Of a stretch of DNA of 64,000 bases, positions 1 through 64,000 are shown piece by piece. Positions within the stretch are counted from its first letter, which is position 1, and each line of letters opens with the position of its first letter. Source of the DNA: Gentiana macrophylla (taxonomy: Eukaryota > Streptophyta > Magnoliopsida > Gentianales > Gentianaceae). The notes below the pieces were generated by a model. That model was not told the origin of the DNA. It made no database searches and was given only the letters and a program-made list of their open reading frames with translations. The DNA is taken from positions 76,847,299 to 76,911,298 of the forward strand of contig CM047815.1 in NCBI GenBank assembly GCA_026214975.1, read 5' to 3'. Both the position numbers and the translations under genes were made by a program.

Positions 1-350
1 TCGCGGTGTCTCTGCATCGGGGTGGTCAATGAATCGTGGTGGTTAATGCATCACGATGTCATCGCATCGCGGTTGTAAGTGCATCGCTATGTCACTTCAT
101 CGCGTGTCTCTCAGATCGGTGGTGGTCATCGCGTCGGGTGGTCAATGCATCACGATGGTCACCGCATAAGGCGGAGGTTAATGCATCGCGGTGGCCAATG
201 TATCGGGGTGGTCACACCATCGCGGTGGTCAATGCATCAGGACGGTCACTGCATCGCAGCTGTCAATGAATCGGGGTGGTTAATGCATCGCGGTGGTTAC
301 GGCATCGCGATGGTCAATGCATCGGGGTGGTTACACCATCGTAGTGGTCA
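1..350. repeat. 17-bp minisatellite, about 20 degenerate copies
   Basis: Degenerate head-to-tail copies of a 17-bp unit close to GCATCGCGGTGGTCAAT fill the left edge of the window. Neighbouring units alternate slightly (GTCAAT versus GTTACG or GTTAAT endings), giving a weak 34-bp higher-order period. The array ends in a poly(A) run near 351. Open frames across it are a by-product of a 17-bp unit without frequent stops and show no protein family. The array may continue beyond the window start. Confidence 0.85.
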
Positions 351-440
351 AAAAAAAAAAAAAAAAAAAAAAACTCAGCGCCTGCAATTGAAATGAAAAA
401 AAAAAAAAAAAAAGAAGAAGAAGAAGAAGAAGAAGAAAGC
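350..440. repeat. Poly(A) and GAA-rich low-complexity tract
   Basis: A run of about 22 A follows the minisatellite, then a second A run that becomes (GAA)n near 410-436. It could be the tail of a retroposed sequence, but no upstream gene or SINE body is visible, so it is listed only as low complexity. Confidence 0.8.
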
Positions 441-856
441 AAAACACAACAGCATGTGTTTGTAAATTAAATATAAAAGGTAAATAAACATTCAGGTAAA
501 TAAACGTGACATTACCTGAATAAACGTGACATTCAGCATCCGTTCCGGCTTGGCTTTTTTTTTTTTTTTTTTTTTTTTCCCTTTATTCATTAAGGGTATT
601 TGGTCTATTTACCTATTTTTTGTCCTTATAACTAAGTGTTTGTTTTGAGTGTTTTTTTTTTCTAATTAAGTCCAATATGCGTCCTTTTGAATAATTGTCC
701 CAATTAAAATATGAGTATTATTGAAACACTACTTTAGTTCTGTCTTAATTAATAATAAGTGTCCTCCCAATTTGATTAAATATTAAAATTGTCCATCTTT
801 ATGAAAATATTAAGTAGGTTAATCTATCCTTTTAAAAAAAAGACGTACGCCTTATC

Positions 857-857
<1 letters not shown>

Positions 858-937
<80 letters not shown>

Positions 938-943
938 CAGGAG

Positions 944-993
<50 letters not shown>

Positions 994-1003
994 GAGCTTA
1001 CTC

Positions 1004-1042
<39 letters not shown>
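858..1042. repeat. Poly(A) - (TA)n - poly(T) compound microsatellite
   Basis: About 30 A, two long (TA)n blocks separated by a short ATCAGGAGCTTA spacer that recurs at the end, then about 36 T. The flanking A and T runs can pair, so the whole block can fold as one hairpin. Tracts of this kind are prone to replication slippage and assembly error. From 1043 to 1703 I see no gene. Confidence 0.85.
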
Positions 1043-1703
1043 ATGATGACGAAAGTTACATATTTTAGTTAATAAAGTTTGAAATACACTTCCACAATCA
1101 TAAATGTTTTAGAGGTATAATAAATTGTTAATGAGGCTTACCTCAAATGGTTAAGTTGAGGCCCTCTGACCTTATTGAGTCCCATCCCACCATATATATA
1201 TGTGAATAATCATCTAAATGATTAATTTCGTTTCAATGAAGAAAAAAAGATGTATCATAAATTAAAATTTTGATAAAAATATAATAAATTATATTGCTAT
1301 TTGACAACGATTATTATTTAGGGATCGACTTTTATGTATAGGTAGTATATCGATATAGTCATCGTTATATAGGTTTTAATTTTGTTTTATTGATTTTGGT
1401 TTTTGTATTATAAATTTACTGATTTTTTTTTAGGGTTAAATTTACTGATTTTGGTTACCCTTTCTTGTTATACATACCTGAATTGGAATTTGGGATTTGG
1501 AATCAGGAAGTTACACCCGTCATATGCGGAGTGCACCCATGTGACAAACTGTATCTTTTTATTTTTAAACAAAATTTAAACTATGTGGTCCAAATTTGTT
1601 TACCGGTCAATTAGGTGCATGTTGATATACCACACAAAAACTTCCCTTTGAAATCCGATACGCCTGCCTACGTTTTGTTTATGATAAGTTAACTTTATAA
1701 ATA

Positions 1704-1951
1704 CTCCGTCCGTTTATTTTTAATTGTCGTATTTAGAAAAAACATACATATTTAGGTGAGAAGTTAATTCTTTGATTTACTATCAAAATGATAATAACGC
1801 CATTTTATAATTAATACAATGTTGTTTTCACTTTCTCATACCTTAATAAATAAGGGTAAATTTAAAAAAAAAACCCCAATATATAACGCTTTGGAAATAT
1901 AGTTACGACATATAAAAATGATTTTTTTGGCAACTATAGGAACAAAGGGAG
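1704..1951. mobile_element. Stowaway MITE, copy 1
   Basis: The left end reads CTCCGTCCGTTTATTTTTAA and the right end is AACAAAGGGAG, the classic Stowaway (Tc1/mariner) terminus. It is flanked on both sides by TA (1702-1703 and 1952-1953), the expected target duplication. The length of 248 bp is typical and it has no coding capacity. It lies 12 bp from a second Stowaway copy. Confidence 0.75.
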
Positions 1952-1963
1952 TATAAAACACTA

Positions 1964-2208
1964 CTCCATCTGTCCTAAAATATAAGTAATTTTTTTACAT
2001 AGATTAAAAATGGTTAAATGACATAAATTTTAAAGAAAATTGTCTATAATATCCTTTGACTACAAAAGCAGATATATAGTAAGTCATTTTGTTTTTTTTA
2101 GCTAAAAAGTGGTTAAATGACATAAATTTTAAAGAGAATTATCTAAAATATCTTTTGAGTACAAAACAGATAAATTCGAGACGGCAGTAATATTCCTGGA
2201 CGAAGGAG
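1964..2208. mobile_element. Stowaway MITE, copy 2
   Basis: It starts CTCCATCTGTCCTAAAATAT and ends TGGACGAAGGAG, both Stowaway-type termini, and is flanked by TA at 1962-1963 and 2209-2210. Length is 245 bp. The interior has a direct repeat around GTTAAATGACATAAATTTTA (about 2013 and 2112). It is non-coding and diverged from copy 1, so the pair is more likely two insertions than a recent duplication. Confidence 0.75.
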
Positions 2209-3345
2209 TACACGAGTAATACTATTTCGAGGAGTGATACAGTGTACAACGAAATTACACAACATTTGACACAACATTGTAACGCCTGCGTTCCGGACAC
2301 CGAGTCCTTATCCGAAATCGAACGTTCGCACGCATAATATTAAATAAATAATATTACACGTAAGCCTCTACTTGTAATAAATCAAATCAAATTAAAGCAA
2401 ACGGAAGCTAAAAAAGACTCGGGTAATTTTTTCAAATGACCAAGAATAAAGTACTAAAGATAGAATAGAATGTAATACTTATTACATCGGAAACCAACCG
2501 AATCCAAAAGTACGAATCTCAAAACTAAAAGGAAACTACAAGTTCCAACAATAATCCAGAACTGGGAAAATAAACGTAAATAAAAGAATAATAAACAAGG
2601 TCTTCAACTCCGGCGTCCTCAAACGTCGTCATCAAAGTCCTCCTCGAAATATTCACTAACCTGTTCGTCTTCTCTCCCCCAAACACATAAATAAACATGC
2701 ATTTGAGGTAAGTACATTTGTACAAAGTAAGAAGTAGAAGCTACAATTCAATTAGGATATGTTTGGTATATGGAAAAGCTAAGAAAAGAAAAGTGCTGAG
2801 AAAAAACCTGAGAAAAGAAAAGTTGAGAATAGAAAAGAATATATTCTCACTATTTGTTTGGATATATGCAGAGAAAAGATGTTGAGAATAGAATTCATTT
2901 CCACGTATTCCGTTTGGCAGAGGGAAATGAACAAAAGAAAAGAAAAGAACTATCAATCTATTCTCACCTACCTGTTTGGTTGTCGTGGAAAAGAATGTAA
3001 TTGAATTTATGAGTAAGATTTTTTTATTATATATTAAAGTTATAATTTTAATGTGGATTTTTTTTGGAAAATACAAATACATAAAAAATGCTTTTACAAG
3101 GTACTGAAAAATAAAAAATGTGGCAATAATACAAATCATAATAAACTATCGCACATGATACGAAACAATAACAACACCAATTCATAATTTGAATGACAAG
3201 AAACAAGCCACAAAAACATCAGACTAAACAAAACACAAATACAAATTTATTACTCAAGCATCTATTCTAAGTAAATAGCAACAAAAATAATCAGTTCAAT
3301 ACTCAAATTAAATAAAAAGTGTTCGATGTTCCAAGAAACACATAC

Positions 3346-4698
3346 TTAACCCCTATGCGCTAAGTCCTTCAAAGTCTTCACAATCTCCAATGCAAATGCC
3401 TCCCTTTGAAGCTCTGGCAAGCTAAAAAACAACTCAAGCAAGGAAGTATCTCGCCTAATATGTGCAAATAATTGAAAACGTTGCAACATAGGCAACGCAT
3501 CAATTTTCTCAAGCTCACCATTTAGTCTTGATCTCATATCCAAGTGTGGTCCTGCAATCTTGTCACCTAAATCTGAAGAGCTGGTCTTGATATCATCACC
3601 AAGCTTCTTTACTGCCTCTGCTAAGCATTTTAACATTTCAACATTCGCAATCTTTCTTTTTTTTGCCGTTCTTTCCATAGGGGGGGACCTCAGTGCATCA
3701 TCATATGCACTTACATCATCTACATTTATATCTTCTATACCCGGATCATTGAGAGAATTCTCGACTTGAACATTATCTTCAGCATCACCGGCATCTTCAG
3801 CGCCACCTCCAGTTGCTCGAGTCATGCCAAATATCATGTTCAAGTCATCAAAGTAAGGGAAGGGAAACTTCATGCATCTTTCATACTTGTTGTCAACCTA
3901 TATCATCAAGTATAAAGTTAGTAATCACATCAACCATATGAGGATCAACTAAAATAAATAGCCACAGAATGACTATAAATAGTTTGAAGTTTACACACAA
4001 ACGACAATGGGGAACAACGACATATAAGGTGAAATTCACATTAAGTCTTCATGCACAATCTGTATTTATTGGTAGAAGCATTGAGGAAGAAAAAATGTTT
4101 TCATTTGGACGAATGATTTCTAGTGCCAACATTGTATCAATCATTTATTGATTTTTGCCTTTTTGCATGATATGGCCTTACTACATAATTAACTAATGTA
4201 ACAAACAAAGGTGAGTAGTTTCTATTGAACAATACCTCCTGGGCAAAAAAAATTGAAAGAAAGTCTGAAAGCTTGCATTGCATATTAATAGAGACAAAGT
4301 GAATAGGTATTAGCTTGGAAGTGATAATTACGCATATTTACCTGGAGCAACGTTTCCCATTGATGTGGCTCAGCAACGATCATATTCCTAGTAGGATCCC
4401 ATCCGAACCCAGATGTTTTCGTTTGAATATCTTTGTATAAACTCAGATCTTTCTTCAATGTCTTCAGACGAGACCTAATGTTGACTGTAGTAATTCCTGG
4501 GATCCTTGCAACTAGCTTCTCCTCAAGGACATTAAGAAAACCCGGTTTGAATCCCGACTCGGCCCTGTGTGTACCGGCATGAAAGAGTTCTACCATTGCT
4601 TCAACAAGCATTTTATCTTGCTCATCACCCACATGTGTTTGCTCTCTAGTACGGGCTGAAGTTGCAATTGAGCCGTGATGTAACTTGCACATCTCCAT
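3346..4698 (-). CDS. Harbinger ORF1: Myb/SANT-like DNA-binding protein
   Basis: Two exons fit: 4698-4342 (start at MEMCKLHHGS) and 3897-3346, joined by a GT...AG intron whose donor follows CTCCAG. Exon 1 encodes a Myb/SANT-like domain (PF12776 type): a GFKPGFLNVLEEKL segment, a helix with NIRSRLKTLKK and the SGFGWDPTRN motif. Exon 2 begins near KFPFPYFDDL, is acidic in the middle, has a basic KKRK stretch that may be a nuclear signal, and ends in helices. In this superfamily the ORF1 product binds element DNA and helps bring the transposase to the nucleus. No internal stop is seen, so this gene looks intact. Confidence 0.8.
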
Positions 4699-4931
4699 CT
4701 TCCATTTCTTATCATGTTACAACATAAGACATATTGTACCGAGAAAAAGTAAAAAAAACTTGGTGCATGAAGGTAAGACTACGACAAATGTGCGAGGATA
4801 AAGTCTTCTAAACATAAGCAAATTACATTGTATGCTAAATTCAAGTTCATTCAATGACACATTACAATCGATATAAATCAAATCAAGTTCATACCCACAA
4901 TTGAAACTCAACACACTAAATCATAATAAAA

Positions 4932-6311
4932 CTACACATTTACGTTCGTGTTTCTTCCTAAACCCACAAATATCTCATTTGATAGTTGATCCCTATACTC
5001 ACTCCATGCGGTTGATGGTCTATACTTGTGACAAAATCCTCATTCTCGTTCATTATCATGCACTATAGACTCCATGGCAACATCTATTTCATGTTCTAAA
5101 GGGTCTATAGGCATCTCTTTTTTATAAGATTGTGAAGTAGGCAACACGCTGTAATGATTCGGGTTTGTATCTTGACCGGATAAAAGGATGGACTCCGAAT
5201 TATTCCCCAACGTACTTTAATAGCAGCAAAACCCCTTTCAATGACATTCCTTCCACTAGCATGTTTATAGTTGAAGGCCTCTTTGGGTGTAGTGGGTAAG
5301 CGGTTGCTACGTCTCCAGTCTTCTAAATGGTACCTTTGTCCACGATAAGGTGCTAGAAATCCCTCACAGTTTGTGTATCCATCAAAACACACAAGTAGTA
5401 GTTTCTACAACATTTTATGTCATAAAATGAATACGTAGTATTGCATGAAAGGCAAAATTAAGTTTGGTTTTGCAAACTAAACCTCGTGGGACCTTCAGAC
5501 CATGTCTCCTGGTGATGGCATCTGCCAATACACGACTGTCTTGGGCTGACCCTTCCCACCTAGGTAAAACATAGATAAACTCCATCATAGGGTTGCAAAC
5601 ACCAACACATTGGAAGATATAACTCCTTTTCGTGACCTATACTGGGCTTGTCCGCATGCGAACACGATACTCAATATATGTTCCATCGAGAGCACCAAGA
5701 GCGCCTTTTACGGAAAAAACTAATTTGATCAATCACAACAATTTAATTTAAAGAACTTGATCAAGATCATCTCGCTTTGAAAATCATACCTTGAACCATT
5801 TCCATTTTGGGTCTCAGACAATCATTTGGAATGGGTTGAGGCTTGGCTAAGAGCACGCGTCTTGACACATGAGCAACGATTCAAAACAGAACGGAAATGT
5901 CTATGCACGGTCTCCCGAACGCATAAAATGAAATTTAACAACACGATTTTTGAGATGGTGTGCTAAAATGTACAAAAACATAGCGACAAGTTCATCCACA
6001 TTCATATTCTTGGTTGGCCTAAGTCCACCGCGTGTTTCAAGCATCGCGCAAAGTTTGACAAAAGTACGGGTGTCTACCCTTAGTTGTGCATGGCAATCTA
6101 TGGGATTTTCATAGACAAGACGCCGGAGGTAATCTGAACGCTTCTGAAACTTAGAAGGATCACTACATATGGAAGGAGGATTTCTAGAATTGGCTTCAAC
6201 AATCCCTATCACTAGTTGGATGACTATGGCTGCAAGATGCATCATTTGAGACCACCAATGGACTACAATTTTCATGTCCCTCTTTCTCTTCCTAGATTCC
6301 AATCGATCCAT
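4932..6311 (-). pseudogene. Harbinger ORF2: HARBI1-like DDE transposase, frameshifted
   Basis: This is the cut-and-paste transposase. Segments read in order: an N-terminal helix-rich region (MDRLESRKRKRD..., with NVDELVAMFLYILAHHLKNR), the first Asp in GALDGTYIEYR (about 5686), the second Asp in WEGSAQDSRVL (about 5543), and the Glu in GRNVIERGFAAIK (about 5235). The C-terminal ITACCLLHNLI helix and an EMPIDPLEHEID tail follow. All three catalytic acids are present. Introns fit near 5400-5485 and 5700-5790. The frame breaks after RSG (about 5903), near 5850 and near 5110, so as printed it cannot make a full protein. A few sequencing errors could also explain the breaks. Confidence 0.8.
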
Positions 6312-6670
6312 ACTACATCATAAAAATAAAACATAAATATCAATAATGAAAGACCAAACACTCATACATAATGACCTCTGGAACATGTTGCATTTGAGCA
6401 CCGCATGAGATATCAAACAAATCACAATTCACACAAGACAAAGAAACTTCAAACTTCAAGATGCATCAATACTAACAATATATCGTTTTCCGGTTAATTC
6501 ACATTCGATCAACACAAAAGACCACCAATGTACATGGTTTAAAACTCAATCAACTTAACAACACATCATATTCTGCTGGAAACGATGAAGCCAAGATTGC
6601 GTTACGGAATGATTAGTTCCATCATAGTTGAACACAAAAGTTTCAACCTTTCCTACAAAACAATAATGAC

Positions 6671-6826
6671 TGTAGTTGAAAAGCTTGGAACCGAGTCATG
6701 GAAAACACAAATACGAAAAGATTGTAGTTGAAAAGCTTGGTACCGTGTCATGGAAAACACAAATACGAAAAGGTTGTAGTTAAAAAGCTTGGTCCCGTGT
6801 CACGGAAAACACAAGTACTAAAGTTG
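6671..6826. repeat. Three 52-bp tandem repeats inside the Harbinger element
   Basis: Three consecutive copies of a 52-bp unit containing GTAGTTGAAAAGCTTGG and CATGGAAAACACAAATACG lie about 360 bp upstream of the transposase start. A shorter GTGAAAAGCTTG echo follows. The position suggests promoter or binding-site repeats; that role is inferred. Confidence 0.75.
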
Positions 6827-8534
6827 TGGATCACCCAGGTGAAAAGCTTGTAAATAATCAAAACGATAATCAACCGACAGTGGACAAAGAATTAATTGCA
6901 GCCATGATTTTACCTTCACAATTAGTTACAGCAGTTTGCAAATCTATATTACCAATCGATTAATTTAGCACAGAATCTGAATTTAGCAGCAGAGACAATC
7001 AATTTATGAAATGTAGAACAGAGAAAGACAGCAAAAGGAACCTATTGTGAAGTATCAAACCCTACAGCTACTAAATCAACAAATCAAAGAAAAAGCAATG
7101 ACATTGAAGTAAAAATACTGAAATGTAACAAAACCAAAGATTCATGAATAGATAAAAATCAAATCAAATTTGGGAAATAAAGTTCAGCCGAAAAAAATAT
7201 ACTCGCTTACAAAGATAGCAGACCACGACAAACCGCACCAAAGGGGAAATAAATGGTAAGAAGAAACCATGGTTTTGTTTTTAACGGCAAGGCAAAATTG
7301 AACCAGCATGATTCAAAAAAATGGAAAATCCAATTAAACAGAATGATTGAAAATCAAAAAAGAAGAATAAATCGATTACCACACTGGCCTTGCAAATAGA
7401 AGCAGCTTATGAATGGCTGTACTTTTTTGACAAGCAATTGCACACCTTAGGAAGAACAAATATGAATCTGGAAAATTCACCTAGCAATCGATATGGCAGA
7501 AGAAAAATCAGCGATAAATATCAGATATGGCAGAATATCCGGGATATGGAAGATAGAAAAAATCGCGGGAATGATTGAGGAGAAAAGATAGACGTGGTTG
7601 AGAAAAAAGTGGTGGAAAAAAAATGGTCTTTTCTATTCTCACTCTTCTTTTCTTCAGCCTAAAGGCGAGAATTAAAAGGTGGAAAAGAATTTAATTTTGA
7701 GAAAAGTTTTCAACTTGAGAAAAGTCACTTTTCTATTCTCGATCAACCAAACATACTAAAATTGAGAATAGAAAAAATATCTTTTCTTTTCTCAACCCTT
7801 TTCTACCTACCAAACATGCCCTTAAGGTTATTATTAAAGATATTATCTTAGTGAGACCGACTCAATTTAGGGTTCACTTCGTGTCCATCAACACGCCATG
7901 ACTAAACGCTTTAACTTAGCTTATCTCCGTTACATCATTATTCAAGGACACAGGTGCATGGCGTTCATCACCAAGATATACTTGCCAACTAACGGTGATT
8001 AGCACCGATTAGCTCCGGGTCTCCCGGTATGCGTATATCGTCCGATGAATTTCCTCACTACCCTTCACCGTTTAAGGCGATGAAATGTTGTTCACCTTTT
8101 ATGAACGTATCACATCGCCGATATGGAATAGTGTCTAACCGAGAATAAATGACGTTTTAGCTTTTATCTACACGTATGTAATTATTAATGTGAATTAACT
8201 AACCGCCTAAATGTTTTCAGAATAAAACTCACCTTAACAACTCTACTCCCTCACTTAGACAACTGGACATCACATCCTATCAATTACACGGACATTGATG
8301 AACCCTAGTTCATCAAAGCACAAGCCTTTCATGCCCTTCCGACGGATCCGAACTTCAACTCCCTTTAAGAGTACATTCGGTGTTTTAACTGAACGAATCG
8401 GAAGTTCAATCGAAGCTTGTTCATATTTGATTAATGTTAACATATCATGATTAAGGGTTTAAAACAGTGAAAACACGATTATGAGGCCAAAAACCAAGCT
8501 AAAATGCTAGAGTAGTGAAAACAAGATAAAACAG

Positions 8535-8745
8535 GTCAAACGCCCGTTTGAAACCTTATAGACGCCCGTCCGTAATCAGACGCCCGTCCACTAACCTCGG
8601 ACGCCCGTCCGTCAAAAACAGTTACATCCTGAATCAAAAAGCTGACCTCAAACGCCCGTTTGCCTAATGCGACGCCCGTCCGAAAGTTACTTAGGTCTCG
8701 GATGCCCGTGCGCTTAAAGTGCAGACGCCCGTCCGACTAGGTTTT
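8535..8745. repeat. Cluster of GACGCCCGTCCG motifs in the solo LTR
   Basis: About nine copies of a 12-bp motif (GACGCCCGTCCG, with AAACGCCCGTTT variants) are spaced irregularly over 210 bp. The core is partly palindromic (ACG...CGT; CGG...CCG). The surrounding DNA is AT-rich, so the cluster stands out. It could be a repeated binding site in LTR regulatory DNA. Confidence 0.7.
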
Positions 8746-10217
8746 CTCCAAAACTCTAAAATCTTCACAACTCGATTTCAATCGCTTAACCTAATTAACC
8801 TCGTTTTCAACGACCGTAACACGTAGAAAACATATTTTACATCTATGATCCTTTGATCAACGAAAAGCACAACCTTCTTGCATCTACGCATCATAAATCT
8901 TGATCTAAACCTCAATAACAATAATTGGAATTGTAGGAAGAGCCTCTTACTTTTAAGCAAAGAAATTCCAACTCCAAACCACGAAAACAAGAAAGAAAAA
9001 ATCGATCCTTTTCTCTCAGAAAACATGTGATAAATCCAAACTTAGATTAGATTCGATCACACGTTTCTAAACGATAAAAACTATTTAATTGATGAGTTTG
9101 AATCCTTCAAACTCGAAGAAGAACAAAGCTAGGGCTTAATCATACCTTATCAAAGCTTCAACTTTTTGATGTCACAACGTTGCTTCTCTTCACAACGATT
9201 CCGTGCTCGCCCCCGATCTCAAAACCGTCAAGGATTTAATTAACAATTGATGAAAATTCTCTCACTTTCTATTCCATTGCTCACACACGCAGAAGACAAG
9301 TTTGGAGGTGGAAAAATCGATTAAAACTTTAAGGGGCTTATTAGGTTGATTTTTCCTTAAATAGGAAAAATCCCAATATTACCTAAATGCACTGGTTTTC
9401 CTTAATCACCCTTATTAAATCAGATTTTTTTTCCTTAAATATTTATATATATACCTCGAAAATATATACATAAATACCCAAATTATTAAACTCCTAATAA
9501 AAGGAACCGAACCCAATATTTCGTTTTCGCAAAATGACACGTCTGCCCTTTCCCGAAAATCGGAATATTACAAACATTCATCTTCACCATTAATTATTAT
9601 GGAATCTAGATCAATCAATATTGGAATATTGGTCCCACAATAATCAATGGTTTAGATCAATGTTGTGTCAAACTGCTGTGTAATTTGGTTGTGTTGTATC
9701 ATTTCTTTAGTATTTCCTATGGGAAACGTATTTGTAACCGGTGAGAATCTGCAAGATTTTTTTCCTTATTTATTTTTTTGTTTTGTTTTGTTTTGTTTGT
9801 TCAGGTGATCATTTATTTACAAGGCAATACAATCTCTTGAAATGTAACGACTCTTGCCTTGAAAAAAGAAAAAGAAATGTAACGACTCTTTTAAAAAAGA
9901 AATAAAGAGTGTAATTATGGATAATCACACGGTAATCAGTGGAAAATCACGCTCTAATTAATCCACATTCGTTTATTGCAGTCAATCCCATTTTTTAAGG
10001 GGAGAAACAAATCAGTTGACTCAATTTCTGTTACTACTCCACATTCTTTATCTTCAAAGGGAAAAAAAAAAAAACCTGTTTATCTTAATTTTATCAACAA
10101 AATAAGATCCTCCATTCAAGGGCATCCCAACCGCCATGTGTATATATATATCTCTATATATTCGCAACTAAAATCTAGTTATTATTTTAATCCAAACATT
10201 TCAATTCATTTTCACAC

Positions 10218-10440
10218 TCTATATATACTGTATTGTTCTCTTCTGATCAGTTGTGCAACAACTGATCACTCACTTTTTTGTGTGTGTTTGTGTGAATGAT
10301 TATTATTATACAGATCGGTAATTAAGGCTTATTTATTTATTTATTTATTTTATTATATTGTTTGTTATATTTAAGTTATTCATTTTGATTGTTTAAAAAA
10401 TGATTTGCAGGATTATTGTATTGCTATAAAGAGATTCAAA
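10218..10440 (+). promoter_or_regulatory. Probable TATA box, 5' UTR and UTR intron of the LHT gene
   Basis: A TCTATATATAC element at 10218-10228 lies about 210 bp before the chosen ATG. A GT...AG interval (donor after CAGATCG near 10318, acceptor TTTGCAG near 10410) fits a 5' UTR intron. The 9703-10217 stretch upstream is AT-rich with no gene. Confidence 0.45.
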
Positions 10441-11217
10441 ATGGCTGGTGATCATGATCATGATGATGGTAAAATCGATCAATGGCTACCGATCACGGCT
10501 AACCGGAAAGCCAAGTGGTGGTACTCTGCTTTCCACAATGTCACCGCCATGGTCGGCGCCGGTGTCCTCGGCCTTCCTTATACCCTTGCTGCACTTGGCT
10601 GGTAATTATTTATTTATTTATTTGATCATAATTATCTGTTATTCAATCAAATAATTTTTATATATTTGACAGATCGATATGTTTTTTTAATTATATAATT
10701 AAATTAAATATTGTTTGAAATAATACAAAATCAAAGATGTCAACGACGACTATTAATTGAGCTATGAAAATAGTTAGCATTTGTATACTGATTCATCAAT
10801 ATATATATATATATAGCATCATTTTCTCTATCGATTTTCAGATATTGTTCACCATGCTATCTCCTGTGTGTCTATTAATTATATATTTACACACCATATA
10901 TAATTAATTAAAACCTTGCATATACATCATGCTTAATATATATAATGTGAGATGCATGCACATGATATTCACTTTTGATGCATAAAATGTCATGGATTGT
11001 ACAAGTTTATCTATATATTAAGAAAAGATTTAAAAATGAACCATGTATCTGATATGACTATAAAAATATTGTTGAAAATTAAAACATCTTTGATTGTCGA
11101 TAAGGTTAAAATAATTTTTTTAAGATAATTACGCATTTAGGTTTTACCTGATTCTAATTTATTTGTTTTAAAATAAATTAGATCGTCACATTTGAAATAT
11201 ATTTATCTTTTAAGCTT

Positions 11218-11291
<74 letters not shown>

Positions 11292-11718
11292 AAGTTTTGT
11301 TTTTGCACAATTTTTAGAATTGGTCAAGTTGCAAATCCTATTTGATCTTACTTCATAACCAATACAAATTTTTATAATTAAAATAGTCCCTCCCATCTTG
11401 GAAAATAAACTACCAATCAATAATGTTGAAATTGATGACTTGGTGGTCCAAAACTTGCACTTAGACTACCCTAAAATTTCCCTTTTGTTTTTGCGATTAT
11501 TTTCTGGGTTATGGGTCGTCATTATCCCGGTCCAGACATAAAAACAAGTAATATATAGATTAGTTTTCGTTTTTCAGATTAGTTTATTCGTTTTGAAATC
11601 TACATATAATAATAGAGATTATAACAGATTTTCTTTATTTGTGTCGAAATGTATTTAAGCAAGTGTTGAAGTAAGAATTCATTTAACAATAGTGATCGGG
11701 GCACGGAACAAATCCATG

Positions 11719-11770
<52 letters not shown>

Positions 11771-13598
11771 GTATTTAAACCCTGAAAATTTAATCTCATT
11801 TGGCTGTTATTTTTAAAAACAAAATTCTTAAATTTCTGTATATATATATGTGTAGTATGAATTCAGTGTATGTATGTATCATAAATTGTTGATTTAAATA
11901 AATGGCAGGGGTCCAGGGGTGGCAATGCTAATACTGTCATGGATCATCACACTATTTACCCTATGGCAAATGGTAGAGATGCATGAAATGGTACCAGGCA
12001 AGAGGCTTGATAGGTACCATGAATTAGGGCAGGAAGCTTTTGGTGAGAAGCTAGGTCTTTATATTGTGGTCCTCAACAGTTGGTAGTTGAAGTGAGTACT
12101 TGCATTGTTTACATGGTTACCGGTGGAAAGTCTCTCAAGAAATTCCAACAGATCGTTAGCCCTAATACTCATAACATCAGGCTCACTTACTTCATCATGA
12201 TCTTTGCCTCTGTCCATTTTGTTCTCTCTCATCTCCCCAATTTCCACTCGTTATCCGCCATCTCTTTGTCCGCCGCCGTTATGTCCTTGAGGTACATACT
12301 TACATTTGTTTATTATCGTGTCATCACATCGTGTTATCACATCAAGCTTCGCGCTGTAACAACATTACGCTGCGTGCTTAAGATTTCTTTTGTTTTTGTG
12401 TAGTTACTCGACGATTATGTGGGTAGCATCGGTACAGAAAGGAAGGTTACCGGATGTGAGCTACGGCTGGAAAGAAGATAACACTGGGGACAATGTGTTC
12501 AACTTTTTGAGTGCATTGGGAGGGATAGCATTTGCTTTTGCAGGACATAATGTGGTTCTTGAAATACAAGCAACAATCCCGTCAACACCGGAGAAGCCAT
12601 CAAAGAAGCCTATGTGGAAAGGAGTTATTTGGGCCTATATTATAGTTGCCCTTTGCTACTTTCCAGTTGCAATATTTGGCTATAATTCCTTTGGGAATAA
12701 AGTGGAAGACAACATTTTGATTTCTTTAGAAAAACCTAACTGGCTGATTGCTACTGCTAACTTGTTTGTGGTGATCCATGTCATTGGTGGCTATCAGGTT
12801 CTTTTTCAACTATATGTATGATACGAGTCTTGATACAGACACAACCAGGGACACATCATCTGTACCATTAATCATGATGAGTTCACACCTGATAAAGAGT
12901 TGTGCATGTATCATTGCTCGTATAGTAAATTTCTGACATTTTAGATGCCTTAATGTTTGTTTTGCCGATCTTTTGTTGAAAATGTGCAATAATCAAAACT
13001 TGATTGCAGATTTATGCTATGCCGGTGTTCGACATGTTGGAGACTCTTCTGGTCAAACAACTGAGATTCAAGCCTACAACTACTCTTCGTTTTGTCACCC
13101 GGACCACATATGTTGGTAATGAACTTAAGAGTAATCATACGAGCACACAACAATCATCTGCACCGTTAATCATATTATAAACTAATCATGATCAACAGTG
13201 CAGATCAACATATATACTGTATATTTGACATAGTATATTTTTCATAATTTTTCATAGTATATTTGACAACTAATCAACATTTTTCTTTGTCTTTTTCACA
13301 GCGCTAACAATGCTTGTTGGGATAACAATCCCTTTCTTCGGTGGCCTGTTAGGATTCTTCGGTGGTTTTGCTTTAGCCCCAACCTCCTACTTTGTAAGTC
13401 ATGCTAATTATTATCATCATATCATATACTTTTTATTTATTTATCATAACATAGTAATAATATGTTTGTATAATTTTCTACTATATGTTTTTCAAAATTA
13501 TACATTTTTATTGCAGCTTCCGTGCATTATTTGGCTGAAACTCAAAAAACCAGCCAAGTACAGCATCTCTTGGTTCGTCAACTGGGTAAGTAATTACT

Positions 13599-13657
<59 letters not shown>

Positions 13658-13804
13658 ATCTAGTGTTGTACCTGGCTAATGAGCTGTGTGTTTTGACTTA
13701 TGTAGATCTGCATAGTCCTCGGTGTAATGTTGACCGTTACATCACCCATTGGTGGATTTGTGGATATATTAAAATCTGCAAAGAGTTATAAATTCTTTTC
13801 ATGA
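10441..13804 (+). CDS. LHT: LHT-type amino acid/proton symporter, one frameshift
   Basis: Plasma-membrane amino-acid uptake carrier of the AAAP family, close to Arabidopsis LHT1 (lysine/histidine transporter). Seven exons fit: 10441-10601, 11909-12291, 12404-12797, 13010-13115, 13302-13393, 13517-13585 and 13706-13804, all GT-AG. Together they predict about 434 residues, near the family's usual 440. Conserved blocks include [54 protein letters not shown] and the end SYKFFS. In exon 2, one base is missing near 12069-12072 (the family has VVPQQL), which produces TAG at 12084-12086. The exon sum of 1304 nt is one short of a multiple of three. Everything downstream is intact, so this is either a sequencing error or a very young null allele. 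Introns carry TA and AC microsatellites. Confidence 0.9.
11219..11288. repeat. (TA)n microsatellite in LHT intron 1
   Basis: About 35 uninterrupted TA units within the first coding intron of the LHT gene. Confidence 0.95.
11722..11771. repeat. (AC)n-(AT)n microsatellite in LHT intron 1
   Basis: About 15 AC units run directly into about 9 AT units, roughly 140 bp upstream of exon 2. Confidence 0.95.
13597..13652. repeat. (TA)n microsatellite in the last LHT intron
   Basis: About 27 TA units begin a few bases after the donor of the intron between the sixth and seventh exons. The splice sites are untouched. Confidence 0.9.
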
Positions 13805-16800
13805 ATAATTTGGATGTTTGAAGGTCTATATATGCAGAAGATGATGATGATAATGCGAATGGCCTGCCATAAAGCTATTATATAATTTATTTATATTTTA
13901 TTTTATAAGTATGATGGTGTGATTTAAGGTAAGGTCTATTTTATTTTAGACATTGCTATATTATAAAAAAATTCACGATTTCGGAAGATTGTAATTATGT
14001 TGTCGTACCCTGCAGTTTATTTGGTGGTTTTTCTATCTTTTCGATTTTATTATTATTTTCTATCTTTTCAATTTCATTAGTATAATGTTATAGTAACATT
14101 TTTTTAGTCATGATAGATTTTAGGGGTTAAGCGTATGACATGATAAATAAGATAAGATAAAAAAAAAAAAAAAGACAAGAATTTACTACATGTGTTACTA
14201 CATCTGGTTGTAGCAACATGTAGTAACAAATGTAATAACATGCGCGTTTTTGTCCTTTTCAATCACTATCTTTTTTTCTTGTCATTTTTTCCTATTTTAG
14301 ATTAAAAACAGTCATCCACAACCTTTAACCTTAGATTTTAATACTATTTTAATGCATGTGGACAATCTGCCACATGTTTTTTTCGTAGAGTCTGTTGGCG
14401 CATAGATTTCAACAACTCTTTCTCCAAAAAGGACCACTCTAAGTGTGAAATTGAAAATTTCCTTTGGCTTTGTAAAATAGGTGGACTAATTCTTCATTAG
14501 TCATTCCATTTACACATATATATGGATGATTTTGAAGCACACAGATTAAAGTGTGCCATGTGATATCCGAGGCCCAATGCCAACTTACCAAACGAGGTCT
14601 TCCATATTTTTAGTATATATATCGTGCTTTAAATTAATAATTATTCAATTTTTATCATACTTCTAACGGTGTAGGATCTCTAAAATAATATAAATTCAAG
14701 ATTTATTAGTGACATTCAGTAGTGCTTTTACATTTTTCACAACAGAATTACATTATTTTAATACAAAAAATGGATCTATGTAGGGATATTACCCCCTTCC
14801 CCTGCACATGGATTTCCCCTTATCACTAGTACAAATTAATAAACATTATAAACATGAAAAAATCATATTTAATTCTAAATTAATAAGCGCATTATAACAC
14901 AACATATTAGTAAAATGCAAACATATATGTTTTCACACGTCTAAAAGAAATATCAGTATTCAAGGAATGATTCACATCCTCTATTATTTATTTGTGTTTT
15001 ATAAAGAGAAAATGAATATTAGAGAGCACTTGATAAGCGACCTTAATATTGCAAGATGCCAAAAATGAAGGTGTTGTTATTCCTGATCTTATACATAATA
15101 TTATTAATTAAGTAAATAATTAAATAGAATTAGTTGGATTGTGTGTTACTTACTTTTTAGGTTAAAATTGTACAACAGAACTGAACGATATATATTAGTT
15201 ATTGAATTATTGGACCCATTTTTAATACATGGTTCAAAATATGCGCCCCTAAAATGTTGGGAGGCCCAGGCCTCTTGGGTCTATGTCCGGGGCCGGCCTT
15301 GATTGGTAATTTAGTTTGCTTCATTTTTATGATTATGCCTCTAATTTCTTCTTTGATTGTTGTTTCCATTGCAAGCATGGGTAAGGTAACTAAATCCTTA
15401 GTGGATTGGGTGATGTGAAGATGGAAATATATTAGATTCATCTTAGTTGCTTGGATTTGAGTTGGTTTGTTTACCAAGTTTTCAATTAATTCAAGTTCTG
15501 ATGATTGCTCTTAATGCTTGTCGGTGATTCACGGTCACTTGCATGATTTAAGTGTTATTTCAAAAGCAATAGTAAGAATCGGCATAAAAATCAAGTCATC
15601 ATAAACACCTAAGTAAACCAATTGAGTATAGATTTGGTTTCTTGTGTGCGTGGTCCAAATTATTTTGGGCAATTCATAGCGATTTTTAATGCGTAACTAA
15701 TCATTCAAGTCTAGTCTTAATGATGATTGATGTTTGGTTATAAAACATTATTGTGAGAGATCGATCATGTTAAATAAAGAATCGTGTCTTGAATTTGTTG
15801 AGAATCCACTAGTGAAACTCGATTCCAAATTATTATGGGAATTCATGTCTAATTCATTGGATCATCATCCGAGCTACTCCATTTCATATCATCTCTACTT
15901 CATCAAGTTATTGTGTATTTAGTTATTTGAGTGCTTAAGGGCATGTATTGGGTGGTCTTAAGGGCAATAATAGATTTATTGTGATATCTTTAAAGGTCCC
16001 CTATTAAAATTCACTTTTCTGATAAATTATATAAAAATAGTATTATATATATGTATCATAACTCATGTTTACTTCCTGAAACAAATAAATTAACAACTTC
16101 AAAATACGAATAATTTTAAGAGTGTAGATAATGATAGAGAAGCCTCAGAAACAAAGAAAAGAAAGTTATTCAGATTAAGAACTGCATAAAACAAATAAAC
16201 ATAACCAATTTGCTAATTTTACTTCTGTTACTAAATGATAGACATTAATTAATACTTAATAATGAGGAAGAAAAAAGGGAACTTCTGTGAATACCATCAT
16301 ATACAGTTTGGTGGTAAAATTCCGCTTTCCTCTCTGCAAATCCATCTTTCACGTGTCACCTGCTATTGCAGCACCCAAAAGCTTTATCATTGCTTCTTGG
16401 GTTTCTTAACAATTCGGATTCCACCTGATCTTGCTAATTTTGGATCAACTCAGATCCGACTACCTCTTTACTCGCAATATTATGTTTGTTTGTCTAGTTA
16501 TTATTCAAGTAAGCAGGTTTGACTACTTGATTTAAAGACTGCTGACTTGGTCCCCTCTTGTCAAATTACTGTAACTCTTGATTTGATTCGAGATTTGACT
16601 GACCATTGCTTTAGCTGTTTTGGCTAAGAGATAATGAACTTTATGCAATCATGGTAAAGACTGCTGCTTTAGCATCACATGTTGTGGGGGGACCTGAATT
16701 TTAGCTAGAATTGTTCCTCATTAATGGAAGTGTGGGGACTTTTTTGAGTGGATTCATAGAGCTGGTTAAGTGATTTTTGAGCTAAGCTATAAGATTAAAC

Positions 16801-17143
16801 AATTGGGTTAGTGATACTTGAGCCAATTTGGATGGGGTTGTGATTTTCGAGCCAAGTGCGACGATTAAACACCTGGGTTTTGCTTTTTGAGCTGGAATCC
16901 ATTTATTCTGAGAAGCTCTAGTTCAAGCTGGTGATCTGAGTTTGAAGTGAAATCTTTTGCGCCTAATTCGGCTGCTTCAGTTTGCGCCGGAAGATTTTGG
17001 TTGTGATTCTTTGGTTGAAGAAAAGTTGTTTGTTTGTGTTGATAGTGTCAGATATTCCTTCACGATTACAGAGTAATGGGCCGTTTAACGTTCTGGAAGA
17101 TTTCAACCGAATAAGAAGGGATGAAGTGAATTAGGCAATCAAT
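13805..17143. other. Intergenic DNA and probable 5' UTR of the next gene
   Basis: AT-rich DNA with no convincing coding region. Apart from the hAT-like end at 15241-15301 I see only short direct and inverted words (for example TGTTACTACAT/ATGTAGTAACA near 14190-14230). The stretch from about 16260 to 17143 is less AT-rich and adjoins the next ATG. It is probably promoter and untranslated leader of the At1g27850-like gene. Confidence 0.5.
15241..15301 (-). mobile_element. Possible hAT transposon end (fragment)
   Basis: Read on the reverse strand, the block begins CAAGGCCGGCCCCGGACATA and continues with AGACCCAAGAGGCCTGGGCC. It is an abrupt GC-rich island in AT-rich DNA and resembles the GGGCCGGCCC-rich termini of a common plant hAT group. 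No opposite terminus or transposase was found, so it is a fragment at best. Confidence 0.35.
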
Positions 17144-20100
17144 ATGCCTCCTTCGCCAGTAGTAATTAGATGCTCTCCTGGAAGGGAGCAAAGGACAGGA
17201 ACGCATATAAGAGGGCGTAGTCTTGAGGGTCCCATTCCATACCGAGACAAGGATGATGATCTGGAGCTCTTCAACGAGGTTCAAACCAAAGAAAGTGACA
17301 ATTTCTTGCTTCAGTCCAATGATGATTTTGAAGACTTGTTCTGTAATTACTCAACTGATGATTTTGTTCTTTTTGTCTTCATTCTGTTTCCTATTTTATT
17401 TCATCATATCTTCGTCTGGCTTACCGTTATTGGCTATTCATTTATTTGCATTTGCCAGCCAGCAAATTAAGATATTTTTCAGATTACAAGCTTGGAATTC
17501 CAAAACCTTCTGCCGGAGAAAGTAGTGATCTGCTCAATGCAGAAGGGGAGAAGAATGATTATGACTGGTCAGTTGTTTTTTTGTTGCTTTACTTGTGCTA
17601 TGTCCTCTTATGTGATACCCCTTTTCTTTCAAAATTAGTGGCTATCTGCTATAATGAAAAAGGGCTATTTAATCGATTGATAAAACAAACGACTTGACAG
17701 AATCAGGAGGGCATCTGATTTTAATTCTGAAGAACATGTATTATGTAGATAATTAGTCTGTTCTTGTTATCTGTTTGAGTATTTTGCTTTTGCTTTACTT
17801 GTTTAATAAGCTGTAATCTTAAATATAAGGTTGTTAACTCCTCCGACACCCCACTTTTTACTTCTTTGGATGACGAGACACATCCAGTCCGTTTGCCATT
17901 AAGGGGTAGGCCTCGAAGTCAGCCGATATCAATTTCAAGGTCATCTACTGTAAGTGCATTTTTCCTTTGTCGCCTTATTCTTTTCAAGCATCGTAAGTTC
18001 TGCGAGCATGTTTTTAGATCTTAATCTTTCTTAATGTATTGAACTGTAGATGGAAAAGAGTCGCCGAGGTAGTGCGAGTCCAAATCGCATGAGCCTATCT
18101 CCCGGATCTAGTCATACTACATCTCAATCAAGAGGAAGGCCATCTTCATTACCAGGAACTAGTCCACCTCCTAGTCTCAAGCGCCATGCCACTCCAACAA
18201 GAAGACCATCTCCACCCCTAGTAAACCTGCTCAAAGATCTTCTACGCCGCCTCCTAGGAGGATGAGTACGGGTTCTAGTAGTGGCCCTGCAGTGCCATCC
18301 CGGTAAAGGGTAATTCTCCTGCTAAGTCAGGTGGAAGAATTTCATCATCACCCAAAATAAAGGCCTGGCAAGCTAATATTCCTGGTTTTTCGCCTGAGGT
18401 GCCTCCTAACCTGCGGACTTCCCTAGGTGACCGCTCCAGCTTCTTATGTCAGAGGGTCTTCACCGGCTTCTAGAAATGGCTCAAAATCTGGCAGACAGTC
18501 GATGTCTCCCACTGCTTCCAGAAGTGTTAGTTCATCACACAGTCATGAAAGGGGCAAGCTTAGTTCCGACAGTAAAGGTTCAGTGGCATCTTCTGGTGAT
18601 GATGACGTGGAATCTCTGCTCTCCATCCCAGTCAGCAGCTCCGACTGCTCTTCCCAAAGGAATTTAAACACATCCATGAACAACAGGAGCCTTGGCTTTT
18701 CAAAGAAACCCACCAGAACAGTTACTTCAAGTTCTGCTCCAAAAAGATCTTTAGACATGGCAATGCGGCAAATGGTATCTTATTTTCCTTTTCAATTTCT
18801 TTGAATAGTTCAGTTTTATAATTACTAAAGAGACTACTATTTGCTGGAGTGAGTTAAATAATAATCATATCGTTCATAGATGTTCAGGTCATATATTGAA
18901 TTATTAAATGGTGCTTTTTGATTGGGATGCTTCTCATAAATTTCTTTGAGGAGGTGTTACCACTCAATGCGAACATAACTTTAATGAATTGGTTGGATAT
19001 TAAAATACTTTAAGCAAACATGAATGTTAATTGTTCTGTCTGATGCACTAATGGAATGAACCAAAAGAGAAAAATGTAATTTTGCAGTAAAATTGCAATT
19101 TATCATTGAAGATCAGAATAACGGGTGCACTGATGTACTGGTGTTCCAGGAAGACTCTAGACGAGTCTTCCCTCTTCCTACAGTTTTTCAGTTTTCGTAG
19201 TCTGGGAGTATAGCTGTTTTCATCAAATTGCTTGGGTTAAGTGTTATTTGTGTAACTTTATTTCTGTGAACTAGCTTAAGTGTATCATCCCTTTTCTTGT
19301 TTCCAAAAAATTCAAATATAAGTTTAATCAATTTTCAAAATACCGAGCATTGTCGAGACATATCGACTACTTAAAATGGACATTGCAAGCTTTTATAGGA
19401 ACCCATGGTAAGCTTTTTTAAACGTGTAAAACCTTATCGCCTCATCATGCGTCGCTGTTTAGTTTGTATTGTCTTATGAAAGAGCATTGTTAGATAGAAG
19501 GCAATTGGTTTTATACAGCAATCAGAATAAACTCTAAGTTTGCTTCTCTGCTAAAATGTTGTTGGAATCTTAATCTTCCATCCTTTTCTTCAATTTTTAA
19601 TTGCATGTGTTACTTCTGCTATGCAATGCCCCTACTTATGGATGCAATATCATAGTTGTTCTGTTGACAATAGTTCACAAGTACTTTCTCTGCATAACTA
19701 ATATAAACTCTTTAACAAGTGTTTCCTTTGCTTGATGGCTAACTAGTGTATTGGTATGGAGGAGTTAGTAGCTAAATGATCGTTGTATCTACTTTGGCGT
19801 ATTACCAATGATATTGTGCGCATTTTGTGCTTTTGTAGGATCACCAAAAGGGCCTTACAACATGTTCAGACCTCTTTATCTAGTGTCCCAAGTTCAACTT
19901 TTTCTGCTACTAAATCAGGTGCTATGCATCGGACAAGTGCATCTAGGAATTCTTCTATCACAACTAGCAGCAATGCAAGCTCTGAGTTAGGCTTTAGTGT
20001 TGGACATGGTACTAAGGGTATTGAACCAAAGCAGGAGGATCGTGCTAGTGAACGCGTGAATGCAACATATCCTGACATGCACGAAGAAGTATTTTTGTTT

Positions 20101-22628
20101 GACCAGACTGATTCTATCTTTGAAGATGATCAAATTCATGAGGAGATGCCTCATAGATGCCATGTTGATATCGATGACATAACGGAACCAGATACTCTTG
20201 GTGATGAGACTTTGATAAGACATGATCTCACTATGGAGATATCAGCTACATCTGACGTCTTAGACGAGAGACATGATATTTCTACAGATAGTCCCGAAGA
20301 TATTGTCTTTTGTACAGAATGTGGTTCTAGATTTCGTGTTAGTGAAATAATCGAAGGGGAACCAAGGCTTTGTAAGGACTGTAAAGATTTGGAAATATTT
20401 TCTAGTATAGCCAATGTACCTAAAATCGATTTAGTTGATATGGATTCACCTGGTTTCTCTGGAAAGGACGTTGGCCAGTATTCTGTGAAAGATGGTGAAA
20501 GCGTTCCAACTAGGCAGCTTTTGATAGATCCACATACGGTTAATTCCTGCATAATTGATGAAGATAACTGTTCTCAGAAATTGGTGAAAAGGGATCATTC
20601 CTGTGTAAATTCAAATGCTGATGTTACAGAAGGAGTAGGTATTCCTCTGTTATTGAGATCGAGCAGTGGCAAGGGGCCTATTCTTAGAAGTAGGAATTTT
20701 ACTGCAAGTAGCATGACCTTTGATGGTTTTTCTCATATGAGAGACAGTGCAACAAGTACTCGGAGCTCCGCTGGTCATGGGAGTGTGTCAGCCTCGCCTT
20801 CCATTGATTTGGGGTCCACTAAACAATCAGAGGCTCGCTTTCTTCGCCAACTAAGTGGCAGAAAATCTGATAATGGAAGTTACAAATCTGAGTTGTATAT
20901 GAAGCACCAGCATTCTGTCTCATCATTATCTGAAACTTCTACTCCTGCCTTCCCTGTCTCAAGCTGCCCTGAAGAAATTTTTGAGGCGTCTGTTAACAAT
21001 GCCCGAGAAATAATTGCTGATGCGATTTGTATGGATCTGCAAGAACGTGCCTTTTTGCATGGTGAAGCTCAAGAAGGTGACGGTTTAAGCATAGATATTG
21101 AAAGCAATGGAAACTGGAGAACTGTTTCGGATTTGTCAAGCTCTAGTACGAGTATTCATGTAAGGGATGCTTCAATGGCGTCAGCTTCAATTTTCGAAGA
21201 TTCTGATTTGCTGGACAGTGGCGAAAACCCGACAAATAGTTACATCAATGGGATTGAAATTGAACAAGACGATGCATCATCTACACAGCCTGAAAATTGC
21301 CCTGGCAGAGTGAATGTAGCAGAAATTAAGGAAGATGATGTGGTGTCTCCTGATTCGGTATTTGAAATCAGTTCCCATAATTCGAAAAGCAGCTTAGAAG
21401 ACTTACAAGAAGAGCCTTCTCAATCTGTAGCTTCTGTTGAAGATTCTACTCACCAAAAGCATGCACAAATCACTCTTGGTATGTTCTCCTGTGATACCAT
21501 TTCAGCTTTCAACAAATTTCAGTTTTTCAAATTTTATTTTCCAGTTCTTAATTATCAATCAGTTACGAATTAAAAAAATTCTTACGCTGGGACTTACTTA
21601 GACTAGCTAAAGATGAACTATGACATGATTGATGAACCTGACAAATATATTCTTCAATGAATTTATGTGACAATCATCTAAAAGGACTACATGAAGCAGT
21701 TCACAAGTTATCATCTCATGAAAAAGCTTAACATTAGCATCAATCCATCCATCCATACATACATACATACATACATGTGTACACTTCAGAATCCATGCTC
21801 TACCACTGCTTCTAGGCTAAAACTGCAGAACGATTTTCATCAGTAGCAATGGCAATTTTCAGCTAATAGAGCAGCAGTGAAACCCTGGATCCTCATCTTT
21901 ACCGAAAGGCTGAATCTTGTATATAATAATCAGTATTGGCATCTGGAGGTCAAAAAGTTTTAATCTTTATTTTCATTGTTTCTTGTTTATGGATGTTTAC
22001 TCTATAGCGTTATTGCTGGCTGTGTGAATCAAGTATTTCTGAGCTACAATGATTTTGCAATAGAGCAATAGTGAAAAATATGCTACATATGAATTAATCC
22101 GTTGCATTCTGGAATTCATGAATTTCCTTCCAGATCGGTCTCAAGAAATTTCTTTACCCCATATAGTGGGAATCGGGAATAATGTTCCAATTATTTGATT
22201 AGTTTCAATTTATGCTAGATGATGATGATGGGCTAGGAGGAAACCATAAAAGAAGCTTTACTTTAGAAGAAGCAACAGATGCAATCCTCTTCTGTAGATC
22301 AATTGTCCACAATCTAGCTTATGAAGCTGCAAATTTAGCAGCAGAAAAAGACACCTCTCTTCCCTTAGAGCCACTCCAACCTGTTGGCAACAACAGATGG
22401 GATCATCCAAGCCCCCCACATTCAAGAAGACGGAATTCCAAATTGCAAAGACCTAGTAGGCAAAAGACGGCGGTGGAAACAGATGCAAAACCTCCCCCAG
22501 TAGTAGTCGATGATGTAAACGATCAAAGTGGTGAAGTTTCTTCAACACGTATAGTTGGTGCTAATAATAAAGGTGACACTGTAAAGCCTCTAAAGCTGGA
22601 ATCCAAGTGCAACTGCGCCATAATGTGA
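17144..22628 (+). CDS. Ser/Pro-rich protein like Arabidopsis At1g27850, frameshifted
   Basis: Large disordered plant protein of a family often mislabelled 'endochitinase A-like' or 'FLO11-like'; its biochemical role is not established. Exons fit at 17144-17342, 17459-17567, 17830-17949, 18050-18774, 19839-21478 and about 22203-22628 (the last junction, after 21478, is uncertain). Visible in order are [33 protein letters not shown], the family block around LLTPP...PLFTSLDDE, a Ser/Pro/Arg-rich region, an acidic region with [12 protein letters not shown]...LCKDCKDL (a possible CxxC pair), and the C-terminal helix [20 protein letters not shown]. The end CNCAIM contains a CaaX box. About six one-base indels break the frame (near 17844, 18212, 18302, 18430, 19855, 19880), yet exon 5 is then clean for 1.6 kb. 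Confidence 0.75.
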
Positions 22629-24634
22629 TGTGATGGAAAATGATGGTTCTGGTTCTGGTTCTGGTTCATTCAGCTGAAATTATCGCAGCCCTAGTTTTTG
22701 TAAGAAGCTTATAGAGGGGGAATCTAGGATCAAATCCCAGTTTTTTTTGTTGTTGGTTGCATTTGTTTTTTTTTTTTTTTTTGAGAAATAATCAGTGTAA
22801 AGTTTGTAGTTATTTGTAGTGTCATATAGTAACACAAGGCTTTGGAAGTTTGATACACTTCCTTTTTTGCCATATTCTTGATCACATTTGTATATGGTTT
22901 CCACTCAACTTGACTAGAGAGCATGCTTGATTTTTTTTTGTCAGCTTTGTATAATCTTCTGTTGTAATAATGTAAAGATAAAGATTTTTTTTTTATTACC
23001 CTTCCAATAACCCCAGACGATGCTCAAAATCTTCACCGATCAGTTAAGAACCGGGTAATTGGGCTTCGTGAGGATAACCCAACTACTTTAACTTGTGGAT
23101 TTGTTGATTGATTATAGCCGAGCAAATGAGAAATTGGCAGCCTACGTACCATTTACTGTAAGGGATTAAGCTATTAACGTAGTTCTGAAAGTTGAGGAAG
23201 ACGATCATTTTATAGGTCTCCCATGTCGGGGAGTAGATCATGTGGCCATTGAAGTCGTGGTCAATGACTTGAAACGGTTAAGAGGGCAGTCATGGCCCTG
23301 TATGTATAAGTCATGGAACTGTTACAAGATCATAGGTTAATGTCTTGTTTGACTATGTAACCGTTGTCTGAGTTCATTTGTAGACTTATACCGAGTTGTG
23401 GGTACTAGACCGAGGTGAGCCAGCACCACGTCGGTGGTACGAGCTGGTAAATATCCTATTTCGAACATACCAACAAAAACAGAGGACGATATGCATCATG
23501 GCGGAAATATGAGTGTCATGCACGTTGTACTAAGGTTGATGTCGACTTGAGGTCAGAAGTACTGTTGAGCCTACTAGACCCGGTTTACTGAGAATATCCG
23601 GAATGGCACATTTGAGTGCCACATGTATAATGTCGGGTCACGCCATGTCAAAAGCTCCAAAGGCCTGAGCTAGAACGGAGGTTGTAGGTTAGGTTTGTTT
23701 TGAGAATGACGTGGCACGACAGGAATGGCAAGGATAGGAGAATTAAGTTACTTAAAATTGATAGGGGAATTAACGGGCAAGCGATCCTTCATGAAAAAGG
23801 TCAATTGAATCACAAGACAAATATTATTGTACATTCCCAAAGAAAAACAATGTAATTTTGATTAAAAAAAAAAAAAACAATCTGCTAGATCATTTTCACA
23901 TTATGCGCAAGGTTTAGACTACTTGCATTTGAGATTTAATTTGAGTCTCTCACTTGAGAAGATCCCGCCTTGCATTAACGTTGTGCCTTGCATAGTTGCA
24001 TTAACGTTGTGTCCTTGTGTATTCAAAGGACATTGATCCATTGGTCAAACATTTTTGTAATTTAAACATGATAGAGTAAGAATAAATGACGACGAAGAGG
24101 GAAATCAGAACGAAAAATAATTGATAAGAAAAACAAATCAACTGTTAATAACTCAATCCATCAAGCTCACGCAGCTTTAATCGACATCAAATCAAATAAA
24201 TAACTATTCCATTGTTTATGTGTTCTTTTATTCAAAACGACTTTCAAAATAACGCGGGAAAATATCAAATGAGTTATAAATAAAGATTTACTTTAAATAG
24301 GAAAAAGTGGTGACAGATTACCATCTCAGAATAATCGATCAAAAGATATATTAATTTTTTTAATTGAATATGAGAGAATCATAATTACATTGGAATAAAG
24401 ACTTGTTATTTTTACCAAATAAAATATTTCAGTGTCATTACATATTTCTATTTTCAATTTATCATTTTTAATAATAAAGCCTTTATTCTATCCAAAAAAA
24501 AAAAATAGTAAAGCCTTTAAACAATTACACAAGCCTCCTTCGAGATTTTTGCACTATTTTTTGAATTTTTAGGGGTAAACTTTTTTTTGAACTAAAAGTG
24601 TATTATTAACACTTCCATAATCGACTTCATTGCG
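22629..24634. other. 3' UTR and gene-free DNA up to the MULE
   Basis: 22629-22980 looks like a 3' UTR with T-rich tracts. 22980-23860 is moderately GC-rich and has no open frame or family I recognise; it may be an old retroelement remnant. 23965-24020 holds two copies of TGCATTAACGTTGTG. The rest is AT-rich filler up to the MULE target duplication. Confidence 0.5.
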
Positions 24635-24643
24635 TGTTTTTTC

Positions 24644-26836
24644 GGGATTTTGGAAAATCAGGCATTGTCTCCCCACCCCTCCTTGGAATTAAAGTGGCAA
24701 AATGACCACATTCGTAGAAGCAGGTTTTACGACAATACTATTGTCAGTAAACACCCATAACGACATTATTATCGTCGTAAAACCACCAAATAAGTGAATC
24801 ACGATTAATGGCATAACGAGGACGCTTAACGCCATTATTATCAACGTTAAATATTTAATCGACAATAATATTGGCGTTAAAAATACCTCGCTTAGCGCCA
24901 ATATTTAGTTGTTTGGCAATTCCCTCTATTTCAAAGTTATTTATTTGTGAATTGCTTACCACAAAACAACTCTTAGCTCAACCAAAAACCAAAAAAAAAA
25001 AATTCCAAAAGACTGTGTGTAATCTTCAAGTTTGGTATCATCAAACAAAGAGGCTGCTCCATCAAGGAAGTTCGGCATAGGTAAGTATTAATTGTTTTTT
25101 TGCAATAACTTCATATAATGTAATTTAATGAAAAAAATGATGAAGTCGATGAAAATTGCTTAATAGATTGTTTGTTATTGGCGTTTAGTATTAAGATATA
25201 GGGAAATTGTGTTGAATGATGAAGTTTGTGTAAATTGGTGTGTAAATTGTGATGAACAGAATGATGAAGACGATGAACCAGGTATCGGCGTTAAACAAGT
25301 TTTTACGCCATTATTATTGGCGTTAAACAAGTTTTTACGCAATTAATATTGGCGTTAAAAATGTTATTACGCCATTATTATTGCCGCTAAATATTCTGTT
25401 ACGCCATTATTATTATCGTAAAATTATTTTTTACGCCAATAATAATGACGTAAAAACAGGTTATATTTATTTCATTTTATATTTTATTTTTGGTTGAGAA
25501 AAGCAACTTTTTTGTGATCATATAATGTTTACTATGATTTGATAATTACTTTCACATAAATAGTATGTAATATATTAAGTATAATATATACTAATTATGT
25601 GAAAATGATTATGAAAGTATACTATGAATTTTCACATGATTTCATAATTTTCACATTATCATACGTATAATATATTATATACTCATTATGTGAAAATTAG
25701 GTTTTTCCTTTGTAGTCTTTAGTATAATATTTAATATATTAATTATGCTTTAGACTTTTATCATTTCGTATCTTTAGTATATGTATATAATTGCCTAAGT
25801 ATGATATTTCTAATTTAATGGCTTAGTATATGCATATGCCTAATATTACCGACAATGTAACCTAACTGTATGATCTCAGATATGCATTATTATGTGCAAA
25901 TATGATATTTAATAGCCTTGTATCATATTTAATTCTCGATTGCCTTTAGCCATTTTATCATTTAATATCTTTAGTATATATGAATATAATTGACTTAGTT
26001 TGATTTTTGTAATTTAATGGCTTAATATATGCATATGCCTAATAAGATCGACAAATGTAATCCTAACCAAATACAAAGGAACTCGATTTAAATGATGAAT
26101 AACACATAACGCAAATAAGAACGAACAACGACAATAACATCGACGACTTCCGTCTCGCCTTACGGTGAAAGCCTCCACCCAAAAGCGAGGTTCTTGTAGT
26201 TCAGTTGTTTTCGATTCCACTCCTTCCTTCTCAACAGCTATGGCCTTCCTCATGCCTCGCAAGAAACGAGGTCCTATAGACACTCGTAGAGGATTTGTAG
26301 GTTCTCTTGTTCATCTCTCCACTCAACAACTTTTGGTAAAGCCTCACCGGAAGTGAGGCATCCTCAGATTAGTATTTCAAGAGTTGCTTACTGAATCGTC
26401 CGGCATCTCCATCACTCCTCCCGTGGTTTACTAACAAACAACGCAACTAAATGACACATAACTTAAACATCTAACAACCGCCATACCTTAAACATCTAAC
26501 GACCAAAATTCAACAAAATCACACTAAGATCCAAACAAACAAAACATCACCGTGAATTTGATAATGAATGACTACACTACTTTCCAAACTTATGTATATG
26601 TATATCGTCACGAACGGATATGCACGTGTATGCGCAAAACAGACACTTTCATACACCTAATATCATAAAGGTTCGATATCGTGTGTGTATGTTTGTGTAT
26701 GGTATGTATAAATATATACAAAGACAAACGGATATTGTTTGGATATCGTTTCTCGTGTCGAGTTCATATTCATATCATTCCAAAGTTGTAACATTATATA
26801 TATATATATGTACATTGATATCGTGTTTTGTTTTAG

Positions 26837-26917
<81 letters not shown>

Positions 26918-27069
26918 TTATTTATTTATATTATATGTACTGTTATATATATATACATGGAAATATGCATATAAGTTCACAGTAAATAATTTACACACAT
27001 ATTTTCATATACGGTGTAGCATATGATATTCACAAGAAATAATTTACACACATATTTTTGTTGATTACT
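24644..27069 (+). repeat. Left terminal inverted repeat of the MULE
   Basis: About 2.4 kb matching the reverse complement of 40366-42407 in blocks: the terminus with TTAAAGTGGCAAAATGACCA, the palindrome cluster at 24727-24880 and 25300-25455, the block 26080-26660 (with GCCTCACCGGAAGTGAGGC, itself a hairpin), and the TA-rich inner end to TTGTTGATTA near 27069. An AT-rich stretch at about 25480-26000 is poorly matched and explains the length difference between arms. Open frames at 26014-26356 and 41058-41315 are mirror images of the same arm sequence and are not listed as genes. Confidence 0.85.
26838..26912. repeat. (TA)n microsatellite in the left MULE arm
   Basis: About 37 TA units grading into (TTTA)n. 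A counterpart is found in the right arm at 40485-40583. Confidence 0.95.
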
Positions 27070-27160
27070 TACTTCTAAACGTAAAATTCGGTCGTTCTAT
27101 TTAATTTACACGGTGTAGCCGTGTATGATATTCACAAGAAATAATTTATATTCATATTCA

Positions 27161-27163
<3 letters not shown>

Positions 27164-27249
<86 letters not shown>
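27164..27249. repeat. (TA)n microsatellite just inside the left arm
   Basis: About 43 TA units between the inner limit of the left arm and the transposase start. It is preceded by direct copies of ATGATATTCACAAGAAATAA (27025 and 27126). Confidence 0.95.
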
Positions 27250-27251
<2 letters not shown>

Positions 27252-27444
27252 ATTATATACGTAGAAGTTGTCATTATATTTATATGTATGTGAGTGTACA
27301 ATTACCCTATATATAGATATACACATACACACACTTTTATATAAAAAGCAATATACACACATATGCTTACACGGACCTATTTCAAAGTTTAAAATTACTT
27401 GTGGTTACTGACGAGTGGTTAATGATTTTTTCTCAGGTGACAAC

Positions 27445-30180
27445 ATGTTGGGTATTTCATTTACTTTGAATGGGAAATGGAATCACAAATCCGTAAAGAA
27501 TGGTCTTATTCGAATGGAACCGCTTATATCACTTATGTGAATGTGAATATTTCCTTTGACTTAAATGACGGAGAAAATTTACAAGAGAGCCGGCATTGAT
27601 CCTCTTGGGTATAAGTTGAACATTAAAGCCTTGTACACGACCAGTGGAACACACCAAACGCCTCATGTTGAGATTTTAGACGATGACTCATGGTACGGTT
27701 ACATTTGTGAAAAATTAGCAAATATTCCCGTGAAACTATGTGTTGATGGCAAAAAAGTGGTTAGTTATGATCCTCCGAGAGATATGAATGAGACCATGAT
27801 TGATTTAAATGAGTGCACGATTGATTTAAATGAAGAAAACTACGGTGAAGGTTTTCCCATTAATGATGACAATCTTGTTCGTTGTGCTCAACCAGAGACA
27901 TTCTCAAAGAAGGGTTCCTGATATTTATCCTCTTGATAACGGAAGAGAACGATCGGATCATATGCTAGATTACGGGGTTCTGACACCTTACTCGCCTGAT
28001 CATATACTCAAAGTGAGGTACCAAATACATCATTCATCGAACTACTCGCTTGGTAGCTCCAAATAACCTTATAACAACGCTTACAACATCTCCGACTATA
28101 CCGCTTTGAATACAAGTCGCCGATTACGTGGTGGACCTCAAATTCGAATACAAGTCATAACGCCCACGCATAACGAATTGTACTTGCTCCGACTATTCCA
28201 GCTTCAACCCGCTTTTGGCCTAGGCGGTTCGCTTTTAAACCTTAGTGGTGCACACCATGTTGAGTCCCGACACACATACGGCAAGAGCAATGTGGACGGA
28301 GGGAGTGATTTAGGTGATTTTGGAGACAGCCTTCCACCAATTGAAATACCGCTGCAGCCTCTAGCACAGGACGATTACCATTGAAGACGAAGATGGTTTG
28401 TATGTTGGAAGGTTGTTCAAAAATAAAGATGAGATGCGTGACATATTACGATATCACGCAATGAAGAATAGGTATCGCCAAGTCGAAAAGGTCCGATAAG
28501 GATAAACTCAGATTTGAAATGTAAGCGATCGAATAAATGTGATTGGAAGTTGAATGGTAGAAGGCTCGAGGTGACGATGTCCACTATTTCAAGATAACCG
28601 AGTATGAGGCAAAACATACATGTGGACCGGAAAGCATAACTAATCAAAGATGCTCAAACCACACCTTCTTCTATAGGCCGCTTTGGTAAGGAAACGACAT
28701 TATTGAACTTAAGGGAAAATTTAAAGCAAAGAATGTCCAAGTTATGTGAATAAAGAATTCGGCTTATCCCTTAGTTATGACCAAGCTTATAGATGTATAC
28801 AAGAGTCTTTACGCCTGATTGGTGGAACTCCGCAATGCCTTATACTAAGATGGATGGCTACTTTCACTTGCTTAAAGAAGCAAATGCCGATACATTGACG
28901 GACATGTAAAGGATAGCATGGGTAGGTTCAAGTATTGTTTTATGTCATTGGGACCTAGTATTGTTGGATTCAAGTTTTGTCGCCCCATACTATGCGTAGA
29001 TGGTACTCATTTGAAGAATAAGTATGGAGGGACTTTATTAGTTGTCAGCCGGAGTAGATGCGGGTGATCACTTGTTTCCATTGGCCATTGGCGAGCCGAC
29101 GGTGAGAGTAATGATTCGTGGACGATTTCTTTAACCACTTGAAGAAGGCAATCGGAGAACGTGAGGATCCGGGAGATTTGTCATTTGTCTCGGATAGAAA
29201 TCAGTGCAATCAAGTCTTCCTTGAAAGAGTGTTTCCAGATGCTTACCATGGATATTGCTACCACCACCTTGACATGAACGCCAATGACATTTACGGTAAG
29301 AAAAATATTGTCCAATAACATTGAAGAAAGCAAATTTACACTTGTTCGTAACGGGAATTCAAAATATTGTTTGAAGAGATTAAGCATAAAGATGCGAGGT
29401 TCATACTTATTTGGAGAATGTCGGAGTGAAATATCGGGCAAGGGCACATTTTCCTCGAACGCGATACGCTATCATGACAAACAACTATGCCGAGCTTCAA
29501 CGCTGCATTTCTCGAGGCACGGAATATGAATATAACGAATATGCTTGAATTCGCTAGTAAGACGTTACAACGCTTGGTATCATAAGTGGAGAGAGTTAGC
29601 ATTCGGCCGTAGTAGTGTATTAGCACCGTGGTTGAAACGAAGGTGATGGATACGGTTAATCGTAGAATAAACTTCACGCTTCTATCCCATCGACGCCGCT
29701 GTGTTTCGTGTGTCGAACCTTGATAGCAAAAGATCGAGTTAATCTCTACGACCGTATGCTATTGTAGAGAGTGGCAAGCACATAGGCTCCCATGTGTACA
29801 TGCCGCCGCACCGCCGCAGAACGCCATTTGAACATTTATGACGGATGTCATCCTTATTTCAAAGCGGTGTGCTTCAAACGATTTATGAAGGCCGTGTTTT
29901 CGCCTCGTTGAAGAGCATTGAAACTCCCATATAATGTTCGAACATACGTTATTATTCCACCTATTGAGAGGATAATGTGTCGGTCGACCGGATACGGCAA
30001 GGACGAAAATGAGGCCGTCGTAGAGAACGAAGAGGATACGCTCAAACGGAGAACGTAAAGTCGCCAGATTAGGAGGATACTTTCGTAGGCCGGCGATCAA
30101 AAATGTTCAACATGCGGTCTACCTCGGACATAGAAAAGACAAATGTCCTACACCACTTCATTTGGCCGCCCACTCAATGT
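27445..30180 (+). pseudogene. MULE transposase (MURA/MuDR type), decayed
   Basis: Segments appear in the correct order on the forward strand. An N-terminal part (27565-27920) has IYKRAGIDPLGYKLNIKALY. A MuDR N-terminal domain (PF03108 type) follows near 28390 with GLYVGRLFKNKDEMRDIL. The MULE DDE core has CVDGTHLKNKYGGTLL (first Asp at about 28999) and FVSDRNQCNQVF (second Asp at about 29193), then FPDAYHGYCYHHLDMN. A SWIM zinc finger (CYCREWQAHRLPCVHAA, about 29757-29810) and a CCHC knuckle remnant near 30100 come last. Many frameshifts and stops separate the segments, so no full transposase can be made here. It would have to be supplied by another copy. Confidence 0.85.
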
Positions 30181-30662
30181 ATAGTATAATTTAGATTGTT
30201 AATTTGATGTATGAAAAGACTCACGAGTTTTGCTTTGTCTTTTCGATAACAATGTTCTCGTAATCGTTATGTTTTGCTTAACTTTTGAATGCTTGCATGG
30301 CTATTTAGAATATACTATATCCGCATGGTGTCGTAGCTTTATATATGCCAACCCCCTCCCCACTCCCCCATACTCCCATTCTAGACCCCAATTAATTCAC
30401 GAAAGAAATTGATTCCTCTCCCCAAAAACGAAAAGTTGTAAAAAAACTTCTCACCTAACTAACTATGTAACATCTTTAAAATGACAATGCCATGTTAGTA
30501 GAAAAATACACAAATGATGGAGACATTTTCCTTCAAATTTAGCTAGCACAAGAACACAAAACAAAGGCAATTATCAAGGGTGGTCATGTGATCGTCGAAG
30601 ATCATCCATTACAATTATGTAGTAGAAAGAAAGAAAAAACAAGAAATAATTTAACAAAATGC

Positions 30663-31546
30663 TTAAACAAACCAAGGGTGGTCACTATAGATGACAGGGG
30701 AGGTTTCTGAAGAAATGTCATCCGTGTCATACTCTAGTACGTTAAAATGTCTTGCGATAGCCCTGATAAGAAAATGAAAATAGATATAACCATCACCACT
30801 ACTCTCAAGCGATATGTCACAAATCCTACTAATGATGTAACGTCCAACGTCAACTTCGTAATGGAGAAATGCGTACACCAAAATGTACAAGTCAAATGGC
30901 GGTTCAAGAGTGTGTATAGTACCATAGAGGCTATTGGCGAACCATTTGATCATAACACGCCCCCATTCGGTAGGCGCTGACAAATGAGCAATTATACGCT
31001 GTAATTCACTTAACGCTCAAGCCCCGCTGAAGAAGTCACCGGATGCTTCAACTCCACTTACACCATAGTAGTTATTGATCCACCAACCTCCAAGGCAAAA
31101 TCTACTCCACGATTTTGTGCACCCCGGATGCTATGGCGGAGCACTCGCCAGCTACATTTGACCGACAACCGCATAGAATTCACGAACAATTGATCTATTC
31201 ATAAGTGGATGTCGATGCGGGACTATTTGCGAGGCCCTCCAACGAAAGTCCATGCGATGAGTCTCTTCATCTTGGTAGGTAGACTCTTCAATTCAATTCT
31301 CCTCTCTCCGATAATAGCTCTATCGTTGAAGAGGGTACTCCAATTATGACGCCTTCGCCTGCTTCAACCTCAACCTCGTTGTCTCAAGCTCGCACTCGCT
31401 GTCTCAAGGTCGAAATCACCGAGGAATCAATAACACCCTCCTAGGCCATTAACAAACACAAAGTTGATGAGGATTCCATGGAGGATCCTCATACTCTGGG
31501 AATTTGGTTCATGCCATTCCCGATGAGGGGAAATAGGTTCAGACAT
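30663..31546 (-). pseudogene. MULE cargo b: PF20167-like protein, broken
   Basis: Reverse-strand gene starting near 31546 (MSEPISPHREW) downstream of a TATA-like CTCTATATATACC at 31603-31615, ending at DHPWFV with TAA at 30663. The last 106 codons are open (LYGTIHTLEPPFDLYILVYA, then VDVGRYI and GDGYIYFHFLI). They align with the C-terminus of cargo d (35632-36528) and, less well, cargo c. The N-terminal half is interrupted by several stops and frameshifts. The family match (putative plant transposon protein domain) rests on cargo c and on the ORF at 52151-52997. Function is unknown. Confidence 0.65.
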
Positions 31547-31639
31547 TGTGTATATAATTGAAGTAAAGTAGAAGGTTATGCAGAGGTAGTTTAATAGGTC
31601 ATGGTATATATAGAGTTGACGGTCAATATTATAATGACA

Positions 31640-32310
31640 CATGGATACAGCGACCACACATGGCAGGGAATCTCGTTTGACGACAATACTATCGTCGTCA
31701 GAGTCCATTTGACGGCAATATTATCGTCGTAAAATCATGCACGATCGGTGACAAGACCTCGACACTCGCGCCTACGTGTCCCGCCACGGTCATAAATCAT
31801 CACCACTTGAAGTGTGGGACCCACCGACAATGACCACGCGTGGCGTGGAATCTCGCTTGACGATAATACTTTCGCCGCCGTGAGTCCATTTGAAGACAAT
31901 ACTATCGCCGCCGAGTCCATTTGACGGCAATATTATCGCCGAAAAATCATGCACGATCGCCCGACAAGACCTGGCACTGCGCCTACGTGTCCCGCCACGG
32001 TCATAAATCACCACCACTTCAAGTGTGGGACCCACCGACACCGACCACACATGGCAGGAATCTCGCTTGACGATAATACTATCGCCGCCGAGTCCATTTG
32101 ACGACAATACTATCGCTGCCTGGAGTCAATTTGACGGCAATATTATCGCCGTAAAATCATGCACGATCGCCGACAAGACTCGACACGCGCTCTACGTGTC
32201 CCGCCACGGTCATAAATCACCACCACTTCGGCGTGTGGGACCCACCGACATTGACCACACATGGCGTGGAATCTCGCTTGACGACAATACTATCGCCGTT
32301 AGAGTCCCGA
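31640..32310. repeat. Intergenic repeat array 1 of the MULE
   Basis: Four tandem units of about 178-212 bp, anchored by CACATGGCAGGGAATCTCG-like words near 31653, 31831, 32043 and 32255 and by CGGTCATAAATCACCACCAC. Each unit carries one or more copies of the palindrome TTTGACGACAATA/TATCGTCG. The array sits between the divergent cargo genes b (reverse) and the B3 gene (forward), so it occupies a shared promoter position. Confidence 0.85.
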
Positions 32311-32316
32311 CACCCC

Positions 32317-32370
32317 GCCCTATTCTCCCTATATATACTACGACACATCCCAAATAAGCATACAAGAACG
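32317..32370 (+). promoter_or_regulatory. Core promoter of the MULE B3 gene
   Basis: CTATATATACTACGACACA starts at about 32329, roughly 85 bp before the B3 ATG. More than 45 of the surrounding bases are nearly the same as in front of cargo d at 35519-35577, including the downstream CAAGAACGAACAAT. Conservation between two genes with unrelated coding sequences supports a real promoter and leader. Confidence 0.65.
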
Positions 32371-32416
32371 AACAATTAAAAGAAATTCGCCATTTTTACT
32401 TTTACAAAATAAGCAA

Positions 32417-33256
32417 ATGGATTTTCCAAGTTTCTTTAAAGTTCTTGATGGCGGTTTCGCAACAAGTTTGGTATGTCATTATTAATTAACTTACATTTAT
32501 ATCACTTATATTATGATTGAACCAACATGATATGTTTCTTTTTTCATAGACGCCACTTCCTCAAAGATACTTTAATAGTAGAAGGACACGATGGGGAACA
32601 TAGATATGACCGCTCTCGTGGTCGATTAGTGACATGGAATGTTAGGATTGGAGCCGCAGACAATGGAATTCTTCATTTCTTTGGGGAAGGTTGGGAGGAG
32701 TATGTGGCCGCTCATGACTTGAATGAGGGGGAGTTTATAGTGTTTGAACACAGAGGGGATTTCATTTTCGACACTATTGTGCTGGATCACACTTCTTGTG
32801 AGAAGACTTTTTATGTTTCCGATGGTGAAGAAGATGAGGCAGGTGCAAGTCACCAAAATCCCCATTTTCAGATGACGCTGGCAAACTAGGCATTTTCACA
32901 TGGTTATGTGGTGAGATTTGATCATTTTAGTTGTTTTCTTGTGTATCTTTCATCCTCATTGCAATTTTGTAACAGTATTTAAAATTGTTTGTGATTTGTA
33001 GAATATTCCAATGCCATTTGCTAGAACAAACGACATGTTGCGAAACAAGACAGTCGAACTGCGAATTGCGACAGGGGAATCATGGCGTGCTAGAATTGTA
33101 GCTTTTATTTCAAACTATCAACAAGTTCGTTTAAGCGGGTTGAATGATTTCATTACCAACAATGACCTAAATGTTGGAGATGAATGCACATTTGAAGTCG
33201 TTGATGAACCTATAGAAAATCACGTCGTGTTTAATGTGGTGATTACTAGACATTGA
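32417..33256 (+). CDS. MULE cargo: two-domain B3 DNA-binding protein
   Basis: A REM-like B3 transcription-factor-type protein inside the transposon. Three exons fit: 32417-32470 (MDFPSFFKVLDGG, the typical B3 opening), 32550-32910 and 33002-33256, with GT-AG borders. The first B3 domain shows VTWNVRIGAADNG, then HFFGEGWEEYVAAHDLNEGE and FIVFEHRGDFIF. The second starts NIPMPFARTNDML and has ELRIATGESWRARIV and NDLNVGDECTFEV. B3 domains bind short DNA sites in the major groove. The frame breaks by about one base near 32575 and again before the exon 2 donor, so as printed it is not fully open. Otherwise it is well preserved compared with the transposase. Confidence 0.75.
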
Positions 33257-33799
33257 AGTGCAATTATTAAAAACGTCGTCCTATCCTATTTAAGCCAATG
33301 TATCATTACTCTCTTTCTTTTTAAGTTTGTAAGCCTTGTAATCCCTTGCCAATGTATCATTACTCTTTATTTTTATGTATGTAATCCAATGTAGCATTTA
33401 CACAACAAGTTTTCATTCTACAAAGGTAGTCTAAAGTTGTAAACATAAAAGTAAATAAGACATCATGAAACTAATCGAGACAATGGCATTCAACAAAAAG
33501 ATTTGTCAAGACAAGAACTCATACAACAAAATCACCAACTTTAACAAAGTCTTTTGATTTAACACAATAGAACTATATAGCAAAGAGAGTACAAAGAGGC
33601 TTCCGAGATGAAATCATAAAGCAAAATCCATTATATTTAATTACGAGGAGAAAGAAAAATAATGTGATCATGGAGTCTGTAGACTAAAAAGACAAATCAA
33701 ATCATAAAGCAACATATGCAACTTCAACAAAGTCTACAACTTTCTTCATTGTTAAAATAAAATACATTGCACGTGAAAAATAAACCTTAAAAGTCATCT

Positions 33800-34613
33800 T
33801 GATTAAAAGTTTCGTAGTGATAACGCTCATCACGATCGTATGTCACATCATCTTCGTGAGATATTCCGCACTTCGGCGGACCTCACGCATACATGATGTG
33901 ATGAGATACGGAAAAATATATATCCATCGCCTCGTTGACCTTTGCTATCTGTCGAATCCTCGGAGAGAATATACTCTCCGACGCCAATGTATGATGTGAT
34001 AGATGCATACGCAAGCGCGCATAAATCAAATGTCGGTGCGGTGTAGTTCACCGTGCATACATATTGGTGGCAAGGAACAAAATCAAGAAAGGAAGGAATG
34101 GACCGCACCAGACCAGGGTGAAGGGCGGGTACACCTCACACGCTCCCACGATGCGCCGCCCAAACAAAACAAAATGTCACGTCAGAGTAATTCAGAACAT
34201 CCGAAATAGAAAGAAATCCAAACCCTGTGGATATTCTTGAATGGCATACATCTCGTTGATCATGTATTATCCAAAATGACGGGTACACCTCGCACTGTGA
34301 CACACCGTTCATTGAGCCCTACCGTAGCTACACAAGCGTAGAATTCACGCACAATAGACCGATTCACGTGATGAAAGCTTAATGGGGTTTGGGGGACACC
34401 ATGCCATCCATTATCTCGGAACAAGTTTTTAATCAAACCAGGTAGACTTTCCATATTCAATCGTCTCTCTGGAACAACATCTCTTGACATCCAGTTAGCC
34501 ACGTACTCACGCCTCTCCTCTTCGGTTGTGAAACGGTTTATGAGAGACTCCTCGTCCAACGATAGATCCATTTTGTCATTCGGGATAAACACAGGAGCAT
34601 GCGGGTTAGGCAT
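33800..34613 (-). pseudogene. MULE cargo c: PF20167-like protein, broken
   Basis: It starts at 34613 (MPNPHAPVFIPNDKMDLSLD), about 55 bp downstream of a TATA-like GTCTATATATTA on the reverse strand. The first 117 codons are open and show the family signature: LINRFTTEEERREYVANW, then ERRLNMESLPGL, NGWHGV and NRSIVREFYACVATVG followed by VTVRGVPV. This matches the ORF at 52151-52997 (ERGINFEKIDQF, QGWRKF, VSIVREFYSAL, ISVRGTLIHL). The C-terminal part (34108-33848) keeps GDGYIFF but is frameshifted. Function is unknown; the domain is known from plant transposons. Confidence 0.65.
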
Positions 34614-34699
34614 TGAATATAATAGAGGGGAAATGAGAGGGATGAGTCATTTAATAAATGATCGGTTAATATATAGACTTTTACTTATGGGAAGTCATA

Positions 34700-35480
34700 A
34701 ATGACCCACCGACACCGACCATACATGGCAGGGAATCTCGCTTGACGACAATACTATCGCCGCCACACCATTTGACGGCAATATTATCGTCGTGAAATCA
34801 TGCACGACTGCTGACAGGACCTGATACCGTGCCCATGTGTCCTGCCTACGGTCATAAATCACCACCACTTCAAGTGTGGGACCCACCGACACCGACCACA
34901 CATGGCGTGGAATCTCGCTTGACGACAATACTATCGCCGCCGAGTCCATTTGACGCCAATATTATCGCTGCCTGAGTCCATTTGAACAATATTATCGCAA
35001 AATCATGCACGATCGGTGACAAGACTCGACATCGCGCCCATGTGTCCCGCCACGGTCATAAATCACCACCACTTGAAGTGTGGGACCTACCGACACCGAC
35101 CACACATGGCAGGGAATCTCGTTTGACGACAATACTATCGTCGTCAGAGTCCATTTGACGGCAATATTATCGTCGTAAAATCATGCACGACTGGTGACAA
35201 GACCTGACACTGTGCCCATGTGTCCTGCCTACGGTCATAAATCACCACCACTTGAAGTGTGGGACCCACCGAGACCGACCACACATGGCAGGGAATCTCG
35301 TTTGACGACAATACTATCGTCGTCTGAGTCTATTTGACGGCAATATTATCGTCGTAAAATCATGCACGACTGGTGACAAGACCTGACACTGTAACCATGT
35401 GTCCTGCCTACGGTCATAAGTCACCACCACTTCAAGTGTGGGACCCACCGACAGCGACCACACATGACACGGAATAACTC
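34700..35480. repeat. Intergenic repeat array 2 of the MULE
   Basis: Five units of about 177-204 bp, anchored by CATACATGG/CACACATGG words near 34721, 34898, 35102, 35281 and 35460. The repeat family and internal palindromes are those of array 1. It lies between divergent cargo genes c (reverse) and d (forward), repeating the layout of array 1. Confidence 0.85.
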
Positions 35481-35518
35481 GGATTTGATTAAGATCCCTA
35501 TACCCCATATTCAACTCC

Positions 35519-35577
35519 GCCCTATTCTCCCTATATATACTACGACACAACCCAAATAATCATGCAAGAACGAACAA
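35519..35577 (+). promoter_or_regulatory. Core promoter of MULE cargo gene d
   Basis: CTATATATACTACGACACA at about 35531 lies about 100 bp before the probable ATG (35632). It is near-identical to the promoter of the B3 gene at 32317-32370. Confidence 0.65.
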
Positions 35578-35631
35578 TGGGATGACTCAGAATCTTCGTA
35601 CAAATACATTTGATTACTAGCATCCCACCTC

Positions 35632-36528
35632 ATGTCTAACTCGGATTATTTATTCCCTCTTTGAGTAAACCCGCATGCCCCTATGTTTGATAACGAGGGT
35701 GGGGAAGATGCGTCCTATGACGAGGATACACTCTTAAGTAGGTTCCCTGATGATGGGGATAGACAATATTTCGAGACAAACTGGAATGGTAGAGTCAGAA
35801 TTGCGCAGAGAGGAGGTTATCGTGGGATAGTCTGCCTACACTCTTGAGAGACAGATTACTCAGAATTGGGTGGTCTGGTTTCGCTAACACCCCTGATGCA
35901 AGGGTGAGTATGAATCGGTCTATCGTTCTTGAGTACTATGCAATTGTTCAGAGTGGGATACTTTGGGGGAGGACCGCAAGCACACCGCGAAGCCTCCGAG
36001 GCGTTACCGTTAGTTTGGATGTGGGGGATCAACCGCTACTATGGCATTCCAGAAGTCCCAGACGGTGAAGAATTTTTCAGGCATCATCCTATGATTGCGC
36101 TGGACAATGGGATGGATTTGATGTATGAACTCGCTAATGCATTTGGTGGGACTCATCTTTGGGGTCCTATTGAAAGGACAATTGATGGTTTGGTTGAATA
36201 TATTCCAGCAAGATTAAATGGCGAGTGGGTACGTGTCATGCTTATGTTTCTTGCGAATCGCGTCCATGGTACCATACATCATGTTCAACCAAACTTGGAT
36301 ATGTACATCCTTGCATACGCAGTCTTATATCATCGAGTGAATGTGGGGCGATACATCGTGGATAGGGTTAACAGGATAGCGAGGGGGAGACATGGTGATG
36401 GTTATATCTTTTTCCCATTCCTTATAACGGCAATGGCCAGAAGCTTTGGGGTACCGGATCTTGACACGGATGAAATTATTTGGCAAACACCACCTTTCGT
36501 ATTTAATGATCACCCTTGGTTTATTTAA
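35632..36528 (+). pseudogene. MULE cargo d: PF20167-like protein, frameshifted
   Basis: The probable start MSNSDYLFPL is followed by an early frame change. The next segments (PMFDNEGGEDASYDEDTLLS, then RFPDDGDRQYFETNW) align with the start of cargo c. The last 199 codons are open: YYGIPEVPDGEEFFRHHPMI, GTIHHVQPNLDMYILAYAVL, VNVGRYIVDRV, GDGYIFFPFLI, ending DHPWFI with TAA at 36526-36528. It is the best preserved of the three paralogues and may need only two or three base changes to be open. Its 3' flank (about 36535-36620) resembles that of the B3 gene. Confidence 0.65.
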
Positions 36529-36908
36529 GCAGTGTTCTTATTCTTAAGCGTGTATAATTACTCTTTCTTTTTGCAAGCCCCGTATGTAAGCCAATGTATC
36601 ATTACTTCTTTCTTTTATGTTTGATTTTACTACTTATCATTTCACCGATTAGATCTAAAAACAAACTAAAAATATAGTATAAATATTACAACACCATAAA
36701 TTCAGATAATAAATATCAAACTCCTATATGCCGTGTAAACAGATCTACGGCCATTTTGTTCCGAACCTATGTACGGTTAGATCATTCACCATCTATCCTC
36801 GCCATTTATGATTAAAAGCTCCATAATCTTCAGCCATGAAAATCCCACATAGCTTCCTCGCATATTAAAGCCATAAATTTTGAAATTGAAATGTTCAAAT
36901 TAACAATT

Positions 36909-39871
36909 CTAAATAAGGCCACTCAAAAAAATAAAAAAGTACAATTCTAAATAAGGTTTCATACGTACTAATTTTTCGTCTGCAGGACATTCTTTATCGG
37001 TGAGCAAGATTTCACGAAATGATGGTTGATCCGGATCGAGCATCCATTGTGATTTTTTGCAATCCATCGATCTCGATAATGAAGACTTCATATATCGAGA
37101 TCATTTCTCTATGGTTGGATCTATTAGGTCCGAATTATCTTGTTTGTATCGGGCCGTCGATAAGATGATCGTCCAATCACCGATTGACATGACCACAAGC
37201 ACCCAATGCGGATCGTTAATCGCCCGTATAGCATAAGCGCTTGTTTTCTGGTCCATGCGTAAGCTTCTAACGATAGTCGGTAAGGCGATACCACAACCTA
37301 AATTACCATCCCATTTACCTAATTCGACACAAGAATCCTTGCAAAAGAGGAATAGCACAATCTCGCATGCTTCGATAACATTGGGGTAAACCTCCATACG
37401 AGCAGCGCAGTAGACTCCACATATGCATCAATGTGCTTTGCAAATGGAATGTTTATTACTCGATAAAGATATATGTTACTGTAATTGAGAAAACAACTTT
37501 TAATGAGTTTACCTCGCAAGAAATATAACTATCTCGAGCCTATAAGGTTGTCAAGAAGTCACGGTCCGCAGGGTAATCGAAAGTGTCTCCGCCGATCGAA
37601 TCCCATTTAATAATTGCCGGGTATCACCGCTTTTTTGATGCCACCACCTTCTCGCTTCATTAGATTGCTCGCCGTTACCCCTAAGGAAGCGGTGTGTATC
37701 TACTTAAATCCGGCCGATTTTCTTCGTAATCCGTGACGGTATTCTTCTTCTTACGGATTTCTCGCTGGCTTTGTATTCGGACGGCGGTCATTTTTAAGTT
37801 AACAAAGCAAGCTTACGCCGATCATCTGCATCGACCATCAGATGACTGCACGTGGATACTTGATTGCTGTTATCCGGCACAACGACATTGTATAGCCGAT
37901 TGCTACTAGATGGAAGATTTGTTGGGACTTCAGGAAGGAATACGCCCTACACTTGAAGAGTGGCTTCTTCTTCTATGACTAGATAATCGGGCTCAAATTT
38001 TATGTGAACTATCGCCGGAGGCACTTTCGATCAAAATGAACAGCCCGGGTGTGGTGAATCCAAAAGCCTCGGCCATAGGTGAAGTGGATTGTGTCAAGTT
38101 TGTCGCTTCATGATCAGGCCTTTGACGGGATGTCAATGTTTGATTAGGCATACGCGGCTGTTGTACACCAGGTGTGGAAGTAACTTGTGGCTGGTTCAGT
38201 CCCGCCATAAACCCTGAGCTGCTTTGTCTAGCGCCAGTCCCTGTGTTATTCCCGCCGGTATCAGAAGGCCCCGTCCCATCACTGTTTGGATCCTATAATT
38301 GAAACGACCGAATAAGTTTTTTGTTATGAAAAAATATTATACTTGTTAAAATGTATTTAAATAGGTCAATAAAATCATACCTGGCTACTACGCGCTGCAA
38401 TATCAAATTGATTCAGAATGACGCTGTGATGATTTAACACCTCATCCTGCGCGTCGAGCCTAGCTTTAATGGTATCGAATTCGGCATTCATTCCCTCTTG
38501 GATTTTCTTTGTTGCCGCTTCGATCATCTTACGAACCGCTTCAATTATCGGGTCTACTCGAATAATGTCCCCTCCATCAACAACATTAGTATGGTGCTGC
38601 ACAGGTGACTGGATATGGACATCATCATGATCTTCTCCTTCACCGTCAATTCCTTCATCCCCATTATTGTCATCATCACCTCAGTATCCGCATCCCGGGA
38701 TGTCGATTCATGTCTAATAGTGGAAGGTGCATCGTTATGGTCTAAACGAGGAACATTGATTGAGTAGTGCCTCGCGGTCGTGGCAATTTAGAAGATCCAA
38801 CCGCTTTACGCTTTCCAAGAGCGAGGAGCGCCGCGGCTTGGTCGAACCCCCGCAAGCCGTTGTCGGGCGGTTGTGGAAACGCGCGGCGGGGACATGAAAT
38901 TTGCTCTTCGTGCAGACCGAGGCCACGTGAGAAATTCAACTTCGGTGTTGTCGGTTGTCATACCATCCAACATACCGACTGCACACAAAAATATCAAGAC
39001 ATTTAAAAAATCATTAATCATGGTATTGACATAATCTTAAATGAATTTTATTAAATGGAATGTCATTAATATTACCTCGTGCATAACTTTCGCTTTCCAT
39101 GGTGGCTCCACGCGTGTACTATCCATGCATTTCCATATCAACATCCGGGGGATGGATTCACTGTCAATACGAACACAAAATGGTGGATCGCTTGTTTGCA
39201 AACGTGGGAAAAGTTCATAAGCCCAGTATACTAATGCAAGTGCCCACCACAACCGTGGGCTTGTGGCTGTTTCGATCCTCGCTTTTGTACAATCAAGCGC
39301 TTAACAATCCGCATGAGGTTTGCTATCTTTTCATAAGTAATTCGCCATAAGTACTCCCCCCATGGAAACCCATTTACAATATTCAAATCTTCAACGACGG
39401 AGAATATTTCTTTCGGGATTCCATGACTGTCATTCCACCCTAATAGATATCCATAAATAAAATACACCAAGGCTAACTGTATACAATCTCATCGGTATGA
39501 GCACCGACTCGCACAGATGCTCAAATGCCCTCTCCAAAATTCTTATGGTAATAGCTTGTTTTTTTATATTTTTCCAAGTAACATCCGGGGCCAAAGCACA
39601 TAAAATCACCCGCACCCAAAGTCGGATCAAGATGGCCAAACCGTAAGCCGATATCATGGAGAACTCTCTCCGCCAAACACGCATGTTGTCCCCGGTTACC
39701 AAACCTAAAATGCAGCTCACCAGCCTGGCTGGGGTATATCATGTTGAATCCAATATATCTGAAAATCACCCCACCGAACTTCCACTTATCATGTAGTTCA
39801 TTTGCCTCTATAAATCGCCTAAAAATGGACTTTCTAAACCTGCCTTCAAAATCTACTTCACCAACGCTCAA
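36909..39871 (-). pseudogene. MULE cargo: DUF1985-like and possible Ulp1-like protein, fragmented
   Basis: A reverse-strand, multi-exon gene. The N-terminal part (39871-39040) resembles plant DUF1985: RFGNRGQHACLAERVLHDIG, VNGFPWGEYLWRITYEKI, VYWAYELFPRLQTSDPP. An exon ends at GTTATGCACGAG with a GT donor near 39076, and the next begins near 38980. A linker follows with a helical, coiled-coil-prone region (38602-38375, VRKMIEAATKKIQEGMNAEF) and a Pro/Gln-rich stretch (38208-37993). The C-terminal part (37397-36930) has INDPHWVLVVMSIGDW, resembling the His-Trp strand of C48 (Ulp1-type) cysteine proteases, but I could not place the catalytic Asp or Cys. DUF1985-Ulp1 proteins are known from plant MULEs (Kaonashi/VANDAL-type). 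Several frameshifts are present. Confidence 0.5.
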
Positions 39872-40028
39872 CTTTTTAAAATTGTTAAAACACTTGTCAA
39901 CTTAGCGGATTCCCTTTAAAATTCCAAACTCCTTGAAATGACTCGATGGATCAATTATATACGCCCCGGTGCCTACGAGCTGCATATCACAAAGATAACG
40001 ACTATGCATAAGTATTACATCATATATA

Positions 40029-40204
40029 ACACACACACACATCTATATATATGTGTGTGTGTGTGTGTGTGTATATATATGTGTGTGTGTAAAGGTATAG
40101 ATGTGTGTGTGTATATATATATATATATAGATGTGTGTGTGCATATATATATAGATGTGTGTGTGTGCATATGTATTATATGTGTGTGTGCATATAAATA
40201 TATT
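40029..40204. repeat. (TG)n/(TA)n compound microsatellite
   Basis: Alternating TGTGTGTG and TATATA blocks with repeated GATGTGTGTGTG words adjoin the inner edge of the right MULE arm. Confidence 0.9.
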
Positions 40205-40376
40205 TGTTGATTACGACTTATTATAAATATACGTGAAAGTTGTAATGTATATACATGTACGTATACATATGTCATGTGTATATATATATATACACATGAC
40301 ATATGTATACGTACATATATATACATTACAACTTTCACGTATATTTATAATGAGTCGTAATCAACAAAATATGTGT
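40205..40376. repeat. Near-perfect 172-bp palindrome
   Basis: TGTTGATTACGACTTATTAT at the left end is mirrored by TAATGAGTCGTAATCAACA at the right end. The arms, about 80 bp each, match almost throughout around a central (TA)n. It lies at the junction of the right arm and the MULE interior, so the arm's inner end is present there twice in opposite orientation. Confidence 0.85.
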
Positions 40377-40515
40377 GTAAATTATTTATCATGAATATCA
40401 TACACGGCTACACCGTATATGAAAATATGTGTGTAAATTATTTATCAGAACTTATATGCATATTTCCATGTATATATATGTAATAGTATATATATATATA
40501 TATATATACATACAT

Positions 40516-40586
<71 letters not shown>

Positions 40587-42407
40587 AAAGATATATATAT
40601 ATTTAACAAAGATACGACACGAGTTACGATATCCAATGTACATATATATATAATGTTACAACTTTGGACAAGATGAATATGAACTCGACACGAGAACGAT
40701 ATCCAATGTACATATATACATGACAAAAACAATATCTGCTTGTCATCAGATATATTTATACATACCATACACAAACATACACACACGATATCCGAACCTT
40801 TATGATATTCGTGGTATGAAAGTGTCTGCTTGCACGCATACACGTGCATATCCGCTTCGTGATGTGATACGTATACATAAGTTTGGAAAGTAGTGTAGTC
40901 ATTCATTATCCAAGTTACGGTGATGTTTTGTTTGTTTGGATCTTAGTGTGATTTTGTTGAATTTCGGGTTGTTAGATGTTTAAGGTACGGCGGTTGTTAG
41001 ATGTTTAAGTTATGTGTCATTTAGTTGCGCGTTGTTTGTTAGTAAACCACGGGAGGAGTGATGGAGATGCCGGACGATTCGGCGAAACAAAGACCGAAAT
41101 ACCTAATCTACAGGATGCCTCACTTCCGCCGAGGCTTTACCAAGTCCGCTAAGTGGAGAGATGAACAAGAGAACCTACAAATCCTCTACGAGTCGTCCTA
41201 TAGACCTCATTTCTTGCGTGGCATGAGGAAGGTCATAATCGTGAGAAGGAAGGAGTGGAATCAAAAACAACCTGACCTACAAGAACCTCGCTTTCGGTGG
41301 AGGCTTTCACCGTAAAGCGTAACGGAAGTCATCGATGTTATTGTCGTTGTTCGCTCTTATTTGCGCGTATGTGTTATTCATCATTTCGCGCCGTTGTATT
41401 TGGTTAGGTTACATTTTCAAGACTATTAGGCATATGAATATACTAAGGCAATTATACTCTATAGGCTATTAAATATTAGATTACATTATACTATACTAAG
41501 GCAATTATATTACATATAGGGCTATTAAATATTCATTCAAAAATATAGTAGGTCAAAATATGTTCACACCATTACAACAAGGCTATTAAATTATTATATA
41601 CATTCAAACTATCATTTTTGAATTATATATAATAAACACTAAATATTTTTAATAATAAACGTAACAACAATATTATTGGCGTTAAACATGTGTTTTACGA
41701 CAATATTATTGTCGTTAACATACACTTAATTAACAATAGTATTGTCGTTAAACACATGTTTAACGCCAATAACTTCAATTTTGGCGTAAATGAACCACAT
41801 ATTGGCGTAAAATCACCATTCAAACCAACAACATATCATCGTGTACTTCAGGAAATTCAAAAACAACCCCTAACCCTAACCAATCTACCCCTCTTTACAA
41901 ATTGCACAACAAAAATCGAATCAAATAAAAAAATGACAGATAGAAATTGACATTAACCTCAGGGGCTATCTCCCGTTGTGGAATTTGATCCATTTGTTCC
42001 AAAGGAGCCTCAGAATCCATTGCAAGGACAGATCGTTTTTCTGAGAATTTTTGGAGGATTTTTGCAGAATTGAGATAATTTGGGGGAGATGAAGAGGGAA
42101 CGACAATAATAACATTGAACTGATGATTATTGGCATAACAAAGTATTTTTAACGCCAATATTATTGTCATTAAATATTTAACGTTGATAATAATGGCGTT
42201 AAACATACTTCGTTACGCCAATAATCATCAGTTCACTTATTGGTGGTTTTACGACAATAATAATGTCGTTATGGGTGTGTTTACGACAATAGTATTGTCG
42301 TAAAACCTAACTACGAATGTGGTCATTTTTGCCACTTTAATTCCAAGGGGGGAGGGGGGGGGGGGGAGGGGAGGGTGGGAGGACAAAGCCTGATTTTCCA
42401 AAATCCC
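40366..42407 (-). repeat. Right terminal inverted repeat of the MULE
   Basis: About 2.0 kb matching the reverse complement of 24644-27069. It contains the same palindrome cluster (41660-41760 and 42140-42305). A G-rich run near 42345-42381 corresponds to the CCCCACCCCTCC of the left arm. Confidence 0.85.
40485..40583. repeat. (TA)n microsatellite in the right MULE arm
   Basis: Several TA blocks with short interruptions form the counterpart of 26838-26912 in the left arm. Confidence 0.9.
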
Positions 42408-42679
42408 TGTTTTTTCCCGTCTTTTGGGGATTCATTACTCCGAGAACTTTCCTTACCTTTAAGGAGAAAGAAATTAGAAAATTAGTTACTCATTTAAAGG
42501 TTTTATACAATATGGTAAAGAATTCAGGAGAAATTCGTATGATTATATTCATACACCATATCTAATTATATTTACGTTAACATATTCACTCATCATGTGT
42601 TATAAGGAGAGTGAGGAGTGTGCCCATAATTGGCCACGTGGCCACCCTCTTGGCTTACCACGTGACATTTTTTTCCTTT

Positions 42680-43230
42680 CAAACCTATGTGTTTTTTTTT
42701 CATCAAACGTGTACCGTTAGTAGTGTGTGCAGAGAAGGGAAAAAAAGGAAAGACTGACAGATTTGAAGTTGTGCTATGTAGTGTACGATGGAAGATGAGT
42801 TAAGTTTAGCTATAAAATACAACAACAACAACAACAACAAAAATGGCCGAACAAATATCCGCGCTTACGAAATAGTACAAAGCACGATTACTCTCGTTTT
42901 TAATCAAACCTCTGTGGCTTTTTATTTATGAAATTAACCGCATGTCATTAGTAGTTTGTCTTTGAAATGAAAAAAAAAAAAAAAAAAAAAAAAAGGAAAG
43001 AAAGAACGACGGATTGAAGTTGTGTTGAAATAGTGTCACGATGGAAGATGAAATTAGATTTAAAATATAAAATACAACAACAACAACAAACAACAAAAAA
43101 TGGCGAATAAATATCCGCACTACTAAAATAATACACGCACGCTTATGTTTACACTTGGTTTTTTTTTTATCAAACATTTGTGGGTTGTTTTTATATATAT
43201 TATAAAATCAACCGTGTGCTTTTGATTCTT
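42680..43230. repeat. About 240-bp imperfect tandem duplication
   Basis: Two main copies, about 42725-42960 and 42985-43225, share GGAAAGA, TTGAAGTTGTG, GATGGAAGATGA, AAAATACAACAACAACAAC and AAATATCCGC. The words before copy 1 match the end of copy 2, giving a partial third copy. Each has a (CAA)n tract. It lies 0.75-1.3 kb upstream of the DUF212 gene. From 42417 to 43983 no gene is seen; the last few hundred bases are probably promoter and leader of that gene. Confidence 0.7.
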
Positions 43231-43983
43231 ATTTATTTATTTAAGCTACGAGATTTATTTCACGTTAGACATCTATTCTTTTTTGATTATCGTTAATAAC
43301 GATTTATATTAAATCCACGCGCTCATTTGACGACTCACATTCACTAGTTTTAGGATGGGAAGAGTATAAATGCATAAATACCCTTTCCATCTCAATAAAA
43401 AAAAAGAGTTAAATGTTTTATGACACAAGTATTGTCATATTTAACACCATAAAAGAGAAATAAAATTAGGAAATTTATTTAAAAGGGTGCGCACCATTTG
43501 ATTTTGTAAAAGAAACGGGCTTTTTAGATGAAGAGTGCCTTAAAAAGAGAGGGTTACTGTCCTTTTAAATGAAGCCCATAAAATTACAGTAAAAATTGGC
43601 CCTTGCCGGCGGCATAGGGTGGAATATTCTTCCAAAGCAACCGTACTGAGCAATACCAAACAGCAATTTTCTTCACGAAACAGAGACTACACATTTCTCT
43701 TCTGTAATCTGACATTTTCGTTGCATTCTTCTCAGGCATTTATATCTTTTCCCATTTCACATTTCAATCTTTCTCTCCATTTTTTATTTTTATTTTGGGG
43801 TGTAATACGAGTGGTCAAACGAAAACAGAGATTTTTTCATTCAATGCGTACGGCTTTAACGCAGTTTTCTTGACGTTTGAATTTGTCTACGTTAAGAAAA
43901 AGAAGGGAAAGATTAATTTTGAAGAATTTGAATCGATCCCAGAAATTCAGATTACTTGACAAAGGGAAAAGAAAGAAAAAAAA

Positions 43984-45971
43984 ATGGTGGATGTGATGGC
44001 GGGTTCAACGGTGATACCTTCTTCCCCAGCTGCTGCCGTTGCCGCAACCGCGTCATCCTCTATTTTCACCAATTATCCTTTGATCTCAGCTCTAATCTCC
44101 TTCGCTCTTGCTCAATTCATCAAATTCTTCACCGCCTGGTATGCTTCCAATTTATATCTTATCTCTACTACTATTTCAAGATCCTTTTACCGAGATTGTT
44201 TGAATTTTGAAGATTTTTATTGTTTAATGAGATTGAATCGGAATTCGGAATGTTAGGTTTGATTTCTATATAGCTCGTATGTTTGCTTTGATGAAATTCG
44301 CTACATTCTTTATATGTGATTATGAATAATTTAACAGACGTCATCATGAATTTACATTTTTTTCTTGAATGCAAGATTTTAAAGAAACTTGAGATGATGC
44401 GAATTCGCATTTTGTCTTCAATATCTTGTTCAAAGATTATACTTACTGGCAGAATTTTGTTAATCTTGTGTTGCATCGAATTTCAATGTAAGGCAATGTG
44501 TTGAACTGGGATTTTCAATGTGTATATTTTTTGGATTTAAAAGGTATCTCAGTTTGTTAGTTCTGAGAGGCTTAAAGGTGTTAAGAGTCTTGTAGCCTTG
44601 TAGGTATAGGGAAAATCGATGGGAATTTAAGCTGCTGGTTGGATCGGGGGGCATGCCATCTTCTCATTCTGCAACTGTTACTGCCCTTGCAATCGGTATT
44701 GGTCTTCGTGATGGATTTGGAGGATCGTTATTTGCAACTGCATTGATTTTAGCATCTGTGGTAAGTGATTTCTTATGTACTTACTTTGAATCCCTGTCCT
44801 TGTTCACAAATGATTTGTCCACCAAAAATGTGCACCAGTTGTTCGCGGAACATTAACACATCAGTGAAAGTTTTCGGTAGATGTATCGCTCTTGGTACAT
44901 GTTAGCTATTGTCTGCCATGTCTTGCATGATAGTAAGGACTACAAAATGCCATAAATGTACCCTTTTTCTCTGGGGTAATAATGCTTTTTTTAGTTTCTT
45001 GATCCTCCTTTTTCCCTCTTTGGCCAATTCATTTCCATGTATGTTAGTAGTTATTCGAATGACATGTACCTAAATGATACTGAAATTTAATGTGAGTCCG
45101 TCTGCTAATTACGTTAGACTGTGGAAGAAAAGTCTTTATTGTATACTGTATGTGGAATAAGGAGAAATGATGTAGGCAACCTCTTCTTTTTATGTTGTTA
45201 ATAGAATGGAGTTTGGCATGCTAATCTATATTATGCAATGTAGGATTTTTTTTTATATTGAACAAGCAATGTTGAACACATTGTTGGTTTTCCGTTCAAT
45301 CTTTAAACACACTGGACTGCCCTATTAAGAATTTATCTTTTTCCTGTTTATCCTTTGAGTGTTATCTTTTTCCTGTTTATGCCTGATTCAATCTCAAATG
45401 ATGTTTTATTATTATTTGATGCATTTATAGTAAAGAATTTGACTTTATAAATCATATTGGTACAGAAACAGAATTTTGATACGGGCATTTCTTGCAGGTG
45501 ATGTACGATGCAACAGGTGTGCGTTTACAAGCTGGACGTCAAGCGGAGGTTCACAACTTTTATCCTTTGCCTTTGTGATCATTAAGAAACCTCTATAAGT
45601 ATATAACCTTGATACACTCATTAATTTGCAGGTTCTAAATCAAATTGTGTGTGAGCTACCTGAAGAGCATCCTTTATCTGAGAGCAGGCCGTTACGTGAA
45701 CTTCTTGGGCATACTCCACCTCAGGTTCACATCTAAATTATATGTACAAGCCATCTAAATCATTGTGGCATCTAGATCTCGAACCAATCGACCATAGAAG
45801 GCCATTTATCATCGCTTATTCTATATCGAATGCATGTTCATATTAAGTTGGTAGTAGTGGCAGCTAGTTTGTTATAGGCCTAATACGAGAGCGTATTTTC
45901 TACAGGTTCTTGCTGGTGGACTACTGGGGCTTTTCATTGCCACAATTATCCATTTGATCTCTTTGATTTAG
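43984..45971 (+). CDS. DUF212 membrane protein (acid phosphatase/VPO-related)
   Basis: Small integral-membrane protein of the DUF212 family (PF02681), annotated in plants as 'acid phosphatase/vanadium-dependent haloperoxidase-related'. Five exons fit: 43984-44138, 44604-44760, 45498-45548, 45632-45724 and 45906-45971. They sum to 522 nt, or 173 residues, with all introns GT-AG. Features in order are a hydrophobic ISALISFALAQFIKFFTAW segment, WEFKLLVGSGGMPSSHSATV (the conserved GGMPSSHSA signature), a second membrane segment, VMYDATGVRLQAGRQAEVLN, the PLRELLGHTPPQVLAGGLLG block and a last hydrophobic segment. The signature resembles phosphatase motifs, but activity is unproven. No frameshift; the most intact gene in the window. 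Confidence 0.92.
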
Positions 45972-46002
45972 CTTAGCAGTCAATCTTGATTCTCTCTCTA
46001 GA

Positions 46003-46041
<39 letters not shown>

Positions 46042-47600
46042 CAAAAATATAAAGCATAAACCACAGGCAGATATGCCCGTCTAGTCTGCTTTCTAAGCCA
46101 ACGCCTTAAGACGATGGTTGGCTTCACGTATATCTGTAAAATTTCAATAACATTTGTTTTCACAGGGGAGGAGGGTTGATTCTATTTGTCCTTCAACCCT
46201 GTGTGGTGTAGTGAAGACAGGGCATTACATTATTGTAATTCGTAGTGGTGAAAATCGCCGTTGAGGGTGTGGCACATTGCCTCACAAACTTATTCTTAGC
46301 TGCAGGGGCAGTATTGTCATTGATTGATCGATGATGCTCGTATCGTATTGTTCTTTTCATTTTCTACCAACCATTGAGTTTTTTGTTTAGTTTAAGGCAA
46401 CATTTAGCACAAAGAATATGAACTCATACATTGAACTACGTGTTCATTCAAAACCAAACCAACGATCACGTTCAAGTCATCCGTAGTAATGCGTGAATAT
46501 ATGTGTATTTATAAGAATACACGTAAAGGCTTGCGTACCTATACGTGTGTTTTTATACACGTTGCGGTAAGTCCTCCTGAGAATTTCCCTGGTACCATAT
46601 ACGTGTCATATTGCAGTGAAGAAAGATGAGATATTTTGGTCCTTTTGCATAGGGTGGCCATTATAACTAAGCTGTTTTAGCTTTCATTTCCTCTTGTACT
46701 ATCCGCCTCCAAAATCGTTGAGCTTTCAGACTGGCCGCCCCGAGCCAGATCCCAATTGAAGGCCGGTGTGTGCGTGAGTTATAAAACGCGGGTCACGGCA
46801 CATCACATCACATTGAATAATAAGCAAGAAATTTAATGCATTTGTTTGGACGCAGGCTTGCACATGCCTGCAAGAGCATGGCAGATCATACATTTATCCG
46901 GTTAATGTCTATCTTCTTCTTGGTTAATATCGATACATGTTAAATAATTAATTTACCGACCTTTAAATAATTAATTTACCGACAAAGGTCGGTCAGAGTG
47001 TGGAAGGGCACTAGTCGGGTAAGCAAGAGTTCTTGAGTTCGAGCCGTTCCGATTACAACAAATTAACATTGTTGCCTGGTAGTACCGTGAAACCTTTGTT
47101 GCCCGACAGAATCGTGAAATAATCGCCGCCGCATAATTGTTTGGAAACCTTGTTGCCTGACAGAATCATGAATAATTAGTTTCAGACAATTGTTTAAAGA
47201 TACCTCGCGAAAGCAAAAAAATAAAAATAAAGCCACTTACCATATTTCTATCGGAAAAATGGGAAAATAGATGCATTTTTCAATCATTATTACGTTTTAA
47301 AGTACTAGCAAAATGCACTTGTGTTGCACGTGTTGGTTAAATTGATATATTTAAATGAAATTTAACAACGTAATTTGATGTATACATCATTAACTACGTG
47401 TTTAACTTATAAAATGATAGTATAGTGAATAATTACATCCTTGTATAAGTTTATTGTTTTAATGTAAATTTAATTGTGAGATGAACATCAATACAAGCAG
47501 AATCTAAACAGCATAACATTATAAACATGTCTGGTAGCGCTAAATAAACCATAAATGATCCGGTCAACTGCTTAGACCGTCGTCCTCACTTGGTTTAAAA
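45972..47600. other. 3' UTR with a TA repeat, then gene-free DNA
   Basis: A (TA)n tract lies at about 46005-46039 just after the DUF212 stop. The rest of the UTR probably runs to about 46400. Beyond that, 46400-47600 has no coding region I recognise; GTTGCCTG/GACAGAATC words recur near 47070-47170. Confidence 0.5.
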
Positions 47601-47635
47601 GGGCTTACCCGAGTTGACAAGACCTTTATACATTG

Positions 47636-48060
47636 TTATGTACGTGTATAAAAGAATGGATACTGAAAAAGTCTCTGGACATATATGAGTGCAAGAATGA
47701 AATGAAATCGGAGACTTCCCACCAGTTGTTCTTTGTAAACAGTAATAAAACCTTCAAAAGGTTTATTGGCCCTCTTATCAGAAGACGGGAAGCGATGACT
47801 AAATATTTTCAGGTAGATATCATGAGTCTGACAAATCTCCTCCATGGCAGGGTTAGTAAGGGCGGATCGAATATCCTCCACATCAGGAAGTACTACCACA
47901 ACCTCAGATGAGTTTGTACATTCTTTTTGAGCCGGTTAAGGACTTCATTTAGAATTGAGGATCTTCAATAAAAGCCATTGAGATTTCGGGTAGGATTTTG
48001 GTTTCATCAGAAGAATAAGTGTGAATGACTTTGTTGATAATGCGCATTCTCCGAAAAACA
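47636..48060 (-). pseudogene. Gypsy-type transposon fragment (gag-region-like)
   Basis: The reverse-strand frame has PFEGFITVYKEQLVGSLRFH followed by hydrophobic residues. This resembles the 'putative gypsy type transposon' N-terminal domain (PF04195 type: FTVYE..L..GLRFPL). No longer reading is possible. It may belong with the retroelement DNA that follows. Confidence 0.4.
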
Positions 48061-48189
48061 AAAGACTTTGATTATAATGGAAAGCGAAGAAAGATTTAGA
48101 TCATATGAGTTCTTATTTTATAAATGTGAAGTCACAAAGACGTTTTGATTACAAGATTTAATGATTAGCGCGTATCACAAGGTGCGGGT

Positions 48190-51100
48190 CAATATAACAT
48201 AAATCGGGGGATTTATACCCCCACACTTCCGGCGGAACCCTGGCCATATGCATGTCGTCCCCCCGAGGGGCTTGGTGCTATCTTTTAGGGCCAATTAAAG
48301 GGTGGATTACGGCTGCCCTGGTGCCCTGCTGACGTCACCAAAACCAGACCTTAGAAACGGCGTCAAGAAAGGGACAGACCTTTTCTAGGTTAGACGGATC
48401 CTAACCGGCGATGTACCGGGTCAAATTGTAGTGATAAAGTGGTGAGTCGGTGTCGAATCCTCGTGGAAAAAAATGGTAATTCTTTTAAGTGTGGTTAAAC
48501 ACCAAAGAGCTGCTATTAACTCGATCTAAACCGCAATTTTATAACACAGATTACTACTACTCTAACCAACATAAAATAAATGCGTAATTTAAAAGTTATT
48601 CTAATATAATGTATATATATATATAAATATATAGATACCAATATATAGTTTATAAATTAGACTAGCCAAAGTATATATAATCGATTTATAGGATCTTTTC
48701 AATTAATGGAATGTGTTCGATCTTCCTTTTTAGGTCCAATTGAGCAAATGAAACGGTGTACTCCTAATGTCAACAACTCCTCCTCACACGGCGTATGAAA
48801 TTGTCATATGTCAAAAGTCATCACCCAATGTCCACAACCGCCCCATGCTAAACTTAGTTAGTCAAAAGCAATTGCAGTACAAATCTACCCCGGATAAAAG
48901 AGGTGATTCCATTTGTCAGATGGCCGATGTTATTCAAGAGGCTCCGGTTGTCAAGCGGATCGATTTAATACAAACGGTGTAGTTTCAATTAAACTGTGAT
49001 TTTAACATTATTAAGATCTCGAGTACAAATTTTAATAAGATTTATCTTTCCAGGACAAATCTGCCCCCGGGTAGGAAATAGGATTCCGTTAATCAGACGG
49101 CCATTTTTACCCTCCGGTTTTTCTATTTTTACTCATATCCTGGACTTCTCTGGTCGTTTCATCATCAGTTATATGTGGTATTCATCATGATTGATTACTT
49201 CATTCCGAATATATTATCGTTACGTAGCGAAATAGAAAAAGATTCATTTTAACTCAATTTTAGTCAATTTTATTTTAACAGCATTCCATTACCGAAAAGA
49301 TCGAAATAATACGATTACATAACTTTGGCTAGTTATTAGATATAGCCTAATAACATTATAAAAACTAAAAAGAAGAAAATAACAAACATAATTATTATAG
49401 AAATTACCCGATTACAACTGTTGACTCAGAAATCGTCTTTTTTCCGGACATTACAACGATTTCAAGAACAACACGAACTTTCGAGAATTTCCGAGCATTA
49501 CTACGATACTACTACTACTAATTTATTTTGGCATAAGGCCTATTTACAAACTAAAGAAAAGAAAAGAAAAAGAGAAAGAGAGGAGAGAATATATATAGAA
49601 TATTGTATATATATATTGGTACACTGAAAGTGAGCTCGATCTCTCTATTTATAGAAATAGATCCTTCCCGGACCGGTCCTCGAAAATCTGCGGATCGGTC
49701 CGGTGTAATGATGACAATCATTACAGCTTAGTTATCAGCATGTGCAAGCATGTTACTCCCTAATCATCACTTGTCTTTGTGTTGTAATTATATATAATTA
49801 TATATAATTACACACTAACTTCTAAAAATCGTAAATTTGAATTCTTGATATCGAAATGACATAATCGAACTTCATTGAAAAGCTCGTTGAATTCTCTACA
49901 ACTTTTATCAAGATCACTTCTTGAAAAACGTATTCTCGATGAGCCATTTGTATTATACGTCCTTTTCGAGATTCGAAACAATTATTCCTTGATCATTTAT
50001 ATCGGTGACGCTTTATAACTCCTTCCAACAACTTGAATTGACTTCAAAAAGTGTACGTACTTCCGATTTTTGGTTCATCTTAGTATTCTCAGAATGAAAT
50101 AAACACACAATACCCGTGTAAAATAGACACAATATTCCGGTCACTAAAACCGGTACAAAAACTACAACTTTTTACTATAAATACTAACTTTTACTACTAA
50201 CTATACCAAACTATAAAGATTAATATTTTATACTAATTATATCATAATTTCATATATTTTATATAGAATTTGTCGATAAAACATAATAAAATCACGTAAA
50301 TTCAATCATATAAAAATAATACATCAAATTACTCCCCACTTAGCTTTTGATCGTCCTCGAGCAAAAATAAGCGGTAATATATAAATAACAGATAATATAA
50401 TTGATCAGATTAAAATTTCAAAAGTAATATATATCGTCAATATTACAAACATATAATTTATAAATTTTATAGAAATTTAAGAAAGAAAGATTATATAACT
50501 TAAATGAATTAAGTATCAAATATGAATTAGATGGAAACATGCATGCAATAATTCAGAAATATAAATAAAATATTAGAAATACTTTCTATCTCGATTATTA
50601 CGAATTTCTGGAATCATTAACTAAGTCAGATAGAAGACACATTGGCTTAATATATTAGGATAGGACATTAGTTAATCGAAAAGATAGAAAAGGAAATCAA
50701 AAAGAGAAAGATGCAAGTCGTACGTACCTACGTCTTCACATTCTTGATCAAAAGCATTCGATTAGTAACATCCTTTTATTCCAACTATTTTTCAGATTTT
50801 CTCTCTTCTCTTTTTTTATTTTTTATTTTTTTTATATTAATATTAATATTAAGAACTAAAGCGTGAGTGTGTGTAGAAAATCAAACTTACAAGCATTGCT
50901 TCATCAAGATTGATCGGAGTACTACTCTTTCGATCTAAAATTACGAGTCCGGTTTCCTTAAACCCGTAATTATTCTTGAGATCTTATGATTCAATTTTTA
51001 TCGAGAGCTTTATACCTCATGTAGTGATATAGGGCGTTTCTAGATAACACCCTACTTTGCACTCAAATCATTGGTAGCTACTACTACGATATATTTTATT

Positions 51101-52150
51101 TTTATATTGTCGATCAAAGATAGGGAAGATACCTGATATTTGATTAATTCTGTGTAAAAATGGTGCTTTGTTCCTAATATAAATTTTTCATAGGGCACTA
51201 ACATATCTGAACTCATTCCAATCTCAGCATATACCATTTTTCTCAACTCTTAACTCTTTTTGTCATCATCTCTCTCATGTAAGTGCGTACAAACTCGAAG
51301 GATGCAAAGAAATGTAGACCAAAACAAGCTAAGGGTCGGAAATTTCTAGTTAATCAAAATGGCTAAATTCGAGTGAGGTCTTGATCACTCTTTAAAAAAG
51401 TGAGGTGGGGTCAAAAATTGGAAATTTTATTCGGGTAGCTTATTTGGCTTATAGTTATATTTTGTGGTGCCAAAAATCATCATTCTAATTTTGATTCCAA
51501 ATTCATAATTTATCTTAAAAAGAAAATTATCTAAAAATTTATTTATAAATTTAAAAATTACTTGAATAATTCCATAAAAGAAATATTTGACAAAAATTAT
51601 TTAGTTATACATACTCAAAATCTTAAAAATCTTATAAAAGATATAAAACATATTCATTATATATCTAATATATTTTACTAAATCAAAAATTAATCTTCTC
51701 AAATTATATCATTTTTATTCATATATTAACCAACTTAAATTATTCAAGAAAAAATTAAAACTAAGAAATAAGTAATTAAAGTACTAATTTATATGAAAAA
51801 GAGGTTATATTTTATAATTTTTTTTTTTTTTTTTTTTCGAAAATTTTAATGAAATTTTCAAACCTAACTCTACTCCCCACTTACGAAGTGGCATCGTCCC
51901 GATGTTCAATGAGTATGAAAAAGTAGGTTCGAAAATTAAATTAAAATTATAGATGATCGTTATAATTATCGATAATCTGGCGTATATTAAAAAAACAAAC
52001 AACATATATATTAAACAAAAAGAAACTATTACACACTAAGAAATTCAAAATAACACAAACTTACTAACTAACTTACTAACCTTAATCAACTCTAACTTAT
52101 TAAAGCAAACCAAACTTAAACTAAATTAAATAAAACCACTAACAACTATC
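48190..52150. other. LTR-like or internal non-coding retroelement DNA
   Basis: No coding region. 48190-48360 is GC-rich, with CCCCCGAGGGGCTTGG and a TGACGTCA-containing end. 48430-48470 has GGTGAGTCGGTGTCGAATCC, resembling 61325-61370 (GGAGTCGGTCACAGGG) in other LTR-like DNA. 49668-49720 has a GGACCGGTCC motif. 50200-52100 is very AT-rich with poly(T). I read it as the 3' end and LTR region of the Athila-like element on its right, but I could not fix the LTR ends. Confidence 0.4.
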
Positions 52151-52997
52151 TCAAATAGTTGACGAACAACCCGGATTTTCCACTGGTAGCAATCCTCTAC
52201 GATGATCACGAGACGGATATATCTCGTCAGAGGTAAGTTCAGGGACTTCATTCAAATGAACACACAATCTTGAAATCAACCAGGCAAAAGGCATCGGCCT
52301 TCCATCATTATATCGCTTCATCGCAAAGTTTCTTTGCCGTCTTAAAAATCAAAATTCCCCAATCCACATGAGCTCCGCTTATCAACGCAAACAACAAAAG
52401 TATCTCACTATCACTAACCCACGCAAAGTCACTAGTCGGATAGACTCGCGAGTTAATGAAGCGTTTCCATGCTCTCAGATGAGCAGGTAGAGCGGAAGTG
52501 GTAGAATCATAATTTTGATCGAACTCTGAAAACAAATACGGAAAAGCTTCCGTGACATAGTTAACAACGTGACAAGAGTTCTCTAATGTCCATTGATATT
52601 CATAATGAAGATTATGGATTTGATTGAAAATCGGTATTTCGTAGATATGATTTATAATATGAGGTGACAGGTGAATAAGTGTACCACGAACAGATATAAG
52701 CTGTGACGGATCTACCGTAGTAACAGTAGAAAGAGCTGAATAAAATTCCCTAACAATAGAAACATTAATTCTTCCTCGAGGATGCTTAACAAATTTTCTC
52801 CATCCTTGATTCTGAATTAAATCCCTTCCGAACTGATCAATTTTTTCAAAATTGATACCCCTTTCTACCAATATTGGAGAATTTGCAAACCTCGCATTCA
52901 CCAACAAATTAACATTTGAAGCGCTAGATTCCGGGACAAAAACATCTATTGCCTCCGGATCGTATGAATTAACTGATGGTGATGATCGGTTTGACAT
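52151..52997 (-). CDS. Retroelement ORF: PF20167-like transposon protein
   Basis: The chosen start is MSNRSSPSVNSYDPEAIDVF at 52997, because the 47 codons upstream look like leader. The body has the family order NARFANSPILVERGINFEKI, QGWRKFVKHP, VSIVREFYSAL, LISVRGTLIHLSPHIINHIY, HLRAWKRFINSRVYP, and LFALISGAHVDWGILIF. One frame slip near 52310 leads into NDGRPMPFAWLISRLC and an end near 52151. It is nearly intact. Relatives are common in Athila/Tat-type retroelements and, in this window, inside the MULE. Function is unknown. Confidence 0.65.
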
Positions 52998-53569
52998 TTT
53001 AGTTGAAACAGATGAAAACAATTTAACAGATAGAAAGGTGAAAGTAACTGAGTGAATTTGCATGTTTTTCACTCTCAGCTGGCTTTCCTTAAATGGACAA
53101 AATTGAGAGTGTACGTGTCTGCATATTAACACTCTCAATCATGACTAAGCAATTTAACTCCCGGATCGATCCTGAAAATGACCGGACCGGTCCGGCTTTA
53201 AGATATTTTTACCGTGTGAAGGTTGTAAAATTCAAGTTCTCTTTGTTTATCTTTAATAGGCTCATGGCTATTAGAGTTTAAAATAAAACATATCTAAATG
53301 ATACGGATAAACGATACATGAATTATATTTTAAAAACGACATACGAAAATATTTTTTTTTCTTAAATTTTTGATAACATATTTAAATACTATTAAAAGTG
53401 ATTAATTTTACTACTACGACATAAAATGATTATGAAAACGACAAACTATTAGATTAGCAAACTTAGTATTTAAAATGCAGAAAATAAAATAAACAGATAG
53501 AAAATGTTTAAAACTAACAAAGTTGTACGAAATCAAATAATGTCAACATCATCATCCTCAGCTGGATAA

Positions 53570-55140
53570 ACTGGATCATTCAAACTTGGAACCGATGACG
53601 TAATCGGGTGTGGAAACGTAGTAAGTGGTCCGAATCGAATCGCCGAGACCCATCGAACTCATATTCGGCTCGTCATCCTTGCAAAATCCGAAAATCCTCC
53701 CGAAATAGATGTAACAAAGACTCGAGAACTCAGTATAAAAGACACCACGACCACTAGATCGGCTTCCAAAGGGATTTGGCATATGATGAAAGCTCGAGAT
53801 GGTGGAATAGGTGCTATCCATTACAGTAACGTATATGGGTTAGATTGACGGGCGGATAGGCGCTTTTATCGAAAGAAGGATCAAGATGCATCCGCTCATG
53901 TCTCAACATCCTCTACGTAAATCATCACTCCACGCCTACTCGCTTTCAAAGAAACAAAGCCATATTAGCCTCGCCCTCGGCGACATCGACACTAAGGATT
54001 GAAACATATCGTATGTAATGGTGTTTGAAAAAGAAGACCTGCTGCGATCGTAAAAAGATGAAATGTTGGCTCGGTGGAATCGGTGGAGGTGCACTACGAT
54101 AACTATCGAGTCTATCGAACCCTCTGGAGACCTCTCCATCGGACTAGGGCCTATCGTGACTCATCTCGCCATAGTTAACTTATCGTTAGATAGGAAAGGA
54201 ACTCCCGATCTACGACATAAATCGAAATAAAGCCAGGAAAGTACATGTGACTCCTCGCCTTGGCAAGAACAATAAACTCGAAAACCCTTCTATACATGAT
54301 CTTCCCACATCCACCTTAACATCATGAATCATCGCCCAAGTAATGCATAAATCTTCTTTACCAAAGGCGGTGTGTTTGGTAGTGGATAGAGTATGGCTCA
54401 AAAATCTTTTGATTGCCCTCGGATCTCTAAAACATTTCCCATAATTAAATCATTATCCACCCACTCTGCTGTGAGCATCAAACTCCCTCTGAGCTCTAGA
54501 GGCAATCTGCTCATACATAGCGGATCATCTAATCTATAAACAACTTATAATCTTCTTCATCTGGAAAAACTTCTACCCCTAAAACAAAGATTAATAAGTT
54601 CCGACTAAAAGAAACATGTCTAGACCTAAGGGGAATAGACTTCATCATACTACCCTCAAGTGGGTGTCAAAGTAGATGAATCGCATAAAACTCTACGCCA
54701 CTAAGGTAGTATTGATCTCTCTGTCCTCCTCGAAATGCAAAATCCAACCATTGGCGCCTCTTAAAAATACGCCTAACCTCCTCTCCTAAGTCATCAAAAT
54801 CTAAGCCTCTTTCCAACACAACTCCACATTTACTATAGATATTCTTATAAGCATTCTTAGCTTGAGGTGAAGTCATGTGAGCAAAGAAACTAATGATTCT
54901 TCTTCCGGTGTTAATTCTTTCGGACCTCACATTGGTACTTCTATGGAATATTAGGCTTTCGTTTCTTAGAGATTTTTCGACTAGATGAGGCCATTCTACG
55001 AATTTTGGAATAATAAAACAAAAACACAAACAAAAACAACACAAATAAAATGTCACAACACACTTAAAAATCAAAATAGTTGAAAATAATCTAAAATTAT
55101 AAAGATTATGAAATTGATAACGAGTAAACAAATTATACCT
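53570..55140 (-). pseudogene. Second PF20167-like retroelement ORF, degraded
   Basis: The reverse strand shows MTSPQAKNAYKNIYSKCGVV, LERGLDFDDLGEEVRRIF, RRQWLDF and GVEFYAIHLL, paralogous to the start of the ORF at 52151-52997. After 54667 it breaks into frameshifted pieces, including VFEFIVLAKARSHMYFPGFI near 54270, and ends near 53576 in an acidic or serine-rich tail. It lies 0.6 kb upstream of the better preserved copy on the same strand. Confidence 0.5.
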
Positions 55141-55451
55141 TATAATGAACAAAACGGTGAAAAGTGGCGGAAAAAGTCGTATAAGCCACCGGGATGAAAT
55201 GGAGCTTGTGTTCGATCTTTTTCAAATTTTTCACTTGTGTTGAAGAGGAGAGTAAAGGAGGAAGAATGTATGTAATGGTTTAGTTTAATTTGTATTTTGA
55301 AGAGAAAAGAAAATTTTTGGGGTGGAGATGATGGTGCTGCGTCTTTGTTGAAGAAAAGAGGAGAAATGAAGAAGAAGAAAAGATCCGTCCTTTTAGGTTA
55401 ACTTTCGAATCCGACCCGGTCCTGATAAGGGCGGATCGGTCCGTGTAATTT

Positions 55452-55459
<8 letters not shown>

Positions 55460-55490
<31 letters not shown>
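55460..55490. repeat. Poly(T) tract
   Basis: A run of more than 35 T (poly(A) on the reverse strand) beside very AT-rich DNA (55490-55740) between Athila pol and the upstream end of the PF20167-like ORF. No gene from 55150 to 56270. Confidence 0.8.
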
Positions 55491-55495
<5 letters not shown>

Positions 55496-56269
55496 TATAA
55501 AACTCAATAAAAACTTTATAATAAAATTTATAAATTTTATAACAATTTCTCAAAATTTATAAAATCTTTATAAAACTTATTTAAAAGTTTATAAAATTCA
55601 ATAAATTTATATTAATTTTTATAAAATATCTAAAAACTTAAAACTTTTATAAAACTTTTATAAAACTCCTTAATTTTATAAAGATCCAATTTTATAAAAT
55701 TTTCAAAGTTATGCAAAAATTTTATAAAACTAAAAACAATAAAAAGACTTGAACTTACGGGTTTCTAATTCTTCAATTTCTATAAACTCCAGATTTCTAA
55801 CATACCGCTCAAGCAAACTATATCCTAGAAATGTAGCGTTTGAATTAAGTCTTGGAAGTCCATCGAGATTTTCGGTTAACCACCTAATCGTTCCTTCTTA
55901 ATTACATTCAAACACTCATTCCGAGATTGAGTTATATTTTTCCCACATTGCCCATTGTGTTCAATCTTTCCACAGACTGCACTTCCTTAAAAACTTAGCC
56001 CTTCTCTTTATCGAGCTTCTCGACGTCACTCATTACAAACTTCTTTCAATTTTTTCTCTCAACAATTGCTTGTTCTTTTCAAAAACTAAGGCTTCTATAG
56101 TAAAGCGATATCTCTATTAAAACCAAACTTCAAAAGCAAAACAAAAACTCCTAATCTATCTAAAAAAGACATCCAGTTCTTTTACGTCTATCCGGTAAAA
56201 GACGAAAGAAAAAAAAAACGACATATAAAAGTAAAAGATAAAACCTGGTAATTTGATACTTTCGGCTTT

Positions 56270-57920
56270 TCGAGTAATCGCTTTTATTCTTTCGGAGGGT
56301 CGATCGACAACATCACTTCATTTATGAGAGAGACTTCTTCACCTTCCGTAAATAGCTTCACCACTGTGACCATTGGCTATAAAAGTTGTATTCCATCAGC
56401 TTAGTTCAATGACTCCAGTTTATAAACTCGTGTTACTTTAAATGGTCCCGTCCCATCTTGATTTAAGCTTTCCTCGAAACAACTTTAAACGTGAATTGTA
56501 CAATAACACTCATCACCTACATGGAACTCACGACTATATATTCTCTTATCATGGAAGGATTTCGTGCGTTCCTTGTAGATTCGAGCATTTTCATATGAAT
56601 CAAGGCGAAATTCTTCTAATTCTGTTAACTGAAGTAGTCTATGATCACCGGCTTGACCTTAGGATCGAAATTTAAAAATCTAATAGCCTTAATGCTCGGT
56701 GTTCTAACTCTCTTGGAGATGACAAGATTTACTAAAGACTAATTTGTAGGAGAAACAACCAATTGGAGTTTTAAAAGGCATTACGTATGCCCATAACGCA
56801 TCATCTAGTCTAATCGCCGCTTTTTACGGTTTGAATCCACTGTTTTTTCTATGATTCTTTTAATCTCTCTATTCGACACCTACTGCGACCACCGTTTTCT
56901 GGATGATAAGGCGCTCCTAACTTATGCGTTACACCATATTTTCAATTAACTTAGTAAATGGTCGATTGCAAAAGGTGTGAACCTCTATCACTAATGATCG
57001 CCTCGAATGCCATATCTAGTGAATATGTTCTTTTTAAGGAATCGTATGACAACCTTGGTATCATTAGTAGGAAGAGCTTCAACTTTTACCATTTCGAAAC
57101 ATAATCTACCATTACAAGAATAAATCTTTTTCCAAACGATATAGGAAAGGTCCCATGAAATCTATACCCCAAACATCAAATAACTCACATTCTAAAATAG
57201 GTTGCATAGGCATTTCATGTTTTTTCGATATATTTCCCATTTTTGACATGATTCACAAGATTTAACATATGTATACGCATCTTTATAAAGTGTAGGCCAA
57301 TAAAAACCACATTGCAAGACTTTAAAGCGCTTTTCCAACCTCCATGATGACCTCCTCGCCTCACGATCATGACAAAACGATAAAACACTTAAAATTTCAT
57401 TATCGTGCACACATTTTCGATTATTCCATCCTAACATTTACGGAAAAGATCCGGTTCCTCCCAAGAATAAAATTTTAAGTCATAAAAGAACTTCTTTTTC
57501 ATTGCCAAGTCCAATGAGACGGAATGTAATCACGAGGTTAAGTAGTTAATGATATCTCCAAACCAAGGTGAATTTTCCTTAGAAGGAATTCTTTTCTTTA
57601 ATAACCGCATGGTTGAAGGCATATCGATTCTAAACAGCTTGTTCATCAGAAATGAATCCTTAATTTCATTTCCTATTTCTTCCTCGCTTCCATTCTACTT
57701 AGATGATCCAAGCTACTACATTCTCACTTCCTTTTTATCTTTAATCTCAATATCAAATTCTTGAAGTAGGAGAATCCATCTAAGAAGACGTGGTTTCGTG
57801 ATCTTTCTTACTCAGAAATATTTCAATGCCGAATGGTCTCAGTATAAACTATTACCTTAGAGCCAACAATATACGATCTAAACTTATCTAAGGCAAAAAT
57901 CACACCAACAGCTTCTTTTC
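56270..57920 (-). pseudogene. Athila-like gypsy pol: RNase H and integrase
   Basis: Reading on the reverse strand from the N gap, an RNase H part has a DKFRSYIVGSKVIVYT block (about 57830-57900). An integrase zinc-binding region follows with [20 protein letters not shown] (57437-57192). The integrase core has IISDRGSHFCNRPFTKL near 56990, then RLLQLTELEEFRLDSYENAR near 56600. These blocks are characteristic of Athila. Reverse transcriptase, protease and gag would lie beyond the gap. Many frameshifts and stops make it non-functional. The two PF20167-like ORFs lie downstream on the same strand, where Athila elements carry their third, 'env-like' region. Confidence 0.7.
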
Positions 57921-58020
57921 NNNNNNNNNNNNNNNNNNNNNNNNNNNNNNNNNNNNNNNNNNNNNNNNNNNNNNNNNNNNNNNNNNNNNNNNNNNNNNNN
58001 NNNNNNNNNNNNNNNNNNNN
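57921..58020. other. Assembly gap of 100 N
   Basis: Exactly 100 N, a conventional scaffolding spacer of unknown true size. A reverse-strand Athila element ends at its left and a forward-strand Tat element begins at its right. The two flanks may not be adjacent in the genome. Confidence 0.98.
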
Positions 58021-61000
58021 GGGTTTAAGATACCGAAAAATAGAACCTTATGATGGCACCACCGACACGGAGGACCATCTCCATGTATCTATCGCAAATG
58101 ACGTTGGATGGAGCACTGACGCAATGCGTTGTCGGGCATTCGAGACGCTACTTGTAGGTCGAGCGAGAGAATGGTTTACTGGCTATAACCAGGGTCGATC
58201 TCCGGTTACGCCATGCTCGCTGAAAGTTCCGAGATGCGTTTATAGTCAACAAGAAGTTTCATCTGAGTGCCACGCACCTCATGAACGTGAAGGCAACAAA
58301 AAAGATGAGACAGTGATGGAATATTTGAAGAGGTTTAATCTCGAGGCCATGCGAGTCAGGGCGCGAGATGACCGACTTACGATCACGTCATTCGTTAGGG
58401 GGTGCGCGTAACACTAAGTTATACATGAAGTTGGCGAGAGACGTCCCCATACCATGGACCGAATGTGTCAATGTAGTGCATCGATTCTCGCAAGGGAAGA
58501 GGCGGCGCACGGCACACCCAATCTGGACCGATGGAATCCAAGAAAGACACCGAGGTCCGAGCAGGAATCACCAAGAGGCGGGATGCCGAGTAAGACATCG
58601 ATTTGGGACCGTATCGACACGTCCACCTCGCACCGTGGGGCAGAAGGGACCTCACGTGATAAGGACTTTATCCCGCTCAATCGACCTCGATCCGAGGTGT
58701 TGTCGATTATGCTCTCAAAAATTTTAGCGAAGAAACCGCCACCGTTGAAGAAACCTCGAGAAAAGAGGAATGCAAACAAATCCGTGATTTTCACGAGGAC
58801 ATAGGTCATACAAACCGAGGATTGTATCGACTGAAGAGAGATATCGACGTTTGCATTCGGGAAGAAAAGCTAGACGGTTGTTGACAGATCTCGGTATGAT
58901 GGGCCCGGAGGCGTGGGGGAATTTAAGAGAAAAACTCCGATCAAGACAGAACCGAGGTCCGAGATGCCCAGAGACGAAGGGATCGGTCACCTCGGAGGAA
59001 TCGATCCCGGGTCGAAGGAAACAACAGAGAAAATTTTGGTCGAGATAGGTATGAAGATAATCGACCGATTAACTATGTCAACACAATCTTTGGTCCTGGT
59101 GAGAGTGATAAAGACCCGGACCGAAGAAGCCGACTTGTAGCTCGAGAGCGCAAAGCGGCTTTCGAGTTCACGGCGAAGTCGGATACGGCCCTCGAGATGA
59201 TATCCCCAAGTCGAGTCATAGCGGGCGGTTAGTTATTGAGGCGATTATTAGCGAGCCGTGTATCGAGTGCAGCCAGACGATAACGGGAGTGCGATGAATA
59301 TCATATATCACTCGGCGTTCCAAGCGATGAAGTTGAAAGAGAAGGATCTAGCCCCATAGCTTCTCCACTGTTTGGATTCACGGACAAGCAAATCCATCCC
59401 ATGGGCTCGATAAAGTTACTCACGACGACGATTGGTGATGGCGAGAAAGGAAGGACACTTGAATTAAGTTATGTGGTGGTCAAGGCTCCTTCCGCCTATA
59501 ATGTTATCCTAGGGCGACTGCACTCTTCGACTGCGTGCTATCATATCGACTTTTCATAATAAGTATGAAGTTTCCCACGAGAGCACGGTTCCCACGAAGT
59601 AAAAGAGACGTTGAAGTCGCTCGGAGTTGTAACTCTGTTGTCATGAATGGGAAGATGGCGGTTCAACAAGTTTTAGTCGAGAACCGATTCCAGAGGGAAG
59701 AAGAGGAGAAGAGTTGGGTCTCCAAAGGATCAGCGTCCGACTCCGACTGGAAGGAGAGCGATCGGTGTGTGCAAGTCGAATTTGGATCCCAGAGAAAGAA
59801 AAAACAACTCACCGGTTGAGCTTTTAATCGAGTTCAGGGACATCTTTGCCTGGAAAGCCACCGACATGCCGGGGCTGTCCACCGACATCGCGGTTCATAA
59901 GCTAGAAATTGACCAGGCTAAAAAGCCAGTCAAACAGAAGAAGAGAAGTTTTGCGTCGGATCGACTTGAGGCCATCGAGGCGGAAGTCGGCAAGCTACTA
60001 GCAGCCAAGATAGTAAAAGAGGTATTATACCCAGAATGGCTAGCTAACCCGGTTTTAGTCAAGAAGCCTGACGGTAGTTGGCGCATGTGTGTGGACTTTA
60101 CAGATTTGAACAAAGCATGCCCAAAAGACTCGTATCCGCTGCCCAAAATCGACAGGTTAGTAGATTCAACCATTGATTTTGAAGTTTTTGGTTTTTTAGA
60201 TGCATATAAAGGATACCACCAGATCTTAATGGATCCTCGAGATGCGGAAAAAACAGCGTTTATCACGGAATTCGGCACCTTCTGCTATGTGACCATGCCA
60301 TTCGGATTAAAGAATGCTGGGGCAACATACCAGAGGGCAGTCAACAAGATATTTACAAGACAAATTGGTAGATGTATGGAAGTTTATGTAGACGACTTAC
60401 TTATCAAGAGTCGATCTATAAGACAATACCTGGTCGATGCACGAGAGGTTTTTGAGGTATTGAGAGAAACACAGATGAGGCTAAACCGAAGAAGTGTACT
60501 TTTGGAGTCAGTCGGGTAAGTTCTTGGGCTACATGATTTGAAGGGCGGGATTCGAGCAAACCCGGATAAAATTGATACATTGAAGAGCATGCCCGCACTA
60601 CTGCGAAATATCAAGGAAGTACAAAGGCTCACGGGTCGAATGGCGGCTCTCAATGATTTCTATCGAAATCCGCGCAGCGCGCTTCTTTTTTAAGATACTC
60701 CGAAAGGCCAGTCCTTTTCATTGGGATGATGAATGTCAGACAGCCTTTGAAGAATTGAAAGCTTATTTATCAGAGTTACCTACCCTCACTTCTCCTCGAG
60801 AGGGGGAAAAGTTGTTGGTTTATTTGGCGGTGTGCGAGGAGGCAGTGAGTGCGGTCCTGGTTCGAGAAGGGGTACATGGCCAAGTGCCAATCTACTTTGT
60901 CAGCAAGGCTTTGCATGGCCCCGAGGTCCGAAACTCACCAGCCGAGAAGTTAGCATTATGTCTTGTTCATGCCTCGAGAAAGTTGAGGCCCTATTTTCAA

Positions 61001-61269
61001 GCTCATCCTATTGTGGTAGTCACTGACCAACCACTAAAGCAGATACTGGCAAAACCCGACACTTCAGGTCGACTGGCGAAATGGGTGATAGAAATGGCCC
61101 GATGATTTACATCGAGTTCTGCCTCGAGCTGCGATAAAAGCCGTGAGGCCTTGGCGATTTTTTTACGAAGGATCTCGGTCCAACTCGATCAGGAAAAGCG
61201 AAGTCCAGAAGAAAAATGGACTCTTCAAGTCGATGGAGCATTGAGTAAGGAGGGGGCTGGAGCAGGGCT
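58021..61269 (+). pseudogene. Tat-lineage gypsy gag-pol, truncated at both ends
   Basis: The forward strand starts in gag (IEPYDGTTDTEDHLHV near 58035, then FETLLVGRAREWF and VMEYLKRFNLEAMRV). A protease-like region follows at about 59280-59560 (NIIYHSAFQAMKL). The reverse transcriptase is at 59767-60519 (LVKKPDGSWRMCVDFTDLNK, MPFGLKNAGATYQRA, catalytic YVDD near 60390). RNase H is at 60640-61105 (FHWDDECQTAFEELKAYLSE, then LLVYLAVCEEAVSAVLVREG). A second, archaeal-type RNase H opens at WTLQVDGALSKEGAGAGLV, the Tat-lineage hallmark, and stops at the LTR-like junction. Gag and pol are split by several frameshifts. Confidence 0.8.
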
Positions 61270-62120
61270 TGTCACGGATTTTATCAACACAAAATAAACA
61301 AGTAATAATCCGGTTAACCTCAAGTATAAGGATCGTAGTAATAGCGGTTAATACCGGAGTCGGTCACAGGGAATCGGGGTATCTAGTTCATTAATTTTCC
61401 TAAGGTTGTTACTACTAAAACGAAACTAAACAAAGATAAAATAAACTGGACAGAGGATTGTCAGTCCAAAGCCAGGAAGGATAAAAGCGATAAAAACTAA
61501 ATCTAAACTACTAACTATAAAAGGAAATAAACAAGAAGATGAACATGGAGATTAACAATGAACAAACAAAATCATCCAATCCTTCAAACCCTCTATCTCT
61601 ATCTAAGGTTATCTTGTGATGATTAACTAAAGATGTGGTTCACCTCTCGAAGGTATGAATACTACTTCCGTAGATAATTCGTCTATCAATCTAACATCTT
61701 CCAATGTATAGAATTGACGCAAACAAACCAAGGTGCAAGATTTTAAATCTAACAACCTAGATAATTAACCTATCAACTTCCGTTATGTCAAGGCTAAAAA
61801 CCTAATCTTTCTATGGTGATCTAGGTCTAATCATGACTTCCATCAAAATCAAACATCAAAAGCAACCATCTTCCGATATACGTGCATGAACAAATAAACG
61901 CGATAGAAAAGATACAACTTTGAATCAAAGATCAAAACATAAACTTAAATAAAAGATAGAAAAACTGATGAAAAGAGTTACATCGTTTGAACAATCGCAA
62001 CCTCCCAAAGCATGAAGTGCGAGAAAGCGCAGCGGTGAAATAGAAAGAAAACGAAATAAAAAAACCTAATCTAATTGCCACCCCAGCCTCCCAAAGGGGG
62101 TCAGGGCCTAAGTTTGCTCC
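61270..62120. mobile_element. LTR-like sequence interrupting the Tat element
   Basis: Homology to the second RNase H stops at 61269 and a TGTCACGGATTTTATCAACA start follows. The DNA is non-coding. It has an early GTAGTAATAGCGGTTAATAC / GGAGTCGGTCACAGGG block similar to 48430-48470. Either it is an LTR of a later insertion or the Tat element was cut by a rearrangement. I did not find the partner LTR or a target duplication. Confidence 0.4.
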
Positions 62121-62127
62121 TTTATGA

Positions 62128-62436
62128 TGGTGTATCAATAAGAGTCGAATATTGTGTGTTTTAGGGTTGAAATCGCGCTGCTATTTTGAAGAGAGTTTGA
62201 GAATGTGATACACACAAAAGTAAACTTCAACTTAGTTTATTCATTGATATGAGAGGTGTATAAATAGATACAATTGAGAGAGACTAGCACTAGCTTGGGC
62301 GGCCACTTGAGTATGTAGATGTGGGCGGCAAGCATGCAAAAGTAAAAGTAAAAGCTATGTCTATGACATATTAATTGTGTCTATGACATAAAGTAAACTA
62401 GAGTTTGACATATTAATTGTTTATATGTATCACAAT
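62128..62436 (-). mobile_element. Probable Copia 3' LTR
   Basis: The block has TG...CA ends (TGGTGTATCAATAAGAG to TATGTATCACA) and lies just beyond the end of the reverse-strand Copia pol. On the reverse strand it contains TCTATTTATACACCTC (TATA-like) and TCAATGAATAAA (poly(A)-signal-like), as expected in an LTR. Exact borders are approximate. Confidence 0.5.
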
Positions 62437-62475
62437 TAATATGTCTTTTATAATTAAATAAAGTGTACAAAAATA

Positions 62476-64000
62476 TTATGCACGAAATCCTAAGGCTCGT
62501 GAATCTGCTGAGCACCTGCTTTGAGGCCTCAGCCAGTCGAGTCTCTTGAGTAATATTTCCACACCCCAAAACCGGGTCAGATATGTTGATGCAACCAAGT
62601 TTGCTACTAATCTCTTTGAACATAAGAGGTGGAATAGCCTTGGTAAGAATATCGATTCTGATCTGTGAGGGAACATCTTTGAGTTGAATAATCTTGGCAT
62701 CAATCTTCTCTTCGAAAAAGTGTCATCAATGTCCACATGCTTGGTTTTATCATGATGGACTGGATCTTACGCCATGCATAAGGTCAATTATTATCACAAC
62801 AGAGTGTGATAGGTTCTTGATACGGTTGTTGAAGTTCGATTGAGTACCACTTTTTAGCCATAGAGCTTCACAAATGCCAAGTACAAGTGCCCTTAGTTCA
62901 AACTTTTCAAGATCGCTTCTTGACACAAAGAGGGTTGTTTCTTGCTCCTCCAAGTAACCAGGTTCCCATATATATGAGCAATAGCCTGTGGTAGACCTCC
63001 TCATGTCAATGTGACATCCAAATTAATCAAAGATCGGTGTAGACGCTTGATTGATCTATCGTGGAGACTTGGTGAAGTGCACGTGCCTTGGCCAGAGTGG
63101 ATTTTAAATACCTCGGTATCCTATTCATCTGCATCCCAATGTTGCTCAAGAGGGCAATGCATGAATTGATCGACCAGATCGACCCAGTATGCAATATCGG
63201 TCTTGTGTGAAAGGTATATGAGTTTGCCTACAAGCCTTTGATATTGTTCTTTCCTGACAAAGAATGTCACCATGCAATGAAGTATGACTGGGTCTACTGG
63301 AGATACAACGAGGTTTGCATCCCAAAGATGCCGCTTTCCTTCAAGAGTCCAGACATACTTCCTTTGGGAGACCCGAAATGCCATTGGTGTTTCTAGCTAC
63401 TTCCATACCAAGAAAGTACTTGAGGTAGCCCAGATCTTTAACTTGGAACACCTTTGCGATGTAGAGTCTTCAAGTTACGGATTTGATGAGAAGTCTTCCC
63501 CATGAGGATGATATCATCCACATATACAATTAGAATGGACCTCCTCCTCGTTGGTTGTCTTGATGAACATAGTGTGATCGAATTGCATTGGTGATATCCA
63601 GCAGCCTTTGACCACGCTTGTTAATTTTCCAAACCATGCCCTTGGTGATTGCTTGAGCCATATAGAGATTTCCTCGGTTGCACACCTTGCCTTGAGTATG
63701 AGGATTGATAAAACCAGGAGGTATAGTCATATAAACCTCCTCAAGAAGGTCCCCATTTAGAAAAGCATTTTTATGTCCAATTGATGAAGAGGCCACTCAA
63801 GTTGGACAATAAAGAGATCGAACCACAGCGGTGTTGAGTTTTGCCACTTTGGTGCAAAAGTTTCCTTATAGTCAATGCCATAAGTTTGAGTGAATCCTCG
63901 GCTACCAACCTGGCTTTGTATTTGTCAATAGTGCCATCAAGATTGTACTTTATAGTGAATAACCATCTCAGAATCGACTGCCTTCTTGCCCTCGTGGGAG
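62476..64000 (-). pseudogene. Ty1/Copia polyprotein: RT and RNase H, runs off the window
   Basis: The reverse strand reads from the window edge inward: the RT start with DGTIDKYKARLVAE near 63920, KNAFLNGDLLEEVYMTIPPG at about 63770, YQRLVGKLIYLSH and IAYWVDLVDQFMH near 63170-63240, the RNase H block RRSTTGYCSYIW near 62990, LRALVLGICEALWLK near 62880, and the C-terminal FKEISSKLGCINI near 62600. Frame changes and stops separate these pieces. Integrase, protease and gag would lie beyond 64000. Confidence 0.8.

Follow-up and report, generated by a model that had tools for sequence, protein, structure and literature searches.

Mutator-like elements (MULEs) generate target-site duplications of 8-11 bp (PMC6446971), and several of their kinds bear on the locus reported here. 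VANDAL elements (VANA/VANB/VANC, including KIU, a VANC with Ulp1) have degenerate ends (PMC10398659) and combine a MURA-like transposase with a DUF1985-type gene (PMC5735166, PMC13317346). VANC proteins contain DUF1985, and VANC21 accumulates where its motif, YAGTATTAY, is dense, in introns and in noncoding DNA between genes and at the termini; the motifs keep the same orientation throughout (PMC5735166). Grapevine MULEs that carry Ulp1 have 9-nt duplications and a MURA-like transposase with a further gene in either orientation, and Ulp1-carrying MULEs are also cited for melon, rice and Arabidopsis (PMC2528002). Abermu, from cereals and other plants, is about 8 kb long with 138-145-bp ends and three ORFs, which its authors call large for a MULE (PMC9168764). 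Finally, tandem-end MULEs from tomato, Arabidopsis and, in a few cases, rice and maize repeat whole ends and are mostly non-autonomous (PMC3310237).

In a 64,000-nucleotide stretch of Gentiana macrophylla DNA (hereafter the window), we found a unit of 17,764 bp that is well supported as one decayed Mutator-like DNA transposon with complete ends. Its 20-bp end, GGGATTTTGGAAAATCAGGC, has one exact match per strand in the window, at 24644-24663 (+) and 42388-42407 (-), and the whole window holds no further such end at up to three mismatches (100 shuffles gave none either). The 9-bp sequence TGTTTTTTC adjoins both termini exactly, at 24635-24643 and 42408-42416, so that the element combines inverted ends with a duplication inside the 8-11-bp range. 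Among 977 pairs of inverted 12-mers retained after a low-complexity filter, the pair at 24644/42407 is the only one flanked by an exact 9-bp direct repeat, and the control of 20 dinucleotide shuffles produced no such pair. The 9-mer itself also occurs at 56841 and 57218 on the + strand of the window. An exact match to the 20-bp end was absent from viral and prokaryote contig collections, a result that is uninformative on copy number.

The element is assigned to the Mutator-like group because the remnants of a broken MURA-like transposase (28401-29828, +), whose fragments lie in differing frames and were chained with X at the joins, match both MULE (29.4 bits, E 1.1e-6, Pfam cut-off 27.6) and SWIM (22.0 bits, E 1.2e-4, Pfam cut-off 19.6); a single transposase ORF alone scores 22.7 bits for MULE, under the cut-off. 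Nearby, an N-terminal-looking ORF (27565-27921) and a zinc-knuckle-like remnant (about 30024-30194) were noted by eye only. Pack-MULEs carry host gene fragments without a transposase, and the transposase remnants set the present element apart from them. A sequence-only reading of this DNA had claimed identical 20-bp termini with a perfect 9-bp duplication, which the window search and the shuffles confirm, and one Mutator-like transposition unit, which is upheld by the ends and duplication, by the MULE and SWIM matches and by a site common to arms and interior.

The inverted arms run over about 24644-27053 (left, +) and 42407-40371 (right, -), or 2.41 and 2.04 kb. The 2.0-2.4 kb claimed by the same reading thus holds for their lengths, but not as a single continuous repeat, since identity along the arms is patchy. 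The outer block (about 24644-24910 on the left) is 86.7% identical across 264 aligned columns, and the inner block, from 26018 on the left, is 85.0% identical by blastn over 1115 columns (26018-27068 versus 41450-40357), or 90.5% over 770 aligned columns when most of an AT tract is left out. The middle (left 24919-26011) was compared in 11 blocks, each 100 columns long; seven show 44-64% identity, and the other four show 78-94% but have only 18-50 aligned columns.

Arms and interior are linked by a 17-bp palindrome, CGNCAWTANTAWTGNCG, a pattern that was defined post hoc from the same sequence. With up to two mismatches allowed it occurs 33 times in the window, and all 33 sites fall in noncoding DNA of the element, in four stretches, namely both arms and two divergent intergenic regions (7,181 bp in total), with none in the element's other 10,583 bp or in the rest of the window. 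By comparison, matches averaged 0.7 in whole-window shuffles (n = 10) and 0.63 for 150 permuted palindromes, with a maximum of 4. The arms hold 17 sites (10 left, 7 right) and the intergenic regions 16 (8 + 8). Nine of those in the left arm lie at 24730-25450, a stretch that includes a tandem motif array of 32-bp period at 25283-25438, and the tenth lies at 26129; the right-arm sites span 41665-42300. The gap between neighbouring sites is 29-33 bp in 18 of 32 cases. Because the arms contain all seven exact sites, and of the 16 intergenic ones 12 are a single base off the pattern, we regard this as one site common to arms and interior. Sites lie upstream of every gene remnant, with the left arm preceding the transposase, the right arm preceding a DUF1985-like gene, and the intergenic arrays placed between the members of two divergent gene pairs.

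Besides the transposase, the element carries these two divergent pairs and one leftward gene. We found three Transposase_32-like remnants: T32a (30652-31347, -, with an ORF at 30666-31016), T32b (33850-34646, -) and T32c (35629-36528, +, longest ORF 35914-36525). A gene with two B3 domains, in ORFs at 32521-32886 and 33002-33253, occupies 32418-33256 (+); its putative first exon was placed at 32418 by eye. The leftward gene is the broken DUF1985-like one (36909-39901, -), whose DUF1985 match, within 39488-39234, scores 24.0 bits (E 4.3e-5) against a Pfam cut-off of 35.1. Among the five passengers, the B3 matches alone reach the curated Pfam cut-off. The B3 gene was considered as an intact gene, but the exon phases around its putative introns misfit by eye, and it is better described as the least damaged by eye.

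Since the transposase, the DUF1985-like gene and T32c carry frame changes (the last two making at least two of the five passengers), the passengers look like a decayed gene set rather than a working load. The earlier count of at least five genes besides the transposase is supported by domain evidence, but not as a working load. Of the passenger domains, Transposase_32 and DUF1985 are both associated with transposons, and B3 alone looks host-type. A Ulp1 domain (C48) at 37427-37104 (-) appeared likely by eye but gained no support: neither Pfam (E up to 10) nor PDB sequences (E up to 1) returned a match, and a single-sequence model had a mean pLDDT of 38.9. For T32c, a fold prediction based on four aligned sequences of the window has a mean pLDDT of 38.4. 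DUF287 gave no match in 33 Pfam queries (26 from the element, partly overlapping; limits 0.1, 1 or 10), and across the whole window neither Rfam at gathering scores nor a bacterial-code tRNA scan returned a match.

The two intergenic regions represent the same divergent cassette in duplicate. The first (31536-32417), between T32a and B3, contains at 31676-32298 three repeat units, each about 210 bp long. The second (34647-35630), between T32b and T32c, has units about 179 bp long. Identity among the array units is 84-94%, both within and between the regions, and the parts of the T32 paralogues that blastn aligns are 58-66% identical as DNA. The likeness extends to the 3′ flanks of B3 (33264-33472, +) and T32c (36521-36722, +), which are 63% alike (blastn, 2.5e-9). 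In one cassette, B3 occupies the place that a Transposase_32 gene holds in the other.

The element resembles VANDAL elements in its MURA-like transposase with a putative DUF1985-type gene and in repeating one short motif in tandem through its terminal and intergenic noncoding DNA (PMC5735166, PMC13317346); the arrays are dense, as in VANC-bearing MULEs, where they lie mainly in noncoding regions. The layout is like that of the targets of VANC anti-silencing proteins. Unlike VANDAL elements, it has identical 20-bp ends with long inverted arms (PMC10398659) and carries B3, three Transposase_32-like genes and a duplicated divergent cassette; unlike VANDAL21, its site is a 17-bp palindrome rather than a YAGTATTAY of constant orientation (PMC5735166), and unlike KIU it has no Ulp1 match. 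It shares with the grapevine Ulp1 MULEs a 9-bp duplication and a MURA-like transposase with a further gene (PMC2528002), but has more genes and a Ulp1 likeness by eye only. As in Abermu, there are several genes, including an opposite-strand one, and ends that start with GGG, with 9-bp duplications as in most Abermu copies (PMC9168764), but the present element is far longer, at 17,764 bp with arms of 2.04-2.41 kb, and has more genes. With tandem-end MULEs it has in common repeated motifs inside long ends, described there for one family (PMC3310237), but it repeats a short site in ends and intergenic regions, not whole ends. A literature search, most subscription papers being outside its scope, found no MULE combining B3, Transposase_32 and DUF1985.

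As the best explanation of the whole, to which we give roughly even chances, we propose that an activator or anti-silencer encoded by the element acts on the palindromic sites. In the living element, a protein of its own would have attached to the sites as a dimer, with cooperative binding along the arrays. It would have kept the element's promoters active in the face of DNA methylation by the host, as VANC does for VANDAL, and may in addition have presented the ends to the transposase. The arrays would evolve in concert while the adjoining coding paralogues diverge, and the divergent cassette would have been duplicated inside the element, with B3 occupying the Transposase_32 position in one copy and the control region and 3′ flank kept in common. 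A more elaborate version, which we think unlikely, is that the MULE built its own regulatory network: concerted evolution would have spread the palindrome upstream of all genes, the divergent promoter cassette would have been duplicated internally, and a captured host-type B3 under that control would have served as the anti-silencing or activating reader, replacing VANC or acting beside it.

Several points weigh against this proposal. The palindrome pattern is post hoc, and the two intergenic arrays, being copies of each other, amount to about one independent case; blastn alignments of arm with array (59-63 bp, 71-79%) mean that the arrays might derive simply from a repeat of the arms. The distance of the arm sites from the first ORFs of the transposase and of the DUF1985-like gene, about 1.4-2.8 kb, is large for promoter sites. 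Also against it stand the DUF1985 score below the Pfam cut-off, the degenerate ends of VANDAL and the single orientation of VANC21 motifs. Kept CpG was rejected as a sign of protection, given that CpG is not lowered in the transposase and DUF1985-like stretches either (1.17 and 1.11). In the literature consulted, anti-silencing by plant transposons is described for the VANDAL group, whose ends are degenerate. If the proposal is true, it would suggest that such self-protection had a wider origin, or was re-created more widely, here in a long-armed MULE with a like layout of control sites but a differing palindromic site and other passengers, and it would offer a site and candidate proteins open to direct testing. 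In any case, the element illustrates how large a multi-gene MULE unit can become.

One DNA-binding protein can serve transposition via arrayed end sites, as TnpA of Spm/En does. The palindromes might accordingly be subterminal transposase-binding sites that spread inward by duplication without a silencing role, an alternative that we hold possible but doubtful. The 17 arm sites, with all the exact ones among them, fit this idea, and long Mutator ends are described as harbouring transposase-binding sites and promoters (PMC3310237), but the 16 sites between divergent gene remnants, 7.0-7.7 kb inward from the nearer end, are unneeded for end recognition alone.

It is improbable, in our view, that the internal arrays are simple satellite-like tandem duplications whose likeness to the arms reflects functionless descent from one repeat. 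The array regions are indeed tandem repeats of 31-33 bp and about 180-210 bp, and blastn aligns 59-63-bp arm and array stretches, with two sites in each, at 71-79%. However, columns 7, 8 and 11 are invariant across the 33 sites, and CG is kept in 30 on the left, 29 on the right and 26 on both sides. Furthermore, where neighbouring sites are spaced by 32 bp, the intervening 15 bp show 41% likeness between arms and arrays (48% if the better strand is taken), compared with 74-76% for the sites themselves, a figure raised by their pattern-based choice, and sites are absent from the rest of the element. Slightly less probable still is a composite of two separate MULE ends moving unrelated host DNA, or an unrelated inverted duplication, for which the patchy arms, the one host-type B3 gene and the presence of Transposase_32 in a sunflower retrotransposon of the Athila type (PMC11728184) and once in the window outside the element, at 52311-53138, could be cited, but which is opposed by the lack of a further end in the window, the single 9-bp duplication at the outermost ends and the sites that the interior has in common with both arms.

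As for the VANDAL motifs themselves, those of VANC6 showed no clear enrichment, and one form of the palindromic site is 8/9 like YAGTATTAY, which is a hint only, as 111 of 5000 shuffled palindromes come equally close. Exact YAGTATTAY occurs once in the element out of three times in the window, short of the density seen in VANDAL21, and 44 of the 97 one-mismatch forms in the window fall in the four site-bearing stretches.

The sequence-only reading had claimed identical 20-bp ends and a 9-bp target-site duplication for the element, a decayed Mutator-like (MULE) unit of 17,764 bp, and both were recovered. The 20-bp ends (24644-24663 and 42388-42407) occur once on each strand of the window; a search tolerating up to three mismatches finds no further copy, and 100 shuffles contain none. 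TGTTTTTTC lies directly outside both ends, and with these repeats the unit spans 24635-42416. TGTTTTTTC is T-rich and has two additional copies on the + strand of the window. Among 977 filtered inverted 12-mer pairs in the window, an exact 9-bp repeat flanks the element's end pair alone, and no such pair was found in 20 shuffles. The inverted arms of 2.0-2.4 kb claimed by the same reading are present, but they are patchy and less tidy than described. In the outer block they are 86.7% identical over 264 aligned columns. The inner block, some 1.05 kb long, is 85.0% identical in blastn, or 90.5% over 770 columns once most of the AT tract is set aside; between the two blocks lies a middle where the arms match poorly. 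At the inner end of the right arm, amid AT and TG microsatellites, a large hairpin-like inverted repeat can be seen by eye (40205-40368).

The portions of two published studies considered here give ends of 14-500 bp for the MULEs analysed in a survey, which also tabulates one of 640 bp (PMC6446971), and describe a barley element of 8 kb with ends of 138-145 bp, which its authors call larger than other MULEs (PMC9168764). Compared with those figures alone, the element, at 17.8 kb with arms of more than 2 kb, is well beyond these sizes. Its left part carries a broken MURA-like transposase on the + strand, recognised by eye as nine fragments, with frame shifts at seven of the eight joins. At two of these joins the fragments are just 2 and 8 bp apart, too little for an intron. 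Chained together, the fragments have Pfam matches to MULE (1.1e-6) and SWIM (1.2e-4), both exceeding the curated cut-offs.

The repeats of the arms and of the two intergenic regions had a similar appearance, and site counts supported this likeness. All 28 copies of ACG[AC]CAATA in the window fall within the element's four noncoding stretches (left arm, intergenic regions 1 and 2, right arm). Furthermore, the 17-bp palindrome CGNCAWTANTAWTGNCG, a pattern formulated after both arm and intergenic sites had been seen, occurs 33 times in the window at up to two mismatches, with 10 sites in the left arm, 7 in the right arm, eight in each intergenic region and none in the rest of the window. Shuffled sequence gave a mean of 0.7 (10 whole-window shuffles) and permuted palindromes a mean of 0.63 (maximum 4, n = 150). 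Allowing up to three mismatches gives 42 sites across the window, of which 39 lie within the element and 36 within its four stretches, for a chance expectation of 8.8 per window. Only the arms hold exact copies (seven); each of the 16 intergenic sites departs from the palindrome by one base (12) or two (4).

Across the 33 sites, columns 7, 8 and 11 are invariant, and the left-hand CG is retained in 30, the right-hand CG in 29 and both together in 26. The sites are 74-76% alike between arms and arrays, a figure favoured by the pattern having selected them, whereas the 15-bp spacers that separate sites at a 32-bp step have a likeness of 41% (48% with the better strand). Of 32 gaps, 18 correspond to a spacing of 29-33 bp, about three helix turns, and four to one of 146-147 bp; much of this regularity results from tandem duplication. 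In the intergenic regions (31681-32298 and 34746-35354) the sites form pairs 30-33 bp apart, with some 146-147 bp gaps between them. Nucleosomal DNA has a length close to 146-147 bp; this closeness may be chance.

Intergenic region 1 is flanked by T32a (-), a Transposase_32-like gene remnant, and a B3 gene (+), and region 2 by two further such remnants, T32b (-) and T32c (+). The two regions are same-orientation copies (79% over 785 columns, blastn), and their seven repeat units show 84-94% identity within and between regions. The flanking paralogues have diverged further (58-66% identity at the DNA level in the parts that blastn aligns). B3 and T32c have 63% of 218 columns in common (2.5e-9), at or just beyond their stop codons. 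On these alignments, the simplest reading is that a divergent cassette, a gene pair around one control region, was duplicated, with B3 occupying the place of T32c in the other copy; with a single copy, replacement in either direction is compatible. That the control regions are alike despite their diverging genes fits joint evolution of the repeat units, as described for VANC targets in part of one report (PMC5735166).

The three Transposase_32-like remnants have sub-threshold Pfam matches (15.9 to 24.5 bits, none reaching the cut-off of 45 bits) but resemble each other by tblastn. T32a is 51% identical to T32c over 101 residues and T32b 33-42%, in pieces (tblastn); the reading frame of T32c differs along its length. 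The B3 gene, with two domains over the Pfam cut-off (2.9e-8 and 1.8e-9), looks the least damaged of the element's genes, and its exon phases found by eye do not fit. A DUF1985-like gene (-; 4.3e-5, under the Pfam cut-off) extends from the right arm toward the left; between its three fragments the frame changes twice. The B3, Transposase_32 and DUF1985 families together point to a plant as the source of the DNA. A stretch of the element that appeared Ulp1-like by eye found no support from Pfam, PDB sequences or a single-sequence fold. Outside the element, a Transposase_32 ORF (52311-53138, -) has a clear Pfam match (1e-15) and is distant from T32b (29%).

Since a site cluster is present in the noncoding DNA upstream of each gene remnant, we prefer gene regulation to end recognition alone; the clusters fit regulation better even though, for the outer genes, some 1.4-2.8 kb separate the arm clusters from the first ORFs. 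The palindrome suggests a dimeric binder, and the spacing suggests binding along one helix face. The nearest known system is VANC of VANDAL elements: in the parts of the reports considered, VANC proteins bind motif arrays in their own family's noncoding parts and bring about loss of methylation there (PMC5735166, PMC10398659), and part of a review describes KIU elements with VANC-Ulp1 genes as acting likewise (PMC13317346). If the regulatory reading is right, the element would have operated in the manner of the VANC system. VANC proteins contain DUF1985, as one gene of the element seems to, by a sub-threshold match. However, the long arms, the palindromic site, the lack of arrays of YAGTATTAY (which the element matches exactly once), the weakness of the DUF1985 match and the lack of any DUF287 or Ulp1 match in our Pfam queries speak against the VANDAL class, and we propose VANC-like working rather than membership. 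CpG observed/expected is 1.13-1.46 in the four stretches, 0.73 and 1.01 in the left and right flanks and 0.77-0.78 in T32c and B3. The ratio decides nothing on the four stretches, because the transposase (1.17) and DUF1985-like (1.11) stretches have similar values.

Around the element, part of an ordinary host gene for an amino acid transporter lies to the left (12360-12818, +; Aa_trans 8.4e-33). Retrotransposon pieces with reverse transcriptase and RNase H domains, of Ty3/gypsy type by eye, are found at 59677-61102, near a 100-base N gap (57921-58020). Immediately to the right of the element (42740-43194), a sequence of about 200 bp is directly repeated (75%).
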